Positions 1 through 64,000 of a DNA stretch of 64,000 bases are shown here, in pieces (position 1 is the stretch's first letter; the number at the start of each line of letters is the position of its first letter). This stretch comes from Natronoarchaeum mannanilyticum (GTDB lineage: Archaea; Halobacteriota; Halobacteria; Halobacteriales; Natronoarchaeaceae). The stretch spans positions 164,909 to 228,908 of the forward strand of contig NZ_BAAADV010000008.1 in assembly GCF_039522665.1 (NCBI RefSeq), given 5' to 3'. The position numbers and the translations under genes were made by a program. Under the pieces are notes generated by a model. It worked only from the letters and a program-made list of their open reading frames with translations. It was not told the origin of the DNA and made no database searches.

Positions 1-1023
1 GTAGTCGAGAATCTCCTGTTGTTGGCTCTCGCTGACGACGGGCCCCATCTGGCCGTCGTCGTCGATGCCGCCGCCGAGCGGGATGTTTTCGGCGATGTCG
101 GCCATCTTCTCGACCAGCTCGTCGGCGACGTCCTCGTGGACGACGACGCGAGAGTTGGCCCAGCACATCTGCCCCGCGTTCATGAAGATGCCGTACTGGA
201 TGCCCCGCGCCGCGGCGTCGAGGTCGGCGTCCGGGTAGACGACGGCCGGCCCCTTCCCGCCGAGTTCCAGCGTCACGTCGGCGACGGCCTCAGCGGCGTC
301 CTGCTGGATCGTCTTCCCGACGCCGGTGGAGCCGGTGAAGGTGACGTGATCGACGTCCTCGTGGCCGGCCAGCGCGCTGCCGGCCTCCGAGCCGGATCCG
401 GGGACGACGTTGACGACGCCGTCGGGGAGCCCGGCTTCTTCGGCCGCTTTCGCGTAGTACAGCGCCGACAGCGGCGTCACGCTCGACGGTTTGAGGACGA
501 CGCTGTTCCCGGTCGCCAGCGCCGGGGCGACGCTGCGCCCGGCCAGCTGGAACGGGTAGTTCCACGGGGAGATGTGGGCGGTCACGCCGACGGGGTCGCG
601 CGTCGTGTAGTTGAGCCGGGAGTCGGAGACGGGGATCTCGCTGCCCTGGATCTTGTCGGTCCAGCCGGCGTAGTGCCGGAACGTATCGATGACCATGTCG
701 ATCTCCATCCCCGCCTCGAACGGCGTCTTGCCGTTGTCGTGGGACTCTACCATCGTGATCTCGTCTTTCAGCTCCTCGATGGCGTCGGCCATCGCGTGGA
801 TCTTCTCGCGGCGGACGTCGGGATCCATCGTCCGCCACTCGGAGTCGCGGTCGGCAGCCTCGGTAGCCGCCTGGACGGCCGCGTCCACGTCGGTGGCGTC
901 GGCCTTCTGGACGGTCGCGTAGGCCGACTCCGTCGCGGGGTCCTCCGTCGTGATGGTCTCGCCGCTGTTCGCTTCACGCCACTCTCCGCCGATATACAGG
1001 TCTGTGGGCCCGGAGTACTCCAT
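1..1023 (-). CDS. Aldehyde dehydrogenase, PaaZ-type, C-terminus cut by window edge
   Basis: NAD(P)-dependent aldehyde dehydrogenase. 341 residues are visible, starting MEYSGPTDLY, and the frame stays open to base 1; the family is usually about 490 residues, so the C-terminal third is outside. The oxyanion Asn is in PWNYPF (about N154), the general base Glu in LELGGKGP (about E253) and the nucleophile Cys in NAGQMCWAN (about C287). The next gene upstream on the same strand is a MaoC hydratase. Bacterial PaaZ fuses exactly these two activities, so together they may be a split PaaZ that opens oxepin-CoA and oxidises the semialdehyde. That assignment rests on context; another CoA-pathway semialdehyde is possible. 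Confidence 0.9.
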   Translation of the reverse strand, partial: MEYSGPTDLYIGGEWREANSGETITTEDPATESAYATVQKADATDVDAAVQAATEAADRDSEWRTMDPDVRREKIHAMADAIEELKDEITMVESHDNGKTPFEAGMEIDMVIDTFRHYAGWTDKIQGSEIPVSDSRLNYTTRDPVGVTAHISPWNYPFQLAGRSVAPALATGNSVVLKPSSVTPLSALYYAKAAEEAGLPDGVVNVVPGSGSEAGSALAGHEDVDHVTFTGSTGVGKTIQQDAAEAVADVTLELGGKGPAVVYPDADLDAAARGIQYGIFMNAGQMCWANSRVVVHEDVADELVEKMADIAENIPLGGGIDDDGQMGPVVSESQQQEILDY

Positions 1024-1171
1024 TGCAGGCAGAACATGTACGCCGTTCGTCTTAATGATTGTCGTTGACCGGCCGCTTTGGCGCTACGATTCCTCGTTGG
1101 AGTGAACCACGTCCAGCAACCCGTTTTCGAGCAGCTGCTGGCCGGGGCTGGGTAGCGCCGTCCGGCGTCGA

Positions 1172-1630
1172 TCAGTCTTTCTTCTTGATGAGGAACTTCA
1201 TGTCGCCCTCGAAGACGACGGTGTCCTCCTGGTTCTCCATATGGGTGTCGAGAACGACCAGGCCGACGTCGTCGCGGCCGACCTCTTTCTTGTTGGAGAC
1301 GCTCATCTCGAGCTGGAGCGTGTCGCCGATGTTGACGGGGTTCGGGAGGTCCATGTAGTTCATCCCGAGGAACGCGTAGGCCGTCCGCTCGACGATCCCG
1401 GTCCGGTAGACGAAGCCGGTCGCCTGGACGAACGTCATCGGACCGTGGGCGATCCGCTCGCCGAAGTCCTGCTCCTCGGCGTACTCCTTGTTGGTGTGGA
1501 GTTCGGTCCAGTCGCCCGACAGCGCGGAGTGCATCACGAAGTCCGACTCCGTGACCGTCCGACCGACGCTGATGAACTCCTGTCCTTCTTCGAAATCTTC
1601 GAAATGGTGTGGCTCGTAGCTGTACGCCAT
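1172..1630 (-). CDS. MaoC-like (R)-enoyl-CoA hydratase, possible split PaaZ hydratase
   Basis: 152-residue hot-dog protein. The hydratase signature is recognisable around SALSGDWTELHTNKEYA (about residues 35-52) with the catalytic Asp and His kept, while the usual N-P between them is T-E. Length fits a single MaoC domain. A TATA-like TTATAAAT lies at 1653-1660 on the minus strand, about 25 nt before the ATG, as expected for a leaderless haloarchaeal transcript. The aldehyde dehydrogenase follows 148 bp downstream on the same strand. Inferred role: hydration or ring opening of an enoyl/oxepin-CoA. Confidence 0.85.
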   Translation of the reverse strand: MAYSYEPHHFEDFEEGQEFISVGRTVTESDFVMHSALSGDWTELHTNKEYAEEQDFGERIAHGPMTFVQATGFVYRTGIVERTAYAFLGMNYMDLPNPVNIGDTLQLEMSVSNKKEVGRDDVGLVVLDTHMENQEDTVVFEGDMKFLIKKKD

Positions 1631-1767
1631 ATCTACTCATTTGCCAGGACGCATTTATAACTTTACACCCTGACATTCGGGCGTCGCGGAGAGATGAGCT
1701 CGCCCGTGAGTGGACGGACTACCGCGACCAGTACGTATTTACTGCCAGTTGTCGAACGTGATACCCG

Positions 1768-2163
1768 ATGTCAAGCGTTGCTGACGAGGTCCGCGAGCGC
1801 GTCGAGTCCGACGCGTTCTGCGAGACACTTGGTATCGACGTGGTGGAACTGGAGACGGGCTACGCCCGGACTGAACTGACGATCACCGAGGAGTTGCTGA
1901 ACTTCCACGGCACGCCGCACGGCGGCGCCATCTACTCGCTGGCGGACGCCGCCTTCGCCGCGGCGTCGAACTCCCGCGGGGAGCCGGCCGTGGCGCTGGA
2001 GACGAACATCTCCTACCTGGAAGCCGTCGACACCGGTGAGACACTCACGGCCACCGCAGAGGAGACACACGTCGCCGGATCGACCGCCGAGTACGAGGTC
2101 GAGGTGACCGACGGCGACGACGGTCGCATCGCGACGTTCCGCGGTCGCGTCTACCGACCCTAG
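1768..2163 (+). CDS. paaI: PaaI-family acyl-CoA thioesterase
   Basis: 131 residues, one hot-dog fold. The HGG..SLAD signature (HGGAIYSLADAAFAA) is characteristic of PaaI thioesterases, which hydrolyse (hydroxy)phenylacetyl-CoA and clear stalled CoA esters. The start is the ATG after TACCCG. Its stop overlaps the 3' end of the convergent PaaK gene by 4 bp. The neighbours are phenylacetate-type genes, which supports the symbol. Confidence 0.88.
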   Translation: MSSVADEVRERVESDAFCETLGIDVVELETGYARTELTITEELLNFHGTPHGGAIYSLADAAFAAASNSRGEPAVALETNISYLEAVDTGETLTATAEETHVAGSTAEYEVEVTDGDDGRIATFRGRVYRP

Positions 2164-3449
2164 TTGCGGTGATCGTAGACGCGCTGGACCTTGCCGACCT
2201 CGCTGCGACCGATCTCGCCGTGGTCGACGAGGTTGAGTTCGTCCGGCGTGAACTGGAGGACGTTCGACAGCCGCTCGGCGATCTCTTTTTCGAGCGACTG
2301 CTTGCTCCGGTCGAGATCCTCCTCGCACTCGATAGTGAGTTCCATCACGTCGAGGTTGTTCTCCTTGTCGAGATCGATGCGGTAGTGGGGGGCAACGCCG
2401 TCGATGTCGAGGACGACGTGTTCGATCTCGCTGGGGTAGAGGTTCACGCCCCGAACGATGAGCAGATCGTCGGCGCGGCCGGTGACGTTGTCCATGCGCA
2501 CCATCGTGCGGCCGCATTCGCACTCCTCGTAGTTCAGCGTCGTCAGATCGCCCGTGCGGTACCGCAGGACCGGGAGAGCCTCTTTCGTCAGGGTCGTCAG
2601 GACGAGTTCGCCCTCCTCGCCTTCCTCGACGGGTTCGCCGGTGCGCGGGTCGACGACCTCCGGGTAGAAGTGGTCCTCCCAGATGTGCAGGCCGTTCTGG
2701 GCTTCGTGGCACTCACAGGAGACGCCGGGGCCGATGATCTCCGAAAGCCCGTAGATGTCGATGCCGTCGACGTCGAGTCGCTCCTCGATCTCCTCGCGCA
2801 TCGGGTCCGTACACGGTTCGGCACCGAAGATAATCGTCGAGATGGGCAGCTCCCGGGGATCGTAGCCCATCTCCTCGGCGGTCTCGGCGAGATACAGCGC
2901 GTAGGAGGGTGTGCAGGTGAACACGTCGCTTTCCAGGTCGGTCATCAGTTCGACCTGTCGCTGGGTCCCGCCGCTTCCGACGGGAATGACGGTCGCGCCC
3001 AGCTCCTCGACGCCGTAGTGCAGGCCCAGGCCGCCGGTGAAGAGTCCGTAGCCGTAGGCGTTCTGGACGGTTCCACCCTCCTCGGCACCGCTCGCCGCGA
3101 GCGAGCGGGCGACGACCTCGCTCCAGACGTCGAGGTCGTCGTCGGTGTAGGAGACGATCTTGGGCTTGCCGGTCGTGCCCGAGGAGGCGTGGATGCGGGC
3201 GACTTCTTCGTCGTCGACGGCGAAGAGGCCGTCCGGATACTCGTCGCGGAAGTCCTCCTTCCTCGTCATCGGCAGTTTCGTGATGTCCTCCACACCGTCG
3301 ATATCGTCGGGTGAGAGGCCCATCTCGTCGAGCGTCTCGCGGTAGAACGGTACGTTCTCGTAGGCGTGTGCGACCGTCTCGCGGAGGCGCTCGCTTTGCA
3401 GTTCGCGCAGCTCCTCGCGGTCGGACGCCTCTACGGGCTTGGGCTCCAT
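2160..3449 (-). CDS. paaK: Phenylacetate-CoA ligase (copy 1)
   Basis: 429-residue AMP-forming ligase of the PaaK family: carboxylate + ATP + CoA to acyl-CoA + AMP + PPi. The P-loop-like SSGTTGKPK is at about residues 88-96, the adenylate motif YGLSE is central, and YRTGDL and a C-terminal lid ending VYDHRN are present. I chose the ATG giving MEPKPVEAS; the frame stays open 25 codons further upstream, but those residues do not align with copy 2. It is very similar to the ligase at 18988-20289, with long identical blocks around the zinc-like CECGRTMVRMDNVTGR segment. The substrate is inferred from the family. Confidence 0.92.
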   Translation of the reverse strand: MEPKPVEASDREELRELQSERLRETVAHAYENVPFYRETLDEMGLSPDDIDGVEDITKLPMTRKEDFRDEYPDGLFAVDDEEVARIHASSGTTGKPKIVSYTDDDLDVWSEVVARSLAASGAEEGGTVQNAYGYGLFTGGLGLHYGVEELGATVIPVGSGGTQRQVELMTDLESDVFTCTPSYALYLAETAEEMGYDPRELPISTIIFGAEPCTDPMREEIEERLDVDGIDIYGLSEIIGPGVSCECHEAQNGLHIWEDHFYPEVVDPRTGEPVEEGEEGELVLTTLTKEALPVLRYRTGDLTTLNYEECECGRTMVRMDNVTGRADDLLIVRGVNLYPSEIEHVVLDIDGVAPHYRIDLDKENNLDVMELTIECEEDLDRSKQSLEKEIAERLSNVLQFTPDELNLVDHGEIGRSEVGKVQRVYDHRN

Positions 3450-3602
3450 GCTTCGATCGTTGATAGCAGTACTACCAATAAAATGGTTTGGGTCATTATT
3501 ACGCAAGCCTGTCCGATCATCCAACGTGAATGCTGGTGCGTACCCGTCGAGGTCGGTCTCGGGAGGAAAAGGTATTTTTCGTCACCGCCGGAACAGAGCG
3601 GT

Positions 3603-4775
3603 ATGCGGGATGCCTACATAATCGGCGCAGGGCAGACGCCGTTCGGCGCGATGCCCGAGGAGAGCTATCGCTCGTTGTTCACGGCGGCCTACGAGGAAGC
3701 CGCAGACAGTGTCCCCGACGGGTTCGACGACGCCGACGTCGACGAGGCGGTCGTCGGGTCGCTGGGCGTCGGGGGGCGCCAGCTCGGGCTGTCGGGGCCG
3801 GCGGCGACGGAACACGCCGGGCTCCACGGGATCCCGAGTTCGCGCGTCGAGAACGCGTGTGCCGCCTCCGGCTACGCCGTCCGGCAGGCCGTCCAGGCGG
3901 TCAAAAGCGGGATGGCCGACGTGGCCCTCGGCGGCGGCGTCGAACTGATGACCGACATGAGCAGCGACGTGACCAAGTACTGGCTGGGGGTCTCCGGCGA
4001 GACGGAGTGGGAACGCCTGACCGGGACGACGTTCTCGGGCGTCTACGCCCAGATGGCGAGCGCCTACATGGACGAGTACGAGGCGACGCCGGAGCACCTC
4101 TCGATGGTCGCGGTCAAGAATCACGAAAACGGCGCGAAAAACCCGAAGGCGCACCTCGGCTTCGAGTGCTCGCTGGAGGACGCCGTCGACGCGCCGGTCG
4201 TCGCGGACCCGCTGAACCTCTATCACTGCTGTCCCACCTCCGACGGGGCGGCGGCGGTGCTGGTCGCGAGCGAGGACGTCGTCTCCGAGTACACCGACGA
4301 CCCAATCCGCGTCGCCGGGGTCGGGGCGGCCAGCGAACGCGTCGGACTGTTCCAGCGCGACACCTACACCGCCATCTCCTCCTCGGAGACGGCCGCCGAG
4401 TCCGCCTACGATCAGGCTGACATCGAACCGGCGGAGCTGGACTTCGCGGAGGTCCACGACTGCTTTGCGATCGCCGAGCTGCTCGCCTACGAGGATCTGG
4501 GCTTCTGCGACCGGGGCGAAGCCCCCCAACTCCTCGAAGAGGGGCGAACCGAACTCGGCGGAGACCTGCCCGTCAACGCGTCGGGCGGGCTGAAATCGAA
4601 GGGCCACCCCATCGGCGCGACCGGCGCCGGCCAGATCGCGGAGGCGTTCAAGCAGCTCAGCGGGAAAGCCGGCGACCGTCAAGTCGAGGACGCGAACGTC
4701 GGACTGACGCACAACGTCGGCGGGAGCGGCGGCGGCGCCGTCGTTCACATTCTCGAACGGGAGGTGGCGCGATGA
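3603..4775 (+). CDS. SCP-2-type thiolase
   Basis: 390-residue thiolase. Nucleophile Cys is in VENACAASGYA (C86); GHPIGATGAGQ carries the catalytic His; the C-terminal motif is HNVGGSGGG, with His where classical beta-ketothiolases have Cys, as in SCP-x/archaeal thiolases. The ATG of the next gene overlaps its stop (ATGA), so the two are translationally coupled. In archaea such thiolases form complexes with HMG-CoA-synthase-like and DUF35 proteins, which matches the downstream gene. The start is the ATG after AGCGGT; the open frame upstream is not protein-like. Confidence 0.9.
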   Translation: MRDAYIIGAGQTPFGAMPEESYRSLFTAAYEEAADSVPDGFDDADVDEAVVGSLGVGGRQLGLSGPAATEHAGLHGIPSSRVENACAASGYAVRQAVQAVKSGMADVALGGGVELMTDMSSDVTKYWLGVSGETEWERLTGTTFSGVYAQMASAYMDEYEATPEHLSMVAVKNHENGAKNPKAHLGFECSLEDAVDAPVVADPLNLYHCCPTSDGAAAVLVASEDVVSEYTDDPIRVAGVGAASERVGLFQRDTYTAISSSETAAESAYDQADIEPAELDFAEVHDCFAIAELLAYEDLGFCDRGEAPQLLEEGRTELGGDLPVNASGGLKSKGHPIGATGAGQIAEAFKQLSGKAGDRQVEDANVGLTHNVGGSGGGAVVHILEREVAR

Positions 4776-6208
4776 GCGACGCCCGCATCGCCGGCATCGG
4801 CGCGTACGCTCCCCGCCTGCGCATCGCCGCGGAGGAGTTCGAGGAGGCGTGGGGGAGCTTCGACGCGGCGGGCGTCGAACGGAAGGCCGTCCCCGAGGCC
4901 GACGAGGACGCGCTCACGATGGGCGTCGAGGCCGCGCGCCGGGCGCTGTCGGCCGCCGACGCCGACGGGGCGGACGTGCGCCACCTCTCCTTCGCGACGA
5001 CGACGCCCCCGATGGCCGAGGAGGACCTGACCGCGCGCATCGCGAGCATCCTCGGGACGCCCGAGAGCGTGCGGACCGAGACGCACACGGGCAGCACCCG
5101 CGCCGGCGCGCAGGCGTTCGAGGCCGCGCTCGCGGCCGGGCCGTGGAACGACGGCGTCGGGCTGGTCGTCGTCGGCGACTGCCCGCGCGGCGAACCGGAC
5201 AGCGAGGTGGAACACGCCGCCGGCGCCGGCGCCGCCGCCCTGGTCGTCGACGGCGACGGACCGGGACGGGTCGTCGACAGTAGCTCCCACGTCGTCCCCT
5301 ACCCAGGAACGCGGTTCCGGCCGACCGGAAGCGAGGAGACGGCCGGGCTGGGCGTCACGCAGTACGACCGGCAGGCGTTCACCGCGGCGCTGGGCGGCGC
5401 CGTGGATGCACTCGACGCCGCTCCGGACGGCGTCGACGCCGCCGCCGTGCAGTCGCCGGACGGCAAGCTCCCCTACCGCGGTGCCGGCGCGCTCGGCGTC
5501 GATACCGAGACGATCGCCGCCGCGGAGACGGTCAGCGCGCTCGGGGACACCGGCGCGGCGAGCGTCTTCCTCGGGGCTGCGACGGCGTTCGAGGACGGCG
5601 CCGAGCAGGTCCTCCTGGCGGCCTACGGGAACGGTGCCGGCGCGAACGTCGCCGTGGTCGACGGGCCGATTCCCGTCGAGAGTGCGCTGGAGGGCGACGC
5701 CGAGTTGACCTACGCCGAGTACCTGCGCCGGCGCGGCGAGATCACCGGCGACGAACCCGAGGGTGGCGGCGCGTACGTCAGCATCCCCTCCTGGCAGCGG
5801 ACCGTCGACCAGCGCCACCGGCTGGTCGCCGGCGAGTGTCCGGGGTGTGGCGCCCTGAACTTCCCGCCGAGCGGGGCCTGCAGGCGCTGTAACGCCACCG
5901 CCGACGCGTACGACCCCGTCCCCCTGCCGGGGACCGGCACCGTCGAGGCCGTCACGACCATCGCGCAGGGCGGCGCGCCGCCGGAGTTCGTCGAACAGCA
6001 GTCCAAGAGCGGCCCCTTCGTCAGCGCCGTCGTCGCACTCGACGGCCCCCGCGGTGAGGAGACGGTCAGCATCCCAACCCAGGTGCTCGCGAGCGACGAC
6101 GAGGTCGAGATCGGGACGCGCGTCGAGACGACGATCCGGCGCATCTACACCCAGGAAGACGTCATCCGATACGGGTTCAAGGCGCGGGTCGCGTCCGACG
6201 TGCGGTAG
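4772..6208 (+). CDS. HMG-CoA-synthase-like domain fused to DUF35/OB-fold protein
   Basis: 478 residues. The first ~330 have the thiolase fold of archaeal HMG-CoA synthase. Residues ~345-470 form a DUF35 unit: a rubredoxin-like zinc ribbon (CPGCG...CRRC) followed by an OB fold that binds acyl-CoA. At the place where HMG-CoA synthase has its catalytic Cys the sequence reads THTGSTRAGAQ (S108/T109), and the only Cys in the N-terminal domain lies in VVVGDCPRG. The domain therefore looks non-catalytic or mechanistically different. It is coupled by ATGA overlap to the SCP-2-type thiolase, probably as a partner subunit. The true mevalonate-pathway enzyme is likely elsewhere. Confidence 0.82.
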   Translation: MSDARIAGIGAYAPRLRIAAEEFEEAWGSFDAAGVERKAVPEADEDALTMGVEAARRALSAADADGADVRHLSFATTTPPMAEEDLTARIASILGTPESVRTETHTGSTRAGAQAFEAALAAGPWNDGVGLVVVGDCPRGEPDSEVEHAAGAGAAALVVDGDGPGRVVDSSSHVVPYPGTRFRPTGSEETAGLGVTQYDRQAFTAALGGAVDALDAAPDGVDAAAVQSPDGKLPYRGAGALGVDTETIAAAETVSALGDTGAASVFLGAATAFEDGAEQVLLAAYGNGAGANVAVVDGPIPVESALEGDAELTYAEYLRRRGEITGDEPEGGGAYVSIPSWQRTVDQRHRLVAGECPGCGALNFPPSGACRRCNATADAYDPVPLPGTGTVEAVTTIAQGGAPPEFVEQQSKSGPFVSAVVALDGPRGEETVSIPTQVLASDDEVEIGTRVETTIRRIYTQEDVIRYGFKARVASDVR

Positions 6209-7348
6209 TCACGGCCGCTCGAAGACGGTCGCGACGCCCTGTCCGAAGCCGACACACATCGTCGCGAGGCCGACGTCGGCCTCGCGCGTCTCCATCTCGT
6301 GGAGCAGCGTCGTGGAGATGCGCGCGCCCGAACACCCCAGCGGGTGGCCGAGCGCGATGGCGCCGCCGTTGACGTTCAGTTTCTCGTCTGGAATCTCCAG
6401 CTCGTCCGCGCAGTGGAGGCTCTGGGCGGCGAAGGCCTCGTTGAGCTCGACGAGGTCGACGTCGTCCATCGTCAGGTTGGCGTCGGCGAGCGCGGCGCGG
6501 GTGGCCGGAATCGGCCCCCGGCCCATGACCAGCGGGTCGACGCCGACGACGGCGCGCGTCGTCACGCGGGCGAGGACGTCGAGGTCGTGTTCCTCGGCGT
6601 ACGACGCCGAAGTGACCAGCAGGCCGGCCGCGCCGTCGGTCAGCGGCGAGGCGTTGCCCGGCGTGACCGAGGCCTCGTCGTCGTCCCGGAACACCGTCGG
6701 GAGATCGTTCAGTGTCTCGAACGTGGTGTCCGGGCGCGGCGTTTCGTCCTCGTCGACGAGCCCCTCGTCGGTCTCGACGGGGACGAGTTCGTCGTCGAAG
6801 CGGCCGCTCTCGGTCGCCTCGACGGCGCGTTCGTGCGAGCGGAGCGCGAAGCGGTCCTGGTCCTCGCGGGAGATGCTGTGTTCGCGGGCGATGGTTTCGG
6901 CGGTCTGTCCCATCGGGAGCCTGTCGGGGTCGTAGCGCCGCTCGATAGCCGGGTGCAGCCAGTCGGAGAAGGGAATCCGGCTCATCTGTTCGACCCCGGC
7001 GACGGGGTAGACCGCGCCGTCGCCGGCCTCGATGGCGCGGGCGGCGTCGTTGAGCGCCGTCAGCGAGGAGCCACAGAGGCGGGTCGTCGTCGACCCCGGT
7101 ACCGTCTCGGGGAAGCCGCCCGCGAGAAGCGACTGGCGGGCGAGGTTGCGGCCCTGTTCGTTCTCCTGGTTCGCACAGCCCAGTCTGAAGTCGTCCCAGT
7201 CGGCGGCCGGGACGCCGGTTCGCTCGACCAGCGCGTCCAGTATCGTCGTCACGAGGTCTTCGGGGTACTGCTCGGCGAGCGCGCCGTCCTTTCTCGCCTG
7301 CGGCGTCCGGACGGCGTCGACGATAACGGCTTGCTGTGAATCGCTCAT
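6209..7348 (-). CDS. Acetyl-CoA acyltransferase (beta-ketothiolase), PaaJ-like
   Basis: 379 residues with all classical thiolase motifs: TTTRLCGSSLTAL (nucleophile Cys), NVNGGAIALGHPLGCSG (His) and the C-terminal CVGFGQG (second Cys). The start is the ATG giving MSDSQQAVIVDAVRTP; an in-frame ATG 30 nt upstream exists but adds an atypical extension. It is convergent with the preceding gene (stops abut) and divergent from the 3-hydroxyacyl-CoA dehydrogenase 100 bp away. Role: thiolytic release of acetyl-CoA, the last step of beta-oxidation or of the phenylacetate lower pathway. Confidence 0.92.
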   Translation of the reverse strand: MSDSQQAVIVDAVRTPQARKDGALAEQYPEDLVTTILDALVERTGVPAADWDDFRLGCANQENEQGRNLARQSLLAGGFPETVPGSTTTRLCGSSLTALNDAARAIEAGDGAVYPVAGVEQMSRIPFSDWLHPAIERRYDPDRLPMGQTAETIAREHSISREDQDRFALRSHERAVEATESGRFDDELVPVETDEGLVDEDETPRPDTTFETLNDLPTVFRDDDEASVTPGNASPLTDGAAGLLVTSASYAEEHDLDVLARVTTRAVVGVDPLVMGRGPIPATRAALADANLTMDDVDLVELNEAFAAQSLHCADELEIPDEKLNVNGGAIALGHPLGCSGARISTTLLHEMETREADVGLATMCVGFGQGVATVFERP

Positions 7349-7448
7349 CCTGACAGGACCTTGTACAGGAGAGGACATTAATTCTCTGCCTGCCGGGGGA
7401 CCGTCAGGCAGACAACGTTTTTACCCATCGACTCCGTGCGTCGAAACG

Positions 7449-8333
7449 ATGCACGTTGCCGTACTAGGAGCCGGCACTATGGGCCACGGCATAGCCCAGG
7501 TGTCCGCGATGGCTGGTCACGACGTCCGGATGCGCGACATCGACGAGGAGATCGTCGACGACGGACTGGCCAGCATCGAAGCGAACCTCGAAGGGGGTAT
7601 CGAACGCGGGAAAGTAACCGAAGACGAGGCCGAGGCCGCGATGGCGCGACTCGACGGCACCACGTCGCTCGAAGAAGCCGTCACGGGCGCCGACCTCGTC
7701 GTGGAGGCGGTGCCGGAGGACATGGAGATCAAACACGACACCGTGACCGAAGTCGAGTCCCACGTCGGGCGCGACACGGTCATCGCGTCGAACACGTCGT
7801 CGCTGTCGCTGACCGAGATCGCCAGCGCGCTGGACCACCCCGAGCGGTCCGTCGGGCTGCACTTTTTCAACCCCGTCCACATCATGGGGCTGGTCGAGAT
7901 CGTCGTCCCCGAACAGGCCAGCGGCGGGACGGTCGAGCGGGCCCACGAGTTCGTCGAGGGGATCGACAAGACGCCGGTCGAGGTGACGGACTCTCCGGGC
8001 TTTGCCTCCTCGCGACTCGGCGTCGCACTCGGCGTGGAGGCGATGCGGATGGTCGAGGAAGGCGTCGCGTCGCCGGCGGACATCGACGCGGCGATGGAAC
8101 TGGGCTACAACCACCCGATGGGGCCGATCGAGCTCGGCGACGTCGTCGGACTGGACGTCCGCCTGGACATCCTCGAGTACCTCCGGGAAGAACTGGGCGA
8201 GCGATTCAAACCGCCACAGGTGCTCAAGCGAAAGGTCCGTGCGGGCAAGCTCGGCAAGAAGTCGGGCGAAGGCTTCTACGTCTGGGAGGACGGGGAAATC
8301 GTCGGGACGAGCGGGGACTGGGGGGACGAGTGA
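7449..8333 (+). CDS. 3-hydroxyacyl-CoA dehydrogenase (PaaH/HbdA-like)
   Basis: 294 residues, the length of a monofunctional enzyme. N-terminal Rossmann motif GAGTMGHGIAQ; catalytic His in HFFNPVHIMGLVEIV; C-terminal dimerisation domain with NHPMGPIELGD. It oxidises 3-hydroxyacyl-CoA with NAD. The start ATG follows CGAAACG. Its stop overlaps the ATG of the enoyl-CoA hydratase (TGATG), giving a two-gene operon. Confidence 0.93.
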   Translation: MHVAVLGAGTMGHGIAQVSAMAGHDVRMRDIDEEIVDDGLASIEANLEGGIERGKVTEDEAEAAMARLDGTTSLEEAVTGADLVVEAVPEDMEIKHDTVTEVESHVGRDTVIASNTSSLSLTEIASALDHPERSVGLHFFNPVHIMGLVEIVVPEQASGGTVERAHEFVEGIDKTPVEVTDSPGFASSRLGVALGVEAMRMVEEGVASPADIDAAMELGYNHPMGPIELGDVVGLDVRLDILEYLREELGERFKPPQVLKRKVRAGKLGKKSGEGFYVWEDGEIVGTSGDWGDE

Positions 8334-9142
8334 TGACGCTCGAAGACGTCGCCGCCACCTGCGAGACAGTCAACGTGACGGTCGGCGACCGAGTGGACGG
8401 CGTCGCAACCGTCGAACTCTGCCGTCCGGACGCCCGCAACGCGCTCAACGCCCAGTTGCGGTCGGAACTGAAGGAGGTGTTCGACGAGATCCCGAACAGC
8501 GACGTCAAGGTCGTCGTTCTGACGGGCGCGGCGGACACCGGCGCGTTCGTCGCCGGCGCGGACGTGACCGAACTGCGGGAGCGCGACGCGCTCGAACAGC
8601 GCGAAGCCAGCAAACGCCCCCGCATCTACGAGCACGTCGACGACTGTCCGATGCCGGTCATCGCCCGCATCAACGGCCACGCGCTCGGCGGCGGCTGCGA
8701 ACTCATCCAGGCGTGTGACATCCGCATCGGACACGAGGACGCAAAGATCGGCCAGCCCGAGATCAACCTCGGAATCATGCCGGGCGGCGGCGGCACCCAG
8801 CGCCTTCCGCGGCTCGTCGGCGAAGGCCACGCGATGCGACTGATCCTCACCGGCGAACTGATCGACGCGACAGAGGCTCAAGACATCGGTCTCGTCGACG
8901 AGGTCCACGGCGACGACTCGTTCGACGACCGGGTGTACGAACTCGCCGAGTCGATGGCCGCCAAGAGCCCTGTCGCCCTCGAGTTCGCAAAGAAGTCGGT
9001 CAAGGCAGCGTCCCGGATGGACCTCGAATCCGGCATCGAGTACGAGGCGGAACTGTTCGCACAGCTGTTCGCGACCGAAGACAAGAACGAAGGCATCGAC
9101 GCCTTCTTCGAGGACCGCGACCCCGAGTGGCCGAGCGAGTGA
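8333..9142 (+). CDS. Enoyl-CoA hydratase/isomerase (PaaF/G-like)
   Basis: 269-residue crotonase. The oxyanion-hole GADVTEL and GHALGGGCEL are present and both catalytic Glu positions are kept (GGGCELIQACD and GQPEINLGIMPGGGGTQRL), so hydratase activity is expected. Translationally coupled to the dehydrogenase. With the thiolase and the split PaaZ it can account for the CoA-ester steps of phenylacetate breakdown, but generic beta-oxidation is equally compatible with sequence alone. Confidence 0.92.
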   Translation: MTLEDVAATCETVNVTVGDRVDGVATVELCRPDARNALNAQLRSELKEVFDEIPNSDVKVVVLTGAADTGAFVAGADVTELRERDALEQREASKRPRIYEHVDDCPMPVIARINGHALGGGCELIQACDIRIGHEDAKIGQPEINLGIMPGGGGTQRLPRLVGEGHAMRLILTGELIDATEAQDIGLVDEVHGDDSFDDRVYELAESMAAKSPVALEFAKKSVKAASRMDLESGIEYEAELFAQLFATEDKNEGIDAFFEDRDPEWPSE

Positions 9143-10092
9143 CGGGTCGTGTCGGCGGCCGCCACGCTGGTTCGATATAATCGAATCAGCCTATGACGCT
9201 GTAAGGGGCTCGTAAGGGCGCGTTTTGAGCAGTATCCGGCTGTTACTCTGGTTTTCGTACATTCCAATTAATCGAACGATTTGTAGGTAATTTGTTACTA
9301 TATGCGGCCGACGCGCACTACACTGTTACGGTGTCTGTTGACAAGCCACTCGTGATAGCGAAGAAATAGCGAATAGAGAGTCCGAACGTGAGAATCTCCG
9401 TATTCCCTCGACGATCTACTCGCCGGCAGTGGGGCCTTCAGCGAGTCGGGAAGGGGATAATAGCGTTCATCCTCATTGAATCCGTGGACTGAGCCCCACT
9501 AAGCCAGGTTTATGGGCGGCTCAGAATTATAGCTCGCACAAAATGTGAGGCGGGACCGCGCTTCCCGACGACTCCGATCCACTTCGGGGGCGCCCTCCCG
9601 CGGGATCGTTGGATTGGGGGGGTCGGAATGACCAGATCCGACGCATCGCATTACAGTAGTACAGTTGTAATTCCAGCGGTCGTCGCGACAGTTCTCTCCT
9701 GAGCTGTCGAGGATAGTCAGCGACGAACTCCCGGACCGGCAGAGATTCGAATTACTCGAACGCAGTGTAAAAGGGGAATTCGGTTACGAAGACGAACCAT
9801 CTCCCAGGACGCCGAATATCGGCGCTAGAGTCCATTCTACGGAAACTCTGTCATCGTGCTGGGATCCCACACGCTAGATCATCGGAGATTCGTTCAATGA
9901 GGGTGAACAGTTGGAGGATCTCGTTTCGTGGTCGCGACGACGGACAGGCATCCATAGAAACGCCCGACAGCCATTGAAACGTCCGATATCGTAGATATAC
10001 GGATCGGCAACGTCAGAAGGAGCGTTCGAATCTCTCGGACAGGGAGAACGGAAACGAACCTGCGACGGACGACGACAGCCTGGGAGAACGCC
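9143..10092. other. Gene-free interval, 950 bp
   Basis: No convincing gene on either strand. Composition is patchy, with AT-richer stretches at about 9240-9310 and 9500-9545. On the plus strand, 9704-9870 gives a short open stretch with an acidic, protein-like composition but no start codon; it could be a decayed gene. The 3' half lies downstream of the IclR gene. Confidence 0.5.
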
Positions 10093-10863
10093 CTATATGT
10101 GAGCGAGATTGATAGTGATCTCGTTGACCGCCCCCAGGAGCAGCGTCGGGAGTTCGTCACGCAGGAGCGATCCTTCGAGCCGGTTCGCCGGTCCAGAGAT
10201 ACTGATCGCGCCGATGGCGACGTCGTTCTCGTCGGTAATCGGGGCACCGATGGCGTGGAGCCCCTGGACGGACTCCTCGAGATTGAACGCGTAGCCCTGT
10301 TCGCGGATCGACCCGATTTCCTCCCAGAGCGCCTCCTCGGAGGTGATCGTGTTGGGTGTCCGCGCGGGGAGGCCGTAGGTGTCGAGGATTTCCTCGATGC
10401 GCTCGTCGGGCAAGTGAGCAAGTATCGCCTTGCCCGCGGCGTGCTGGTGTAAGTAGTTCCGGTGCCCGATGCGAGCGTAGGTCTGGACCGAGTGTTTCCC
10501 CTGCGCGCCGTAGATGTGGATGCTGCGGCCGTGCTCTTCGACGGCACACCAGATTTTCTCGTCGGTCACGTCGGCCAACTCGTCGACTTTCGGCTTGGCC
10601 TCCTGGTAGAGCGTGTACTCGTCCCGGGCGACGGCGCCGTAGTCCAGGAACCGGATCCCCAGCCGGTACTCGTCGTCCTCCTCGATGAGGAAGCTGTTGG
10701 CCTCCAGCGTCTTGAGATGTCTGTGCGCCGTGCTCTTCGCACAGCCGAGGTGCTCGGTTATCTCCGGAACTCCCGCAGACCCGTTTGTCTTCAGGTACTC
10801 GACGATCTCGATCGCTCGCTCAACCGTCTCGACGGGCCTGTCGATGTCGGCCGGGACTGTCAT
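10093..10863 (-). CDS. IclR-family transcriptional regulator
   Basis: 256 residues. N-terminal winged helix (about 12-70) with recognition segment GCAKSTAHRHLKTLE, then the IclR effector domain with AAGKAILAHL and the C-terminal GAISISGPANR typical of the ligand-binding fold. Start chosen at the ATG of MTVPADIDRP; a GTG four codons upstream is possible. It is divergent from the EthD/TPP-enzyme pair with a 156-bp intergenic region, the usual arrangement for an IclR regulator controlling the adjacent catabolic operon and itself. Confidence 0.92.
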   Translation of the reverse strand: MTVPADIDRPVETVERAIEIVEYLKTNGSAGVPEITEHLGCAKSTAHRHLKTLEANSFLIEEDDEYRLGIRFLDYGAVARDEYTLYQEAKPKVDELADVTDEKIWCAVEEHGRSIHIYGAQGKHSVQTYARIGHRNYLHQHAAGKAILAHLPDERIEEILDTYGLPARTPNTITSEEALWEEIGSIREQGYAFNLEESVQGLHAIGAPITDENDVAIGAISISGPANRLEGSLLRDELPTLLLGAVNEITINLAHI

Positions 10864-11019
10864 ACCACTACTCACGGGCGAACTCTTTACAAACTTTTTG
10901 TTCGACCTATTCGAACGCTCTCGGCCCCTGTGATGGACGTACTCCCAACGAAACTCCGGTTCAGTGGAAGAACGGAGATCCGTTAGAAAAAAGACCCACG
11001 GATGAGATGATGAACGTGT

Positions 11020-11346
11020 ATGCCAAAGATAGTCGACCTGCTCGTCCGCAAGGACGGGTACACCCACGAAGAGTTCGTCGAGCGGTGGCAAGGTGAGCAC
11101 GCGGATCTCGCGAAGGAGCTTCCGGGGCTCGAGCGGTACGTCACGTCGGTACCGACCCGACCGGAGGAATCGGAGTACGACGGGGTGCTGGAACTGTACT
11201 TCGAGGACATGGCCGCTCTGGGCGACGCCTTCGACTCCGAGATAGCACAGACGGTACAGGACGACGCCGCGGAGTTCATCGACCCCGGTGCCGGACCGCG
11301 CCTCATCGTCGAAGAGACGGTCCAACTCGACGAGAGACATGACTGA
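11020..11346 (+). CDS. EthD-domain dimeric alpha-beta barrel protein
   Basis: 108 residues. The pattern VRKDGYTHEEFVERWQGEHADLAKELPGLERY is the EthD/ferredoxin-like barrel signature seen in small cofactor-free monooxygenases, decarboxylases and ring-cleaving helpers. Its last 8 bp overlap the start of the TPP enzyme, so it is the first gene of that operon. Two further copies of the domain occur in the gene at 25990-26706. Substrate unknown. Confidence 0.82.
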   Translation: MPKIVDLLVRKDGYTHEEFVERWQGEHADLAKELPGLERYVTSVPTRPEESEYDGVLELYFEDMAALGDAFDSEIAQTVQDDAAEFIDPGAGPRLIVEETVQLDERHD

Positions 11347-13042
11347 GACGGGCGAACGACTCGTCGCCGAACTCGACGAGCAGGGCGTCGAGTACGTCTT
11401 CGGCTACCCGGGCGGGCGCATCATCGAAATTCTCGACCACGTCCCCGACTACGACGTGGAGATGGTCCGCCCTCGCGACGAGCGCGAGGCCAGCGTCATG
11501 GCCGAGATGCACGGCCGCCTCACCGGCGACCCCGGCGTTCTCGCCGGCCAGGGGCCCTGGATCGGTAGCCTCGGTGCCATCGGACAGATGGAAGGGAAAC
11601 TCGCCTCCTCCCCCATGGTCGTCATCACCGAAGCCAGCGAACGCGGCGACTACTCCACGCTGGCCCCCTACCAGCAGGCCCGCGGCGACTACGGCGGACT
11701 GGATCTCCCGTCGGCGCTGGACGCCTACACCAAGGAGAACTGGTTCCCGCGGTCGCCGACAGAAACGGTTCGGAGCCTCCAGCTCGCGTTCAAACACGCC
11801 ACGGCCGGCCGGCCCGGCCCGACCGCGGTCATCCTCGACGGCGACGCCGTCACCGAGGAGATGCCCGACGATCCCACCCCGCCGGTCTGGGACGGCCACG
11901 ACCAGGTCCGGAACTGGGAGTCCCGCCCCGACGCCGACGACACCCGGACAGCCGTCGAGGCACTCGCAGATGCCGAACGTCCGGTCATCATCTCGGGCAA
12001 CGGCGTCCACGCGGCCGACGCCTACGACGAACTGCAAACTGTGGCTGAAGCCACCGACGCCGTCGTGACGACCTCCTACCTCGGCAAGTCGACGTTCCCC
12101 GAGACGCACGAGTTGGCGGCGGGCGTCATCGGCTCGTTCGGCCACGAGGGCGCGAATCAGGTGGTCAGCGAAGCCGACGTTCTGCTCGTCGTCGGCTCCC
12201 GACTGAATCCGATGGACACCAACTGGCAGTCGCCCGAGTTCATCCGGCCGGACGAGCAGACGATCATCCACGCCGACATCGACACGCGCAACGCCGGCTG
12301 GGTCTACCCCGCCGACGTCGCGCTCATCGGCGACGCCGCACAGAGTCTGGCCGATCTCGCCGACGAACTGCCTGACAGCGTCGGCAACGACTGGGCGCGC
12401 GACCGCGCTGCCGACGCCCGGGAGTCCTTCAGCGGGCCCGAGTGCGACTCCGACGCCTCGCCCATCAAGCCGCAGCGGGCGGTCAAAGAGATTGAGTCCG
12501 TCGTCGACGAGGACACCATCGTCACCGCCGACTCGGGCAACAACCGCTTCTGGCTGCTGAACTACCTGCAGGCGCCGGACACCGGCACCTACTACGGCAG
12601 CGGCGGCGTCGGCGCGATGGGCTGGTCGACGCCCGCTGCGGTGTCCGCCGCCATCACGACCGAGAAGGACGTCATCGGCGTCGCCGGCGACGGCGGCTTC
12701 ACCATGACGATGACCAGCGTCGAGACGGCCGTCGAGAACGGCGTCGCTCCCACGTTCGTCGTCCTCAACGATACGAGCCTGGGGATGGTTCGCCAGATGC
12801 AACACGACGAGGGGGACATCGCCGGCGTCGAGTTCCACGACACGGACTTCGTGAAAGCCGCCGAAGCCTTCGGCGCCGAAGCGACGCGAGCGGTCACCCC
12901 CGACGAACTCGCCGACGCCCTCCAAGAGGGGACCAGCGCCGACGTGCCGTTCGTCATCGACGCCCGCATCGACCGCGAGGAAGAGATGGTCGAGTCGCTC
13001 CAGTCCTCGTTCTACGAGGAGGTCGGCGGCCTCCACGAGTAA
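11339..13042 (+). CDS. Thiamine-diphosphate-dependent enzyme (acetolactate-synthase/benzoylformate-decarboxylase superfamily)
   Basis: 567 residues in the order PYR domain, central nucleotide-fold domain, PP domain. The PYR domain carries the activating Glu (RPRDEREASVMAEMHGR). The PP domain has the cofactor motif GDGGFTMTMTS...VLNDTS, with LND where many members have NN. It is longer than simple sulfopyruvate decarboxylase and lacks an obvious quinone tail. Known relatives decarboxylate 2-oxoacids or ligate acetaldehyde units. In this locus a 2-oxo or arylglyoxylate-type substrate is plausible but not shown. It shares an operon with the EthD gene. Confidence 0.85.
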   Translation: MTETGERLVAELDEQGVEYVFGYPGGRIIEILDHVPDYDVEMVRPRDEREASVMAEMHGRLTGDPGVLAGQGPWIGSLGAIGQMEGKLASSPMVVITEASERGDYSTLAPYQQARGDYGGLDLPSALDAYTKENWFPRSPTETVRSLQLAFKHATAGRPGPTAVILDGDAVTEEMPDDPTPPVWDGHDQVRNWESRPDADDTRTAVEALADAERPVIISGNGVHAADAYDELQTVAEATDAVVTTSYLGKSTFPETHELAAGVIGSFGHEGANQVVSEADVLLVVGSRLNPMDTNWQSPEFIRPDEQTIIHADIDTRNAGWVYPADVALIGDAAQSLADLADELPDSVGNDWARDRAADARESFSGPECDSDASPIKPQRAVKEIESVVDEDTIVTADSGNNRFWLLNYLQAPDTGTYYGSGGVGAMGWSTPAAVSAAITTEKDVIGVAGDGGFTMTMTSVETAVENGVAPTFVVLNDTSLGMVRQMQHDEGDIAGVEFHDTDFVKAAEAFGAEATRAVTPDELADALQEGTSADVPFVIDARIDREEEMVESLQSSFYEEVGGLHE

Positions 13043-13047
13043 CGGTC

Positions 13048-13443
13048 CTACTCCTCGACCGGGGCCTCGACCTCGAGTTCGACGAGGAAGTCCTCCTGTG
13101 CGAGCCCGTGAGTCCCGAGGATCGTCAGGCAGGGGTAGGGCTGCTCGGGGTACACCTCGTTCCACACCTCGAAGAAGCCGTCCCTGCGGGCGGGCGGGTC
13201 GACGATGTGGGCCGTCACCTTCGTGACGTCGTCGAGCCCGAGGTCGAGGTCCGCGAGCAGCGTCTCGACGTTCTCGAAGGCCTGTCGGGTCTGTGACCGG
13301 ATGTCGTCGCCCGCGAGCTCGAACTCCGCGTCCCAACCGACCTGTCCGGACGTGTAGAGGGTCCCGTCCTCGACGATCGCGTGGTTGTAGCCGATGCTCG
13401 GCGCGTCGACGAGTCCGTCGGGGTTGATCGCTCTCCGTGTCAT
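13048..13443 (-). CDS. RidA/YjgF-family enamine/imine deaminase-like protein
   Basis: 131 residues with the RidA fold: YNHAIVEDGTLYTSGQVG near the N-terminus and a central RSQTRQAFENVETLLADLG-like segment, ending in an acidic strand. The ATG giving MTRRAINPD fits the family N-terminus. Convergent with the TPP enzyme (5-bp gap). Members hydrolyse reactive imines or act in aromatic degradation clusters; the conserved Arg of true RidA is not clearly visible, so the activity is uncertain. Confidence 0.85.
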   Translation of the reverse strand: MTRRAINPDGLVDAPSIGYNHAIVEDGTLYTSGQVGWDAEFELAGDDIRSQTRQAFENVETLLADLDLGLDDVTKVTAHIVDPPARRDGFFEVWNEVYPEQPYPCLTILGTHGLAQEDFLVELEVEAPVEE

Positions 13444-13567
13444 AGGTTCCCAGTCAGACTGCTGGTGGAAATAGCTAGCGGTGCCGGAGACCGAGACCGG
13501 CGACGTCCGCGGTGGGCGCGGGCCGACACCAAACTTTTTACTTTTGGTCCGCGACCATTCTGGCACG

Positions 13568-14530
13568 ATGACAGACAATACCGTACTCGTCACCGGCGGA
13601 ACCGGCTTCCTCGGCTCCTACGTCGTCGAGGACCTCGTCGACGACGGCCACGACGTCGTGGCCTACGATCTCTCGACGGACGACCACATCCTCTCGAAGC
13701 TGGGCGTCGCCGACGACGTCGAGATCCGTCGCGGCGACGTCTCCGAGGCGACCGACGTCATCCGCGCCGTCGAGGAAACCGGCGCGACCCACATCGTCCA
13801 CCTCGCGGCGCTGCTGACCAACAGCGCCCGGGACAACCCCCGCGCCGGTCTCGACGTCAACGTCAAGGGGACGAACAACGTGTTCGAGGCCGCGCGCATC
13901 CTCGACGATCAGGTCGAGCGCGTCGCCTGGGCCTCGAGCGCCGCGGTGTACGCCCCGCCGCACAACTACGACGCCGAGTACGTCGACGAAGACGAACTCG
14001 TCTACCCCGACACGCTGTACGGCGCGACCAAGGAGTACAACGAACATCAGGCGCGAGTCTACCACGAGGACTACGATCTCGACCACGTCGCCCTGCGGCC
14101 GACGGTCGCCTACGGCCCCTACCGCGAGACCGGCGGCTCCGCGTTCCTCGCGAACATCGTCGAGAAGCCCGCGCTGGGCGAGTCGTTCAGCGTGGAGTAC
14201 GGCGATCAGGTCATCGACTGGCAACACGCCCGCGACATCGCCCAGGCGTTCCGGAAGGCCACGTTCGTCGACGAGGACGACCTCGGGCAGCGCGTCTACA
14301 ACGTCCGCGGCGTCCTCGCCACGATTCGGGAGGCCGCCGACACCGTCCGCGAGATCGTGCCCGACGCCGACCTCGAGGTCTCCGACGAGGGGGAACTCCC
14401 CTGGACCCAGAATCTCGATATGACCGCCGTCCGGGAAGATCTCGGCTACGAGGTCGAGTACGACCTCGAAACCGGCTTCCGCTCGTACATCAACACGCTA
14501 CGCGAGGAGAACGGGCTCGAACCGGTCTGA
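13568..14530 (+). CDS. NAD-dependent epimerase/dehydratase (extended SDR)
   Basis: 320 residues. N-terminal nucleotide motif TGGTGFLGSYV; catalytic pair in DTLYGATKEYNE (YxxxK); serine in WASSAAVY. These are the marks of an extended short-chain dehydrogenase such as UDP-glucose 4-epimerase or a dTDP-sugar dehydratase. The surrounding genes are catabolic rather than cell-surface genes, so the substrate may not be a nucleotide sugar. A TTTTTACTTTTGG promoter-like tract lies about 28 nt before the ATG. Confidence 0.9.
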   Translation: MTDNTVLVTGGTGFLGSYVVEDLVDDGHDVVAYDLSTDDHILSKLGVADDVEIRRGDVSEATDVIRAVEETGATHIVHLAALLTNSARDNPRAGLDVNVKGTNNVFEAARILDDQVERVAWASSAAVYAPPHNYDAEYVDEDELVYPDTLYGATKEYNEHQARVYHEDYDLDHVALRPTVAYGPYRETGGSAFLANIVEKPALGESFSVEYGDQVIDWQHARDIAQAFRKATFVDEDDLGQRVYNVRGVLATIREAADTVREIVPDADLEVSDEGELPWTQNLDMTAVREDLGYEVEYDLETGFRSYINTLREENGLEPV

Positions 14531-14540
14531 CCGGCGATTC

Positions 14541-15014
14541 TCACTGCTCGCCGAGGCGCTGCCCGTCGACGTAGAGTTTCTCCGCCGCCGGCCGGCCGTC
14601 GGCGTAGCCGTCGTGGTACTCGAACAGCTGGAAGAGCGCTCCCGTCGGGTTCGACGGCGGGACGAAGGCCTCCGTCCAGTCGTCGTACTCCCTGTACTCG
14701 ACGACGTCGAGCCCGGCGTCTTCGACGGCCGCGGCGACGGCGTCGATGTTCGCGACTTCCAGCGTGACGTGGTGCAGCCCCGGGCCGCGTTCGTCGAGAT
14801 ACTCCGTCAGGAAGGTGTCGTCGGCCTCGGGCGCGATGAGTTCCAGCCGGGAGGCGTCCCGACCGAAGTCGTACTGCGCCCACCGGAACCGCCCCTCGAC
14901 GGACTCCTCGACGAGCTTCCGACAGCCGAAGGCGAAGAGGACCGACTCTGCGTCGTCGATGGATTCGACGGCGATACCAGTGTGATCGACGCGTACGGAG
15001 CAGTCTGTGTCCAT
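14541..15014 (-). CDS. VOC-family protein (glyoxalase/methylmalonyl-CoA epimerase-like)
   Basis: 157 residues, two beta-alpha-beta-beta-beta modules. Metal-ligand-like positions are VDHTGIAV (His) in the first module, LHHVTLEV (His) in the second, and a Glu in LFEYHDGY. This pattern fits methylmalonyl-CoA epimerase and extradiol dioxygenase-like VOC proteins. The start chosen gives MDTDCSVRVDHTG; the upstream frame extension is not conserved-looking. Convergent with the epimerase gene. Epimerisation of a CoA ester would suit the context. Confidence 0.82.
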   Translation of the reverse strand: MDTDCSVRVDHTGIAVESIDDAESVLFAFGCRKLVEESVEGRFRWAQYDFGRDASRLELIAPEADDTFLTEYLDERGPGLHHVTLEVANIDAVAAAVEDAGLDVVEYREYDDWTEAFVPPSNPTGALFQLFEYHDGYADGRPAAEKLYVDGQRLGEQ

Positions 15015-15164
15015 CGGTCCCGAATACAGACCGACACCAAGTATACTCTTCGCCGGCCCGACCACGACATTAAAACTACCACGCACGGGACGCCTCGACG
15101 GACGGGCCCGCAGCCACTCGGAAAATCCGGAATTTGATTAGGAACCTCTGTCTACACCTACACG

Positions 15165-16433
15165 ATGTACGAGCGAGATTTCATGGAAGGGACGCGCGGC
15201 ACCATGGCCGTCGACTGGGAGGAGCGGATCGACGTCCAGCGGATGCGGCGCGAACGCAAAGAGCGGGCGCTCGACCGACTGCAGGACTCGGAGCTGGGGT
15301 CGATGCTGCTCATCAACGACCCGAACGTCCGCTACGTCACCGGGCTGGCGATGACCGGCGGCAGCGGCGCCGACCACTACACGCTGCTGACCGAGGACGG
15401 CGACGTCGTCCACTGGGACACGGCCGACCACGCCTCGAACCAGCGCTTCAACTGTCCGTGGCTGGACGACATCCGCTACGCCTGCCCCGGGCTGGGGAAC
15501 GTCCCGCAGGCCTCCGGACGGAACTCCGCCCGGGACTGGCTCAAAGACAAGATGGCCGGGACGGTCTACGAGGCCATGGAGGAGTACGGCGTCGCAAAGG
15601 AGCCGATGGGGATCGACGTGGGCAACGGCGCTCTCGTCGAGAAGTTCGAGGATCGGGGCGTCGACGTCGACACGTCCGCGGCGACGGACATCATGCTCGA
15701 CGCCCGCAAGGTCAAGACCCGCGACGAGATCGAATGCCTCCGCCAGGTCGCGGCCATCTGCGAAGCCGGCTTCCAGGCCATCACCGAGAGCGCCAAACCC
15801 GGCAAGCGCGAGTCCGAGGTCTGGGGCGACGCGGTCAGGGAGCTCTGGCGCCACGGCGCGATGGCCCAGGGCGGCTACGTCACCTCCGGCCCCAACACCT
15901 GGCCGAAACACCAGGCCAACACCACCGACCGCGCGATCCGACCCAACGACCTCGTCTACGCCGACTTCTACAACATCGGCTACCTGGGGTATCGCTCCTG
16001 CTACTACCGCACCTTCAGCATGGGCGAGCCCACCCAGGCCCAGAAGGACGCGTACGAGAAGGCGCGCGACGATCTCTACGACGTGCTCGAACGCATCGAG
16101 CCGGGCGCCACGACCGACGAGATCTGCAAGGGCTTCCCGGACGAGGAGGGCGAGCACATGGACTGGTACGACGCCGACGAGTACTGGCAGATGACCACCA
16201 ACCACTGGGCCCACGGCCTGGGCCTGCAACTGTACGAGGTGCCGCTCATCTGGCGCGGCCTCTCGCCGGACCACCCCATCGAGATCGAGGAGGGGATGAC
16301 GATGGCCGTCGAGACGATGCAGCCGGCCGACCGCCAGGGCGTCCGCGTCGAGGAGATGGTCGTCGTCCGCGAGAACGGCGTCGAAATCCTGAGCGAGTGG
16401 CCCGTCGAAGAGATCACCCGGATCGACCACTGA
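15165..16433 (+). CDS. M24 (creatinase/prolidase-fold) hydrolase with altered metal site
   Basis: 422 residues with an N-terminal creatinase-like domain (about 1-190) and a C-terminal pita-bread domain. Of the five metal ligands of Xaa-Pro peptidases, four can be placed: D267 in VYADFYNIG, His in NHWAHGLG, Glu in VETMQ and Glu in VRVEEMVVV. The second Asp is replaced: the segment reads GYRSCYYRTF, with C279 where prolidase has D in GYAGDITRTF. A normal two-metal peptidase is therefore unlikely. The M24 family includes non-peptidases (creatinase, the lyase DddP), so a small-molecule hydrolase or lyase role in the pathway is reasonable. Confidence 0.85.
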   Translation: MYERDFMEGTRGTMAVDWEERIDVQRMRRERKERALDRLQDSELGSMLLINDPNVRYVTGLAMTGGSGADHYTLLTEDGDVVHWDTADHASNQRFNCPWLDDIRYACPGLGNVPQASGRNSARDWLKDKMAGTVYEAMEEYGVAKEPMGIDVGNGALVEKFEDRGVDVDTSAATDIMLDARKVKTRDEIECLRQVAAICEAGFQAITESAKPGKRESEVWGDAVRELWRHGAMAQGGYVTSGPNTWPKHQANTTDRAIRPNDLVYADFYNIGYLGYRSCYYRTFSMGEPTQAQKDAYEKARDDLYDVLERIEPGATTDEICKGFPDEEGEHMDWYDADEYWQMTTNHWAHGLGLQLYEVPLIWRGLSPDHPIEIEEGMTMAVETMQPADRQGVRVEEMVVVRENGVEILSEWPVEEITRIDH

Positions 16434-16523
16434 CGGATCGCTCCCGGTCGAGTCCGTCGTCGAAGCCCGAGAGTTTCCTGCGCCGCGCGCCCGGGACCAG
16501 TGCGGGCGTGTCCGTCCTCAAGG

Positions 16524-17819
16524 TTAGTCCAGCCGGGGTTGCTCACGCGCTCGCAGGTGTAGCCACGTCGCACAGCCGAGTGCGACGAGTCCGCTCGCGG
16601 CGGCGACGCCGAAGGCGACGCGGTAGCCAAAGAGGGTGTAGACGCGGCTTCCCGCGACAGTCTCGCCCGTCCAGAAGACGTCCAGCACCCACCCCATGAC
16701 GCCGGGGAGGACGGCCGCGCCGAGAAACCCCATCCCGTTGACCGTCCCGGTGGCGGTCCCCGACCGCTCGGCGACGTGTCGCTCCTTTATCACCGTGTAC
16801 GAGAGCGTGAACCCGCCCAGCAGAAACATCACGAGGAAGAATACGGCCCCGACGTACCACAGCGGCGGCGTCCCGAGGGCGACGATACTGGCGTACGCGA
16901 GGAAGTAGACGACGGCGACGGAGAGGATGAGGCCGGTGCGCTCCTTGAGTCGGTCCGAGAGCCACCCGAGAATCGGCGACCCGACGACCAGGCCGGCGTT
17001 GCCCACGAGCGTGTACAGCGAGGCCGTCTGGACGGACACGTCGTAGGCCTGGACCACGTAGGGGACGCCCCACAGCCCCATGACGGTGAAGTTCATCCCG
17101 ATGGCGAAAAACAGCATCCAGCCCATGATCCAGGTGTCGCGCCTGGCGAACACCGCACGGACGCCGGCGAGGACGTCCGACAACGTTTGTTCGGCGGCCT
17201 CGGGGGCGCCCTCGACGGGCGGGAGGTCGGCCGCGGCCGGCGTGTCGCGCACGAGGGCGAGGACGGCGCCGGTCAGGACGAATCCCAGGAGGCCGACACC
17301 CAGGAGCCCGTCGCGCCACCCGACCGCCGCGACGAGGACGGCGAGCGGCGTCGTGGCGAGGAGGCCGCCGACCGCCGACGCCGACAGCGTCAGTCCGGTG
17401 ACGGTGGCGAACTCGTCGTCCCGGTACCAGTTCGCGCAGTACCGCAGCGTCGCGATGTAGACGACGCCGCCGCCGAGACCGATGAGCAGACGGGAGACAA
17501 AGCCCACGAGGTAGGACGGACTGACCGCGAAGGCGACGACGCCGACGCCCATCACGGCCGAGCCGACCGTCGCGACCCGGCGGGTCCCCATCCTGTCCGC
17601 GAGGACGCCGGCAAACACCTGCATCGGCGCGTAGACGTAGAAAAACGCCGAGTGAAGCAGTCCCAGCTCCGCGCCGGTCGTGTCGAACGTCCGCGCGAGC
17701 GTGTCCGCGAGGACGCCCGTCGAGACGCGATGGAAGTTCACGACCACGAACGCGCCGGCGAGCGCCGCCCACCCGACCCACCGCCGCTTCGTCGGGTCGG
17801 TCCAGATGCTTCGGAACAT
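16524..17819 (-). CDS. MFS transporter
   Basis: 431 residues with about 12 hydrophobic helices. The loop 2-3 signature is GVLADRMGTRRVATVG and the loop 8-9 equivalent LGWLSDRLKERTG. N-terminus is short and cytosolic (MFRSIWTDPTKRRW). It resembles anion/aromatic-acid-type carriers of the MFS. It is convergent with the M24 gene and divergent from the luciferase-like gene. A likely importer of the substrate handled by the neighbouring enzymes, although direction and substrate cannot be read from sequence. Confidence 0.92.
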   Translation of the reverse strand: MFRSIWTDPTKRRWVGWAALAGAFVVVNFHRVSTGVLADTLARTFDTTGAELGLLHSAFFYVYAPMQVFAGVLADRMGTRRVATVGSAVMGVGVVAFAVSPSYLVGFVSRLLIGLGGGVVYIATLRYCANWYRDDEFATVTGLTLSASAVGGLLATTPLAVLVAAVGWRDGLLGVGLLGFVLTGAVLALVRDTPAAADLPPVEGAPEAAEQTLSDVLAGVRAVFARRDTWIMGWMLFFAIGMNFTVMGLWGVPYVVQAYDVSVQTASLYTLVGNAGLVVGSPILGWLSDRLKERTGLILSVAVVYFLAYASIVALGTPPLWYVGAVFFLVMFLLGGFTLSYTVIKERHVAERSGTATGTVNGMGFLGAAVLPGVMGWVLDVFWTGETVAGSRVYTLFGYRVAFGVAAASGLVALGCATWLHLRAREQPRLD

Positions 17820-17932
17820 GCTGCTACACGTCGTAACCGAACCGGCCGAAATAAAGCTCGGGAAAGTGGCAGAACGGCGCGGCCGGTGGACGTGTCACTA
17901 TCGTTAAGTCGGTCGCGACGCAACCGGCTAGT

Positions 17933-18937
17933 ATGCAACTCGGTACCGGCCTCTTTACCTGCCAGCAGCGACCGGACGACGACCGCTCGACCAGCGAGAT
18001 TTACGACGAGATGCTCGAACTCGGCCGCGTCATCGACGACGCCGGCCTGGACAGCGCCTGGGTCTCCGAGCACCACTTCCTCGAGGACGACTACCTCTCC
18101 GGCGTGATTCCCGCGCTGGGCGCGCTCGCCGCCGTCACCGACGACGTCGAACTCGGTCCGTGTATCGCCCTGGCGCCGCTGTACGACTCGGTCCGGCTCG
18201 CAGAGGACGTGGCGACCGTCGACCAGATCAGCGGCGGTCGCGCGACGCTGGGACTGGCCATCGGCTCGAACGTCGCCGAGTTCGACGCCTTCGGCATCCC
18301 GGACGACGAGCGCGTCCCGCGGCTGGCCGACACCGTCGACGTCCTCCGCGGGGCGTGGTCGGAGGGTCCGCTGGAGTACGATCCCGAGTTTCACGACATC
18401 TCGCCGGACGTGACCGTGACGCCCGAGCCCGCCCACGACGTCCCCATCATGCTCGGCGGCGCCGCGAAACCGGCCGTCCGTCGGGCCGCCCGCACCGGCG
18501 ACGCCTGGTGCGCGCCCTCCTCGCTGTCGGTCGAGGGCGTCGAAAAGCGCGTCGAGGACATCCGCAACGTTCGCGAGCACGAAGACGTCGACGGTGACTT
18601 TCAGGTGTACGTCCTCCAGCACGGCTTCGTCGGCGACTCGAGAGAGGAGGCCTGGGAGCAGATGCGGGAGGGGTACTTCTACATCCAGCGTCGGTACGAG
18701 GAGATCTTCTCCGGCGAGCCCGTCGACGAACTCGACGCCGAGCGCAAGCAGGAACTGAAAGAGCAGGCCATCTTCGGCACTCCCGACCAGGTCGTCGCGG
18801 AGCTGGAAGAGTACCGGGACGCGCTCGGCGACGACGTCCACTTCATCTTCCGCACCTACCATCCCGGCATCGGTACCGAGCGCATGGCGACGTGCATCCG
18901 GCGACTGGGCGAGGAAGTCCGGCCCGAACTCGCGTAA
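17933..18937 (+). CDS. LLM-class (luciferase-like) flavin- or F420-dependent oxidoreductase
   Basis: 334 residues, TIM-barrel of the bacterial luciferase family. Typical segments are AWVSEHHFLEDDY near residue 40, the central RATLGLAIGSN, and the C-terminal FGTPDQVVAELEEYRD. Haloarchaea make F420, so the cofactor may be FMN or F420. Upstream promoter context is short and the second PaaK gene follows 50 bp downstream in the same direction, suggesting an oxidoreductase-ligase operon. Confidence 0.92.
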   Translation: MQLGTGLFTCQQRPDDDRSTSEIYDEMLELGRVIDDAGLDSAWVSEHHFLEDDYLSGVIPALGALAAVTDDVELGPCIALAPLYDSVRLAEDVATVDQISGGRATLGLAIGSNVAEFDAFGIPDDERVPRLADTVDVLRGAWSEGPLEYDPEFHDISPDVTVTPEPAHDVPIMLGGAAKPAVRRAARTGDAWCAPSSLSVEGVEKRVEDIRNVREHEDVDGDFQVYVLQHGFVGDSREEAWEQMREGYFYIQRRYEEIFSGEPVDELDAERKQELKEQAIFGTPDQVVAELEEYRDALGDDVHFIFRTYHPGIGTERMATCIRRLGEEVRPELA

Positions 18938-18987
18938 TCGACCAGGAATCTTTTTGATAGAGAACGGCCTCTGTATCGAATGAGAGG

Positions 18988-20289
18988 ATGAGACACAGTA
19001 ACGAGTCTCTCGACCGCTCGGAGCTGCGCGAGGTACAGGCGGACAGGCTCCGCGAGACGGTCGCACGCGCATACGAGAACGTTCCGTTCTACCGCGAGAC
19101 GCTCGACGACGCCGGAGTCGACCCCGAGGACATCGACAGCATCGAGGACGTCACGAAGTTGCCGATGACGACGAAGGAGGCTTTCCGCGACGAGTATCCC
19201 GACGGCCTGTTCGCCGTCGACGACGAAGAAGTCGCCCGCATCCACGCCTCCTCGGGCACGACCGGCAAGCCAAAAATCGTCTCGTACACCGACGAGGATC
19301 TCGATCTGTGGGGTGAGACGATGGCTCGTTCGCTGTCGGCCGCCGGCGTCGACCCCGGCGACACCGTCCAGAACGCCTACGGCTACGGCCTCTTCACCGG
19401 CGGCCTGGGCTTTCACGAGGGCGCCGAAACGCTCGGGACGACAGTCGTCCCGACCAGCAGCGGCGGGACGCAGCGACAGATCGAACTCGCCGACGACCTT
19501 GACAGCGACGTCCTCGCGTGTACGCCCTCCTACGCGCTGTACTTCGCCGAGACCGCCGAGGAGATGGGGTACGACCCCCGCGAACTGTCCATCTCGGTGA
19601 TCGCCTACGGCGCCGAGACCTGCACGGAGCCGATGCGCGAGGAGATCGAGGACGCGCTCGACGCCACCGGCATCAACAACTACGGGCTCTCGGAGATCAT
19701 CGGCCCCGGCGTCGCTGCCGAGTGCCACGAGGCCCAGGACGGCCTGCACGTCTGGGAGGACCACTTCTACCCGGAGGTCGTCGACCCGCGCACCGGCGAG
19801 CCCGTCGAGGACGGTGAGGAGGGCGAACTCGTCCTCACCACGCTCACCAAGGAAGCACTGCCGGTCCTGCGGTACCGCACGGGCGATCTGACGACGCTGA
19901 ACTACGAGGAGTGCGAGTGCGGCCGCACGATGGTGCGCATGGACAACGTCACCGGCCGCACCGACGACTTGCTCGTCGTCCGGGGCGTGAACCTCTACCC
20001 CAGCGAGATCGAGCACACGGTCGTCGACATCGACGGCGTCGCTCCACACTACCGTATCGACCTGTATCAGGAGGACAACCTCGACGTGCTGGAGTTGACC
20101 ATCGAGCGCGCCGAGGAGGTCGACCGCAGCGACGAGGCGCTGCGCGAGGACATCCTGACCCGGCTGGAGAACGTCCTCTCGTTCACTCCCGACGAGCTTG
20201 AACTGGTCCCGGCCGGCGGCATCGAGCGCACCGAGGTCGGCAAAGTCCAGCGCGTCTACGACCACCGCGAGTCAGCTACCTACCCCTAA
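18988..20289 (+). CDS. paaK: Phenylacetate-CoA ligase (copy 2), C-terminal codons supplied by a TnpB element
   Basis: 433 residues with the same motifs as copy 1: SSGTTGKPK, YGLSE, YRTGDL and the CECGRTMVRMDNVTGR block. Copy 1 ends VYDHRN, whereas this copy ends VYDHRESATYP. The extra residues and the stop codon lie in the right end of the TnpB element at 20272 onwards, including its CCCCTAAAGGGG hairpin. The element thus landed at the very end of the gene and changed only the tail. Function is probably intact. Substrate may differ from copy 1. Confidence 0.92.
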   Translation: MRHSNESLDRSELREVQADRLRETVARAYENVPFYRETLDDAGVDPEDIDSIEDVTKLPMTTKEAFRDEYPDGLFAVDDEEVARIHASSGTTGKPKIVSYTDEDLDLWGETMARSLSAAGVDPGDTVQNAYGYGLFTGGLGFHEGAETLGTTVVPTSSGGTQRQIELADDLDSDVLACTPSYALYFAETAEEMGYDPRELSISVIAYGAETCTEPMREEIEDALDATGINNYGLSEIIGPGVAAECHEAQDGLHVWEDHFYPEVVDPRTGEPVEDGEEGELVLTTLTKEALPVLRYRTGDLTTLNYEECECGRTMVRMDNVTGRTDDLLVVRGVNLYPSEIEHTVVDIDGVAPHYRIDLYQEDNLDVLELTIERAEEVDRSDEALREDILTRLENVLSFTPDELELVPAGGIERTEVGKVQRVYDHRESATYP

Positions 20290-21564
20290 AGGGGTGGGCT
20301 TGTCAGTGGACTCTCGTTCTACCGACACGGGAGTGTCGGACGCCACTTCAGTAGCGTTCACGGTCATCACCCCTGACTTCAGGGCGTACTGACAGAACGC
20401 CCCTCCAGTAGGGGACTTCTGCCCCCGCTGGAGTTTGAGCGCGAGTTTCCGCGCCACGTTCTTCGCCGCGTTATAATCCGCATTCGCTGCGTACCCACAG
20501 TCACGGCACTCGAAGTGCTGGTCGTCCCGGTTTTCTTCAAGGGTACACCCACACTTCGAACACTGCTGGCTCGTGTACTGTGGCTTCACCGCGTCCACAA
20601 CGATGCCGTACTCTTCAGCCTTGTACTCGACCATCATCTGGAGGGCGTTGAACGCCCACTGCTGGAACTTCTTCCCGTCGCTGATACGTTCTCGAATCCG
20701 CTCTAACTTCTCGAACGCGATATGCGTGCAACCGTGGAGGCGAGCCTCCTCAATAATGGCCTTGGAACACTGGTGGAGATAGTCTTCACTCCAGCGTCCG
20801 AACCTGTCACCGATACGCTGGAAGGTCAAGTGGGCGCTCCGCGTGCCCGTCTGTTGCAGGCTGGCGCGGCGTTTTTCGAACTCGCGGCGGTGATGGTTGA
20901 GGTAGTCGGCGTTCCCGATGAACCGACCCGTGCTGGTGACGGCGATGTGGTCGTTGACGTTGCAGTCCACGCCGAGGACCTTCGAATCCTCGGCTTTCTC
21001 AGGACTATCAACGTCGAGTTCCCGCTCCATCACCGCGTGGAGGTAGAACTCGTCGGCTTCGCTGTCGTAGTGGACGGTACTGGTTGAGAAAGGGTAGCTG
21101 TCGTTCAGCAGGTACTCGCCATGCGGTGTTCTTCCAGGGTCGTCGGGAAGGTCGTACTCGCATTCGACCCTCCCGTTGACGGTGGCGAGGCTCACCTTGT
21201 CGCGGTAGTAGGTGGCTGCTCGCTTGTCGTAGACGATGCTGAACGTGTCGTACTCTGGCTTGCTAGTGTTTTCGCCGTCAGCAAGCCTGTCAACGCAGCT
21301 GTCGATGTCATCAGTGGCGCGTTTGATGGCTTTCTGCACGAGGTTCGCGTGCAGTCCGTCGGTTTCTTCTCGGAGGTCGTCGTAAATGGCGTCTTCAGCT
21401 TCGCTTTTGCTGGTCACACAGTCCTCGTCTGGGTAGCGCCATGCCCAGTCTGCGGTGCGGTTGGCGCAGTACTGGAATTTGGAGTTGGTGGCGTGGAGGT
21501 CACTCTTGCGGTCGTCGGGCACGTCGAGGCGGACGCGCACGGTGCGAGTTACCTCCCACGCCAT
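20272..21564 (-). CDS. tnpB: TnpB, RNA-guided nuclease of IS200/IS605-type element
   Basis: 430 residues from the ATG of MAWEVTRTVR (an upstream in-frame ATG adds 7 residues). The RuvC-like residues are visible: Asp in VLGVDCNVNDH, Glu in IAFEKLERIRE and Asp in ADYNAAKNVARK. The zinc finger is CSKCG...CRDCG. All are intact, so it is probably active as a nuclease guided by an omega-RNA transcribed from the right end. Its stop lies just inside paaK copy 2. Confidence 0.93.
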   Translation of the reverse strand: MAWEVTRTVRVRLDVPDDRKSDLHATNSKFQYCANRTADWAWRYPDEDCVTSKSEAEDAIYDDLREETDGLHANLVQKAIKRATDDIDSCVDRLADGENTSKPEYDTFSIVYDKRAATYYRDKVSLATVNGRVECEYDLPDDPGRTPHGEYLLNDSYPFSTSTVHYDSEADEFYLHAVMERELDVDSPEKAEDSKVLGVDCNVNDHIAVTSTGRFIGNADYLNHHRREFEKRRASLQQTGTRSAHLTFQRIGDRFGRWSEDYLHQCSKAIIEEARLHGCTHIAFEKLERIRERISDGKKFQQWAFNALQMMVEYKAEEYGIVVDAVKPQYTSQQCSKCGCTLEENRDDQHFECRDCGYAANADYNAAKNVARKLALKLQRGQKSPTGGAFCQYALKSGVMTVNATEVASDTPVSVERESTDKPTPLGVGS

Positions 21565-21700
21565 CTGTATCACAGTACTGTCCACCCTTTATTAATATTT
21601 TTGAATAACGTTGGAGAGTCGGCAGTGCTGTTTTCGGTGGTTTGTGGTAATGTGGCTTACGCGCTTCCCCCCCACGGCTAAAGCCGTGGGCTTCCGCGCT
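20272..21700 (-). mobile_element. Solitary tnpB element (IS200/IS605, IS1341-type)
   Basis: Contains only tnpB, with no tnpA. The right end, at low coordinates, has a CCCC-TAAA-GGGG hairpin (20283-20294) inside the last tnpB codons. The left end has a perfect stem CCCACGGCT/AGCCGTGGG (21671-21690). These hairpins are the usual ends of this family, which makes no target duplication. The outer boundary at about 21700 is an estimate. The right-end flank is the 3' end of paaK copy 2. Confidence 0.85.
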
Positions 21701-21779
21701 GTTACCACTGTGAGCGCGAACGCGGGACCGCCGGAACATCAACGTTTATTCGTGCGCCTCTGGAAACTGATAGACGAGT

Positions 21780-22163
21780 ATGGACATCGAAGCGTTCTTC
21801 GAGAACATGCCGTTCGCCGACCTGCTCGGCGTCGAAGTGACCACCGTCGACGACGGCCACGCCGAAGGACACATCGAGATGCGCGAGGAACTGTCCTGGA
21901 ACGAGGACAAAGTGATGGCCCACGGCGGCGTGACGTTCACGCTCGCCGACACCGTCGGCGGGGCGGCGCTGGTCTCGATCGTCGACCAGCCGGTCCCGAC
22001 GATCGACATGCGCATCGACTACCTGGAAGCCGGAACCGGCGACCTCCGGGCCGAAGCCGACGTGGTCCGACAGGGCGGCGACGTCGGCGTCGTCGACGTC
22101 GACGTCTACGCCGAGGACGGCGCCCACGTCGCGGACGCGCGCGGCGTGTACAAGACTGGCTGA
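21780..22163 (+). CDS. PaaI-family hot-dog thioesterase (second copy)
   Basis: 127 residues with the PaaI-type motif VMAHGGVTFTLADTVGGAA and a conserved strand RIDYLEAG. It is divergent enough from the copy at 1768-2163 not to be a recent duplicate. It follows the left end of the TnpB element directly and may have been separated by it from the PaaK/LLM operon. Confidence 0.88.
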   Translation: MDIEAFFENMPFADLLGVEVTTVDDGHAEGHIEMREELSWNEDKVMAHGGVTFTLADTVGGAALVSIVDQPVPTIDMRIDYLEAGTGDLRAEADVVRQGGDVGVVDVDVYAEDGAHVADARGVYKTG

Positions 22164-22302
22164 CGGGAGCGAGAGTCGGTGCAGGCGACGCCCGGATTGG
22201 GCTCGGTGTACCACCGTTCTCGCGGGAAATTCCTGAAACGCCAGTCGTACGTTCGCTAGTACACCCCCAATTATTATTATATTCTTTCTCGGAACAGTTA
22301 CT

Positions 22303-25032
22303 GTGCCGGAGAATACTCGACAGAACTGGCAAGGCGTATCGCGACGCGACGTCCTGAAAGCGGGCACGGCAGTCGCCGGAATCGCCGGCGGCGTCACCCA
22401 GACGGAGCTGGCCTACGCCCGGCCCGGCAAGAAGCCGGTCACGGTGAGGATAAAGCGCGACGAGTACGGCGTCCCGCACATCTACGCGCGGGGCGGCGAC
22501 AGTCGCGCGCCGGTGTTCTACGGGTACGGCTACGCGACGGCGGAGGACAGGCTCTACCAGCTCGAACTCTACCGTCGCTACTACCACGGAACCGTCGCGG
22601 CGGTCCTCGGCGAAGGTGAGGGCGACAACGACTGGGTCCAGTTCGACAAGGAGGCCCGCCGGAACACGGCGGGCGAGCCCTCCCTCGACGAGCAGGCCCA
22701 GGAGCAGCTGACCGAGGAGCAACGCGGCGTGTTGCAGGCCTTCACCGACGGCATCAATCGATACATCCGCGAAGTCCGCGACAGCGACGATCGAGAGTTC
22801 CACAAGGGGTTCCAGGACCACGGCTTCGAGCCCGACGAGTTCACGACGGAGGACGCCGCCGGGATGTTCGTCGGGAGCATGGCGTACTTCAGCGGCTTCC
22901 AGCTGGAGACGCTGGGCGCGACGGTCGTCGACATGCTGGCCGAAAAGACCGGCGACGAGGATGAGGCGATGGAGCTGTTCGAGGACCTCAACTGGGGGAA
23001 CGACCCCGGCGCGCCGACCTCGACCGTCCAGTCCGGCGAGGGGTACACGCCGCCGTACACGGACGTCGAGACGGGACGGACGAGCGCGACCGAACCGGCA
23101 GAGCGCGGGTCGTCCGGCGAGACGGCGTCGGCGAGCAATCGCATCACGGGCGGAAACTTCGCGATCCCGACCGACGCGCAGGCGGTCCACGAAGCCGAGA
23201 TGGAGCGGGTCCGGACGCTCGCGACCGGGCTCGACGAGCTCGGGCTCCCCATCAAGTACGGCAGCAACGCGCTCGCGGTGCAGGGCGAGGTGACCGAGAG
23301 CGGCGACGCCCTGCTGATGGGCGGTCCCCAGATGGGGTTCAACACGCCCTCCATCATGTACGAGGCGGGGCTGCACGGGCCGGACTTCGACGTCGCGGGC
23401 ATCACCGTCGCGGGCTACCCGTTCATCATGTTCGGGCACAACCGCAACGGCGCGATGACCTCGACGGCGGGCATCGACAACTGCCTCCAGATGTTCACCG
23501 AGTCCATCACCGTCAACGAGGACGGCCCCGACACCTACGCCTTCCGGGGCGAGGAACACGAGGTCGAGACCGAGGAGAAGACGATCGAGGTCGCGGACGG
23601 CGAGAACGTGACCTACACCGAGCGGCTCACCCGCCACGGGGTCGTCACGCAGTGGGATCCCGACAACGGCCAGGCGCTGGCCCAGACCAAGTCCTACTCC
23701 GGCAGGCACATGAACTCCTGGCGGGCCTACTACGAGGCCCAGTTCGCGTCGGACGTCGAGGAGTTCAAGCAGGCGGCCCAGCGCTGTGACTACGCACTGA
23801 ACTTCATGTGGGCCGACAAGAGCGGCGACATCGGCTACTTCCACCTCGGGCGCTACCCCGACGCCGAGAGCGTCGAGTGGGACACACGCCTGCCCGCCGA
23901 CGGGACGAAGTACGAACTCACCGAGGACGACTACCTGAGAGCCGCGGACGGGGACGTTCCCTACGCCATCAACCCCGATCCCGGCTACTCGGCGCAGTGG
24001 AACAACAAGCCCGCGCCCGACTGGAACAACGGCGATCTGAGCTACTCCTGGTCGACCGACCACCGCGTCCAGCGCATCATCAACCTCGTGGAGCACCGTC
24101 TCTGTGACCACGGTGCGGTCGACTACGAGTTCATGAAGGAGGTCGTCTACGACATCGCCTTCGTGGATCTCCGGTCGATACGGTACAAGGACCACCTGCT
24201 GGACGCGCTGGAGGACGCCGATCTCTCCGAGACCGAACGGCGGGCGAAGGCGCAACTCGAATCCTGGGGACACCTCCGGCAGGCGGACGGGGAGGACCAC
24301 ACCGGCCAGTACCCCGCCGGCTACACGATCTGGGACGCCACGTTCCCGAAGATCCTCCGGGAGGTGTTCGCGGAGACGCTCGGTAGCGCGTACGACCCGG
24401 CGTCGTACTTCCTCAACTACGACTACGGCCGCGGGACGCTGATGCGGGTGCTCAATCCCGACGAGACCGCACTGTCGACGGGAGCCGACTACGTCGGCGA
24501 CAGCCCGGACGACGAACTCGTCGGCGCGTTCCGGGCGGCCGTCTCGGAGCTCGATGAGGAGTCCGACGGCGATCCCTCGACCTGGCGATCGGACGCGCGC
24601 ATCGAGGAGTTCGACAACATGGCGCTGTTCGGCATGCCCATCGGCGTCACGACGGCCGGCGAGATGGCCTGGGTGAACCGCGGAACGGAGAACCACATCG
24701 TCCGCCTCGGCGACGACCTCGAAGCCGAGAACGTCCTCCCGCCGGGCAACGACGGCTACGTCGCCCCCGACGGGTCGACCGGCGACCACTACGACGATCA
24801 GCTCGAACTGTTCCGCGACTTCGAGTACAAGCCGCTGCTGTTCGGCGACGGCGAGGTCAACGCCGCGGCGGAGTCGACGCAGACGCTGACCCCGAGATCC
24901 GGGAACGGTCGGCGTCGAGGTCCACCGCAACGTCCAGGCAATTCCGACCGCGACAGGGACCGGGACGCTGACTGCTGCGGCGACGAGCACGGGCGGGGTG
25001 AACGGCGGAACGGAGACGCCGGACGAAACTAG
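22303..25032 (+). CDS. Tat-exported penicillin-acylase-family (Ntn) amidase
   Basis: 909 residues from a GTG start. Twin-arginine signal GVSRRDVLKAGTAVAGIAGG (R14-R15) predicts folded export. The precursor has the alpha/spacer/beta order of penicillin acylases: alpha-chain segments GVPHIYARG and GYGYATAEDRLYQLE, then the autocatalytic nucleophile in KYGSNALAV (S321), which becomes the beta-chain N-terminus, and MFGHNRNGAMTSTAG. The C-terminal ~40 residues are Arg/Asp/Gly-rich low complexity. Family members cleave amide bonds of acyl side chains, classically phenylacetyl. In a phenylacetate-CoA ligase locus an extracellular release of an aryl-acetate or similar acid is an attractive inference. 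Quorum-signal acylase is an alternative. Confidence 0.9.
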   Translation: MPENTRQNWQGVSRRDVLKAGTAVAGIAGGVTQTELAYARPGKKPVTVRIKRDEYGVPHIYARGGDSRAPVFYGYGYATAEDRLYQLELYRRYYHGTVAAVLGEGEGDNDWVQFDKEARRNTAGEPSLDEQAQEQLTEEQRGVLQAFTDGINRYIREVRDSDDREFHKGFQDHGFEPDEFTTEDAAGMFVGSMAYFSGFQLETLGATVVDMLAEKTGDEDEAMELFEDLNWGNDPGAPTSTVQSGEGYTPPYTDVETGRTSATEPAERGSSGETASASNRITGGNFAIPTDAQAVHEAEMERVRTLATGLDELGLPIKYGSNALAVQGEVTESGDALLMGGPQMGFNTPSIMYEAGLHGPDFDVAGITVAGYPFIMFGHNRNGAMTSTAGIDNCLQMFTESITVNEDGPDTYAFRGEEHEVETEEKTIEVADGENVTYTERLTRHGVVTQWDPDNGQALAQTKSYSGRHMNSWRAYYEAQFASDVEEFKQAAQRCDYALNFMWADKSGDIGYFHLGRYPDAESVEWDTRLPADGTKYELTEDDYLRAADGDVPYAINPDPGYSAQWNNKPAPDWNNGDLSYSWSTDHRVQRIINLVEHRLCDHGAVDYEFMKEVVYDIAFVDLRSIRYKDHLLDALEDADLSETERRAKAQLESWGHLRQADGEDHTGQYPAGYTIWDATFPKILREVFAETLGSAYDPASYFLNYDYGRGTLMRVLNPDETALSTGADYVGDSPDDELVGAFRAAVSELDEESDGDPSTWRSDARIEEFDNMALFGMPIGVTTAGEMAWVNRGTENHIVRLGDDLEAENVLPPGNDGYVAPDGSTGDHYDDQLELFRDFEYKPLLFGDGEVNAAAESTQTLTPRSGNGRRRGPPQRPGNSDRDRDRDADCCGDEHGRGERRNGDAGRN

Positions 25033-25116
25033 ACGCGGATTCACCGCCCTGTCGGGTCGGCCGCGGTCCCGGGGTCGGTGCCCCTCTGGCCCGCGAACGG
25101 GATGACGAGTACGGGA

Positions 25117-25317
25117 TCAGGAGGAGTCCGGTAGCTTCCCTCGCCGCTCGAAGATCGACTTTATTTCCGAACTCTCGAGGAGGTCGAGGAGGCTCTCGTC
25201 GCCGCTGCGGTAGGATTCCCACTCCTCGTCGGTGAGATACTCCTGTTTTTCCTCCGTCGTGAGGAGATCCTCGAGCGTGTCGTCGATGTCTTCGGGGTCG
25301 TAGCCTGGGATCGGCAT
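25117..25317 (-). CDS. Small acidic protein of unknown function
   Basis: 66 residues, MPIPGYDPEDIDDTLEDL start, rich in Asp/Glu with predicted helices and no Cys or hydrophobic segment. It is last in a minus-strand run after the tandem EthD protein and the HD protein, 78 bp below the HD gene. No family recognised. Coding is supported by composition and position rather than by homology. Confidence 0.6.
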   Translation of the reverse strand: MPIPGYDPEDIDDTLEDLLTTEEKQEYLTDEEWESYRSGDESLLDLLESSEIKSIFERRGKLPDSS

Positions 25318-25395
25318 ATATAGCTAGACTAACTCGGCTCCCTTATACTGTGGGGCGGACTACCACACTGCGACGAGAAGCGGACTGCGATCGAG

Positions 25396-25986
25396 TCACT
25401 CCTGGGTCTGGGAGTACTGGTCGACCCACTCCTGAAGCGTGATGCCCATCGCGGACTGGGTGATCGCGTTCGAGGACGCGGAGTTGGCGCTCTTGACGAG
25501 TTCGGCCTCCACGGTGCGAGTGGGGATCTCGCCGATGAAGTGTGGAATCGCACGCTGGACGGCCAGCGGACAGCCGACCTCGTGGGCGAGCGCGTAGCCC
25601 GACAGCGAGTGGGGGATCTCTTCGGTCGCGTACGTCGGGTCCGGTTCCAGGAGTTTCTCCTCGTCGACGAAGTCGACGTACTCGTAGCACTTCCCCACGT
25701 CGTGGAGGAGCGTCGCGGCCACGATGACGTCCATGTCGGGGTCGGCGCCGTGGAACTCCCGCTGTTCTTGCGCTGACTCGCGCGCGATGCGCGTGACGCC
25801 CCGGACGTGTTCGACGTTGGTCACCTCGTGGATGTTCCAGGCGTAGGGAACGTCCGCGATGTCGCGCCAGCCGCCGCGGTCGAGCGCGAGCGTCCACGCC
25901 TCGACGACCTTCTCTCGCAGCCCCTCCGAGGAGATATAGTCGAGTTCGGGAAACGCCTCTCTGACCTGCGTCTCGTAGTCCGGCAT
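25396..25986 (-). CDS. HD-domain phosphohydrolase-like protein
   Basis: 196 residues. The HD signature is complete: His in NVEHVRGVTRIA, the HD pair in LLHDVGKCYEYV, and a later His in IPHSLSGYALAHE with a C-terminal Asp-poor helix. It probably hydrolyses a phosphoester, possibly a nucleotide; some HD proteins in catabolic clusters are diverged enzymes. Only 3 bp separate it from the upstream tandem EthD gene, so they are co-transcribed. Confidence 0.87.
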   Translation of the reverse strand: MPDYETQVREAFPELDYISSEGLREKVVEAWTLALDRGGWRDIADVPYAWNIHEVTNVEHVRGVTRIARESAQEQREFHGADPDMDVIVAATLLHDVGKCYEYVDFVDEEKLLEPDPTYATEEIPHSLSGYALAHEVGCPLAVQRAIPHFIGEIPTRTVEAELVKSANSASSNAITQSAMGITLQEWVDQYSQTQE

Positions 25987-25989
25987 GGT

Positions 25990-26706
25990 TTAGCCCTGAT
26001 CTTTGACGAGCCGTTCCCACCCGATGAACCGGGGCCGCTCGTCGATCGCCAGGAAGTTGTCCACGTCCTCGCGGGCCTCTTTGGCCTTCCCGCCCGGCGC
26101 GTCGTAGTCCCGGGATCCCTCGCTCCCGAGTGCCCGGTAGAGCTTGTCCAGATCCTCGAAGTAGAGTTCGGCGACGCCGTCGAACTCCGCGTTCTCGGGG
26201 TCGGTCGGGATGACCGTGTTGTACTTGACGACGCCCTCGATCTCGCGGGCGATGGGCGTGTGGTTGTTCTGCCAGTGGTCGATGAACTCCTCGTGGGTCA
26301 TGTCGTCCTGCCGGACGAGAAAGGCGGAGTGTTTGTAGAGGCCGTCCGTGTCGCCGTCGACCTCGTCTTTCTGGACGATCTCCTCGCCGATGATGCGCGG
26401 CCGCTCCTCGACGGCGAGGAAGTTATCCACGTCGTCGCGCGCCTCGGCGGCGATCTCCTTCGTCGGGTCGTAGTCGCGGGAGCCGGGACTCCCCAGCGCC
26501 TCGTACAGGTCCTCCAGCGTCTCGAAGTACAGTTCGGCTAACCCGTCGAACTCGGCGTGTTCGGGCTCGGTCGGGAGCACCTGCTGGTAGCGGACGACGC
26601 CCTCGATGTCTTTTGCGATGGGCGTGTGGTTGTTCTGCCAGTACTCGACGAACTCCTCGTGGGACATCCCCGCTTGTCGTACTAACAGAGCGACGTGCTT
26701 GTACAT
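25990..26706 (-). CDS. Tandem EthD-domain protein
   Basis: 238 residues built from two close repeats of about 115: residues 1-112 starting YKHVALLVRQAGMSHEEF and residues 123-235 starting YKHSAFLVRQDDMTHEEF. Each repeat has HWQNNHTPIA-type and ELYFE-type segments of the EthD barrel. Single EthD proteins dimerise, so the fusion makes a covalent pseudo-dimer. First gene of the EthD-HD-small protein operon, divergent from the aldehyde dehydrogenase. Catalytic role unknown. Confidence 0.87.
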   Translation of the reverse strand: MYKHVALLVRQAGMSHEEFVEYWQNNHTPIAKDIEGVVRYQQVLPTEPEHAEFDGLAELYFETLEDLYEALGSPGSRDYDPTKEIAAEARDDVDNFLAVEERPRIIGEEIVQKDEVDGDTDGLYKHSAFLVRQDDMTHEEFIDHWQNNHTPIAREIEGVVKYNTVIPTDPENAEFDGVAELYFEDLDKLYRALGSEGSRDYDAPGGKAKEAREDVDNFLAIDERPRFIGWERLVKDQG

Positions 26707-26846
26707 CGAGCGTCTCTTCGACAGGATTACAGATAAAACCTATTGCTGGCGCCGATCCGGCCCGTTCGGTCGCTCGACGGTGGGGCTCGTCCGGGGTCTC
26801 CCCGGCAAAACCACTAATACCCTATGTGTATGATTCGTATACAAGT

Positions 26847-28208
26847 ATGGAAGCAACGAACCCTGCGACGGGGGAGCAGATAGCCACCTACGACGAGGAC
26901 GACGAGGGCGACATCGAGGCGAAACTCCGGACGGCCCAGTCGACCTTCGAGGAGTGGCGCGACGTCCCCCTCCGCGAGCGCGAACGACTGCTCGAAAACG
27001 CCGGCGAGGTCCTCCGTGAGAACAAAGAGCGGTACGCCCGGCTGATGACCGAAGAGATGGGGAAACCCATCGCGCAAGCCCGGGCGGAAGTCGAGAAGTG
27101 CGCGTGGGCGTGCGACCACTACGCGGAGTACGCCCACGCGTACCTCGCCGACGAACACCACCCGAGTCCGCCGGGCACGGAGGTCAAGACCGTCCACGAT
27201 CCGCTGGGGCCGGTGCTGGCGGTGATGCCTTGGAACTACCCATTCTGGCAGGTCATCCGCTTTGCCGCGCCCTACGTCACCGCGGGCAACGTCGGCCTGC
27301 TCAAGCACGCCTCGAACGTGCCGGGCTGTGCGCTGGCGCTCGAGGAGGTCTTCGAGGAAGCCGGCTACCCCGAAGGCGTCTTCCAGACGCTGCTCGTCGG
27401 CTCCAGCAAAATCGACGGGGTTCTCCGGGACGACCGCATCCGCGCAGCGACGCTGACCGGCAGCGGCCCGGCGGGCCGGACCGTCGCAGAGACGGCCGGC
27501 AACCAGCTCAAAAAGACGGTGCTGGAACTGGGCGGGTCGGACCCCTTCGTCGTGCTGGACGATGCGGACCTGGAGGCGGCCGTCGAGACGGGCGTGACGG
27601 CGCGCACCCAGAACGGCGGCCAGTCGTGCATCGCGGCCAAGCGCTTCGTCGTCCACACGGACGTCTACGACGAGTACGTCGACCGCCTCGTCGACGCCTT
27701 CGAGGCGCTGACCGTCGGCGACCCCACTGCCGAGGAGACCGACGTCGGTCCACAGGCCGACCCCGACCTGATGGCCGAACTGCACGAGCAGGTCACGCAA
27801 AGCATCGAGGCGGGTGCGACGGTGGTGACCGGCGGGGAGCCACTCGACCGCGAGGGCGCGTTCTACCCGCCGACCGTGCTGACCGACGTGCCGGAGGGCT
27901 GTCCCGCGGACACCGAGGAGACGTTCGGCCCCGTCGCGACCGTCTACGAGGTCGCCGATGAAGACGAAGCGATCGACGTCGCCAACGACACGCGCTTCGG
28001 GCTGGGTGCGAGCCTCTGGACCGATGACCGCGAACGCGCCCAGCGACTCGCACGCGAGGTAGAAGCGGGCTGCGTCTACATCAACCAGATGACGAAGTCC
28101 GATCCGCGCGTCCCCTTCGGCGGCATCAAAGACGCGGGGTACGGGCGCGAGCTGTCCGAAGCCGGTATCAAAGAGTTCGTCAACCGCAAGACCGTCTGGA
28201 CCGAGTGA
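26847..28208 (+). CDS. Aldehyde dehydrogenase, succinate-semialdehyde type
   Basis: 453 residues, somewhat shorter than most members and lacking an N-terminal extension. Motifs: MPWNYPFWQ (oxyanion Asn), VLELGGSDPFVV (Glu) and NGGQSCIAAKR (catalytic Cys). The sequence matches the GabD/Sad subgroup best. It has its own promoter region with the ATG after a TACAAGT stretch, and lies 84 bp before the ABC importer operon. Likely oxidises a short aldehyde from the same catabolic programme. Confidence 0.92.
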   Translation: MEATNPATGEQIATYDEDDEGDIEAKLRTAQSTFEEWRDVPLRERERLLENAGEVLRENKERYARLMTEEMGKPIAQARAEVEKCAWACDHYAEYAHAYLADEHHPSPPGTEVKTVHDPLGPVLAVMPWNYPFWQVIRFAAPYVTAGNVGLLKHASNVPGCALALEEVFEEAGYPEGVFQTLLVGSSKIDGVLRDDRIRAATLTGSGPAGRTVAETAGNQLKKTVLELGGSDPFVVLDDADLEAAVETGVTARTQNGGQSCIAAKRFVVHTDVYDEYVDRLVDAFEALTVGDPTAEETDVGPQADPDLMAELHEQVTQSIEAGATVVTGGEPLDREGAFYPPTVLTDVPEGCPADTEETFGPVATVYEVADEDEAIDVANDTRFGLGASLWTDDRERAQRLAREVEAGCVYINQMTKSDPRVPFGGIKDAGYGRELSEAGIKEFVNRKTVWTE

Positions 28209-28292
28209 CCCGCCCGCTGGCGCAGTCTCTCATCTCATTTCCCTTATGACACAAGATTTTAATAGTTAATAACCGTCAATCCCCTTGTGACG

Positions 28293-29534
28293 ATGGAGCA
28301 CACAGGAGACTCTACGGACGGGACTGTTCGGAGAACGACGTCGCGTCGAAAATTCCTCGCGGCGGCGGGGGCGACCGGCACGCTCGCGCTTGCCGGCTGT
28401 AGCGGCGGGTCGAGCGCCGAAACCGTTACGATCGCGAGCCTGAACCCGATGAGCGGGTCCTACAGCACGCTCGGTCCGAGCCAGCGCAACGGCGCCCAGC
28501 TCGCCCGCGACGAGATCAACGACAACGAGGACTACGACTTCGAGGTCGAACTGGCCGAGGGCGACACGGAGACGTCGACGGGCCCGGCCCAGTCGGAGGC
28601 CCAGCGCGTCGTCCAGGAGGAAGGCGCGGACTACATCGTCGGCGCGATCTCCAGTTCGGTGGCGCTGGCGCTCAACGAGTTCGCCAACCAACAGGAGATC
28701 GTCTACTTCCCGGGTGCGGCGGCCGTCCCCGTCACGGGGTCGGCGTGTAACCAGTGGGTCTTCCGGTTCGAGCACAACACGGCCCAGATTGCCGAGGCGA
28801 TCTCGGCGTACACGGTGAACAACCTCGGGACGAACGTCTGGTTCCACACGGCCGACTACGCCTACGGCGAGTCCGTCTACGAGCGCGTCAGCGAGCGGAT
28901 GGCGAGTGCCAACGACAACTACAACGAAGTCGGCACTTCGACCTCCGAACTGGGATCGTCGAACTACGGGTCCTACATCAGCGAAATCAGCAACTCCAAC
29001 GCCGACGTGGCCGTCCTCGGGATGACGGGCGGCGATCTCGTGAGTTTCACGAACCAGGCCGCCGACCAGGGGCTCACCGACGAGGTGGCGCTGGTCTCGG
29101 GCACCCAGTCCTTCCAGAGCGTCCGCGCGGCGACGGGCGCTAACAGCGTCGGCACCTACGGCGGCGTCCGCTACCTGCCGTCGCTGGAACTGGGCGACAA
29201 CCAGAACTTCGTCGAGGCCTACCAGGGCGAGAACGACGGTCCGCCGGGGAACTTCGCGCGCGTCGGCTACGACTCGGTGCGCCTCATCGCCAAGGGGATG
29301 AACGAAGCGGACAGCACCGACCCCGCAGACGCCCGTGACGCCCTCGAGGGAGGGACCTTCACGACCGTCCTCGGAGACATCACGCTCCGGGAAGGGGATC
29401 GTCAGGCGACCAACCCGGTCTGGATGGGCGAGATCGTCGAAGGGAGCGGTGAGATGCCCGGCGTCGAACTCATCAACGAGGTCTCCGGCGAGGACGCCCT
29501 CCCGCCCGCTAGCGAACTCGGCTGTAACGTGTAA
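28293..29534 (+). CDS. Substrate-binding lipoprotein of Liv/urea-type ABC importer
   Basis: 413 residues. The Tat-lipobox leader is SRRKFLAAAGATGTLALAGC, so the mature protein is lipid-anchored at that Cys outside the cell. The body is a type I periplasmic-binding fold with LNPMSGSYSTLGPSQRNGAQLA near the N-terminus; the pattern is closest to UrtA/FmdD short-amide and urea binders. A GTG 6 nt upstream of the chosen ATG is also possible. First gene of a five-gene transport unit. A TATA-like TTTTAATAG lies about 30 nt upstream. Confidence 0.9.
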   Translation: MEHTGDSTDGTVRRTTSRRKFLAAAGATGTLALAGCSGGSSAETVTIASLNPMSGSYSTLGPSQRNGAQLARDEINDNEDYDFEVELAEGDTETSTGPAQSEAQRVVQEEGADYIVGAISSSVALALNEFANQQEIVYFPGAAAVPVTGSACNQWVFRFEHNTAQIAEAISAYTVNNLGTNVWFHTADYAYGESVYERVSERMASANDNYNEVGTSTSELGSSNYGSYISEISNSNADVAVLGMTGGDLVSFTNQAADQGLTDEVALVSGTQSFQSVRAATGANSVGTYGGVRYLPSLELGDNQNFVEAYQGENDGPPGNFARVGYDSVRLIAKGMNEADSTDPADARDALEGGTFTTVLGDITLREGDRQATNPVWMGEIVEGSGEMPGVELINEVSGEDALPPASELGCNV

Positions 29535-29541
29535 CCCGTCC

Positions 29542-31572
29542 ATGGTAGTCGCAGATTTCATCGAACAACTGCTGAACGGCATCACGCTCGGGATGGTGTA
29601 CGTCCTGGTAGCCGCGGGACTGTCCGTCATCTTCGGCGTGATGGACGTCATCAACTTCTCTCACGGCGAGCTGTTCGCTCTCGGCGCCTACTTCGCGCTG
29701 AGCATCGTCAATCCGCTCGGTCCGGGGGTCGGGTTCTGGGTCGCGCTGATCGTCGCACCGCTCATCGTCGGCGTCATCGGCGCCGCCATCGAACGGACGA
29801 CCGTCCGTCCGCTGTACGGCCGGAACCCGCTCTATCACATCCTGTTGACGTTCGGGCTCGTCCTCATCATCAGCGATCTCATCGAACTCGGCTGGGGGAC
29901 CGATCGCCAGCAGTTGGCCGTCCCGGCGTACCTCTCCCAGCCCGTCGAGTTCTTTTCGATTCAGCTGTCGGTGTATAACTACTTCATCATCGTCTTCGGC
30001 GCGCTGCTGGCGGCCGCAACCTGGTATCTCCTCAACCGGACGAAGTACGGGATGATAATCAGGGCGGGCTCACAGGACCGCGAGATGGTCCGCAACGTCG
30101 GCATCGACATCGACCGCTACTACACGCTCGTGTTCGGGGTCGGCGCCGCGCTTGCGGCCGTCGCCGGCGTCGTCCTCGGCGGCTACCAGAACGTCAACAC
30201 GACGATGGGCAACGGCGTCATCATCACGGCGTTCGTCATCGTCGTCCTCGGGGGGCTCGGGAGCTTCCGCGGGGCCGTCTTCGGCGGGCTCCTCGTCGGC
30301 GTCGTCCAGACGCTGATGCGGACCTACAGCGGGACGGAGCTCTTCGAGGTCGGGGGCGTCGGTCTGAGCATCCCCAACCTGGAAGGGCTGACCGTCTTTC
30401 TGCTGATGATCGGCGTGTTGCTCCTGAAGCCCCAGGGCCTGTTCGGAACGCGAGGTGAGGAGTCCGAGGGCGGCGAGGGCGACATTCTCGTCGGCGGGCA
30501 CGGCGGGTTCCTGTCCGACAGCACGCGGACGAAACTCGGCGTCGTCCTCGTCGCGTTGCTGGTGCTCGCGCCGTTCGCGGCGCTGTTCCTCGGCAACCGC
30601 TACTACATCGTCCTCCTCAACGAGATCGTCATCTGGGCGCTGTTCGCGCTCAGTCTCGACATCGTGATGGGCTACGCGGGACTGGTCCCGCTCGGGCACA
30701 CGATGTTCTACGGCGTCGGCGCGTACGCGGCGGCGCTGGTGACGCTTCACTACACGCAGTCGATAGTTGTGTCGCTGTTCGTTGCGGTCGTCATCTGCGC
30801 CGTCCTCGCGTGGATCGTCGGGAGCCTCTCGATTCGGGTCTCTGGCGTCTACTTCGCGATGATCACGCTCGCGTTCGCCGAACTGTTCTACAACGCCGTC
30901 GTCAAGTTCGAGTTCACCGGCGGGAGCGACGGGCTGCTCCTGCGCGAGGCGCCGTTTATCGGCATCGCCGGGATCGGGGCCGAGCTCGGGGACATCGAGT
31001 TCATGATACTGGGACTCGAGCTGGAACAGATGACGGTGTTCTACTACCTCGCGCTCGCACTGACGATACTGTCGTTCCTGTTCGCCCGGCGGCTGATGAA
31101 CGCGCCCTTCGGGAGCGTGCTCCAGTCGATTCGGGAAAGCGAGGACCGCGCGGAGTTCATCGGCTACGACACGATCAAGTATAAGCGCCGCGCGTTCGTC
31201 GTCAGCGGCGGTATGGCCGGCCTCGCGGGCGGGCTGCTCGCGGCGAGTCCGATCACGTTCATCATCTCGCGGGACCAGACGCTCGCCTGGATTCACTCCG
31301 GCGAGGTCATCGTCATGGCCCTGCTCGGCGGGATGGGAACGCTGTTCGGCCCGATGCTCGGAGCCGGCGCGTTCATCGGCGCCGAAGAGATCCTCTCGGG
31401 GTACACCGAGCAGTGGCAGCTGGTCATCGGGACCATCTTCGTGCTGTTCGTGCTGTTCGTTCCGCGCGGACTCGTCTCGGTGCCGTCACTGCTGAACCAG
31501 CGCTTCCGACAGTCACACGAGGAGGAGACGCCCATCGGACCCGACGAGACGGAGGTGAAATCGGATGACTGA
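29542..31572 (+). CDS. Fused branched-chain/urea-type ABC permease (LivH-LivM in one chain)
   Basis: 676 residues, about double the usual permease. Residues 1-~300 are LivH-like (GITLGMVYVLVAAGLSVIFG and INFSHGELFALGAYF). A charged linker at about 310-335 (GEESEGGEGD) leads to residues ~340-650, which are LivM-like (ALSLDIVMGYAGLVPLGHTM and GGMAGLAGGLLA). Normally these are separate genes livH and livM. Starts 7 bp after the binding protein and overlaps livG by 8 bp. Confidence 0.92.
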   Translation: MVVADFIEQLLNGITLGMVYVLVAAGLSVIFGVMDVINFSHGELFALGAYFALSIVNPLGPGVGFWVALIVAPLIVGVIGAAIERTTVRPLYGRNPLYHILLTFGLVLIISDLIELGWGTDRQQLAVPAYLSQPVEFFSIQLSVYNYFIIVFGALLAAATWYLLNRTKYGMIIRAGSQDREMVRNVGIDIDRYYTLVFGVGAALAAVAGVVLGGYQNVNTTMGNGVIITAFVIVVLGGLGSFRGAVFGGLLVGVVQTLMRTYSGTELFEVGGVGLSIPNLEGLTVFLLMIGVLLLKPQGLFGTRGEESEGGEGDILVGGHGGFLSDSTRTKLGVVLVALLVLAPFAALFLGNRYYIVLLNEIVIWALFALSLDIVMGYAGLVPLGHTMFYGVGAYAAALVTLHYTQSIVVSLFVAVVICAVLAWIVGSLSIRVSGVYFAMITLAFAELFYNAVVKFEFTGGSDGLLLREAPFIGIAGIGAELGDIEFMILGLELEQMTVFYYLALALTILSFLFARRLMNAPFGSVLQSIRESEDRAEFIGYDTIKYKRRAFVVSGGMAGLAGGLLAASPITFIISRDQTLAWIHSGEVIVMALLGGMGTLFGPMLGAGAFIGAEEILSGYTEQWQLVIGTIFVLFVLFVPRGLVSVPSLLNQRFRQSHEEETPIGPDETEVKSDD

Positions 31573-32329
31573 CACGGTACTCGAAACCGACGGTCTGACG
31601 AAGCGGTTCGGCGAGCTGACCGCCGTCGACGACGTCAGCCTCGAAGTCGAAGACGGCGAGTTCAGGAGCGTCATCGGCCCCAACGGTGCCGGGAAGACGA
31701 CGACGTTCAATCTCATCACTGGGGCACTCACCCCGACGGAGGGGTCGGTTAGATTCCAGGGTAAAGACATTACGAGTATGTCGCCCCACAACCGCGTCAG
31801 ACGCGGTCTCGGCCGTTCCTTCCAAATCACGAACGTCTTCGGCGGACTCACCGTCCGGGAGAACGTCCGTATCGCCGCACAGGCGGTCCACGGCGACGAC
31901 ATCAACCTCGGCGAAGCGATGTTCCGCGACAAGAACTCCTTTGCGGACATCAACGACCGAACGACGGAGGTGCTGGACCAGGTCGGCCTGCGAGAGCGGA
32001 GCGACGAGCTCGCGGAGACGCTAGCCTACGGCGACCAGCGCCGCCTCGAAATCGGGCTCGTCCTCGCGACGGACCCGAAGCTCGTCATGCTCGATGAACC
32101 CACCGCGGGGATGAGCAGCGAGGAAACCGAGTCGACGATGGAGCTCATCAGCGACGTGCTCGCCGACCAGTCGCTGATGCTCATCGAACACGATATCGAC
32201 CTCGTCATGCGCGTCTCCGACCGGATTACCGTTCTGACGCGGGGGCAGGAGCTGGCGACCGGATCGCCCGACGAGATCGCCGACAACGAGGACGTCCGAG
32301 ACGCGTACCTCGGAGGTGTACGAGAATGA
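31565..32329 (+). CDS. livG: ABC importer ATPase, LivG-type
   Basis: 254 residues. Walker A GPNGAGKTT, a degenerate signature (LAYGDQRRLEI in place of LSGGQ), Walker B LVMLDEPTAGM and switch His in LIEHD. The long insertion after Walker A and the LAYGDQRRLE form are typical of LivG/UrtD. It overlaps both the fused permease and livF (ATGA), so the subunits are coupled in translation. Confidence 0.93.
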   Translation: MTDTVLETDGLTKRFGELTAVDDVSLEVEDGEFRSVIGPNGAGKTTTFNLITGALTPTEGSVRFQGKDITSMSPHNRVRRGLGRSFQITNVFGGLTVRENVRIAAQAVHGDDINLGEAMFRDKNSFADINDRTTEVLDQVGLRERSDELAETLAYGDQRRLEIGLVLATDPKLVMLDEPTAGMSSEETESTMELISDVLADQSLMLIEHDIDLVMRVSDRITVLTRGQELATGSPDEIADNEDVRDAYLGGVRE

Positions 32330-33048
32330 GCGACACACTCCTCTCGCTGGCGAACGTCCACGCCGGCTACGACCTGACGAAAGTACTGCAAGGTGTCTCC
32401 TTCGACGTCGAGCGGGGCGGCGTCGTCTCGCTGGTCGGCCGCAACGGCGTCGGGAAGACGACGACGCTACGGTCGATCGTCGGAAACATCACGCCGACGG
32501 ACGGCACGATAACGTTCGACGGAGAGGACATCACGACGACCAGCACCGAGGAGACGATACGGAACGGCATCGCGTTCGTCCCCGAAGAGCGTCGAATCTT
32601 CCCGGAGTTGACCGTCCGGGAGAACATCGAGATGGGCCGAATCGGCGTCGACGCGTCCGACGGCCCGTCCGTCGACGACATCCTCGATATGTTCGGTAAC
32701 CTCGCCGAACGGGAGCACAAACACGGCTCGGTGCTCTCCGGCGGGGAACAGCAGATGCTCGCCATCGGCAGGGCGCTGACGTCCGACCCCGACCTCCTGT
32801 TGCTCGACGAACCGACCGAAGGGCTGGCGCCGTACATCGTCCGCCAGATAGAGGACATCATCGAGGATCTCAACGAGCAGGGCATCACCATCTTGGTCGT
32901 CGAGCAGAACATCCCCGTCGCACTCGACGTCTCGGACTACACCTACATCCTCGAGAAGGGGAAAATCGTCTACGAGGGGGATTCGGCGGCTGTCCAGAAC
33001 GACCAGGAAGTCCTCGACAGACACCTCGGCGTGGGGCTCACGGACTGA
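32326..33048 (+). CDS. livF: ABC importer ATPase, LivF-type
   Basis: 240 residues. Walker A GRNGVGKTT, signature LSGGEQQML, Walker B LLLLDEPTEGLAP and switch His replaced by Gln in VVEQN, as usual for LivF/UrtE. ATGA overlap with livG. Together with the binding protein and fused permease it completes one importer. Confidence 0.93.
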   Translation: MSDTLLSLANVHAGYDLTKVLQGVSFDVERGGVVSLVGRNGVGKTTTLRSIVGNITPTDGTITFDGEDITTTSTEETIRNGIAFVPEERRIFPELTVRENIEMGRIGVDASDGPSVDDILDMFGNLAEREHKHGSVLSGGEQQMLAIGRALTSDPDLLLLDEPTEGLAPYIVRQIEDIIEDLNEQGITILVVEQNIPVALDVSDYTYILEKGKIVYEGDSAAVQNDQEVLDRHLGVGLTD

Positions 33049-33130
33049 CCCGCGTTCGGTTGCCGTTTCGAAAACGCCTCCGTTTCGAACGAGCGATACA
33101 TATTTCACGGTTGTCTATGAATACAGACCC

Positions 33131-33532
33131 ATGAAAGATGTCCTACTGGGCATCGACCAGAGCGTCGAACGAGCAGTTGCACAGGCCGAAACGGTCCTCG
33201 ACCTTTTCGACGAGGACGAGACCCACGCGTACCTCCTGCACGACTTCGTCGACAACCCCGAAGGGGCGTCGGTCGTCCAAGTGGATGCGGTGAAACGGGC
33301 CGCCGAGATCTTCGAGGAAGCCGGCGTGTCGGTCGACCTGCGGGAGGGGAGTGGCGAGCCGGCCGAGTCCATCATCCAGCACGCGGACGAGCTCGACGCC
33401 GACGCCATCTGCATCGCCGGCCGGAAGCGATCACCGGCCGGCAAGATGCTGTTCGGGAGCGTCAGCCAGTCCGTGATTTTGAATACGGATCGACCGGTCC
33501 TCATCTGCAGTGCGGCCGACGAGTCGGCGTAG
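33131..33532 (+). CDS. Universal stress protein (UspA family)
   Basis: 133 residues, single Usp domain. The ATP-type signature near the C-terminus is GRKRSPAGKMLFGSVSQSVI followed by DRPVLIC. It lies 82 bp after livF in the same direction and may be the last gene of the transport operon. Haloarchaeal catabolic operons often carry such a protein; its role is regulatory or protective. Confidence 0.9.
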   Translation: MKDVLLGIDQSVERAVAQAETVLDLFDEDETHAYLLHDFVDNPEGASVVQVDAVKRAAEIFEEAGVSVDLREGSGEPAESIIQHADELDADAICIAGRKRSPAGKMLFGSVSQSVILNTDRPVLICSAADESA

Positions 33533-34861
33533 CGGGCCGGTCCCACAGACGGGCGACGAGACGCCGCCGTCAGTGGCTACCGGACCCGTTCATGTAGATA
33601 GAACAGGTTCTGTTCTCGGTTACGAACGATAGGACCACCAGAAGTGCGTTAGACGCGGATATCACCGTACGGAGGTTGTTCGATTAAATAGAACGAATTT
33701 ACAAGACGGATTCGCACACGGTTCGCCGGAGACGCTGATATCGCCGTAGAGGTTCCCGAGTCATCCGTCATCAGGGCACGACGCCGGAGACCCCTTCGAG
33801 GAAGTGGTCGGCGCCCGTTCGTCTCGTTTGCTATCTCGTCCGGGGTCGGGAAGATCTCGTTGTACATCACCTGCGTCTCCGGACTTCCGCGGCATGGAAG
33901 AAGAACACTCAGCAGGCACTGTCTGGCGTCGTTTTTCCAAGAACGCGCCGCGCTCCTCGAGCGTCGAGAGGTCGGTACTTTTCGTCGTGTCGAGTGCCGC
34001 CAGTTTCGTCACGCCGGTCGTCGCCTGTCGCACGAACTCCCAGACGATCTCGAACACTCATTCGTCCGAGCTGACTGTGTCGACTCTCCCGTGTGCGATA
34101 GTTGGTACACCCCCGTGCAGTTCTGTTCACCTCCGTTGAATCCCATTCTCGGGCCGTTTCAGTGGCGTTAATAGCGGTTTCCACCACGAACACTCATCAT
34201 TCAACGGACGGACCGAGGTAGTCAACTACTCACCTGATGCGGCGTTTCTCCCAATTACACCCATTCTTTATAATCCGAGGCGACATTCAGTAGTTGATTC
34301 GAATTAATCGAACAGATGGGGGCGAGTTCCGGGCTGCGCTTTCACGTGATAGAGACGAATATGGCGGTTACTCCTCCAATTCTCCCTATTGAGCATTTTC
34401 CTGTAGATGGTTACCGAATTCGGCCCACCACTGCGTTCAATATCGATGAACAGATGTTGGGCTGCTCTATCCGGCCCATTACATCCATAAATATGTAATG
34501 GAGAGGGTGAAGAGACTCGCAGAGGAGCCACTTATAATACCACGCCGAGCCCAAATAGTGTATGGATTTTCATATTTTGGTAGTCCACTACCTAACACAG
34601 TTTTTCGTGATTTTATTCTCCCGATACGCGTCAAATCTGGGCATAAGACCGCCAAATCATAACTATACAGTGTACAATACTATAAACCATATATTTGATT
34701 ATGATTTTGATTCGCCTATCATGAAGGAGATCCGATGATTGTCAGATAGCCAGGACAGCAGGATGATTCAGCAGGTCGTTTCCGTCCCTATTTGAACCCC
34801 GGATATAAACTGCCCTAGCGTGATGGGTCATCCCATCGTTCGTTAGAGTAGGTCGAACGAC
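33533..34861. other. Non-coding, partly low-GC interval, 1.3 kb
   Basis: No intact gene. A minus-strand stretch at about 33770-34057 reads like protein in two frames (MFEIVWEFVRQATTGVTKLA in one, VMYNEIFPTPDEIANE in the next), consistent with a decayed, frameshifted gene of unrecognised family. From about 34250 to 34740 the sequence becomes much richer in A+T than its surroundings, marking the change from the catabolic region to foreign DNA. Confidence 0.55.
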
Positions 34862-35467
34862 ATGATGACGAAACCTAACTCGGGCGGCGAGCGGACGACG
34901 GCTTGGGACCATACCGACTGTCGGGGAGCCGAGGGGTGTCCGCCGCGCTGCCCCCGGTTCGTCGACAAGGAGGGAAATCCGCTTCTCATCCAAACGGGTG
35001 CAGAGGGGGAGTTCGAGACGCTCGTGAACTTCTACGACGACTACCCCTCGCGTCACCGCTCTATGTCCCTGCCCCCGCTGACCCGTCCGCAAGTCGAACG
35101 CTGGGTGGAGAAAGTCATCGAGAACGGACGGAGTGTTCTCGCGTTCCACGACGGTCGACTCGTCGGACACGTCGCTTTCCTCCCCGCAGACCAACAGGAG
35201 CCAGAGCTCATCGTCTTCATTGCTAGCCCGTACCAGGACAGCGGGCTCGGGACGGAACTGTGCCGTCAGGCGATGGCGTACGCGGCCGACGACGGCCACC
35301 GGGCGCTCAGACTCCACGTCGACGCCGACAACGAGATCGCACTGGCAGTCTACAACTCGCTCGGCTTCGTCGAAATCGACAGAGAAGGGAAACGAATCGA
35401 GATGCGAGTCGCACTCGACAGCGACCTGGTTTCGAAGGTTCAGGCCCCGCCTGCAGACCGGTCCTAA
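34862..35467 (+). CDS. GNAT-family N-acetyltransferase
   Basis: 201 residues. The GNAT core has the acetyl-CoA motif A region SPYQDSGLGTELCRQAMAYA and motif B LHVDADNEIALAVYNSLGFVEI. An N-terminal extension contains a Cys cluster (DCRGAEGCPPRCP) that could bind metal. ATG-ATG start. It stands alone between the low-GC tract and IS6 debris, so no pathway can be proposed. Confidence 0.87.
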   Translation: MMTKPNSGGERTTAWDHTDCRGAEGCPPRCPRFVDKEGNPLLIQTGAEGEFETLVNFYDDYPSRHRSMSLPPLTRPQVERWVEKVIENGRSVLAFHDGRLVGHVAFLPADQQEPELIVFIASPYQDSGLGTELCRQAMAYAADDGHRALRLHVDADNEIALAVYNSLGFVEIDREGKRIEMRVALDSDLVSKVQAPPADRS

Positions 35468-35472
35468 ATCGC

Positions 35473-35565
35473 CGTTCGGTTAGTACTAATTTCGGGCATG
35501 TTGAACCAGCAACCGCCGAATCGTGGCCGCAAGCCTTCGCCGCCCGGTGAAACTCGCTAAACTAA
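35473..35565 (+). pseudogene. C-terminal remnant of an IS6-family transposase
   Basis: Reads as FGHVEPATAESWPQAFAAR, stop, NSLN, stop. This matches the C-terminal end of haloarchaeal IS6 transposases (SHVEPETAESWLQAF-type), with a nonsense codon inside. No upstream catalytic core remains: the preceding gene is the GNAT enzyme. It sits 16 bp before the left end of the next IS6 copy, so two related elements once lay in tandem. Confidence 0.75.
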
Positions 35566-35580
35566 ACACGATCGTTAGAT

Positions 35581-36262
35581 GGCGGTGTTCAGATAAGGTC
35601 TGAAGAACGAGGCGGTGTGATTTCTAGGTGTCCAGCCTCACCGGATATAGCGACTCCCTCGAGTTAGATTTTGTGGAGCGAGAGGCGACACCCGGGCCAG
35701 CGATGGAGCTCGGTATCCGATTCCATTTGGCGGAACTATCACTATCAGATACCATATTGATTCTCGACAGATTGGGTATCGAACGCTGCCGAGCGACCGT
35801 GCACAACTGGACGCAGAAAGCAGAGTTACAGCCCCTTGGCGGCGACGATCCGGATCACGTTGTGGTTGACGAGACCGTGATCCAACTGAATGACGAGCAG
35901 TTCTGGCTGTACGCTGCGGTCGATCCCGAGACGAACCGCTTGCTGCACGTCAAGCTTGCTCCGACGAGAAATCAAGCGATTACCGAGATGTACCTTGCGG
36001 AACTCTGCGAGAAACATCGCGTCGATGACGCGCTCTTTCTCGTCGATTCTGGGCCGTGGCTGCACGCAGAACTTCACCGCCACGGCCTCCGATTCCAGTA
36101 CGAACGCCACGGGAATCGGAACAGCGTCGAACGTGTCCTTCGAGAATTAAAACGTCGAACTAATCAGTTCTCAAATTGTTTCAGCCACGCCGAAGCAACC
36201 ACCGCCGAAAAGTGACTCCAAGCGTTCGCCTTCGCATGGAATCAGCTAATTTGAACATTACC
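35581..36262 (+). mobile_element. IS6-family insertion sequence, degenerate
   Basis: About 680 bp with imperfect terminal inverted repeats: GGCGGTGTTCAGATAAGG at the left end and GCTAATTTGAACATTACC at the right (12 of 18 positions pair). No target duplication is visible in the flanks, which suggests rearrangement after insertion. It carries one transposase with a nonsense codon. Confidence 0.75.
35628..36254 (+). pseudogene. IS6-family transposase with premature stop
   Basis: DDE transposase: first Asp in VVVDETVIQ, second in LFLVDSGPWL, Glu in NSVERVLRELKRRT, preceded by a short helix-turn-helix (IERCRATVHNWTQK). 195 residues are read before TGA at 36213-36215. The frame continues LQAFAFAWNQLI to a second stop, and the family has Trp at the stop position, so TGG became TGA. 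Only about 13 residues are lost; the catalytic core is intact, so some activity is possible. Start is a GTG. Confidence 0.85.
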
Positions 36263-36665
36263 ACTACCGGATTGTGCCCTCATTACCTGTGAGTCCTGTA
36301 CATCCCATAACGGAGAAAATGCTGAAGAGCCCGATCCTCTGAAACACTGACTGCGAGAATATGACATATTAATAAATGTTGGGTAGACAACCAAATCCTT
36401 CCTGGTATCTATCTCTTAGTTGTGAAGATATACTTCATCAAGAGCAACAACGAGTGGCGGGCACCCACCCGCCCACGGGCGAGACCCCGTGTATTACCCT
36501 CGGATCTGCCAATGGGTCGACGCAGCGGTATCAAACCACTGCGAATAATCATTTCGCATTAAATGATAAAAAGCCTTGTATTTCTACTCTATTTGAACGC
36601 TATTCTCTAAATCATATAGTATCTGCTAATTCACGGGATCAAATAACGACTCTAGAGGTGAGTTA
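36263..36665. other. Intergenic region before the histidine kinase
   Basis: 400 bp without a convincing gene; a 96-codon open frame at 36376 lacks protein-like composition. A+T-rich stretches resembling promoters occur at about 36360-36380 and 36545-36580. A strong Shine-Dalgarno GAGGTGA ends 5 nt before the GTG at 36666 and decides that start. Confidence 0.5.
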
Positions 36666-38864
36666 GTGGATCAAACGAGTAAGATAGTTAATGCTTCCGT
36701 TCATGTAGCAACTATGAACGGCGATGATGGTGGCTCTTCGAACTCGATGACACCTCCAGATTCGAAATCCATCAATATACTTCAGATTGAGGACGAACAC
36801 CATTTTGCGAAGCTTGTTGCTACGCGCCTCGAACGCGAGGATGAACGCTTCTCTGTTCGTACTGAAACAGATCCATATGACGCGCTCGACGTTCTCTATG
36901 AGGACGACTCCGCTGTTGATTGCATCGTGAGTGACTACGAGATGCCTGATCTAGATGGACTTGAAGTCTTAGACCGGGTACGTGAGACGCATTCAGATCT
37001 CCCGTTTATCCTCTTTACGGGGAACGGGAGCGAAGAGATTGCCAGTGACGCGATCTCGGCTGGTGTCACAGATTATCTCCAGAAAGAGACGGGGACAGAC
37101 CAGTACCGCGTGCTCGCCAATCGTATCCAGAATGCTGTCGAAGCGTACTGGACCGAACGGTACCTGAATCGTGGCCTCGAAGCGATCGAAACTGCACAGG
37201 AAGGAATCAGTATTCTGAACGACGAGGGGTATATCGAGTATGCGAACACTGCCTGTGCGGATCTGTTCGGATACGACCGCGAAGAACTCCTTGGGCAACA
37301 CTGGGAGACGCTCTACCAAGACGAGGACGTTGATCACGTGTACGACACCCTCCTTCCAGCAGCGCGTGATGGCCAGTGGCACGGAACTACGTCGTTTGTT
37401 CGGAAGGACGGCACGCAGATCGACGTCGAACATACGCTCTCCTATACAGACGACAATTCGTTGATCTGCACGCTCACGCCTCGATCGGATGATGCGGAGG
37501 CCGTGGATCTGTCGGCCAAAGAAAAAGCAATGGATGAGGCGCCAATCGGTGTTCTCCTGACTGATCCACATCAGGATGATAATCCGATTATCTACGCAAA
37601 CGACGAATTCACCGACCTCACCGGTTACGAGAAACACGAAATCATCGGTCGGAACTGTCGGTTTCTGCAGGGGGAAGCGACTGATGACGAGCCAGTCGAG
37701 ACGCTCCGCGAGGCCATCGACAACCGAGAACCGGTGACAACTGAGTTGCGAAACTATCGGAAGGACGGCACGGAATTTTGGAACCGTGTCCGCATCGCAC
37801 CGCTGTTTGACGACGACGGCGACCTTGACCTATTTGTCGGGTTCCAAGATGACGTCACCGACCGCAAACGATACGAACAGCAGTTACAGTCTCATAGTGC
37901 GCGGCTCGATGCGCTCTTCGAGCACTCCCCGGATATGTTCGCTGTCCATGACATAGACGGTGTCATTCAGGATGTCAACCAGCGACTGTGCACCGAGCTT
38001 GGATACACAGAAGACGAGCTGCTTGGACGGAAAGTCTGGGACATCGATCCGACCGCTGACTCGGATCAGGCATCGTCGTTCTGGAAGACGCTTGAACCGA
38101 ATACCCCACAGCGATTTGAGGGCAAACTCGAACGCAAAGACGGGTCTACATTCCCGATCGAAATCCATCTCATTCGCCTCAACCTTGATGGTGAGGACCG
38201 GTTTGTGGCGATGGACCGCGACATCAGCGACCAAAAGCAACGCGAGCGTGAGCTCGTCCAACAAAATGAGCGATTGGATCGATTCACGAGTGTCGTGAGC
38301 CATGATCTTCGGAACCCATTACAACTCGCGAAGGGGAATCTTGAATTGTTGCGCGAGGACTGTGAGAGCGACCATCTCGACGATCTTGGTGATGCGTTAG
38401 ATCGTATGGATGCGTTGATTGATGATCTTTTGGCACTTGCTCAGGCTGGAGAAGAGGCACTGGACTGTGAACCAGTCCAGTTGGAATCTCTTGCCCAAGC
38501 GTGCTGGAATTCGCTTCCAACGAAGGATGCGACACTCTCGATCGAAACAGACCAGACTGTTACAGCCGATCGCGATCAACTCCACCAGCTCCTCACGAAC
38601 CTTTTTCAGAACGCTGTCGAACACGGTGGTTCGAACGTAACGGTGACACTCGGTGCGATGGACGATGGGTTCTATGTCGCCGACGACGGGAGCGGCTTTT
38701 CCTCTACGGACAGCACGGCCGTGCTTGAAGCAGGATATACAACTGCTGACGATGGGACTGGCTTCGGGCTCACGATTGTCGAGGAAGTAGTCGACCGACA
38801 TAATTGGACTATCACAGCCACCAGCAGTGCCGACGGCGGTGCCCGTTTTGAGATTACTACCTAA
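36666..38864 (+). CDS. Receiver-PAS-LOV-PAS sensor histidine kinase
   Basis: 732 residues, soluble. Order: receiver domain ~35-150 (phosphoacceptor D90 in IVSDYEMP); PAS ~170-270; LOV domain ~290-400 with flavin cysteine C331 in GRNCRFLQG, ring-binding N363 and N373 in NYRKDG and FWN, and Q394 in VGFQDD; third PAS ~411-525; HisKA with H546 in SHDLRNPLQL; HATPase with NLFQNAVEHGG, DDGSGF and GTGFGLTIVEEV. All hallmark LOV residues are present, so a blue-light or redox flavin sensor is expected. The GTG start is supported by a strong Shine-Dalgarno; an ATG 16 codons later is the alternative. No partner regulator is adjacent. Confidence 0.93.
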   Translation: MDQTSKIVNASVHVATMNGDDGGSSNSMTPPDSKSINILQIEDEHHFAKLVATRLEREDERFSVRTETDPYDALDVLYEDDSAVDCIVSDYEMPDLDGLEVLDRVRETHSDLPFILFTGNGSEEIASDAISAGVTDYLQKETGTDQYRVLANRIQNAVEAYWTERYLNRGLEAIETAQEGISILNDEGYIEYANTACADLFGYDREELLGQHWETLYQDEDVDHVYDTLLPAARDGQWHGTTSFVRKDGTQIDVEHTLSYTDDNSLICTLTPRSDDAEAVDLSAKEKAMDEAPIGVLLTDPHQDDNPIIYANDEFTDLTGYEKHEIIGRNCRFLQGEATDDEPVETLREAIDNREPVTTELRNYRKDGTEFWNRVRIAPLFDDDGDLDLFVGFQDDVTDRKRYEQQLQSHSARLDALFEHSPDMFAVHDIDGVIQDVNQRLCTELGYTEDELLGRKVWDIDPTADSDQASSFWKTLEPNTPQRFEGKLERKDGSTFPIEIHLIRLNLDGEDRFVAMDRDISDQKQRERELVQQNERLDRFTSVVSHDLRNPLQLAKGNLELLREDCESDHLDDLGDALDRMDALIDDLLALAQAGEEALDCEPVQLESLAQACWNSLPTKDATLSIETDQTVTADRDQLHQLLTNLFQNAVEHGGSNVTVTLGAMDDGFYVADDGSGFSSTDSTAVLEAGYTTADDGTGFGLTIVEEVVDRHNWTITATSSADGGARFEITT

Positions 38865-38958
38865 CCGAGAGTGCCCTATGAAATTTCGCAGGTGTACTGT
38901 AAGATGGCAATTTTACTCTACAGAAAACTTATAACAGTAGACACGTCTATGACAGACG

Positions 38959-39108
38959 ATGCCAACCTGTCAAAACTGCGAATCCCACGTGACGCGGTCG
39001 TTCGTCCGAGTCTTCACGCCTCGCGATGTCGAGGATCCGCGTGCCTGTCCGAACTGCGACGACATGACTCGTAGTGGCTCTGAAGTGCGGGCCTCGCGGT
39101 CATCGTGA
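38959..39108 (+). CDS. Small two-CxxC zinc-finger protein (DUF7563-like)
   Basis: 49 residues: [19 protein letters not shown], then ACPNCDDM. The two CxxC pairs about 23 residues apart form one zinc knuckle, as in a very common family of haloarchaeal micro-proteins that I recognise as DUF7563-like. The C-terminal tail ([11 protein letters not shown]) is variable. Too short for routine gene calls. Function unknown, thought to be regulatory. Confidence 0.8.
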
Positions 39109-39172
39109 GGAAGATCGGCCATCGATAGATATTCAAAATCTCTATGGGTTCCGTATCCGACGTTTCGATGAG

Positions 39173-40351
39173 ATGCCCTCCATATCTCGCCGCGAGTACC
39201 TTGCGGCCTCGACCGCGACAGCGCTCGCGGTAACTGCAGGCTGCCAGACCAGATCGTGTACGCCGACAGACCCCGGCGTCGCACGGTGGCCACAGGCACG
39301 AGCTTCTCCGCAGAATACGAACGCTGTTCCCGATCAGCCGACGCTCACAGCTAACGACGGCTACTGGACGACCTCTCTTGCAGACGATATTGACATCACT
39401 GGCCTTGTGACCGCTAACGACACGGCTGTCGTCGTCGGCCGTACACCTGGGGAGCACAATGGCATCCTGACCACCGTCCAACTCGACGACGGTGAGTCCG
39501 ACACAACTCACGAACTCAACCGTCGCCCAACTGGGCCGCCAGCCCTCGTAGATTCGATCGCTGTGACGCCTGTACTCGGTGACTATACCGAGCCATCGAC
39601 CGGTGGACTCGTCGCACTCGACACTGCTAGCTGGACAACCACCTGGACGCACGATACAGCTGGCAGACCTAACCCGCCGACCGTCGCTGACGACCTCCTC
39701 GTCGCCACGAGCGACCAGGGAGATGTAACCGCTCTTGCGGCGTCCACTGGCGATACACAGTGGACGCGCACGTTCGGTGACGATCACCAGCGTGCAAGCA
39801 TCCCTGCACCGCCGGCCGTCGACGATGACTACGTGTACATCACCGCAGATGGCTCTGCCGCCCAGGGAATCTACGCACTGGATCGCGAGACCGGTGAGAC
39901 CCAGTGGGAAATCCTAGGACCGAGTATTCTAGAACCGTTGGTTCGCGTTGAGGATCTTGTCCTCGCAAGCTACGACCGCTACGAACTCGCGGCGTTCGAC
40001 GCCACGAATGGGGAACGCCGGTGGTCAAAAGCGATGTACGATGGTGGCCTGTTCTCGCCGGCAATCGGGAATAGCCGTGTCTTCAGTGCGGATGAGAAAA
40101 CTGTATATGCGCTTGGCGTGGTGGGTGGCGACGTCCACTGGAAGCAAAATCTCGATGCTACAGGCTCGCCATTAGTCGTTGGGGAGTCGGTCGTCGTTCC
40201 GACGACTGATCAGATTGTGGGTCTGAACGCCGAGGACGGTGATGAGCTGTGGACTGTCTCTGACCCTCCTTCGACGAGATGCACCCCTGTCAGTCGTGGT
40301 CTGATATACGCGTCAGGAAATACGGTAACACTGCAAACGAACTGTGACTAA
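39173..40351 (+). CDS. PQQ-repeat beta-propeller lipoprotein
   Basis: 392 residues. N-terminus [20 protein letters not shown] is a Tat-type lipobox leader. The remainder is beta-propeller blades of the PQQ/PQQ-like type ([58 protein letters not shown]). Such proteins scaffold complexes or bind ligands at the cell surface; the bound-quinone residues of real dehydrogenases are not evident. Start at the ATG just before the signal. Confidence 0.88.
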
Positions 40352-40556
40352 TCAGGACCCATGGGGTACTGGCACTGTTAGGAACTCCGAAGTGCTAGTC
40401 TTTCGAGAAGATGCCAGTCCGGTAGTTATCCCTGTGGAAGCGCGGCCTGGGCGTGGTTGTCACCGATCCCGCTCCACTTCTGGTAGTAGATCAGATGCTA
40501 AATGGCAGATCGTTGTTTGATTGATGTAGGTTTGGTGATGTTGAGAGCATATTTGT

Positions 40557-41454
40557 AGGCTCTGGTGAACCACTAGATGGCGTCGGCTTCGACCGTCAGA
40601 ACTAGGACGTTGAAGCGGGAAACCGCCGATGATCCATGTCGAAGATTTCCCGCTTCACGAAGAAAGCAGTGCGATCAGCTAAAAACGCTGTTGGTGGCCG
40701 ACTACGCCGTCGTGTCGTTGCACTGTCTACGGATTTACCTCGCGAAACCGTATCGTGACACGCTTGATTTGCTGAGCGAGATGCCGCAAATACTGGCGGA
40801 GATCGGCCTTCGCAAGGCCGATATTCCGGATCACTCGACGCTAGTGAAGGCGTTTGGCAGGATCAAGATGGCGGTGTGGCGAGTGCTGCTGCGCCTATCG
40901 GCGCAGCTGCACGACACCTCCGGATACGCTGCGATGGACGCGACGTTTTTCGACCGCGAACACGCCAGCAAACACTACTGCCGCCGCACGAATTACCGCG
41001 TCCAGACGCTCAAAACCACCGCGCTCGTTGATACAGCGTCACAGGCCATCCTCGACGTTCACTGTACGACCGAGAAACGCCACGACACCCAGCTCGGCTG
41101 GCAACTCGCCTGCCGCAACGCGGGCGAGTTGCACAGCCTCGCCGCCGACAAAGGCTACGACTGGCAGCAATTACGCGATAAACGTAGGGAGGAAGGCGTT
41201 AGACCGCTGATCAAACATCGAGAGTTCCGCCCCATCGATCACGCGCATAACGCGCGGATCGATGGGGCTCTCTACGGCCAACGAGCGCTGTCTGAGACCG
41301 TCTTCTCGACGGTCAAGCGCACGCTCGGCACGCGGTGCGTGCCCGAGCGTGGTACCGTGAATCTCGTGAGATTGTCCTGATGTGTGCGGTTTACAACATC
41401 AAGCGAGCCGTAACCCAGTGAATCGAACGCCGTCCGGTGATTCACCAAAGCCTT
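40557..41454 (+). mobile_element. IS5-family insertion sequence
   Basis: About 900 bp bounded by inverted repeats: AGGCTCTGGTGAACCAC on the left (from 40557) and GTGATTCACCAAAGCCT on the right (to 41453), pairing at all but two positions. Encodes one DDE transposase that is frameshifted near its end. Target duplication not evident. Confidence 0.85.
40577..41421 (+). pseudogene. IS5-family transposase, frameshifted near the C-terminus
   Basis: DDE transposase of the haloarchaeal ISH IS5 type: MDATFFDREHASKHYC (first Asp), LAADKGYDW (second Asp) and YGQRALSETVFSTVKRTLG (Glu). A one-base loss near 41325 (GGC-AC-GCG where relatives read a full codon) shifts the frame, so translation stops at 41380 after 267 residues. 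In the correct frame the sequence WYRESREIVLMCAVYNIKRAV runs on to TGA at 41421. Probably inactive or weakly active. Confidence 0.87.
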
Positions 41455-41523
41455 CGAAATCAGTTCCACCCCCGACTTCCAGTTACGACGGAAACGTGGG
41501 GTGGGTGTCTTCCTACTTCGAGT

Positions 41524-41847
41524 TTACTCGTCAGGATTGACTGGCCCTTTGTACTTCGACGTCACCGAATCTCCTTCCCGCCACTGCCAGTAGTAGTAGC
41601 GGTTGTCGTTGATCTCCTTGATCGTGATCGTCGCCTTCGCCGGCACGTCGTCTGGGAGGTCATCGGGGCGCTCCTCGACGTCGGCGTCGTCCGCTTCCTC
41701 CTCGAGACGAGCTTCACGCTCCTTGTACTCGGCCAACGTCTCGGCGTAGCTGGCAACGTCCCGAAGATGCTCCGATGTGGCTTCGTTGAGCGTGTTGACG
41801 ATCTCCGTCGGAAGGTTCGCCGGTGGGGACGGTGGTTCGTAGGACAT
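41524..41847 (-). CDS. Conserved haloarchaeal protein of unknown function
   Basis: 107 residues: helical N-terminal half with a long charged segment (YKEREARLEEEADDADVEER) likely to coil, then a compact end ATITIKEINDNRYYYWQWRE rich in aromatics. No family assigned. Its ATG lies 13 nt from an inverted repeat (TTAACCAACA arms) shared by other genes to the right. Confidence 0.7.
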   Translation of the reverse strand: MSYEPPSPPANLPTEIVNTLNEATSEHLRDVASYAETLAEYKEREARLEEEADDADVEERPDDLPDDVPAKATITIKEINDNRYYYWQWREGDSVTSKYKGPVNPDE

Positions 41848-41859
41848 CGACTCTCCGTG

Positions 41860-41900
41860 TTAACCAACACGGACTCTCTACCCATAGTCTTGTTGGTTAA
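41860..41900. promoter_or_regulatory. Inverted-repeat element, copy a
   Basis: Arms TTAACCAACA (41860-41869) and TGTTGGTTAA (41891-41900), perfect 10-bp inverted repeat with 21-bp spacer. It lies between two divergent genes and could serve either. Three further copies occur at 43091, 44908 and 46394 with the same geometry but unrelated spacers. Confidence 0.8.
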
Positions 41901-41984
41901 GACGATGGGACAAGCTCTTGTTCCTCTCTGTCTGTAACACTACTCGAAACTTCTTTATATGCAAGTTTCGTACTATGTTACACC

Positions 41985-42908
41985 GTGCTCCGGCGCATCG
42001 AACTCGAGGTCCTCGCCACGGTCGACCGCGGCGACACGATCTCCGAACTCGCGACGAAGCTCAACCACAGTGAGAGTTACCTCTCTCGTGCCGTCGCCGA
42101 CCTCGTCGAGAAGGGGCTCGTCTACACGGAACGCGATGGCCGGCGAAAACGAGTCGTCCCGTCGGATGCTCGCGCCGTTGAACTCTTTCGGGACCTCGTC
42201 CGCCAGCACTCCCACATCGAGTTTCCCGAACTGCTGACCGGGAAGGCACTCGAGGTGCTGTACTACCTCGACCAGCCGCGAACCGTCTCCGAGATTGCCA
42301 ACCGGAGCGACAACTACCGCAACACGGTCAACCGAGTCCTCAAGCGGTTTCGTGACCGTGGTCTCGTCGGGACGGCCGACGGCCACTACGAGTTCAACGC
42401 CGACTTCGGCCGCCTCCACGAGTTCGTCCGTGAACTCGCACATCATCTACATCGCCAGCGCCTCGAAGCCGTCGCCCCGAAGGGCACGATTCTCTGGGAG
42501 GACTACGACGAATTCCTCGCCCAGGCTGAGACGGAGATCGAGGCAGAGGGGTTCCACGAAACCGGCCTCGCTCGATTCGCGACCTTCGACCTCCAGTTCC
42601 TGCTCACCGGCCACCGCTACTACGTCTACTCCGAAGACCTCGACGCAGTCTCGCCGGCGGAGCTCTGCTGTCACACGCTGCTGATCGACGACGGCAGTCG
42701 CCACCGCTCGTACTGTCTCCTCCTGCTCAGCCACGTCGACGTTGACGAGGCGGACCTCCGAGAGCAGGCGGCGAAGTATGGCCTCGAAGACGAAATCGAC
42801 GCCTTGCTGCGCTACCTCGAGACGCACGGCGAGGTTGATGACGAGCAGCTCCCAGAGTGGGATGAGTTCCAGGAGTTGACGGCTGACTACGAAGTGGACC
42901 TACCATGA
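41985..42908 (+). CDS. Winged-helix (MarR/TrmB-like) regulator with C-terminal domain
   Basis: 307 residues from a GTG start. Two winged-helix units: residues ~1-65 (TISELATKLNHSESYLSRAVADLVEKGLVY) and ~75-130 (TVSEIANRSDNYRNTVNRVLKRFRDRGLV). The C-terminal ~170 residues (HHLHRQRLEAVAPKGTILWEDYDEF) have no assigned fold. Its TGA overlaps an ATG that opens only a 18-codon frame, so the partner gene usually expected after such coupling seems to be lost. Possibly the regulator of a toxin or transferase module. Confidence 0.8.
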   Translation: MLRRIELEVLATVDRGDTISELATKLNHSESYLSRAVADLVEKGLVYTERDGRRKRVVPSDARAVELFRDLVRQHSHIEFPELLTGKALEVLYYLDQPRTVSEIANRSDNYRNTVNRVLKRFRDRGLVGTADGHYEFNADFGRLHEFVRELAHHLHRQRLEAVAPKGTILWEDYDEFLAQAETEIEAEGFHETGLARFATFDLQFLLTGHRYYVYSEDLDAVSPAELCCHTLLIDDGSRHRSYCLLLLSHVDVDEADLREQAAKYGLEDEIDALLRYLETHGEVDDEQLPEWDEFQELTADYEVDLP

Positions 42909-42961
42909 TGTCGACCGATGGTCCGGTTGGTCCAATCGGAGATTCTGACCTCAGGGAGTGA
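42905..42961 (+). pseudogene. Truncated start of a coupled downstream gene
   Basis: ATGA overlap with the regulator opens MMSTDGPVGPIGDSDLRE followed by a stop. The tight coupling and the protein-like sequence suggest the first codons of a gene whose remainder has been deleted. The sequence then changes abruptly. Too short for certainty. Confidence 0.35.
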
Positions 42962-43058
42962 GCGAAGTGAACGTTTCGGCAGAGGAAGATGCTGAAACCC
43001 CTTGATATAGACCATAGACTGTTCTCATCCCTCTCCCTAATTCGGTGAAGGCTGGAAT

Positions 43059-43090
43059 GCGCCTCCGCCCCTCGGCGGGCGCTCAAAAAC
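43059..43090 (-). promoter_or_regulatory. GC-palindrome promoter element, orphan copy
   Basis: In minus orientation a TTTTTGAG tract is followed by CGCCCGCCGAGGGGCGGAGG. The same layout precedes eight other genes of the element, but here only a 25-codon frame (MRTVYGLYQG...) follows, so the controlled gene has been lost. Confidence 0.65.
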
Positions 43091-43131
43091 TTAACCAACG
43101 CACCAGCCAATGGTCCCGGTTTGTTGGTTAA
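43091..43131. promoter_or_regulatory. Inverted-repeat element, copy b
   Basis: Arms TTAACCAACG (43091-43100) and TGTTGGTTAA (43122-43131), spacer 21 bp. On the minus strand it sits directly upstream of the orphan T-tract/GC-palindrome, the same order as at copy d. Confidence 0.8.
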
Positions 43132-43188
43132 TCATTAGAGCTCCGGATGCGGCACCCATCGCCCACCGACACCGATATCGACCGTTGC

Positions 43189-43992
43189 CTACGACGATTC
43201 CTGTTGGGAGATCGCCGTGTCCAATCGATTCCAGACCATCTCGAACGCCGGCGGATCACCGGTCAGGTCTGGCAGCGTGGTCCCCCACTGGTGGCGGATC
43301 GTCTCTTGTTGCTCGGCGGGGAGGCCGTCCGTCAGATCAACGGTGAGTCCATCGTGGTCGCACTTTGCCTCGAAGGCGGGTCCCACGTCGGCAAAGTTGA
43401 TCGTGACCGAATCGGTTTCGAGCAGCTGATAGAGGTCGTAGTAGTCACGGGCGGCCCCGCGCTGATAGATCGCACGGAGCTTTTCGGCGAAGATCTACTC
43501 GACGCTGTACGCTTGGAGATCGAATTCGGGAACGTCTTCGTACGCGTGAGTGTGCTGAACAGGGTCGAAGGCGACATGCTCGTCGACCATCACGTCGATG
43601 CTGGTCGTGTTGGGGTGGTTGAGGACGGCCCGGTACTGAATGCTGATGTCGACGTAGTGGGTCGGATAGTGGTCCTGCTGGGATTCGTGGTGCTCTCGAA
43701 TCTCGAATTCGATGCCAGATCGGTCGGCGATCGTATCGAGAACCGTCCGTAGCTCTCGCTTGGATCCCTGATACTCCCCTTCGACACCGAAATCGAGGTC
43801 CTCCGAGAATCGCCACGATTGCGGAAAATACAGCTTGGACAGCGCGGTCCCGCCTTTGAACAGGAGATTGTCACCGTAGTCGCTCGCGAAGATGCCCCAA
43901 AGGAGCCACGAATTGACGTAGTTCTTTTCGGCGTACCCTTGCCGAACGCCCAGTTCGCGGGCGAGGATCCTGAGCCGGTCCTGACTGATCAT
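43189..43992 (-). pseudogene. AbiEii-type nucleotidyltransferase toxin with an in-frame stop
   Basis: Reading through one TAG (43495-43497) gives a 267-codon protein: N-terminus MISQDRLRILARELGV, the nucleotidyltransferase core LLFKGGTALSKLYF and RFSEDLDFGVEG, then YSVE-stop-IFAEKLRAIYQRG and an intact C-terminal half. AbiEii proteins continue EEIFAEKLRA here, so a sense codon became TAG. The core motifs needed for catalysis are before the stop, but the C-terminal helices are not translated. The 5-bp gap to the AbiEi-like gene upstream shows the classical AbiE operon order. Confidence 0.87.
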
Positions 43993-43997
43993 CGCAA

Positions 43998-44828
43998 TCA
44001 GGACTCCGTCGGTTCCAGCGTGGCTGGCTCGACGTTGACCCGGAGGCGATACGCGCTGTCGGTCGATCCGGTGTCAGGCCGCGTCGGATCTAGTAGGGAA
44101 TAGCCGCTCGTGAACGACGCGACGAGTTCCTCGCGGGCGGGGAGATCGATGCCCAACTGGTCGGCGAGGTAGACGATCCGCTTGGTCGCAGCGCCGTTGT
44201 CGAGGCGCTCTATGTACTCGCCGACGGTGTCCCAGTCGCAGCCCCGTTCGTCGGCGGCTCGCATCGCGGTCGCGAGTTCCCGAAGGCCACCGCAGAACTC
44301 GGGGTGGTCCGCACAGTCAACCAGCGTCTTCTCCAGGTCGCTGACCTGAACGGTCGTACCCTCGATGGATGTCGGATCAAATCCGAAGAACTTCCGCTCG
44401 GTGACTGTGGTAACGCGGTACGGAACGCCGTGGGTCTCCCGGCTTTGCGCCCGGGTCGGCGTGACGACGTACACCGTCCGGGGGACCTGTTCGGTCAGCC
44501 CGTGGTGGCTGAGGGCGCTGTAGTAGCCGATGTACATCGGCTCGGCGACGTGGGCAGCAATGAGGTACTCATGGGTTGTGTATACGGACTCCTCACCGGC
44601 AGCGAGTGGAATGATGAGATACGTGCCTGGGAAGAGCCGATCGAGCCAGCCCTTCTCGGTGAGCCGGGAGGCGATCTCTCGGGCAGTGTTTGGGGCGACC
44701 TCGAGCGTCGTCTCGATGTCGTCGACGGAGATGATCTGGTGGCCTGAACCGGCTAGTCGTGAGAGGAGTCGACTTTCTCGAGTCGAGAGTCCCTGGCGTA
44801 CATCTTTCGATTGCTCTATTGTACTCAT
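43998..44828 (-). CDS. AbiEi-family antitoxin/transcriptional regulator
   Basis: 276 residues. N-terminal winged helix (VDDIETTLEVAPNTAREIASRLTEKGWLDRLFPGTYL) then the AbiEi C-terminal region (HEYLIAAHVAEPMYIGYYSALSHHGLTEQ). In AbiE systems this protein binds its own promoter and counteracts the AbiEii toxin. A TATA-like TTTATACTC lies about 30 nt before the ATG and inverted-repeat copy c about 80-120 nt before it. Confidence 0.9.
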   Translation of the reverse strand: MSTIEQSKDVRQGLSTRESRLLSRLAGSGHQIISVDDIETTLEVAPNTAREIASRLTEKGWLDRLFPGTYLIIPLAAGEESVYTTHEYLIAAHVAEPMYIGYYSALSHHGLTEQVPRTVYVVTPTRAQSRETHGVPYRVTTVTERKFFGFDPTSIEGTTVQVSDLEKTLVDCADHPEFCGGLRELATAMRAADERGCDWDTVGEYIERLDNGAATKRIVYLADQLGIDLPAREELVASFTSGYSLLDPTRPDTGSTDSAYRLRVNVEPATLEPTES

Positions 44829-44907
44829 ACCTGCGCTTCTTACATAGAGTATAAACTCGGGCCTGCTTTAGCCTTGCGACTGCCCTGGATGACGGAGACG
44901 AACAGAA

Positions 44908-44948
44908 TTAACCAACGAAATAGAGACTCAGAACCGAACGTTGGTTAA
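44908..44948. promoter_or_regulatory. Inverted-repeat element, copy c
   Basis: Arms TTAACCAACG (44908-44917) and CGTTGGTTAA (44939-44948), 21-bp spacer. Located upstream of the AbiEi gene and immediately after the end of the ArdC-like gene. Upstream of the presumed TATA box, so it suits an activator or long-range operator. Confidence 0.8.
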
Positions 44949-44952
44949 CGAT

Positions 44953-45885
44953 TCAGGCGCCGTCTTCGATCACGTCGATGAGCTCTTCTGCTGTGGTACT
45001 GATCCGGTCGAGACGGTCGCGAGCGACTTCCGGATCGTCTGACTCCCATGCAGCTAGGTAGAATGCAGAGCCACTGGTGTCGAGCCCGCAGTACCGCCCA
45101 ACAACGTACGCGACCGCCTCGGCCTCGACTTCGCGTTTCGTCCGCTCGGTATCGTCGTCGACGTCGAAGTGGAGCAGGGCGTGCGCGTACTCGTGGATCA
45201 GCGTCCGCGCAAGGTCAGCCTCGTTCTCTCGATCACGCACCTCGACGAGCGGCTGAACGTCGACGAGGCTCAACTGCTCGCAGATGCCTTTCGCCTCGCC
45301 GTGGGTCCACTCCTCTTCTGAAACGATTCGCACTGTTACGCCGAGCTCATCAGCAGCGGCAATCAGCCGAGAAACCAGATCGCCGGCGTCTCCGGTCGCT
45401 TTCGTGTCGAGGTCGGGAAGCGGTTCTCCCTCGATCTGGGAGACGTCGAACACCGGCGCGGGCTTGAATCCGACCAGGCCCTCAGACCACTCCTCGGGTG
45501 GCGTCGCGTCGTACTCACAATCGCTGTCCTCGTGGTAACTCGGCGAGTTTTCGCACTCCGGGCACTGTTTCGTGATGATCGGCGCCCAGATCCAGATGGC
45601 CGACTCCCCCTCCGTGACGTGGCGGTCGAACTCCTCCTGCCACGTACGGTAGCCGGCCACCCGGGTTGCCTCGGGACACTGGCGTTTGATGAGGAGCGTG
45701 TTCCGGTAGGAGTAGTCGTGGAAGCGACTCTGGACGTCGAGCCACTCTTGGAACTCTTCGCTGGCCTGCGCGTCGTCGACGCCGACGACGAGCTCGTCGA
45801 TCCACTGTTCGATAGTGCTGTTCATCTCGTCTGATCGCGTGTCGGTCTGATCGAAGGAGACCGACGAATCACTGGTCGTAGCCAT
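44953..45885 (-). CDS. ArdC-like antirestriction protein/zincin metallopeptidase
   Basis: 310 residues. N-terminal ArdC-type ssDNA-binding region (~20-130; FHDYSYRNTLLIKRQCPEATRVAGYRTWQ) contains an extra CPEC pair, and the C-terminal half is a zincin with HEYAHALLHF (HExxH). ArdC proteins of plasmids protect entering DNA from host restriction. The start follows a T-tract/GC-palindrome promoter element. Confidence 0.87.
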   Translation of the reverse strand: MATTSDSSVSFDQTDTRSDEMNSTIEQWIDELVVGVDDAQASEEFQEWLDVQSRFHDYSYRNTLLIKRQCPEATRVAGYRTWQEEFDRHVTEGESAIWIWAPIITKQCPECENSPSYHEDSDCEYDATPPEEWSEGLVGFKPAPVFDVSQIEGEPLPDLDTKATGDAGDLVSRLIAAADELGVTVRIVSEEEWTHGEAKGICEQLSLVDVQPLVEVRDRENEADLARTLIHEYAHALLHFDVDDDTERTKREVEAEAVAYVVGRYCGLDTSGSAFYLAAWESDDPEVARDRLDRISTTAEELIDVIEDGA

Positions 45886-45930
45886 TGTGTTCTCCGAATC
45901 AAGTTCACGGCGACTGCATCAGTTCAGACC

Positions 45931-45961
45931 GCGCCGCACCCCTCTGGGGCGTTCAAAAAAT
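45931..45961 (-). promoter_or_regulatory. T-tract/GC-palindrome promoter element
   Basis: Minus strand: TTTTTT, GAAC, then GCCCCAGAGGGGTGCGG, 46-76 nt before the ATG of the ArdC-like gene. The T-rich tract suits a TATA box and the palindrome would fall between it and the transcription start. Confidence 0.65.
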
Positions 45962-45972
45962 CGCTCTGTCGG

Positions 45973-46320
45973 TCAGCGGAGCTCGTGGCGTTCGTTCGCG
46001 AAGCCGACCGTGACGAGGTACTCGAGGAACTCGTCGAACAGCTCGATGTCGCTAGGCGTGTCGGTCGCAAGGTGACGTGCCCACTCGATGGCCCATTGAA
46101 AGGCAGGATCCGTGCCGCCCTTGCCGTGGATATACCACCACCGGGCCGCTTTCAGCACGACCAACGGATTCGCCGGCGGCTGCTCACCGGCGAGCCCACG
46201 GGTGATGGACTCGATTTCGTCGGGGACGTCGGCGGGATTGACCTCCGCTGATTGCGTGTTGTCGATATCGACCGGGATTTCGTCGATTGAGACGTTGTCG
46301 GGACTCTGTTGTTGACTCAC
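45973..46320 (-). CDS. Small helical protein of unknown function
   Basis: 115 residues, GTG start giving MSQQQSPDNVSID. An acidic N-terminus is followed by a compact Trp-rich domain (AARWWYIHGKGGTDPAFQWAIEWARHL). No family recognised. The start is decided by the promoter element (46349-46380) and the loss of protein-like character upstream. Co-directional with the ArdC-like gene 87 bp downstream. Confidence 0.7.
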   Translation of the reverse strand: MSQQQSPDNVSIDEIPVDIDNTQSAEVNPADVPDEIESITRGLAGEQPPANPLVVLKAARWWYIHGKGGTDPAFQWAIEWARHLATDTPSDIELFDEFLEYLVTVGFANERHELR

Positions 46321-46348
46321 TGGAAGTCACCTCAGAGGGCTTTCGAAG

Positions 46349-46380
46349 GAGCCCTCACCCTCTCCGGGGGTATGAAAAAC
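46349..46380 (-). promoter_or_regulatory. T-tract/GC-palindrome promoter element
   Basis: Minus strand: GTTTTTCATAC then CCCCGGAGAGGGTGAGGGC, 29-60 nt before the GTG start at 46320. Inverted-repeat copy d lies 13 bp further upstream. Confidence 0.65.
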
Positions 46381-46393
46381 TGAGAAGCAACTG

Positions 46394-46435
46394 TTAACCA
46401 ACAGAGGGGGATTCTTCGTGGAGATTGTTGGTTAA
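46394..46435. promoter_or_regulatory. Inverted-repeat element, copy d
   Basis: Arms TTAACCAACA (46394-46403) and TGTTGGTTAA (46426-46435), spacer 22 bp. Upstream of the T-tract/GC-palindrome of the 46320 gene on the minus strand. Confidence 0.8.
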
Positions 46436-46444
46436 TACCGGAGC

Positions 46445-46666
46445 TTACCCCTCGTCTTCACGCAGTTCTTCAGCTTTCCACTTGAGTCGACGCAGAATCT
46501 GCGTCCGATTCTGGTGGGTATTCTCGTAGGCAACACACTCCCGGAGTGTCTCCATATCGGGAATTGTCACGATACCGGCCTCGACCAATCGATAATCCGG
46601 TGTTTCGAGACGCTTCGCAGGTGGGAATTCGTCGTCACTTCCATCGCTGATTGTGGACTGTTCCAT
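46445..46666 (-). CDS. Small protein of unknown function
   Basis: 73 residues; MEQSTISDGSDDEFPPAK start, then a helix-rich body (LRECVAYENTHQNRTQILRRLKWKAEEL). Resembles small haloarchaeal plasmid proteins, with no family assigned. Preceded at 7 nt by the shared promoter element, which supports it as a real gene. Confidence 0.65.
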   Translation of the reverse strand: MEQSTISDGSDDEFPPAKRLETPDYRLVEAGIVTIPDMETLRECVAYENTHQNRTQILRRLKWKAEELREDEG

Positions 46667-46672
46667 CTCTGT

Positions 46673-46702
46673 AGCCCTCCACCCCTCGAGGGCGAGAAAG
46701 AC
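46673..46702 (-). promoter_or_regulatory. T-tract/GC-palindrome promoter element
   Basis: Minus strand: TCTTTCTCG then CCCTCGAGGGGTGGAGGGC, 7-36 nt before the ATG at 46666. The closest of all copies to its start codon, implying a very short leader. Confidence 0.6.
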
Positions 46703-46731
46703 AGAACAGCGATCACATCACCGGCGCAGCG

Positions 46732-47892
46732 TCAGGCCATCGCGTCCTGGAACCGTTCGCGAAGCGCATCCTCGCGCTCCTCGAATTGCTCTACCTTTTC
46801 CTGCAGGTCATCACTGACCCGTTCGATGCTCGCGAGCGCTCGCTCGCCGGCCAGCGACGCCTGCGACCCGTCGTCGCCGTCCGCCTCTAACTGCTGCTCG
46901 TACGCCTGCTCGACGCGCTCGATCGTTCCCTCCGGGTTGACCAGGATATCGTTGGCGATGCGGACGTACTGATCGAGGGACGCTCCCTCCTTCCCTTGGA
47001 AGAAGTGGGTGAGCGCGTACGTTGCACCGGAATGCAGCGTCCACATGTCGATCTCGAAGGGGGACGCCGCATTGGCTTCTGCATCGCCGGCGGCACGCTC
47101 GGCCAGGTAGTCCGGGAACCCCAGCAGGGTGTAGAACTCCGTGACGGTGAACGGGAGCTCCGAGAAATCGAGCTTGATGTCCTGAGCGTCACGGATGAAC
47201 TCGAAGAGGTCGTCGGCGACGAGTTCAACCTGTGCGAGGAGCTCCTCCCACCAGGTGCGGAAGTTCCGAACGTCGCCGACGTGTTTGATGACCTCCTTGT
47301 CGGTGAGCGAGCGCATCGTATTCGAGCAGTAGCCGTCCTGGGCGAACCCCTCCACGTAGACGGCGTGCTCGCCGAAGAAGTCGTAGCCCGACGTGACGCC
47401 CATCGTGATCAGGTCCGACCGGTCGGGAAGGCGCACCTCGAGGCCGTCGAACATGATGTCCATGTGGACCTCGCCGCCGCCCCGGTAGCGCCGAATCTCA
47501 CCGAACATCACCTCACCCAACGGCGTCCCGTCGATGGTCTCCTCGCGGAGGACCTCCTCCAGCGGACCGTAGACGTCGACAGGGTTGATAATCGCGTAAC
47601 TGTTAGTCGGGATGTGAAATAGTGGATCCGTCTCGGCGTCTTCTTCTTGGGCCTGCGAGTGGGCGCGACTCGGCTCAACGAGCGCGTTGAACCGCTCCGT
47701 CTCAACCCACTCGTCAGTGTAAGGGTTCTGGTACGCCACGGTCGTCTCGACGGCCTGCGGAAGATCACGAACCGCCTCGGCGAAGGTCACGGGGTCTGCA
47801 TCCCCGTGACGATCTCGGTACCACTCGGGTAGTTCGGTGTCGGTACGTCCATCGACGCCAGCGAAGATGGTTCTGGACTCTGGGTCTTTCAT
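46732..47892 (-). CDS. Large acidic element-encoded protein (DUF932-like, tentative)
   Basis: 386 residues from the ATG of MKDPESRTIFA. The middle (YAIINPVDVYGPLEEVL, DIMFDGLEVRLPDRSDLITMGVTSGYDFFGEHAVYVEGFAQDGYCSNTM) resembles the DUF932 family of plasmid and phage proteins, which sit near replication and defence genes. The C-terminus is a predicted coiled coil (LQEKVEQFEEREDALRERF). Function unknown. It has its own promoter element 52-81 nt upstream. Confidence 0.75.
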   Translation of the reverse strand: MKDPESRTIFAGVDGRTDTELPEWYRDRHGDADPVTFAEAVRDLPQAVETTVAYQNPYTDEWVETERFNALVEPSRAHSQAQEEDAETDPLFHIPTNSYAIINPVDVYGPLEEVLREETIDGTPLGEVMFGEIRRYRGGGEVHMDIMFDGLEVRLPDRSDLITMGVTSGYDFFGEHAVYVEGFAQDGYCSNTMRSLTDKEVIKHVGDVRNFRTWWEELLAQVELVADDLFEFIRDAQDIKLDFSELPFTVTEFYTLLGFPDYLAERAAGDAEANAASPFEIDMWTLHSGATYALTHFFQGKEGASLDQYVRIANDILVNPEGTIERVEQAYEQQLEADGDDGSQASLAGERALASIERVSDDLQEKVEQFEEREDALRERFQDAMA

Positions 47893-47906
47893 CTCGGTCA
47901 CCTCAG

Positions 47907-48209
47907 TTGAGGAATCCTCGTCGACTCGCGACTGTACCGTCTCGCGCCCTGCGCCCCTCCCGGGCGCAAAAACAACGTCTCGCGAACTACTGCCCGAACT
48001 GCGGGGCAATCGCCAGCACCAGTCACACTAAAACAGAGCGGCTGGAAGGCGGGCCGGTCTGTACCGACTGTGCGGTGACCGAACGGTTCGCGCTGAAGAC
48101 GAAGTACTTCTACGACGAAGACAATCTCGAGACGTTCCGTGAGGAGTACGTCGTCATGCTGCTCCACGAGAAGGCGATGGAAAACAAGCGATTAGCCGGG
48201 GGAGCGTAG
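47907..48209 (+). CDS. Zinc-ribbon protein, possibly with a replaced N-terminus
   Basis: 100 residues: NYCPNCGA then VCTDCAV form one zinc ribbon, followed by a helical tail (DNLETFREEYVVMLLHEKAMENKRL). The only usable start, ATG at 47907, places about 28 Arg-rich residues before the ribbon, and those codons overlap the promoter palindrome of the divergent gene (47944-47973). The natural N-terminus may have been lost in a recombination; the true start is unclear. Confidence 0.6.
   Translation: MRNPRRLATVPSRALRPSRAQKQRLANYCPNCGAIASTSHTKTERLEGGPVCTDCAVTERFALKTKYFYDEDNLETFREEYVVMLLHEKAMENKRLAGGA
47944..47973 (-). promoter_or_regulatory. T-tract/GC-palindrome promoter element
   Basis: Minus strand: GTTTTTGCG then CCCGGGAGGGGCGCAGGGC, 52-81 nt before the ATG at 47892. 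The palindromic core GCGCCC/GGGCGC is perfect. Confidence 0.65.
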
Positions 48210-48345
48210 TTGCGACGCTACTGGTCATCATCAGCCTACTCCTGCTTGGCGGCATCATCTAAACTGGCTGCATTCTCTCACACTAGTTCAGCAACGACCA
48301 GTGCAAAAGGCCTCTGATACTCCTCTTTTACGGCAGATGAGTGGA

Positions 48346-48645
48346 TCATTCGGCTGGTACCGCATTTTCTGTCTCGGAGAAGTACTGCGCTTCCCACTCA
48401 CGTCGTGCTTCGAGTTCGCGTCTAGCCCGTTTCGTCAGTGCGTACTCGTTCGTACGTTTGTCCTTCTGACTCTTTTCGACGAGTCCCATACTTACCAACT
48501 CGTCTAGATTAGGGTATAGCCTGCCTGCATTGATATCCTTCTCATAGTATTCGGCGAGCGCTGATTTCACTGCAAGGCCGTGAGGCTTGTCAAGCCCGGC
48601 GATTACATATAAACAGTCTCGCTTAAATGCGGTGAGATCATGCAT
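48346..48645 (-). CDS. PadR-family transcriptional regulator (1 of 3)
   Basis: 99 residues, a single winged helix: MHDLTAFKRDCLYVIAGLDK, then YYEKDINAGRLYPNLDELVSMGLVEKSQKDKRTNEYALT. The short form lacks the C-terminal dimerisation extension of larger PadR proteins. Closely similar to the genes at 56236 and 56941. Its upstream region to 48720 is A+T-rich, a likely self-regulated promoter. Confidence 0.9.
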   Translation of the reverse strand: MHDLTAFKRDCLYVIAGLDKPHGLAVKSALAEYYEKDINAGRLYPNLDELVSMGLVEKSQKDKRTNEYALTKRARRELEARREWEAQYFSETENAVPAE

Positions 48646-48780
48646 GTCTTCAGATTTTGTTGGCGTCTGGTATAAATAACATTCCTAATAATACTGGTTG
48701 TAAATCTGTTAACCTTTTCCTAGGAGATTTGGCCAACGAAGACGACCCTGCGAATAACTGAGGCTCAGGAAGATCAGGTG

Positions 48781-49686
48781 CTATGAGCCAGTCAGTTCCT
48801 CTCTGTGAGACTTGGGGACCGGTCCATGACGAACTGTTTTACATACCTTGCACTCCCAGATCGGTTGTCCGGTCCACGTCTCATCAGGGATCGATTCGTA
48901 GGTTTTGAATTGATGGTCGGTCGTCCTCCCGCATTTCTGACAGTCGAGGTGATCCGTCGTTGGTACCGTCGAACGTTGGCTATCCGACTTCTCCTCGCCA
49001 GCTGTCTTGGTAAGCCCGATCGCTGGAACCAACCATGCCTTCTCGTCGGTGTCATCCAGGATCTCACTGAGGCATGATTCGTCGCGGATGGCGTTTCCAC
49101 ACTGATCGTAGAGCCGCGTCGGGGGCTGCTGGTGCTCCAACGCTTCGTGCGCACCACACCCTGTTCGGTCGCAGGCGGCTGTGAGCAGTTGCTCACCCGC
49201 TGTTGAGTCAGCTTGTACCGCGTCGGGGAGCGAAGGCCATTGGTCGGCCAGTTGGCGCGCAGGCATCTCGTCAAGATCGTAGATGAGCGTGTAGTCGTCG
49301 ACGGCCGGCTCCGCCTCGTTGGCGGTGAGGAGGTTCGCAGCGGCCCCGCCCTTCGCGACGGCGCCGTGGAACGTGGTCGACTTGACGACCATATGGACGA
49401 TCCCGAGGAACGTCACGTCCGCCGTCTCGTCCGTACTAGCGGGGTCATCACCGATGTGGTTGTTGAGACAGAACCGACATTTTGTCTGGCCAGCTGGGAT
49501 CGACGTCCCACAGGACTGGCACTCTCTGCCGGTGTCCGTCGGCTCATCGGGATAGTTACCTGTTCTCGTTGCACCGCGTTGGTACTTGGGTTCGCTGTCA
49601 TACCCATCGCTAAGTTGCTCGTCCGGAATGTGGGACGCCTCACCGATCGGCCGCAGTTCCTCGAAATCAGAGTATCTGTTATGCAT
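48781..49686 (-). CDS. Multi-zinc-ribbon protein of haloarchaeal plasmids
   Basis: 301 residues from MHNRYSDFEELRPIG (an ATG 12 codons upstream is possible). Two zinc-binding regions: CQSCGTSIPAGQTKCRFC near residue 55 and CQKCGRTTDHQF...CKVC near the C-terminus, with a Cys-poor alpha/beta centre. Relatives are common on haloarchaeal plasmids and are sometimes labelled biosurfactant protein 1; I see nothing here that supports that label. Function unknown. Confidence 0.75.
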   Translation of the reverse strand: MHNRYSDFEELRPIGEASHIPDEQLSDGYDSEPKYQRGATRTGNYPDEPTDTGRECQSCGTSIPAGQTKCRFCLNNHIGDDPASTDETADVTFLGIVHMVVKSTTFHGAVAKGGAAANLLTANEAEPAVDDYTLIYDLDEMPARQLADQWPSLPDAVQADSTAGEQLLTAACDRTGCGAHEALEHQQPPTRLYDQCGNAIRDESCLSEILDDTDEKAWLVPAIGLTKTAGEEKSDSQRSTVPTTDHLDCQKCGRTTDHQFKTYESIPDETWTGQPIWECKVCKTVRHGPVPKSHREELTGS

Positions 49687-49959
49687 CGCTTGAGTACTGG
49701 TTCCCTCGACTTCGCATTTCAACTTCAGGGGCAGACCGTTGTTTCACGAGTTTTCGAGGTAGATACCTCGAGCCTCAACTCAGAGGAGGCTGCCAGCTCT
49801 GCTTGATTGTACCGGCACCCATTGCGGTACCAGACAAACGATATCCGAGGTTGTGGCTGCGCGCGCAGCGACGTCAGGAGCGAGCACGGAGCGGTGGGTG
49901 GGGCGGTGGGGTTTGGGTCGGTCCGGCGCACAGCAAAAAAAGAAGGCTGCTCCGACTGG

Positions 49960-50859
49960 CTATTCTTCCCACCACCGCCCGCGCTCGGGGAAGTGAACGG
50001 TGCTCCATCCCGTGACGGCCAGTGAGACACGTCCGTTGTACCAGTTCTTGGCCGCCTCGTGAATGCGCACCCGCTCGCCTTCCTCAATCCACGGTGCGTC
50101 TGATGCCTTCCAGATCGTCACCTTCGTCTTTCCGCTCTCGTCCGCGACCAGCCCGACCTGTTGGATCGCCGGCGAGTCACTGTCCCAGAGCGTCTCGACA
50201 CGCCCCTCGATGCTCACCGTTTCGCGATCTATCTCGTCCAGGGCGTCGATCGGCACGACCTGGCCTGGCGCCGTCTGCAACTCCTCGAACACCTGGATGA
50301 CCGCGCTCGTGAGACTCATGCCGTCGACGACCGCCTCGGCCAAGCATCGACTGATCGCCGCGCGCGCCCAGCCATCCAACTGCTCCGCGAGTCGATCAGC
50401 TTCCGCGTTCACCGTCGCTAGTTCATCCTGGGAGAGTTCCGCCCGGGGATCATCTCGTTCGGGGTCGGCCATCGGTTCCACGCTCGCGGCACGCTTCTGG
50501 AACTCCCGGCGGCGCTTCCGACTCCCCTCCGCGACTACTGCTCGCGTGCGCTGCTCGCGACCGTCCTGCGTCCCGAACTCGGCTTGGGCACTGATGCGCT
50601 CTAGTTCGGCTTCCCGCGCCCGAATGCGCTCCTCCTGTTCGAGGGGGACACCGTGAATCCGCTCGTTGCTCGTGTCCGCGATCCCGTCCGGGTGGTTCGC
50701 ATCCACCTTCGCCTGCGTCTCCTGCTCGACCGCGGCCTCGAACGCCGGCGTCTCGTCGACGACCGGGAAGCCGTCTTCATCGACCGCCTGTTCGCCCGCG
50801 TTCTCGAATGCCTGTTCATCGACCGAAACGACCTTTCCGCTAGCGTTGTTACTGGACAT
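49960..50859 (-). CDS. RPA-like OB-fold single-stranded-DNA-binding protein
   Basis: 299 residues from the ATG of MSSNNASGKVVSVDEQ. N-terminal ~130 residues are charged and helical (EERIRAREAELERISAQAEF). The C-terminal ~90 form an OB fold of the replication protein A type (VSIEGRVETLWDSDSPAIQQVGLVADESGKTKVTIWK... GWSTVHFPERGRWWEE). Probably coats single-stranded DNA during replication or transfer of the element. The stem-loop-rich non-coding tract lies directly upstream. Confidence 0.85.
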   Translation of the reverse strand: MSSNNASGKVVSVDEQAFENAGEQAVDEDGFPVVDETPAFEAAVEQETQAKVDANHPDGIADTSNERIHGVPLEQEERIRAREAELERISAQAEFGTQDGREQRTRAVVAEGSRKRRREFQKRAASVEPMADPERDDPRAELSQDELATVNAEADRLAEQLDGWARAAISRCLAEAVVDGMSLTSAVIQVFEELQTAPGQVVPIDALDEIDRETVSIEGRVETLWDSDSPAIQQVGLVADESGKTKVTIWKASDAPWIEEGERVRIHEAAKNWYNGRVSLAVTGWSTVHFPERGRWWEE

Positions 50860-50903
50860 TGGTATCTCTCCAAGGTACCACTGAAGGCGCTCACGCGCCG
50901 ACA

Positions 50904-50925
50904 CCGCGATGCTACTACATCGCGG
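50904..50925 (+). terminator. Hairpin followed by T-run
   Basis: CCGCGATG, loop CTACTA, CATCGCGG, then TTTT on the plus strand: an intrinsic-terminator shape. No plus-strand gene ends here, so it may terminate a short transcript or belong to the promoter region of the minus-strand RPA-like gene. Confidence 0.5.
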
Positions 50926-50957
50926 TTTTCCGACGACAACGACCGACAGACCCATCT

Positions 50958-51012
50958 GCGCGCTCTCGCTCGCGCCTTCGCGAGCGCCCCCTGGGCGCGA
51001 GCGAGAGCGCGC
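50958..51012. repeat. Perfect 19-bp inverted repeat with 17-nt loop
   Basis: Left arm GCGCGCTCTCGCTCGCGCC (50958-50976) and right arm GGCGCGAGCGAGAGCGCGC (50994-51012) pair without mismatch; the loop can form additional pairs. Far stronger than chance even in GC-rich DNA, and able to extrude as a cruciform. Confidence 0.85.
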
Positions 51013-51075
51013 CTGAGGCGGACGCCCATCCAGCACCGCGCGCCGACCCGCCCGGAGCGAGCGGCCAGCGCATTC

Positions 51076-51156
51076 CCCGTTTCGCCCGCGACGCAACCAC
51101 GTCCGTCGCGGGTCGGAGAGTCCCGGAAGCCTCCGGAAGTCCGGGACCGAAACGGG
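51076..51156. ncRNA. Predicted three-way-junction fold (possible structured RNA or DNA site)
   Basis: Outer stem CCCGTTTCG (51076-51084) with CGAAACGGG (51148-51156) encloses two hairpins: CCCGCGACG (51085-51093) with CGTCGCGGG (51104-51112), and TCCCGGA (51121-51127) with TCCGGGA (51140-51146). All three stems are perfect. Strand and transcription are unknown; a DNA-level role as an origin is equally possible. Confidence 0.45.
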
Positions 51157-51478
51157 TGAAGCGCTGGCGCCGAAGGCACATGCATTTTAGCCCGGCAGTC
51201 CGCCCGCTACTGCAGGCAGACCGCCCGGAATGGTCGGTCGCGAGTGACGTGGCGGGCGGCAGCGGCGAGCGGGGCGGGCCGGGACGGACACACCAGTCTA
51301 ACCGGTCACGTCGCTCGGTGACACCATCTACCGGCCTGGCGGACTCAGAAAGGGCGAGGCCGCCTCGACCGTCCCCCGACCCCGCAAGCACCGCAGGGAC
51401 GAGGAGCGAAGCGTGGGTCGCGGGACGTCGAGCGGCCGAGGGCTTTCAGGGAGGTCTCCGATGTTGACCGCAGTCCAG

Positions 51479-51742
51479 CTACTGGTCAGTCGAATCAGGC
51501 TCTTCCTCGGCAAGCAGAACGTCGACGCTCTCTGGCGTCACCGATAGTCGGATTCCTTCCACAGTGAACTGTACTTCCACGCTTCCACTCGACAAGTCCA
51601 CGATCTGCTCGAGTGCTTCCACGTCGATAGCGTCATACAGCTGATACTCGTCTCGATCCAACCCACGCGCTTCGAGCGTCTCGATTATCTCGACGACGAG
51701 GTCTGGCGATGCCCCAGGCCCCGTGCTTGAAGAGCAATTCAT
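51479..51742 (-). CDS. HalOD1 output-domain protein
   Basis: 87 residues covering one HalOD1 domain: LVVEIIETLEARGLDRDEYQLYDAIDVEALEQIVDL then VEVQFTVEGIRLSVT. This haloarchaeal domain is usually an output module of two-component signalling, and stand-alone forms are common. ATG start giving MNCSSSTGPG. Confidence 0.85.
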   Translation of the reverse strand: MNCSSSTGPGASPDLVVEIIETLEARGLDRDEYQLYDAIDVEALEQIVDLSSGSVEVQFTVEGIRLSVTPESVDVLLAEEEPDSTDQ

Positions 51743-51863
51743 CTTAACGCTCGACGCTAAGGATTCCTAGCATTTAAAGACCGAGGAGTCAACTGTGGTT
51801 TCTTGTAGATTTTCTGGTTGACGCAGCGCGTTTGGGATAGAGTCGGCGCAACCACAACTGATT

Positions 51864-52124
51864 ATGCGCTTTGACGCCGACTGGATGTCGCGTGCCGATG
51901 ACCGCATCCTAGAGCATCTCTCTGAAGCCGGTCCAGATACCCCGAAGGAGATGGCGGACAGCGATCGAGTTCGCTTCTCCCGCCAACATATCAATGCCCG
52001 CTGCAAGACGCTGGTCGAACATGGTCTCCTCGTCCACCTCGGCAACGGCGTCTACGATATCACGCGAACGGGAGAGCAGTATCTCGCCGGAGACCTCGAC
52101 GCTCGTGACCTCGAAGCTGACTGA
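51864..52124 (+). CDS. PhiH1-repressor-like winged-helix regulator
   Basis: 86 residues: MRFDADWMSRADDRILEHLS, then the helix-turn-helix MADSDRVRFSRQHINARCKTLVEHGLLVHLGNGVYDIT. The sequence follows the repressor family named for the haloarchaeal phage PhiH1 very closely. A compact DNA-binding repressor, likely keeping a mobile-element promoter silent. Convergent with the PIN-domain gene (2-bp gap). Confidence 0.88.
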   Translation: MRFDADWMSRADDRILEHLSEAGPDTPKEMADSDRVRFSRQHINARCKTLVEHGLLVHLGNGVYDITRTGEQYLAGDLDARDLEAD

Positions 52125-52126
52125 AC

Positions 52127-52696
52127 CTACCCTTCCAGAAGTGCGACTAACTGGGCGACGTACGGGCTGTTGTCCCAGCTCCGGTGGGGGCTGATCACGC
52201 TAAGTAGCGTTCGCGCCTCCTCGTGGGTCATATGGCCGTTCCGGGCGTAGTCACAGATAAGCCGCGGTGTCGGGACGATACGCGGCCCTTTGAGCACAGC
52301 GTGAATCAGTGGGAAGTTCGTGCCGCCAAATTCGTCCGTGAGAAAGCCGTCGACGTCAAGCGCGTTCGCGAGGATGATGCCATCAGTTTCGCCGTCATCG
52401 AGGCCGAACGTCGGTCGCGCGTCCGGGGTGTCGTCGCGTGCATACGGATCTTCGACCGTGTAGTGGCCACGGGCCGCGAGGACGTTATTCGCGGCTGCAG
52501 CGTGGATATCCTGATACTGCGTGATGTCGCGGAGTTCTGCGACTACTTCCGGAGGGACGAACACGTCACAGGAGGTGAGCAGGTATTGGAACGGGTCGGG
52601 AACATCGGTACCGATGGCTGCATCCGCCCGGGGCACCGCGAGACTGACGAGCGCGCTCGTGTCGGCGACGACTGTTCGCAGCCGTGGACCGCTCAT
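52127..52696 (-). CDS. PIN-like domain protein (putative toxin)
   Basis: 189 residues. Acidic PIN residues are visible: VVADTSALVSLA (first Asp), VPPEVVAELRD (Glu), GLDDGETDGIILANALDVDGFLTDEFGG (Asp and Asp pair). Longer than typical VapC (~130). The ATG overlaps the stop of the RHH gene upstream (ATGA), the standard antitoxin-toxin order. Expected activity is RNA cleavage. Confidence 0.85.
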   Translation of the reverse strand: MSGPRLRTVVADTSALVSLAVPRADAAIGTDVPDPFQYLLTSCDVFVPPEVVAELRDITQYQDIHAAAANNVLAARGHYTVEDPYARDDTPDARPTFGLDDGETDGIILANALDVDGFLTDEFGGTNFPLIHAVLKGPRIVPTPRLICDYARNGHMTHEEARTLLSVISPHRSWDNSPYVAQLVALLEG

Positions 52697-53049
52697 CGAT
52701 CGTCGTCGACCGTCGTCACATCCCCATCGTAGACGTCGACGTCATCGGGGGTAGCGAGATCGAGTGGTTCGTCCTCGAGATCCGCTTTGAGGAGGCGGAG
52801 TCGCTGGGCGGTCTCGGCTCCCACCAGTTGCTTCACTGTCTCGAACTCGAGTTGGTCGTCGTAGTACTTCGTCGCAACTAATTCTTGAAACGTCTCACTG
52901 TCGGCAGTGTCTTCAATGTACTCTCGGATGGCATCGACGAGGAGATCCGTCCGGTCTTTGTCGAAGAGATCGGCGATGGCATCGAGCCGGTCGACGAGAT
53001 ACTCCGGCGACTGGAAGTGCACCCGTCGCGGATCGTCGCTTGCGCCCAT
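52693..53049 (-). CDS. Ribbon-helix-helix antitoxin-like protein
   Basis: 118 residues. The N-terminal strand-helix-helix RRVHFQSPEYLVDRLDAIADLFDKDRTDLLVDAIREYIED is an RHH DNA-binding unit; the C-terminal half is acidic and probably wraps the PIN partner. Four-base overlap with the PIN gene. A palindrome-like GTGCAAGTTTTGCACA at 53052-53067, just upstream of the start, may be its own operator. Confidence 0.85.
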   Translation of the reverse strand: MGASDDPRRVHFQSPEYLVDRLDAIADLFDKDRTDLLVDAIREYIEDTADSETFQELVATKYYDDQLEFETVKQLVGAETAQRLRLLKADLEDEPLDLATPDDVDVYDGDVTTVDDDR

Positions 53050-53147
53050 TGTATGTGCAAGTTTTGCACATAGACGGATAACGGTTTCGGCGTCTGCACA
53101 GAGCTTGCACAGTAACGCCCGTGGAATAGGAAGAGTTTACGCCGATC

Positions 53148-53477
53148 TCACTCGTCGTCCTGTGCGTTCAGTTCGTTGAGGAACTGGCCGGCGGTCGTCC
53201 CGATACGAACACCGTCGACGTTGCGTACCTCAAGGTCTTGGGTGGCGGTCCGGAAGGGCGTGCCGTCGACAAGGACGCGGTGCATGACGGTCCGGACAGG
53301 GGTGGTACCGTACGTGTCGACGACAGTCGCCATCTGTTCGTCGAGATGCCCGTCGTGGTGATCCGTACGGGGATGCTGCGCGCGCTCGAATACAAGTTCG
53401 ACCACCTCGTCGACCGATGCATGCTCGGAATTCCCGGTTCGTTCACGAACGGCGTAGAGGTCCTTGGAATCAGACAT
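53148..53477 (-). CDS. Small protein of unknown function
   Basis: 109 residues from MSDSKDLYAVRERTG (ATG two codons upstream also possible). Mixed alpha/beta composition with no Cys; the C-terminal half (VMHRVLVDGTPFRTATQDLEV) looks like a small beta domain. Conserved-looking but unassigned. Located after the RHH/PIN pair in the same direction. Confidence 0.65.
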   Translation of the reverse strand: MSDSKDLYAVRERTGNSEHASVDEVVELVFERAQHPRTDHHDGHLDEQMATVVDTYGTTPVRTVMHRVLVDGTPFRTATQDLEVRNVDGVRIGTTAGQFLNELNAQDDE

Positions 53478-53700
53478 CAGCACTCACCCTGGGCCCCAGT
53501 GTCAGTCGTCGATGGCTCCAGTCGTCGCTACTGGCGAATCTCAGCAAGGGAATCTTCGAGCGTGATCGAGACCCTGCAGCGGGGCAGTCCATATCATTCT
53601 GGATGTCATCCCCGGTGTTCAACGTACTGGGACTGCGTAAGTCCGTTACATCCGCGAGTGTAGAAAGCGACCACAGGCAGTGCTACACTAGCACATTGGC

Positions 53701-54030
53701 TCAACAGTCGGCGACCAGATGCTCCTCGAGGTCGCGCGTCCAGTACGTCGCGAGCCCACCCGGACTACAGCGAGCGCACAGCTGCAACGAGCCTTCCAGA
53801 TGCCCCAGTTCAACCCGGAACCGCGTGAGCGCCGCGAGCGTGTCGACGACGAGTCCACAGCCGTCACAGGCGACGTGATCGCGCTCGTCGGGATCCGGCT
53901 CCGTCTGGATCGCGCAGTCGGCGCAGATCGGGTGGGTAACCCGCTCGTCCTGGCCCCAGGAGTGGGCCTCGCCAGTCTCGGTACCGGGCGGGGCGTCGCA
54001 GAACGCGCAGCCAGTGAGCGTCTGCTGCAT
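53701..54030 (-). CDS. Four-CxxC zinc-ribbon protein
   Basis: 109 residues from MQQTLTGCAFCDAPPG. Four Cys pairs: CAFC, CADC, CDGC and CARC, giving two zinc sites. Starts inside the stop of the upstream (broken) gene as TGATG, so the two were translationally coupled before the frameshift. Function unknown; such proteins are frequent on haloarchaeal plasmids. Confidence 0.78.
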   Translation of the reverse strand: MQQTLTGCAFCDAPPGTETGEAHSWGQDERVTHPICADCAIQTEPDPDERDHVACDGCGLVVDTLAALTRFRVELGHLEGSLQLCARCSPGGLATYWTRDLEEHLVADC

Positions 54031-54319
54031 CACTCGCCCTCCGCGTCGGCGTCGCGGCCGGCCGTCCAGCCACGGTGGAAGACGGCCAGCTGCGTGGCTG
54101 AATCGAACGCGGTGCCGCTCGGCTCGTGAACCGAACTTGGTCTTCAGGAACCGGAGTGACGACGTCCGCGTCGACAAGGTCGTTGACCAGGCGCTGGGCC
54201 GTCGCGTCGTTGATGTCCACCGTGTCGACGCCGGCGGCGTCGCGGTCCTGGGCGAGCAGCGCTTTCTCGAACTGTTCGAAGTCGGCACTTGTATCGTCGT
54301 GAGGATATGGATCAGTCAT
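54030..54319 (-). pseudogene. Small element gene broken by a single-base deletion
   Basis: Reads MTDPYPHDDTSADFEQFEKA ... DADVVTPVPEDQV, then changes frame to VHEPSGTAFDSATQLAVFHR and ends GRDADAEGE-TGA. Restoring one base near 54143 (CG in place of a full codon after GTT) yields a 96-residue protein whose stop overlaps the ATG of the zinc-ribbon gene. Left as it is, translation runs into a low-quality Arg-rich frame to 53864. It keeps its promoter element, so the mutation is probably recent. Confidence 0.75.
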
Positions 54320-54344
54320 GGCGAGTCACGCCACGCACGCTGTC

Positions 54345-54376
54345 GCGCGCTGCACGCCTCTCGGCGTGAACGAGAT
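54345..54376 (-). promoter_or_regulatory. GC-palindrome promoter element
   Basis: Minus strand: ATCTCGTTC then ACGCCGAGAGGCGTGCAGCGC, 26-57 nt before the ATG at 54319. The T-tract is weaker than in other copies but the palindrome is clear. Confidence 0.5.
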
Positions 54377-54564
54377 ACACGGTTTCTCGTTCGCACACCA
54401 GAATGCAAAGCGTTCTGGGGACCCCGACAAACAGGCCGTGCCGTACGGTCAGTCCGGTTACGGGTCGCGATAGCCGATGACGGCGACGTCATCAATGAAC
54501 AGAACGTCTTCATGAAGTCGAGTTTCAATAACCGATTCCACTATTAGAAGACCAGACGGCAGGA

Positions 54565-54975
54565 TTATAGACTCCGACGACCTGTCCGGACACATTCCCA
54601 GCAGGGAAATCCATTGGGGAGGGACGCACACTCACAGTCATCCGGCTGATCCGTGTCCGCTGGTGATTCCCCGTCTTTCTGGACTGTTCCACCATCAGCA
54701 CGCACTTGGCTGGTTGTCGCCGCTTCGACGATCGGCCGCCGAATGGCCACGGCGACCCGATGTTTGCAGGCACCGTCGAATCGCTGATCAGCTGGACACT
54801 CACAACAGGTCGGCCGTCCGTCTCGAACCGTAACGGTATATTCGTGTTCTGCCGGCTTCTCGTGGCTACAGTTCCGAACGCGAACGCCGTCTGGTACGAT
54901 CACGAACTCGAAGGCCTCGTACTGGGCGCGCTTTGCTACTTTACTCGTAAATGAGAGGTCATCTAACAGGTGCAT
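54565..54975 (-). CDS. SWIM zinc-finger protein
   Basis: 136 residues. The SWIM pattern CxCx(n)CxH appears as CECPADQRFDGACKHRVAVAI at about residues 58-78, preceded by the usual beta strands (HEYTVTVRDGRPTC). The C-terminus carries an extra Cys cluster (CECASLPNGFPCWEC). SWIM proteins bind DNA or partner proteins; in haloarchaeal mobile elements the role is unknown. Confidence 0.87.
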   Translation of the reverse strand: MHLLDDLSFTSKVAKRAQYEAFEFVIVPDGVRVRNCSHEKPAEHEYTVTVRDGRPTCCECPADQRFDGACKHRVAVAIRRPIVEAATTSQVRADGGTVQKDGESPADTDQPDDCECASLPNGFPCWECVRTGRRSL

Positions 54976-54999
54976 GTACGCTCGAGCGCTGGTCAGTCA

Positions 55000-55030
55000 G
55001 CGCCCACCCAGCAGGGCGCTTGAAAAACTT
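55000..55030 (-). promoter_or_regulatory. T-tract/GC-palindrome promoter element
   Basis: Minus strand: AAGTTTTTCAAG then CGCCCTGCTGGGTGGGCGC, 25-55 nt before the ATG at 54975. The palindrome arms GCGCCC/GGGCGC pair across the core. Confidence 0.65.
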
Positions 55031-55038
55031 CCTCCGGT

Positions 55039-55962
55039 TCAGCTTTCCTTCACAAGTGTGTCGCGATGCGTTCGCAACGTCACCGGCGAGACGCCCGCAG
55101 CGTCAACCACCTGCGCTTGCGTTAGCTCTTGGTCACACTCGCAGGCGGCTTTGTAGATGCACGCGCCAGCGAAGCCTGACGGACTCACACCGGTCGTGAT
55201 CGCTTCGTCCTCTGCTGTCTCTGCAAGCCTTTCGGCGCGACGCCGGACGGAATCGGGAATGTCCAGCTCGGAGGCGAGCCGTGGAACGAACATGCTCGGT
55301 GTCATCGGCTTCGCCGGGAGCCCGAGTTCCGCGTTTATCGTCTTGTAGCAGTTCGTCACTCGCGACTCTCTGACCTGTGCGACCTCGGTGACGTCGTCAA
55401 TCGTCCGAGTACGTCCGTTACACCGACACGCCCCGTGGACGCTCGCTGCGGCCATCCCCTCGATCGATCGCCCGAGGAGGAGGTCCGACGACTGAGCGCT
55501 TCGGAAGAGGGCACACGCCTGGTCACGAATCGTCTCGGACAGGCCGAGTGCGCTGGTGATCCGTCGTACTTCGCCCAGGCCGTGGGAGAGATTGCGGTCC
55601 GCTTTCGATTGCCACTTCCCTCGGGTCTGTTCGCGCCGTAGCCGGTCGAGTTGCTGTCGCTTTCGACCAGAAAGTACGTTCCCGTTCGCATCGGTCCCGC
55701 GCCCAATCTTCGTCGAGAGCCCACGATCGTGTCGAGCGACAGTGAGTGGTGCGCCCGTTCGCTCTCGTTCCTCTTGCTCGAATGACCGCCACTCAGGTCC
55801 GCGATCGATCTGTTGTTCGTCGATGACGAGGCCACAGTTCTCACAGACCGTCTCTCTCGCGTTCGTTGTGACTCGTCCACCACACTCCGAACACTGGTTC
55901 GTTGTTACCTCCTGCTGTACGTCTTCGTCGAACGTCGTCGCGTAGATATCACTAGTCGCCAT
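55039..55962 (-). CDS. tfb: Transcription initiation factor IIB (element-borne TFB)
   Basis: 307 residues from MATSDIYATTF (an ATG three codons earlier is possible). N-terminal zinc ribbon CSECGGRV...CENCGLV, B-reader/linker with ERTGAPLTVARHDRGLSTKIG, then two cyclin repeats (~110-200 and ~205-300). Haloarchaea carry several TFBs with different promoter preferences, and a copy on a mobile element may direct RNA polymerase to the element's own promoters. It has one of the shared promoter palindromes upstream. Confidence 0.92.
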   Translation of the reverse strand: MATSDIYATTFDEDVQQEVTTNQCSECGGRVTTNARETVCENCGLVIDEQQIDRGPEWRSFEQEERERTGAPLTVARHDRGLSTKIGRGTDANGNVLSGRKRQQLDRLRREQTRGKWQSKADRNLSHGLGEVRRITSALGLSETIRDQACALFRSAQSSDLLLGRSIEGMAAASVHGACRCNGRTRTIDDVTEVAQVRESRVTNCYKTINAELGLPAKPMTPSMFVPRLASELDIPDSVRRRAERLAETAEDEAITTGVSPSGFAGACIYKAACECDQELTQAQVVDAAGVSPVTLRTHRDTLVKES

Positions 55963-55993
55963 TTGTCTCACCGAAGTTCTGAGGTTCCCTTTT

Positions 55994-56029
55994 GAGCGGG
56001 CTCCTCACCCATTGAGGTGCAAATAAACT
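55994..56029 (-). promoter_or_regulatory. T-tract/GC-palindrome promoter element
   Basis: Minus strand: GTTTATTTGCACC then TCAATGGGTGAGGAGCCCGC, 32-67 nt before the tfb start at 55962. TTTATT is a good TATA-like sequence. Confidence 0.6.
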
Positions 56030-56235
56030 CTTCCCGCGAGAATCGGTCTTTCAGGTGTGGTGAGACGGCCCTGATGACTGGCTCTTGCTGTTCCTGAAGT
56101 TTAGTAAAAGCTAGCTGATCCCGCAGTATTTTATTATAAAAACCACCTACAGATAGTGTCTACCGCCTGTCCTGTGGGATATCTACTGGGGAATTATGTG
56201 CCCGTCTATTGATACCGCTAGACAGATAGGGTAGT

Positions 56236-56532
56236 ATGCACGATTTGACCGGATTCCAACGCGACCTGCTGTACGTGATCGCGGGCCAGGACAAACCACA
56301 TGGTCTTGCCGTCAAGGACGAACTCGAGGAGTACTATGAGCAGGAAATTCAACACGGCCGATTGTACCCGAATCTCGATTCTCTGGTCGAGAAGGAACTC
56401 GTTGAGAAGGGAGAACATGACCGGCGGACGAACTACTACGAGCTGACGCAACGTGGCCAGCGCGAACTGGAAGCACGGCGGGAGTGGGAACAGCAGTACC
56501 TCAACGAGGCAGAGGTAGACCTCCCAGCGTAA
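56236..56532 (+). CDS. PadR-family transcriptional regulator (2 of 3)
   Basis: 98 residues: MHDLTGFQRDLLYVIAGQDK then YYEQEIQHGRLYPNLDSLVEKELVEKGEHDRRTNYYELT. The closest relative in the window is the gene at 48346. Transcribed divergently from tfb, with a 270-bp intergenic region that probably holds its operator. Confidence 0.92.
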   Translation: MHDLTGFQRDLLYVIAGQDKPHGLAVKDELEEYYEQEIQHGRLYPNLDSLVEKELVEKGEHDRRTNYYELTQRGQRELEARREWEQQYLNEAEVDLPA

Positions 56533-56628
56533 TCCTGTGGTTGCTCATCGTCGCTCTGGATTCTTGGAACACCTATTTCACGGATGCCCACTAACTCACG
56601 TTTGTCGATAGCGAACCCCCTCCATCGC

Positions 56629-56778
56629 ATGACTCCGCAGCACTCTCCGATTGGAAACTGTTCGTATTGTGGGTCAGAGATCCGATCCAGTCACATACTC
56701 ATCGAATACGAGGCGGACCAGGGAGACGGGATCTGGGCTGAGTGCCCCAACTGTTCGGAAGTTGTCGATCCTGAATAA
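56629..56778 (+). CDS. Small zinc-binding protein (DUF7837-like)
   Basis: 49 residues from MTPQHSPIGNCSYCGSEI; a longer ATG start at 56584 is possible. CSYCG and ECPNC form one zinc knuckle flanking the conserved ILIEYEADQGDGIWAECP. I recognise this as a widespread haloarchaeal micro-protein family. Function unknown. Confidence 0.75.
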   Translation: MTPQHSPIGNCSYCGSEIRSSHILIEYEADQGDGIWAECPNCSEVVDPE

Positions 56779-56940
56779 TATATCGAAGAGTTGCTCTTTT
56801 GAGAGCTCTCTCTTCGGGAGACGGAGGGGTAGATATAGGGGGTACATTACCCGGTCAACCTGTCGAGGTGTTTCCGCCTGATAACCAGTTAATACCCAGC
56901 CTAAACCATCACATAACAATATGAGGTACCCCCGAGATAG

Positions 56941-57243
56941 ATGTCTATGAGCCTCTTCGAGCTCACGGCGTTTCAGCGCGACCTGTTGTTCATCATTGCC
57001 ATGGTAGACGAGCCATCCGGGCAGGAGCTTAAAGACCAATTTGAGGAGGAAACGACAGCTACCGTAAATCGTGGGAACATCTATCCGAATCTCAATACTC
57101 TTACTGAGAGAGGGTTCATCAACAAAGAGAGCCGTGATTGCCGAACAAATTGCTATTCTCTTACTCAGCAAGGCCGCTCTTGTCTCCATCAACGTCACAA
57201 GTGGGAGCAAGAACACTTAGCTGGTGCCCAACAGACAGTCTGA
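56941..57243 (+). CDS. PadR-family transcriptional regulator (3 of 3)
   Basis: 100 residues: MSMSLFELTAFQRDLLFIIA, then QFEEETTATVNRGNIYPNLNTLTERGFINKESRDCRTNCYSLT. The most diverged of the three, and lower in GC than its neighbours. An ATG two codons later is the alternative start. Confidence 0.9.
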   Translation: MSMSLFELTAFQRDLLFIIAMVDEPSGQELKDQFEEETTATVNRGNIYPNLNTLTERGFINKESRDCRTNCYSLTQQGRSCLHQRHKWEQEHLAGAQQTV

Positions 57244-57413
57244 GTACGGTTATTCAACTCCAGAAACACGGCTAAGAGACGCATTCATTCAGTGACTGCT
57301 GGAGGAGATCGCACGTAATTGACGTACAACAAAAAGTATAATTTTGCGACTAGCTTGGAATAGTTTTGTATTCTGCTGAAATGTTTATCTCCGGACTCGC
57401 CTATGTCATTCAT

Positions 57414-57578
57414 ATGATCCAAAAAATACTCTCAAGGTGGAGGAGTGACAGCTCCACTGAAACTAATGGAAGTTACTGTATTGGCTGTAATACACGGTTT
57501 GACGAACCTATGGAGAACTGTCCTAACTGTGGTAGCGTTGTAGTTCCCAATCAGAGGGACGGGGAACCGGATCTATAG
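57414..57578 (+). CDS. Zinc-ribbon micro-protein
   Basis: 54 residues from MIQKILSRWRSDSS; an ATG at 57381 would add a hydrophobic stretch. CIGC...CPNCG gives one zinc ribbon. Lower GC than the rest of the element. Similar in layout to the next gene (MIQKILSRW versus MIWKLLRVV starts), so the two may be paralogues. Confidence 0.65.
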   Translation: MIQKILSRWRSDSSTETNGSYCIGCNTRFDEPMENCPNCGSVVVPNQRDGEPDL

Positions 57579-57598
57579 AGGCATATACTATTTCGAGA

Positions 57599-57754
57599 AT
57601 GATCTGGAAACTTCTCAGAGTCGTGGAAGATGAACCTCAGGAAGCTATATCAGGTCGCTACTGTAGGGGCTGTGAAAAAGTAGTTATGGATGGTAGGGGG
57701 TTCTGTCCGACATGTGGTGCGGACACTATCAAACGTTCTCAGAGTGATGAGTAG
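57599..57754 (+). CDS. Zinc-ribbon micro-protein, paralogue of the preceding gene
   Basis: 51 residues: MIWKLLRVVEDEPQEAISGR, then CRGCEKVVMDGRGFCPTCG. Follows the previous gene by 20 bp and shares its architecture: an amphipathic N-terminal helix and one CxxC...CxxC ribbon. Too short for routine calling, but the Cys spacing is that of a real zinc site. Confidence 0.62.
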   Translation: MIWKLLRVVEDEPQEAISGRYCRGCEKVVMDGRGFCPTCGADTIKRSQSDE

Positions 57755-57927
57755 CCAGTGCTGTAAATATGCGGATCTAATCGTTTGGCTGATCCAGGCT
57801 TGTCGCATTGGATCGTCCCGCTGTTGATCCGGTAGAAACAGGTGTTACACTTATTAGGTGTACTTTCGACACATGACTTGTCGGGGCATCCCCGACAGAA
57901 ACCCGGGCCCAAAGCTTGGCGTCGCAT
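57739..57927 (-). CDS. Possible Cys-rich micro-protein
   Basis: 62 residues: MRRQALGPGFCRGCPDKSC, then KCNTC and a later Cys. The spacing CxxC-x4-C...CxxC could hold zinc. It overlaps the end of the zinc-ribbon gene on the other strand by 16 bp. No family recognised; may be chance. Confidence 0.35.
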   Translation of the reverse strand: MRRQALGPGFCRGCPDKSCVESTPNKCNTCFYRINSGTIQCDKPGSAKRLDPHIYSTGYSSL

Positions 57928-58037
57928 AATTCCAAAGCCTGGGTCTGGTAGTAGGTGACCAACCAGGGGATTTGGGGGTACTCCCGTCCCCTCAAATCCC
58001 TGCTTCTGCTATAACCTGTTCAATCAGGAGGGGACAC

Positions 58038-58178
58038 CTACGAAACGAGTTCGAACGTATCCTGATCACAATCAGGACAGTAGTCTTGGAGTATGGGTTC
58101 GAGTAGGGATGTGAAGCCAAACACGAGCGCACCACAGGCGGTGCAGCGAATATGATCTGGCAAGATTAGACCCTCTGG
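58038..58178 (-). pseudogene. Zinc-ribbon fragment lacking a clear start
   Basis: The frame reads LPDHIRCTACGALVFGFTSL then DYCPDCDQDTFELVS-stop. The CxxC...CxxC ribbon is clear, but no ATG or GTG lies in frame before an upstream stop near 58270; only a TTG at about 58178 is available. Either a TTG-started micro-protein or a decayed gene. Confidence 0.4.
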
Positions 58179-58388
58179 AAGTGTCGGAGGGTGTAATTGG
58201 GGTATATCATTGTCTGTAGAAGTGCGAGCCGCCGAATTATGGTTGGGACCGTAGTTCGTGGCTCGCTAATAGAGTGACGGCCCCTATACGGATAAGGAGG
58301 ACGACTGCTCGGAAATCATCAATATGCATCCTCACATAACAGCCAATTCAGCTGTGCGCTACTGAAATAGCCAGAGTTTAGCACTCCT

Positions 58389-59651
58389 TCAGTCACTCTC
58401 AAACAACTGCTTTGTCCGTCGCCAGATGGACGCTGTTTCTGACCCGCTATTGTCCTCTCTTGTGGAAGTCGACTGGTCTTCGTGCACCTGCTGCCGCTCT
58501 CGGTCACGATCAGTACGTTCTGGCGTAAGCCGCTCGATTTCTGCTTCGAGTTGGTCAATACGCTCGTTTTTCTGTTCGAGCCGTGCCTCGAGCTCGTCGA
58601 CACGATCAGCCAGCAGCCGATTTTTCTCTGTTAAATACACCCAGGTGCGCTCCGAGCTATCGCTGCCTTCGTCAGCAGCCGGCTTCTCTGTACTACTGTT
58701 GGGGCGATTTGACTCGTCGGTGGCGTCTGGATCGTAGAACTCGGAGGTATTCGCAATCGCCCGCTCGATGGTCTTTTCACCGTACGTCGACCCGTCGGCG
58801 TAGTGGACTTCGTCCCATTTCGGTCGGATGAGTCCGGACTGTCGAAACAGCCGGTCCATCTGTGTCTGCTCGCCACCGGTCCAGAACGCCAGCATACAGC
58901 ATAGTGCCATATCGGCTTCAGACTGACTTTCGTAGCTGCCTGTATGTCCGTTCCAGAGGCGCTCGAACTTCGCCCCGTTTGAGGCGTTCGTTGCTTTCTC
59001 TATGAGTTCCTCGTCCGTGAGGTCGGTACTGACGTCGCTGCCCTTGTCTGTCTCAGCGTCTTCGATATCGGTCCTACTGTGACCGGACTCAGACGCTTCG
59101 CCGTTGGTGTCCTGTATGTACTCGCTGTGAATCGCCACGAGTGCGTCTTGTCGATGAGCGATACGCGAGGGCGTCCCGTCGACGTGATCACCAGTAACTG
59201 TGAAGAAGCGCGCGTTGTCGTACAGTTCGACGCTTCCTTTGCGGTTTCGTCCGTCGGGCAGGTCACCTTTGGTCAGCACGTGGTAGCCAGTTCCGGACGG
59301 CGAGATCTCGGTGAAGGAGTCGAGTCGTTTGATGATGTCTCGAGCCGTGTTGTCCACGTCTTCGCTTTCCGGGTCGCGGCAGTCGTCGAGATCGACGCCG
59401 ACGTACGGATCGTCTTCTGTAAACACGAAGCCGACGCCGTCGGCGTCCCCAGTTTCGGCGTACTCGAGGGCTGTCGCGAACTTGGCCCACGTGTCCGGGT
59501 CTGTTGATGATGCGAACGAACCGGTGCTCGGCGTTACTGGTATTTTCGTTGGCTTCCCGTCGCGGTGCTCTTCGCGCCAGCACACCCACTGCTCTCGGGT
59601 TCGAATCCCGGCTGGCAATGCGTCGCTGTCGATGATCGTTGTTTCACTCAT
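58389..59651 (-). CDS. Prim-Pol (AEP superfamily) replication protein with coiled-coil tail
   Basis: 420 residues. N-terminal ~1-165 is an archaeo-eukaryotic primase-type catalytic domain: metal Asp pair in YVGVDLDDCRD (D87, D89), nucleotide motif SPSGTGYHVL (117-126), and VELYDNARFFTVTGD as the third motif. It is similar to phage and plasmid prim-pols of the NrS-1 type. Residues ~215-310 (NGAKFERLWNGHTGSYESQSEADMALCCMLAFWTGG) match the helical domain that follows such cores. Residues ~345-390 form a coiled coil. No helicase domain is fused. Preceded by the shared promoter element and followed by nothing co-directional for 600 bp. Confidence 0.85.
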   Translation of the reverse strand: MSETTIIDSDALPAGIRTREQWVCWREEHRDGKPTKIPVTPSTGSFASSTDPDTWAKFATALEYAETGDADGVGFVFTEDDPYVGVDLDDCRDPESEDVDNTARDIIKRLDSFTEISPSGTGYHVLTKGDLPDGRNRKGSVELYDNARFFTVTGDHVDGTPSRIAHRQDALVAIHSEYIQDTNGEASESGHSRTDIEDAETDKGSDVSTDLTDEELIEKATNASNGAKFERLWNGHTGSYESQSEADMALCCMLAFWTGGEQTQMDRLFRQSGLIRPKWDEVHYADGSTYGEKTIERAIANTSEFYDPDATDESNRPNSSTEKPAADEGSDSSERTWVYLTEKNRLLADRVDELEARLEQKNERIDQLEAEIERLTPERTDRDRERQQVHEDQSTSTREDNSGSETASIWRRTKQLFESD

Positions 59652-59661
59652 GGTGATATTT

Positions 59662-59696
59662 CGAACGGCCCACTCCTCTTGGGCCGATACAAAATC
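59662..59696 (-). promoter_or_regulatory. T-tract/GC-palindrome promoter element
   Basis: Minus strand: GATTTTGTATC then GGCCCAAGAGGAGTGGGCC, 11-45 nt before the ATG at 59651. The palindrome GGCCC/GGGCC is perfect with a 9-nt centre. Confidence 0.62.
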
Positions 59697-59775
59697 TCAC
59701 TACGCTGCTCTTGTTCTCGGTCACTGGTTGGCGACCCGACACGGGTCATCGGGGATGCACAATCGTCTCGAGACA

Positions 59776-60084
59776 TCAGCGACATAGACCGATCGTTCTC
59801 ACCTGGGTGGCACGCATCAGTTCCAACGGTGTGCCCCCCTTCTTTCTTAGTTGGTTTTTGCCGTAGCGACGGTCGTGATCGGGCATATTCGCTACAGTAG
59901 CCCGGCTTACGGCAGGGATATTACCGTAAGCCGTCGATGCCGTAGTACCGTCGCTACTGTAAGTGCCGTAAGACCGTTCTGGCGTGCGCCTCTCGGCTAG
60001 TTCCTCAGCGAGTGATGCTGTCTGATCTGTCCCGATCGTCAAGGTACCGTCTCCGCGACAGTCTCGATACCACTCCCGGATCAT
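59776..60084 (-). CDS. Small protein coupled to the large ATPase
   Basis: 102 residues from MIREWYRDCRGDGTLTIG. Its ATG overlaps the stop of the large ATPase (ATGA), indicating coupling. Rich in Thr/Ser/Tyr in the middle (ERSYGTYSSDGTTASTAYG) with no recognised domain. A longer reading upstream enters the ATPase gene and is rejected. Confidence 0.55.
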   Translation of the reverse strand: MIREWYRDCRGDGTLTIGTDQTASLAEELAERRTPERSYGTYSSDGTTASTAYGNIPAVSRATVANMPDHDRRYGKNQLRKKGGTPLELMRATQVRTIGLCR

Positions 60085-63000
60085 GACGTCCAGCCCTCCG
60101 CGAGTTCGACTCCTTCGTAACACCGAACAGACGACCCGTCGCGGTATCCGACTGTCCGTTCGAAGTCGACGTGATTGCTGAGCCGGCGTGCGAACCAGTT
60201 CTTCGAGTCTGGGGAGATGCCGTGCTGCTCAGCCCAGCTTTCGTACGTCGCATACACTGCTGCGGAAGTGGTCGCCCCGCTTTCGGATTCCCGCAAACAA
60301 TCCTCGGCGAACTTGGCAACGGCCGCATCTGGATCGTCTTTCCACTCTGCCTTCGTTTCGCCGGGTGTCGACGTCGATGCCGTATCTGACTCCCCGTCGT
60401 CCAAATCAGAATCAGCTTCGGGGGAAGAACCAGGATCCGATCTCGCCGGCTCGGTCTCTGTCTTAGTATGAACGGACTTCTCCTCTCCGACAGATGGCTC
60501 GGGGTTCCCGACTGTGAACGACGTCTCGAGAAGCTCCGACAATGGGTGAGCATCGCCGTTACGGTAGACAAACGGCTGTTGGTCACCGTCTTCGAGGACG
60601 ATGATCGCGTAACTCCGTTGATCGTACTCGGGAACGGGAAGTGTGTCTTCCGGGACGAACGGGCGCTTGATCCGCGACCACTCCGACTCGAACGCCGACT
60701 TTTCCTCGTAGACGTGACGTTCGCCGTGTTCGTCGACGACGTACTCGTCAGCCGCCGGATCGTAGCTGTAGACGGCCGGAACGCGATCCTTGGTCAGTTC
60801 GTCGAGCGATCGGAGGCGGATATGTTCGTCGGCCTGACCGTCACGCAGGACGATATCGCCTTCGTCATGCGTCCAAACGCTCTGGTCAGTATCGCTTTTT
60901 ATCGCAACCGGACGGACGGCAGTGACGCCGCCCTGCTCGGTCGCACCGCCGTTGAACGTGATCGACGAATCCGACGTGTAGAACCGCTGCTCTCCGCTCT
61001 GGAGCACGCGAACGGGCGGTGACAGGATTCCTTCGACGCGCTCGGCCCAGTACGTCTGCGAATCGTCGGTGCGGACGACGAACAGCGGTATCTCCTCGGC
61101 CTCCTGCGCTTTCCGGAGGTTCGTCAGTACCTTCGAGGGATTCTCCGGCGTCGTCGTTTCGACCTCGATAGCGAACGTCGGATCGAGATCGGGGTGTGTC
61201 GCTCTCGCGTCGGGTTTCTCGCTCCCGTCCTGTGAGAGGATCGAGACAGTGAACCCCAGAGACGTGAGTTCCGATTCGATCTCCAACAGCGCATCGTCGT
61301 GATCGCTACTGCCCGCAGCTCGCACGTTTCCGGTGTCAGGAGTGGCGACCTGTTCACCCGCCTCCGTGAGTTGAACGACGACATCGTCAGCCTCGATATC
61401 GACCGTCGTATCGACGAGGCGAGAGCGCTGCCGAATGTCCGTGAGTTCGTTCACCGACGGCGGGTCGGCATCGACGTCCTGGTACAGTTGCCGGAGTTTA
61501 CCGTCGACCGTTTCGACCGGTACCCACTCGTTCTCTTCACGCACGCCGCGTTGCAGCTGGACGCTTCGGATCGTCTTCGCGATCGCGACGTCGAGGTCGT
61601 CGGTGGTAACGCTGAGGACCTCGCGAAGTTCGTCGGGCGTACTCGCGTCCGGCGTTGCAGCTTCCTCCGAGACGCCAAACCCATCGCTCACGCGGTTTTG
61701 AATTGCCGTCAGCGTCTCCTGGAAACGCTCTTCCTCTTCGTCGGTCAACGGCTGGGTGCTTTCGGGGTGTCCCTCCGGAATCGGAAGTGGTTCGACGCTG
61801 AACGGGTACGGACCGGTTTTACCGAACGTCGGACTCGGCAGACTCGCAATCCATTCGCCCCGCGGTAGCGATCGAATTCTGTTCGCGAAGTCGACGGGAT
61901 CCATCTCCTCGTGTGCCATCGCCTGGGCCATCTCCTGGTCGACGTTGATCTTCCCGACCAGCGACGTCCCGATGTTGTTCAGGGCGTTCAGGTACACCTT
62001 CCGTCCGCCTTCAGCTTCGATCTGTTCGGGAAACTGCATCGACAGTCCGACCGACAGGCGAAAGCCCCGTCCTTTCTCGAGCAGGTCGTTCATGATGTCG
62101 GAGACTACGACGGACGCCGCTTCGTCGATCAGCAGATTCGCGACGTACTCGTCGGGCTGGCGATCGAGATTTCGCTTGCGCTCTTTGAGGGCGTCGTCGA
62201 GATTCGTCAGGATCACCCCCGTCATGATCGTCGCAGCATCGTCGCGGAGGTCACCTAGGTCGAACAGGATGACCTTGTTCTCGTCGAGGACGTCCCGGAA
62301 GTCGAACCGGCGCTCGGTGTTGTTGAAGATCTTCCTGAGGTGGGTGTCCTGCGAGATGTAGGCGAGCCGGTTCCCGACGCCACCCATCACATTCGAGAAC
62401 GTACTGGAGTCCAGCTGCAGCTGCCGGCGGATCGTCCGCTCGATCTCCTCGTCACTCGTCTGAGGAACTTCCGCCATATCGGGCTGGGGCGGGCCAGCGT
62501 CCCACAGTTGATCGACGGCGTGTTCCAGTTGCTGATGCGCGAAGTAGTTCTCCGACTCTCGGTATCGCCCGTTCTCCCGGCCGTACTCTTCGTCGAACAG
62601 CGTCTTGATCAGCGACTGGATAACGGTGGGGGCGACGGTCGCTCGCTCGTAGCGCTCCTCGCCCATGACGAGCTTCAGAAGCTCTTCGTAGTGATCTGCT
62701 TTCCGTTGGACGGCGTCCTCACGCCGCCGTCCGTTCTCCAGCGAGGGCTCCAAGTTGAAAAACGAGAATCCCGGAAGGACGTCTGGTACCGGGAAGTGGA
62801 TCACGTTCTCCTCGAGGTCGGACAGTCCGAAGCGCCGCCCGTGGGCGCGCATATAGTTCTCCGTCATACCGTCGCCCTTCGGATCGATGAGGACGACTGG
62901 TCCCTCCGTATTAGCATACAACGAGAGCATATCGTTGATGAGCGCTTTCGACTTCCCCGAGCCAGTCGTCCCGAATCGTCCGTAGTGCGTCGGAAGGAGT

Positions 63001-64000
63001 CCTGGTGGCACGTGTGTCGGAATACCTTCCGGAACACCGTTCTCGTCGAGCGCGTAGCCGATCGCCATCCCGTCACGGAACTCGCGCATGAGGTCCTGGT
63101 GCGGGCGAGGAAGCGGATTGCGGCTCTGCTGTTCGGCTCGCGTGCCTCTCGTTCCCTCGACGGTGAGATCGCCCGACGACGGCGTCAAGATGAAGTTCGC
63201 GAGCTCATCTCCGTTCAACACGAGATCGGGCCGAGTCGCTCCAGAGCCGGTAGTGATCTCACGGTCCCGCAAGCGCGAGAGTTCCCGCTGAGCGCGTTTT
63301 TCTTTCGTCTTCTGTCGGAGTCCCCCCTCGCGTAATCGCTGGCCGTCAACGCCGTAGAAGCGCCCGTCGAGCGAATCGAGCGCAGAGCACATCGTCTCGA
63401 GACTCGATTCGAGCGACGGTGGAACAGAATCCTCCGAGGGGACGGAAACCACACGGAGATTGGTAGTGAACGTCCGCTCTGGCGAGTTGTCCTCGATACG
63501 GTCGTACCGTCGCTTTGCATCGCCTCGCAGGTCAGCCGCCGTCCGCTCCCAGTTATCGTCGAGAAGAAAGCCCAGGACCTTCTGACCGAGTGTGTCGCGC
63601 CCAGCGAGGAGGTCGGCCTGACGGTCGACAGCGCTGGAGGTCCAGTCCGGTTTTCGGCGAAAAACGACTTGGAAGGCAGTCGGCTGGTCTACCTCCGTGA
63701 GCAGATCGATCAGCGGTGCGAGCGGCGCACGCCCTTGGTCGGATTCGTCAGCGGATCCGGATTGCGTCGCCGATGTCGTGAACGCGGTGAGCGGCGTCAT
63801 CCAGTCACGTTTCCGTTCGCCCTCGCCCTGCCAGCGGACGCCGACGGGCGAGACGTCATCGATCGGTGGACGGGCTAACACACGACCGTCCGGTGTCGCA
63901 GTCGGTCGGTCGAGTTTCGTCCACGGCTGCTCCTTCGGGATCTCGTCCGGCGAAGCGAGTTCAATCACACCGCCTTCACAGTCGACGTACCTGCTGCTGG
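60081..64000 (-). CDS. HerA/TraG-type ATPase fused to PD-(D/E)XK-like and primase-type winged-helix domains, 5' end cut
   Basis: At least 1295 residues from a GTG at 63968, but the frame is open to the window edge, so the N-terminus may lie outside. Domains: N-terminal ~1-300 without known fold; FtsK/HerA/VirB4-like ATPase ~300-720 with Walker A GTTGSGKS (333-340), Walker B LLIDEA (612-617) and the GLSMQFPEQ sensor; a nuclease-like unit ~890-970 with KPDARA (P919-D920) and AIEVETTT (E935/E937) as in restriction-like PD-(D/E)XK folds; an acidic linker; and ~1205-1290 a winged helix like the C-terminus of P4-type primases (FAEDCLRESE...VYATYESWAEQHG). Likely pumps or processes the element's DNA in transfer or replication. 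The nuclease call is by pattern only. Confidence 0.82.
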   Translation of the reverse strand, partial: SSRYVDCEGGVIELASPDEIPKEQPWTKLDRPTATPDGRVLARPPIDDVSPVGVRWQGEGERKRDWMTPLTAFTTSATQSGSADESDQGRAPLAPLIDLLTEVDQPTAFQVVFRRKPDWTSSAVDRQADLLAGRDTLGQKVLGFLLDDNWERTAADLRGDAKRRYDRIEDNSPERTFTTNLRVVSVPSEDSVPPSLESSLETMCSALDSLDGRFYGVDGQRLREGGLRQKTKEKRAQRELSRLRDREITTGSGATRPDLVLNGDELANFILTPSSGDLTVEGTRGTRAEQQSRNPLPRPHQDLMREFRDGMAIGYALDENGVPEGIPTHVPPGLLPTHYGRFGTTGSGKSKALINDMLSLYANTEGPVVLIDPKGDGMTENYMRAHGRRFGLSDLEENVIHFPVPDVLPGFSFFNLEPSLENGRRREDAVQRKADHYEELLKLVMGEERYERATVAPTVIQSLIKTLFDEEYGRENGRYRESENYFAHQQLEHAVDQLWDAGPPQPDMAEVPQTSDEEIERTIRRQLQLDSSTFSNVMGGVGNRLAYISQDTHLRKIFNNTERRFDFRDVLDENKVILFDLGDLRDDAATIMTGVILTNLDDALKERKRNLDRQPDEYVANLLIDEAASVVVSDIMNDLLEKGRGFRLSVGLSMQFPEQIEAEGGRKVYLNALNNIGTSLVGKINVDQEMAQAMAHEEMDPVDFANRIRSLPRGEWIASLPSPTFGKTGPYPFSVEPLPIPEGHPESTQPLTDEEEERFQETLTAIQNRVSDGFGVSEEAATPDASTPDELREVLSVTTDDLDVAIAKTIRSVQLQRGVREENEWVPVETVDGKLRQLYQDVDADPPSVNELTDIRQRSRLVDTTVDIEADDVVVQLTEAGEQVATPDTGNVRAAGSSDHDDALLEIESELTSLGFTVSILSQDGSEKPDARATHPDLDPTFAIEVETTTPENPSKVLTNLRKAQEAEEIPLFVVRTDDSQTYWAERVEGILSPPVRVLQSGEQRFYTSDSSITFNGGATEQGGVTAVRPVAIKSDTDQSVWTHDEGDIVLRDGQADEHIRLRSLDELTKDRVPAVYSYDPAADEYVVDEHGERHVYEEKSAFESEWSRIKRPFVPEDTLPVPEYDQRSYAIIVLEDGDQQPFVYRNGDAHPLSELLETSFTVGNPEPSVGEEKSVHTKTETEPARSDPGSSPEADSDLDDGESDTASTSTPGETKAEWKDDPDAAVAKFAEDCLRESESGATTSAAVYATYESWAEQHGISPDSKNWFARRLSNHVDFERTVGYRDGSSVRCYEGVELAEGWTS

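Follow-up and report, generated by a model that had tools for sequence, protein, structure and literature searches.

A conserved hairpin-rich tract before SSB genes of haloarchaeal elements as a probable cis element of transfer or establishment

To our knowledge nobody has worked out how incoming conjugative DNA starts up in a new archaeal cell. The locus described here, a gene-free and hairpin-rich tract of ~570 bp (50,881-51,448) in a window of 64,000 nucleotides from Natronoarchaeum mannanilyticum, bears on this question. A first-pass annotation of the window had noted a dense array of stem-loops between 50860 and 51478 and had proposed a replication origin, a transfer origin or a structured RNA. 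The interval between two minus-strand genes, an SSB-like coding sequence that starts at 50859 and a HalOD1 gene that stops at 51479, is indeed free of genes, and the observation extends further than was foreseen, since the tract is conserved across haloarchaea. We consider it probable that the tract is a cis element of transfer or establishment in the broad sense.

Architecture and distribution of the tract

The highly conserved left arm (50881-51063; coordinates within the tract are given without strand unless stated) begins 21 bp before the SSB-like start codon. A 22-nt plus-strand hairpin with an 8-bp stem, CCGCGATG-CTACTA-CATCGCGG (50904-50925), is followed by TTTT at 50926-50929, and a perfect 19-bp inverted repeat with a 17-nt spacer (50958-51012; arms 50958-50976 and 50994-51012) ranks among the most conserved blocks of the tract. 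Both structures are present as annotated. The annotated three-way junction of 81 nt is also present, but its description omitted the outer stem CCAGCGC...GCGCTGG, and the larger hairpin, which stands upon a CCAGC/GCTGG stem, spans 51065-51167. This hairpin is an exchangeable module (type A103, see below). It is followed by a conserved linker (51168-51189) that contains the AT-rich CATGCATTTTA (some distant loci lack the AT part), by a second variable hairpin flanked by two GCCCGG boxes (51190-51228), and by a conserved block beginning GCCCGGAATGGTCGGTCGCGAG (51222-51282) that in some relatives is duplicated around cargo. The structures claimed for the whole 600 bases are thus real, with the correction that the last ~115 nt (about 51334-51448), the right end of the tract, are a dispersed repeat as well (CCCCGCAAGCACCGCAGG...GAGCGAAGCG); elsewhere in the genome, contigs C1, C3, and C5 carry six partial copies of it between them. 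Against 200 dinucleotide shuffles per strand, the fold of 51050-51185 has z scores of -5.3 (plus strand) and -4.0 (minus strand); for the whole tract, folded as DNA, the score is -6.4 against 20 shuffles. Judged by these shuffles the structures are beyond chance.

The whole tract has matches in at least 92 of 146 relative genomes and in 161 of 72,556 plasmid records, the organisms among the matches listed being haloarchaea, and zero matches in the phage records searched. The left arm alone matches 68 of the 146 genomes, with 73-95% identity in most of the matches listed, across families. For comparison of loci 94 regions around selected whole-tract matches were used, and 85 tracts were kept for alignment after five overlapping loci and six identical tracts had been left out. 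The two arms are kept while the middle varies among loci, and across 80 aligned tracts there are blocks of at least 95% identity. Several contigs carry two to four tracts each. Full-text literature searches, the scope of which left most subscription papers outside, returned no publication that we recognised as describing the tract.

The exchangeable module and covariation of stems

With CCAGC and GCTGGCG (or close variants) as boundaries, a pattern search found a hairpin in 83 of the 85 tract loci, and stricter delimiting of the module succeeded in 80 of the 85. Five sequence types occur at this place, i.e., type B (~55-70 nt), D (66-85 nt), A90 (90-91 nt), A103 (103-112 nt, the type of the window), and E (163-168 nt), of which A90 and A103 are multi-branched. 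The CCAGC...GCTGG base stem is retained while the body of the module changes. Among 26 distinct type B modules 95.5% of 619 cells pair, compared with 38-54% when the structure is slid by one to three columns, and six pairs have changed on both sides, a number reached by none of 500 shuffles. Watson-Crick double changes, summed over the five module types, amount to 28 pairs (7 of 22 pairs in B, 2 of 36 in A90, 4 of 38 in A103, 14 of 55 in E, and 1 of 26 in D). Covariation, which the first-pass annotation had named as a check on a structured tract, is therefore found. The covarying stems of the tract are compatible with RNA and single-stranded DNA alike, and they make a folded single strand of one kind or the other likely. 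The proposal of a structured RNA holds to this extent, but no match above a gathering score in Rfam goes with it: the range 34000-64000 has no family at its gathering score, and a search of 48000-54000 by E-value gave one match (E 0.93), far below the gathering score.

Wobble pairs were considered as a means of calling the strand and were rejected. In the tract G.T exceeds A.C only if the structure is derived from the plus strand; this first excess reversed with the structure of the other strand and vanished on the pairs common to both strands, where G.T and A.C stand at 14:7 in the modules and 10:10 in the arms. Seen by eye, an inner-loop motif, GT(CC or GA)G opposite GCAAC, recurs among the modules and has its order reversed in type A. 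It is a lead only, since a pattern test failed to find it in 18 of 74 distinct modules; truncation of many E modules at that stage accounts for part of these misses. By eye the module type has no tie to the type of T4SS or primase, and loci L029 (type B), L030 (A103), and L060 (E) have nearly the same VirB4 (L numbers denote loci).

In some loci (L174, L183, L187, L190, L194, L198, L208, and L214) a short form is found, in which ~95 bp of conserved AT-richer sequence (with CGAAAATAACC) is fused to the 3' half of a B module; it might act as a promoter for transcription into the right half. This form disposed of a lead to a nick site, taken from second partial tracts that start inside the apex of the B module in L043, L052, L058, and L125. 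A pattern search of 392 genomes and of 82 distinct occurrences in the locus set revealed that most copies starting at the apex share the same ~95-bp upstream sequence, and the lead was dropped, since these copies represent a second, short form of the tract. In a further arrangement, found to the right of the full tract, two direct copies of its right part enclose cargo of ~2-13 kb, and the second copy has no left arm (L043, L052, L054, L055, L058, L067, L078, and L119). In four of these eight loci the cargo protein is one that we take to be TnpB.

Neighbouring genes, transfer genes and small hairpins

The gene directly downstream of the tract (49960-50859, minus strand) encodes an RPA/SSB-like protein, as had been proposed. 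The OB fold is indicated by NCBIfam PRK07217 (E 1e-14, a partial match below the model's own cut-off) and PDB 2kbn (E 2e-9). On the other side a HalOD1-domain gene ends at the tract (51479-51742, minus strand; PF18545, E 4e-7). Retrieval by the SSB protein alone, ignoring the tract, gave 80 loci, of which 77 extend 400 bp or more upstream of the gene. The distance between the SSB start codon and the beginning of the left arm is 1-37 bp in 66 of these 77, and in 11 the arm is not there. A TFB-like gene replaces the SSB gene in nine loci (L032, L045, L056, L076, L115, L117, L118, L123, and L126). The window has an element-borne gene for TFB (transcription factor IIB) of its own at 55039-55971 (minus strand; PF00382, E 1e-34), and such genes lie left of the tract in many leading regions (L029 and others); given these genes, an element-specific promoter code is possible.

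All genes called between 43495 and 50859 of the window are on the minus strand, and they include an AbiEii/AbiEi toxin-antitoxin pair (43495-44828) and an ArdC-like gene (44953-45885; ArdcN PF08401, E 7e-5, with a weak match to Peptidase_M78). On pMBLA003601, pNG600, and pJ7-1 the genes left of the tract are mostly co-directional and point away from it (SSB, TFB, DUF6735, DUF6166, DUF6610, and an ArdC-like gene, whose position is annotated as a DUF955 protein on pMBLA003601). This run extends to an oppositely oriented Orc1/Cdc6 gene, with opposite-strand cargo such as restriction genes among the leading-type genes. By analogy, the genes downstream of the tract resemble the leading region of bacterial conjugative plasmids.

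The element also carries genes for DNA transfer. The DNA-pumping ATPase of the first-pass annotation is a VirD4-like coupling ATPase (60081-64000, minus strand, running to 64484 on the contig), identified through alignment with its pNG600 counterpart, which matches PF02534; it is followed by VirB4 at C8:229475-232597. The prim-pol, likewise real, is of the NrS-1 type (58389-59651, minus strand; PF22763, E 2e-32). Among the 146 genomes VirB4 has a match in 60 of the 68 with the left arm and in 23 of the 78 without it (odds ratio 17.9, p 3e-13, with kinship ignored). The orientation count used one left-arm cut (E<=1e-17, with one antisense self-hit removed) and VirB4 rows with E<=1e-92. VirB4 occurs on the same contig at 74 of 99 tract places and no more than 25 kb away at 53. 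Tract and VirB4 lie on opposite strands at 52 of these 53 (VirB4 to the right at 46 and to the left at 6) and, with the limit set at 60 kb, at 60 of 64. The sole exception within 25 kb is a TFB-type tract beside the T4SS of another element. The other 25 of the 99 places are on contigs without a VirB4 row, some of which are contig fragments. The complete 41-kb plasmid pJCM16430-01 has the tract, TFB, and Orc1/Cdc6, and tblastn detected neither VirB4 nor VirD4 on it; the tract is thus present on a plasmid without a detected T4SS, as the oriT of a mobilizable plasmid may be. No relaxase was named among the proteins scanned.

Smaller hairpins precede many of the later genes. These mini-hairpins, shared by the regions upstream of such genes, consist of GTTGTTTTTC, which is rich in T, and a loop resembling GAGAGGGGTGCG on a variable stem of 5-8 bp; their wobble pairs comprise 28 G.T and 18 A.C. 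One stretch of plasmid has 12 of them on the gene strand and 4 on the other, compared with a mean of 0.6 in ten shuffles. A covariance model, R1, was built from 23 mini-hairpins (3 from the window and 20 from pMBLA003601, pNG600, and pJ7-1). Searched against 59 whole genomes it has 134 matches at E<=0.01, spread over 19 of them; contigs that bear a tract account for 110 of the matches. The strand is opposite to that of the nearest tract for 108 of these 110 (76 of 76 on contigs with a single tract), and 75 of the 93 matches within 45 kb of a tract are on its SSB side. All 34 matches on the three training plasmids are on the gene strand, and 33 of them end -2 to 50 nt before an annotated start, a distance measured on plasmids that overlap with the training set. 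The window's genome has four matches, all on the minus strand and all within 43051-47981 of the window, at 43051-43095 (36.5 bits), before the ArdC-like gene at 45921-45966 (24.1 bits), before gene 46445-46666 at 46665-46709 (25.8 bits), and before gene 46732-47901 at 47937-47981 (40.6 bits).

Candidate functions

A bacterial precedent exists for folded DNA at such a place. According to PMC11541004, the Frpo/ssi sequences of bacterial conjugative plasmids (F, ColIb-P9) are folded non-coding DNA immediately upstream of plasmid SSB genes, present in several copies per element, and the T-strand of the surrounding leading region carries the genes for anti-defence, SSB and toxin-antitoxin functions; the word 'archaea' is absent from the main text of that paper. 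Features that the tract shares with Frpo/ssi are folded non-coding DNA before a leading-region gene that is typically ssb (66 of the 77 SSB loci), several copies per element, a neighbourhood rich in anti-defence genes on one strand, and the fixed orientation to the transfer genes (52 of 53 within 25 kb). It differs in its archaeal transcription machinery, its much larger size of ~570 bp, its exchangeable central module and the lack of recognisable promoter boxes, and its activity as single-stranded DNA is a prediction. The conservation of the tract, its covarying stems, its place before SSB or TFB, its association with VirB4 and orientation to it, the leading-type gene content and the enrichment of small hairpins on the same contigs and strand together argue, by analogy, that the establishment (leading) region of conjugative and mobilizable haloarchaeal elements begins with the tract, which would act in cis, most probably as a single-stranded DNA promoter or priming site. 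This is the explanation that we prefer, and we hold it tentatively. Several observations count against it: by eye no archaeal BRE/TATA box was recognised beside the SSB start, although the tract folds strongly; the wobble pairs of the tract and of the small hairpins show no robust strand asymmetry; the right ~115 nt are a dispersed repeat; 25 of the tract places have no VirB4 row on their contig; the R1 training set overlaps with the plasmids used for the start-codon distances; and pJCM16430-01 keeps the tract while small hairpins are absent from the 34 kb scanned (L032).

The place of the tract and its partner genes suggest that it helps the DNA of the element to start up in a new cell. On the likeliest mechanism one strand would enter the recipient as single-stranded DNA, the tract on this strand would fold into hairpins, and the folded state would be the active one, serving as a landing site for the archaeal RNA polymerase or for the primase of the element. 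Expression of the next genes (SSB, TFB, anti-restriction and toxin-antitoxin), or priming of the second strand, could then precede the completion of double-stranded DNA, and additional landing sites of the same kind would be provided by the small hairpins in front of later genes. The strand transferred would, in the layout that fits, be the plus strand of the window, and with oriT at the far end of the leading region this layout fits the bacterial rules. A search for such an oriT in a conserved gap at the far left revealed only short conserved gaps and the orc1-polB region. It is tempting to speculate on two levels of control by folded DNA, with the large tract and its exchangeable module before SSB/TFB and the small, loop-conserved hairpins before later genes, all read from the incoming strand with the TFB of the element; this is a possibility to which we give limited credence. 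If true, it would be the first archaeal counterpart of single-stranded DNA promoters, having arisen without sequence similarity to Frpo, and it would imply single-stranded DNA conjugation and an as yet unknown archaeal relaxase.

The main rival is that the tract is oriT itself, where an archaeal relaxase of an unrecognised kind would bind the exchangeable hairpin and nick nearby, so that the SSB side enters first and the T4SS side last. Like a bacterial oriT the tract would be cis-acting, is hairpin-rich, and lies in fixed orientation at the border between transfer genes and leading-type genes; the 41-kb pJCM16430-01 exemplifies elements that have it although no T4SS was detected on them. Its sequence-variable hairpins would also suit the binding site of a nickase. 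A tract that is oriT does, however, reverse one bacterial rule. With the SSB side leading, the genes are transcribed away from the tract, contrary to the bacterial pattern in PMC11541004, and with the T4SS side leading it is the gene content that is reversed. Several contigs have 2-4 tracts, no nick site was found in the tract, and the apparent cluster of nick-site breakpoints is the short form described above. In archaea, moreover, passages in PMC9905601 and PMC12857230 state that conjugative plasmids have yielded no relaxase, and one in PMC3158045 that relaxases are very few. The proposed role in transfer is hence borne out as an association (co-occurrence with VirB4, fixed orientation and leading-region genes) but not as a proven oriT, and we regard an oriT as rather unlikely. 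Less likely still, the tract would serve the SSB/TFB operon as a regulatory region of the ordinary, double-stranded kind or as a structured 5' leader RNA. The constant spacing of 1-37 bp to the start codon would be expected of either, and the covarying stems are compatible with RNA; large structured RNAs of mobile elements in Rfam are likewise long and strongly conserved with covarying stems. On the other hand, the place and orientation of the tract are coupled to VirB4, the tract reaches the gathering score of no Rfam family, its modules of 55-168 nt are exchangeable, and no robust wobble bias points to the minus strand.

A replication origin, as also proposed at first, is very improbable and was rejected. 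The tract is rich in hairpins, lies beside an SSB gene on an element with a prim-pol, and is non-coding with inverted repeats like the Orc1/Cdc6- or RepH-linked origins found on the same haloarchaeal plasmids. Unlike these it has no neighbouring initiator gene on the five plasmids examined: RepH of pNRC100 is at 9402-12431 (9.4-12.4 kb) and the tract at 146379-147085 (146.4-147.1 kb), while pMBLA003601, pNG600, pJ7-1, and pJCM16430-01 have their own Orc1/Cdc6 genes away from the tract. The orc1-polB gap, 1.2 kb with ~27-bp inverted repeats and 82% identity between pMBLA003601 and pJ7-1 (L300:26322-27506 and L302:30951-32163), is on sequence grounds the better oriV candidate for this plasmid family. 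The least probable explanation is a passive, MITE-like hairpin repeat riding on plasmids. Its right end is a dispersed repeat and pieces of the tract flank cargo in some loci, but the fixed site before SSB (66 of 77 loci) already strains this explanation, the orientation to VirB4 is fixed, and modules are swapped while the base stem is never lost.

As a compact cis element of ~570 bp the tract marks these elements throughout the haloarchaea, with a predicted direction and companion hairpins, and it makes the question of establishment directly testable in genetically tractable haloarchaea. Plasmids that are mobilizable although MOB-suite classes them as non-mobilizable may become recognisable by it, and it is a bait for the missing nickase.

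Two further features of the element may be mentioned. A DUF7558-like gene and a small conserved neighbour (53701-54319, minus strand), both uncharacterised and strongly conserved, are part of a pair of small genes that accompanies many tracts in the interval from HalOD1 to the primase. Finally, the one element of the window has three related small winged-helix (PadR-type) genes, at 48346-48645, 56236-56532, and 56941-57243.

Follow-up and report, generated by a model that had tools for sequence, protein, structure and literature searches.

A haloarchaeal coupling ATPase carrying a nuclease fold and a winged helix that appears to read an origin-like site beside its primase gene

Sequence comparison of haloarchaeal type IV coupling ATPases indicates that the presence of a C-terminal winged helix is closely tied to that of a primase gene downstream; this winged helix appears to recognise a site of short iterons and a conserved hairpin lying beside the primase gene. 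These two results are the strongest part of our analysis and go beyond a preliminary description of the same DNA, a window of 64,000 nucleotides from Natronoarchaeum mannanilyticum (contig NZ_BAAADV010000008.1, positions 164,909 to 228,908), which had proposed that replication parts (a prim-pol and a P4/D5-type winged helix) are combined there with a transfer pump; the domains found and the type IV secretion system (T4SS) operon around them bear this out. The module is not a one-off: of 391 Halobacteria genomes, 247 encode a homologue of the coupling protein, 178 plasmid records carry one, many under the annotation 'conjugal transfer protein' or 'primase-like DNA-binding domain-containing protein', and the domain architecture is widespread on haloarchaeal plasmids.

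Table 1. Features of the module, in window coordinates
Feature	Position	Strand	Protein residues	Remarks
ArdC-like gene	44953..45885	-		ssDNA-binding antirestriction type; same side of element
Prim-pol gene	58389..59651	-		NrS-1-type primase-polymerase, HBD domain, conserved coiled-coil tail, no SF3 helicase
Origin-like spacer	59652..60080	-		non-coding; coupling gene to prim-pol
Core hairpin	59823..59854	-		conserved; CCAAC...GTTGG; family consensus AAAACCRACTAGTATAG...GGGG..CCCCGTYGG
Iteron copy 5	59859..59866	-		CTACGGCA; adjoins core
Iteron copy 4	59907..59914	+		TTACGGCA; inverted
Iteron copy 3	59922..59929	-		TTACGGTA
Iteron copy 2	59938..59945	-		CTACGGCA
Iteron copy 1	59964..59971	-		TTACGGCA
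Coupling ATPase gene	60081..63968	-		VirD4/T4CP-like; ORF, Pfam
Winged helix, Pox_D5/RFX type	60102..60335	-	P0001 1384-1461	proposed iteron reader
Mid domain	60495..60938	-	P0001 1183-1330	between nuclease and winged helix
PD-(D/E)XK-fold nuclease domain	61023..61307	-	P0001 1060-1154 (window ORF about 880-980, equal to P0001 1052-1152)	
HerA/TrwB-type ATPase domain	61695..63044	-	P0001 481-930	Walker A and B intact

The coupling protein and its operon

The open reading frame of the coupling gene is real but cut by the window end. With the sequence to the right of base 64000 the gene is complete, equivalent to window positions 60081-64484 (contig positions 224989-229392, G000:C8), and encodes a protein of 1467 aa, P0001. 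A part of about 480 aa precedes the ATPase domain, which matched DUF87 and TrwB_AAD_bind above gathering score and in alignment retained both Walker A (FGTTGSGKS) and Walker B (LLIDEAAS); it thus has the Walker motifs and the kinship to TrwB/TraD/TraG of the HerA/FtsK-class ATPases of type IV coupling proteins. The gene sits in a haloarchaeal T4SS operon, in the company of VirB4 and further T4SS components as expected of type IV coupling proteins: upstream lie a 160-aa gene matching T4SS_pilin above gathering score, a VirB6-like gene and, immediately before the coupling gene and overlapping it, a separate VirB4. The pump had been described as VirB4/HerA-class; the HerA part stands, but the protein is of the VirD4/T4CP type and VirB4 is the separate upstream gene. 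Likewise, the proposal of a machine unlike standard conjugation is borne out only in part, since the protein, encoded in an otherwise recognisable T4SS operon, does not stand outside conjugation. An ArdC-like gene is found both in the window and on a Halorientalis plasmid that carries the cassette.

Besides the VirD4-type coupling ATPase, P0001 has, on sequence and model evidence, two further domains, a nuclease of PD-(D/E)XK fold and, at its C-terminus, a winged helix of the D5/RFX kind, in line with the nuclease-like unit and primase-type winged helix first suggested. Because matches to the winged helix swamped a fold search with the whole model, the nuclease was given a model and a search of its own. 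Its AF2 model has the order alpha-beta-beta-beta-alpha-beta-alpha, containing the PD-(D/E)XK core (alpha-beta-beta-beta-alpha-beta), and the best PDB matches were mostly PD-(D/E)XK enzymes, including Hjc (probability 1.00), VRR-NUC (0.99), the DdmD nuclease domain, Bax1, HindIII and EcoRV; the best E-value was 0.011, and the assignment is carried by probability and consistency instead. The winged helix matched Pox_D5 above gathering score at window-ORF residues 1216-1267, and at E<=1 in 28 of 29 homologues; the nearest fold to its model is the RFX DNA-binding domain (TM 0.80-0.85). The mid domain is kept in clades A and C. In clade B, too, the coupling gene follows VirB4, but winged helix and primase are both absent and the coupling proteins have an unrelated, nuclease-like C-terminus in which motif order alone suggests PD-(D/E)XK; we rejected it as a homologue of the P0001 nuclease when profile comparison showed no similarity.

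The primase partner and the origin-like spacer

The prim-pol is, as first described, a gene of its own (420 aa) adjoining the coupling gene, and matches solved NrS-1 primase structures at E 1e-41; profile searches found no D5_N or SF3 match in it or in the coupling protein. A search for the same arrangement elsewhere found a primase directly downstream of 58 of the 60 coupling proteins with a winged helix, as against 2 of 41 without one. For example, the coupling proteins of loci L120-L123 have the nuclease, lack the winged helix and lack the primase, whereas clade C loci carry a primase despite a very different ATPase. Identity between clades A and C is only 26% (78 bits) over the ATPase part and rises to 39.6% (282 bits) over the half that holds nuclease and winged helix, a comparison indicating that this half is a cassette that moves between coupling ATPases. 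We do not claim that clade C is nested in clade A in the C-terminal tree, where a single clade A is not rejected by the AU test (p 0.73).

The pairing persists even where the primase is replaced. In nine loci the place of the prim-pol is taken by an AEP-like protein that is unrelated to it but has the same kind of coiled-coil tail; this tail scored 44-52 bits against the prim-pol tail model, for which the best non-primase reached 24 bits and none of 2000 shuffles reached the real score. Outside the coiled coil this 671-aa protein had no Pfam, PHROG or PDB match, and its position, its tail and motif-like segments read by eye (GDIDLADD, DSVGGAYVF and NKNRQYKPPLSIHAD) suggest that it is a primase. 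A Listeria phage primase unites prim-pol, HBD, SF3 helicase and the same winged helix in a single protein; what is new in the present comparison is the association of the winged helix with a separate primase gene downstream.

The spacer between the two genes holds, by comparison of homologous loci, a previously undescribed origin-like site of element-specific 8-nt iterons and a conserved hairpin core. The core motif was present at <=6 mismatches in 57 of 57 spacers (mostly 0-2, against mostly 7-8 in shuffles), the N. mannanilyticum copy being divergent, and was not found in L120-L123, at prim-pols away from the winged helix or in clade B, save for the remnant locus L050. Its arms are 89.6% paired, compared with 22-51% when slid, with 16 double changes; RNAalifold predicted no consensus fold for the core, so it is the counted pairs that carry the hairpin claim. 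Several clade C copies have lost the 3' arm. The iterons number mostly 4-7 per spacer, with a mode of 5 (3 in shuffles). No frame for a small ORF between the two genes looked conserved, and no credible RNA family or bacterial-type promoter was found in the spacer.

The iteron sequence tracks that of the winged helix (partial r 0.57-0.60, 0 of 500 permutations), compared with a partial r of <=0.11 for flanking DNA and for every other domain. In one natural swap, ATPases of 98% identity go with winged helices of only 32% identity and with different iterons. The iterons of a swap pair are, for instance, of the TTACGGCA type, as in L035, and of the TTCCACCC type, as in L054. Leave-one-out nearest neighbours shared the iteron in 14 of 25 cases via the winged helix, barely above the 13 of 25 via the mid domain. 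The winged helix appears to recognise the iterons beside the prim-pol gene, and docking of the coupling protein on its own origin is well supported by comparison. Because winged helix and iterons adjoin, a single recombination could carry the pair across together; that neither the mid domain nor the primase end shows the correlation makes it less likely that co-transfer is the whole story.

Proposed mechanism and its alternatives

The T4SS context, the pairing of winged helix and primase, the moving cassette, the site and the dependence of the iterons on the winged helix lead us to regard the module as probably the DNA-processing and docking unit of a conjugation-type T4SS in haloarchaea. Its coupling ATPase would bind its own element's origin through the winged helix, which would read the several (mostly 4-7) copies of the element-specific iteron; the fused nuclease, held beside the hairpin core, would cut or resect the DNA into a transfer substrate; the ATPase would pump it through the VirB4/VirB6/pilin channel; and the prim-pol, recruited by its coiled-coil tail or the hairpin, would prime the complementary strand. 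Searches of the genome for the MOBP/MOBF relaxase families PF03432 and PF08751 gave no match, and one complete plasmid that carries the module encodes its own Orc1/Cdc6 but nothing annotated as a relaxase. We suggest tentatively, as a possibility somewhat short of an even chance, a relaxase-free initiator of conjugation, in which the coupling protein recognises its own origin, cuts it with the attached PD-(D/E)XK nuclease, exports the DNA and hands it to a dedicated primase, with winged-helix/iteron pairs as exchangeable specificity cassettes.

The module might instead serve replication, as a P4- or RSF1010-like initiator of ordinary plasmid replication whose winged helix binds the iterons, whose ATPase unwinds and whose prim-pol primes at the hairpin, the T4SS linkage being secondary. 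The winged helix of P4 alpha reads origin repeats, with unwinding and priming following, and RSF1010 uses iterons together with short stem-loops that are recognised by its primase (PMC4234260); the same domain set also occurs in phage primases. The comparison with P4 alpha and pRN1 ORF904 made at the outset is apt in that an ORF904-like prim-pol/HBD and a D5-type winged helix are shared, but those proteins join primase, SF3 helicase and winged helix in one chain, whereas here there are two genes, no D5_N/SF3 helicase, and a winged helix on a coupling ATPase. RSF1010 RepA/RepB'/RepC initiation likewise combines iterons, a short stem-loop and a primase, but with other protein families; here the motor is a T4CP and a nuclease is added. 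The Orc1/Cdc6 of the carrier plasmid, the coupling-protein type of the ATPase in its pilin/VirB6/VirB4 operon, and the clade B proteins, likewise behind VirB4 yet without winged helix or primase, make a replicative role unlikely.

We consider it equally unlikely that the nuclease-like domain is dead or serves otherwise, by attacking competing DNA or by processing the ends of DNA as it enters, with the origin not opened. Its motif is PD..E-x-E, glutamate replacing the canonical ExK lysine and the lysine being displaced to the next helix, so that we call catalytic activity likely, not certain; moreover, clade B has its nuclease-like C-terminus without an origin-like site. Against this, 37 diverse homologues show no variation at D (in PD[AG]), at either glutamate of E-x-E or at H, Q and T, and conservation of the helix lysine exceeds 90%; in P0001 the invariant residues include D1092, E1107 and E1109, with the near-invariant helix K.

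Still less likely, the spacer could be an operator and leader for prim-pol autoregulation, the winged helix being a repressor and there being no origin role. Gene-adjacent iterons can be operators, and at prim-pol loci the site precedes the start of the primase gene by ~120-210 bp. However, in the AEP-like group a related core, in several cases with iterons, is present in 8 of 9 loci downstream of the primase, between ~200 bp and 4.7 kb away, and the site is therefore more than a primase promoter; in addition, L096 keeps the core and no primase was found there, and a mere promoter would not be expected to have hairpin arms that covary. That the C-terminal parts are unrelated linkers resembling these domains by chance is scarcely credible given the curated Pox_D5 score, two confident models, the PD-(D/E)XK and RFX fold matches and the deep conservation.

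Relation to known systems and significance

P0001 shares with VirD4/TraG/TrwB proteins the HerA/FtsK-class core, the TrwB, TraG-D_C and DUF87 matches and the place downstream of VirB4 in a T4SS operon, but differs in its length, its fused nuclease and its putative origin-reading winged helix; the parts seen of a 2025 T4SS review describe no fusion of coupling protein, nuclease and winged helix (PMC12857230). In pCW3, the winged helix of TcpK binds 9-nt repeats in oriT (PMC6137059), and the module is predicted to resemble it in preparing DNA for conjugative transfer by means of a winged helix and short repeats, though TcpK is a separate small protein and the reader here lies inside the coupling protein. 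HerA-NurA, a suggested source of the substrate for Ced/Ted DNA transfer (PMC9905601), also couples a HerA-class motor to a nuclease in archaeal DNA transfer, but NurA is separate and RNase H-fold, whereas the present nuclease is PD-(D/E)XK-fold, covalently attached and accompanied by an element-specific putative origin reader.

Current typing assigns 177 of the 178 homologue-bearing plasmid records to 'non-mobilizable', and the combination of winged-helix coupling protein, primase and iteron/hairpin site offers a marker for such elements. In bacterial conjugation, the DNA-processing job is done by a relaxase; the compact module described here may do that job, and is a concrete candidate, across haloarchaeal plasmids, for making and delivering transfer DNA. 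It offers exact sites for mutation, and natural swap pairs predict which winged helix should match which repeat. If the relaxase-free initiator is true, it would offer a mechanistic answer to how archaeal conjugation manages with its relaxase missing.

Domain organization and T4SS setting of the coupling protein

The open reading frame proposed in the preliminary description is real but was incomplete, since the window edge truncates the gene; in the genome, to the right of base 64000, the gene starts 516 bases beyond position 63968, and 1467 aa are encoded. We found that DUF87, TrwB_AAD_bind and Pox_D5 (Pfam) all exceeded their curated cut-offs in this protein, and the last of these, together with a fold match to RFX DNA-binding domains, bears out the primase-type winged helix claimed earlier. 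The PD-(D/E)XK-like nuclease claimed alongside it was also recovered: the structure model of the region has the order alpha-beta-beta-beta-alpha-beta-alpha, and the region modelled alone matched the folds of Hjc (Holliday junction resolvase), VRR-NUC, DdmD, HindIII, EcoRV and Bax1. The best E value of these matches is weak (0.011), and the assignment rests on how consistently one class of folds recurs and on top-match probabilities of 0.99-1.00. In PHROGs, phage primases were matched at their ends by the C-terminus of the coupling protein and at their starts by the adjacent prim-pol, with one family, phrog_1829, matching both; the Listeria phage LP-030-2 primase unites this winged helix with prim-pol, HBD, D5_N and SF3 helicase in a single chain.

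Directly upstream of the coupling gene, with overlapping reading frames, lies a VirB4 homologue (1110 aa), and further upstream are a VirB6-like membrane protein, a lipoprotein, a large surface protein and a pilin exceeding the T4SS_pilin cut-off. From the VirB4, VirB6-like and pilin neighbourhood, the window protein is predicted to be a T4SS coupling ATPase. It has relatives in 247 of 391 Halobacteria genomes and in 178 plasmid records, and the gene family is already known at the annotation level. Farther downstream in the window are an ArdC-like gene, AbiE-type toxin-antitoxin genes and three small related ORFs. On plasmid NZ_CP095484.1 (L160, L161), RefSeq labels the prim-pol 'hypothetical protein' and VirB4 'transferase', and XseA/XseB genes lie just upstream of the T4SS genes.

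Coordinates of features in the window and in comparison loci (L-numbers)
Sequence	Position	Feature	Remark
Window	60081-63968 (-)	Coupling gene	Continues past window end
Window	43495-44828	AbiEii/AbiEi-type toxin-antitoxin pair	AbiEii toxin frame apparently short, 165 aa
Window	56236-56532	Small ORF	PadR-type regulator (Pfam)
Window	48346-48645	Small ORF	Resembles 56236 ORF by eye
Window	56941-57243	Small ORF	Resembles 56236 ORF by eye
L002	13356-16688	Fused clade C-type VirB4	Adjoins clade A coupling protein; upstream of window end
L043	10027-11079	Clade B C-terminus	PD-(D/E)XK-like motif order (D...GEAEL...DYDK), as in other clade B members
L050	1950-2542	Remnant	Winged helix (or mid domain and winged helix), core, prim-pol
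L140	6567-7591	Remnant	As L050
L096	10047-10094	Core	
L152	7004-8161	Chromosomal prim-pol	
L153	7362-8531	Chromosomal prim-pol	

Distribution of the C-terminal half among ATPase clades

Among 100 loci picked by coupling protein and 20 picked by orphan prim-pols, the coupling ATPases formed three groups, clades A, B and C. The order nuclease, mid domain (lying between nuclease and winged helix) and winged helix recurred in clade A, which includes the window, and in clade C. Clade B ATPases are related to those of clade A (median identity 37.7%) and carry an unrelated nuclease-like C-terminus without a winged helix; nucleases may have become fused to coupling ATPases convergently. The clade C ATPase is very distant from that of clade A (26%, 78 bits), yet its nuclease-mid-winged helix half shares 39.6% identity (282 bits) with clade A, compared with 41.9% (295 bits) within clade A, indicating that the C-terminal half has been exchanged among different ATPases. 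The window element is itself mosaic, its VirB4 being 84% identical to that of a clade C locus and its coupling ATPase 82% identical to that of a clade A locus.

Primase pairing and the origin-like spacer

Among loci selected independently of their primase, a primase lay directly downstream on the same strand of 58 of 60 coupling proteins with a winged helix versus 2 of 41 without (Fisher 4e-23, a figure that ignores shared ancestry). The four loci with the nuclease and no winged helix (L120-L123) all lacked a primase, so that its presence goes with the winged helix and not with the nuclease. Nine loci carry, in place of the prim-pol, a different AEP-like protein (671-673 aa; 40 bases downstream of the coupling gene in the loci inspected). 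Its catalytic half is unrelated to prim-pol by sequence, but its coiled-coil tail and that of prim-pol are homologous, with scores of 44-52 bits against 24 for the best non-primase; the real tail segment reached 60.4 bits versus a maximum of 46.2 in 2000 shuffles. This tail was absent from prim-pols adjoining winged-helix-free ATPases (L109, L114, L151). The L152 and L153 prim-pols, of the same family, start no more than about 6 bases from the end of a VirB4 gene, and lack the nuclease, winged helix and spacer core.

The gap between coupling gene and prim-pol comprised 202-430 non-coding bases at 52 measured loci. A conserved hairpin motif, the core (consensus AAAACCRACTAGTATAG), was present in all 57 spacers examined, with 0-1 mismatches in 33, compared with mostly 7-8 in shuffled spacers. 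The core and a downstream GTYGG pair as a hairpin (89.6% of cells paired versus 22-51% when slid), one position being A-U in 27 sequences and G-C in 11. The core profile found no copy in clade B (L050 excepted), in the AEP-like loci, in L120-L123 or beside prim-pols lying apart from winged helices, and it matched remnant stretches at L050 and L140, where little is left besides winged helix and prim-pol; this part of the cassette seems to persist after the ATPase is gone. At L096 the core follows a winged-helix coupling gene, and the contig stretch yielded no primase. On the upstream side of the core are element-specific 8-nt iterons, mostly in 4-7 copies and similarly laid out among loci; of the 27 copies of TTACGGCA in the 64 kb of the window, allowing one mismatch, five fall within 113 bases. 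Of the 9 AEP-like loci, 8 have a related core, and several of these also GACACCAG iterons, but here the site lies downstream of the primase gene. It is thus not just a primase promoter.

Winged helix-iteron covariation and a possible role in transfer

In the 37 clade A loci compared, winged-helix identity had a partial correlation of 0.60 with iteron similarity, and values for the ATPase, nuclease, mid domain, primase N-terminus and DNA downstream of the core were at most 0.09 in size; for 25 non-redundant loci the figures were 0.57 and at most 0.11, and 0 of 500 permutations reached the winged helix correlation in either set. Physical linkage of winged helix and iterons is the main confound, and linkage alone is argued against by the flanking domains and DNA on both sides, which lack such a correlation. 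By nearest neighbour the distinction was less sharp: the winged helix gave iteron matches in 14/25 cases and the mid domain in 13/25. L035 and L054, 98% identical in ATPase, 99% in nuclease and 32% in winged helix, differ in iterons (TTACGGCA versus TTCCACCC), as do L039 and L041 (ATPase 91%, winged helix 34%; TTACGGCA versus TGTCCAGG). The two winged helices closest to the window's (L075, L067) share its iteron; the locus closest in ATPase and nuclease (L034) does not. Judged by sequence covariation, the proposed docking of the winged helix on the iterons is well supported.

Docking on the origin-like site would be the step of the winged helix; DNA cutting by the nuclease, DNA transfer and the point at which the primase acts are inferred. 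In P4 alpha the winged helix binds origin repeats before unwinding and priming, and RSF1010 has iterons and a stem-loop read by its primase (PMC4234260); the winged-helix protein TcpK binds short repeats of oriT for pCW3 transfer (PMC6137059). In the module this logic would be joined to a coupling ATPase that also has a nuclease. One complete carrier plasmid encodes an Orc1/Cdc6 of its own, and none of its genes is annotated as a relaxase; this favours transfer over ordinary replication. Searches of the N. mannanilyticum genome for MOBP and MOBF relaxases gave no match, and two reports (PMC9905601, PMC12857230) state that archaeal conjugation has no known relaxase. Of 145 Halobacteria genomes, 10 had MOBP-relaxase-like matches, most of them small ORFs of 170-250 aa (including L156 and L157), and no winged-helix cassette was seen in these genomes. 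The literature searched, mostly open-access with few preprints, gave no description of the fused nuclease, the pairing of winged helix with primase or the iteron/hairpin site, and there is a substantial chance that the module represents a new way of starting conjugation.
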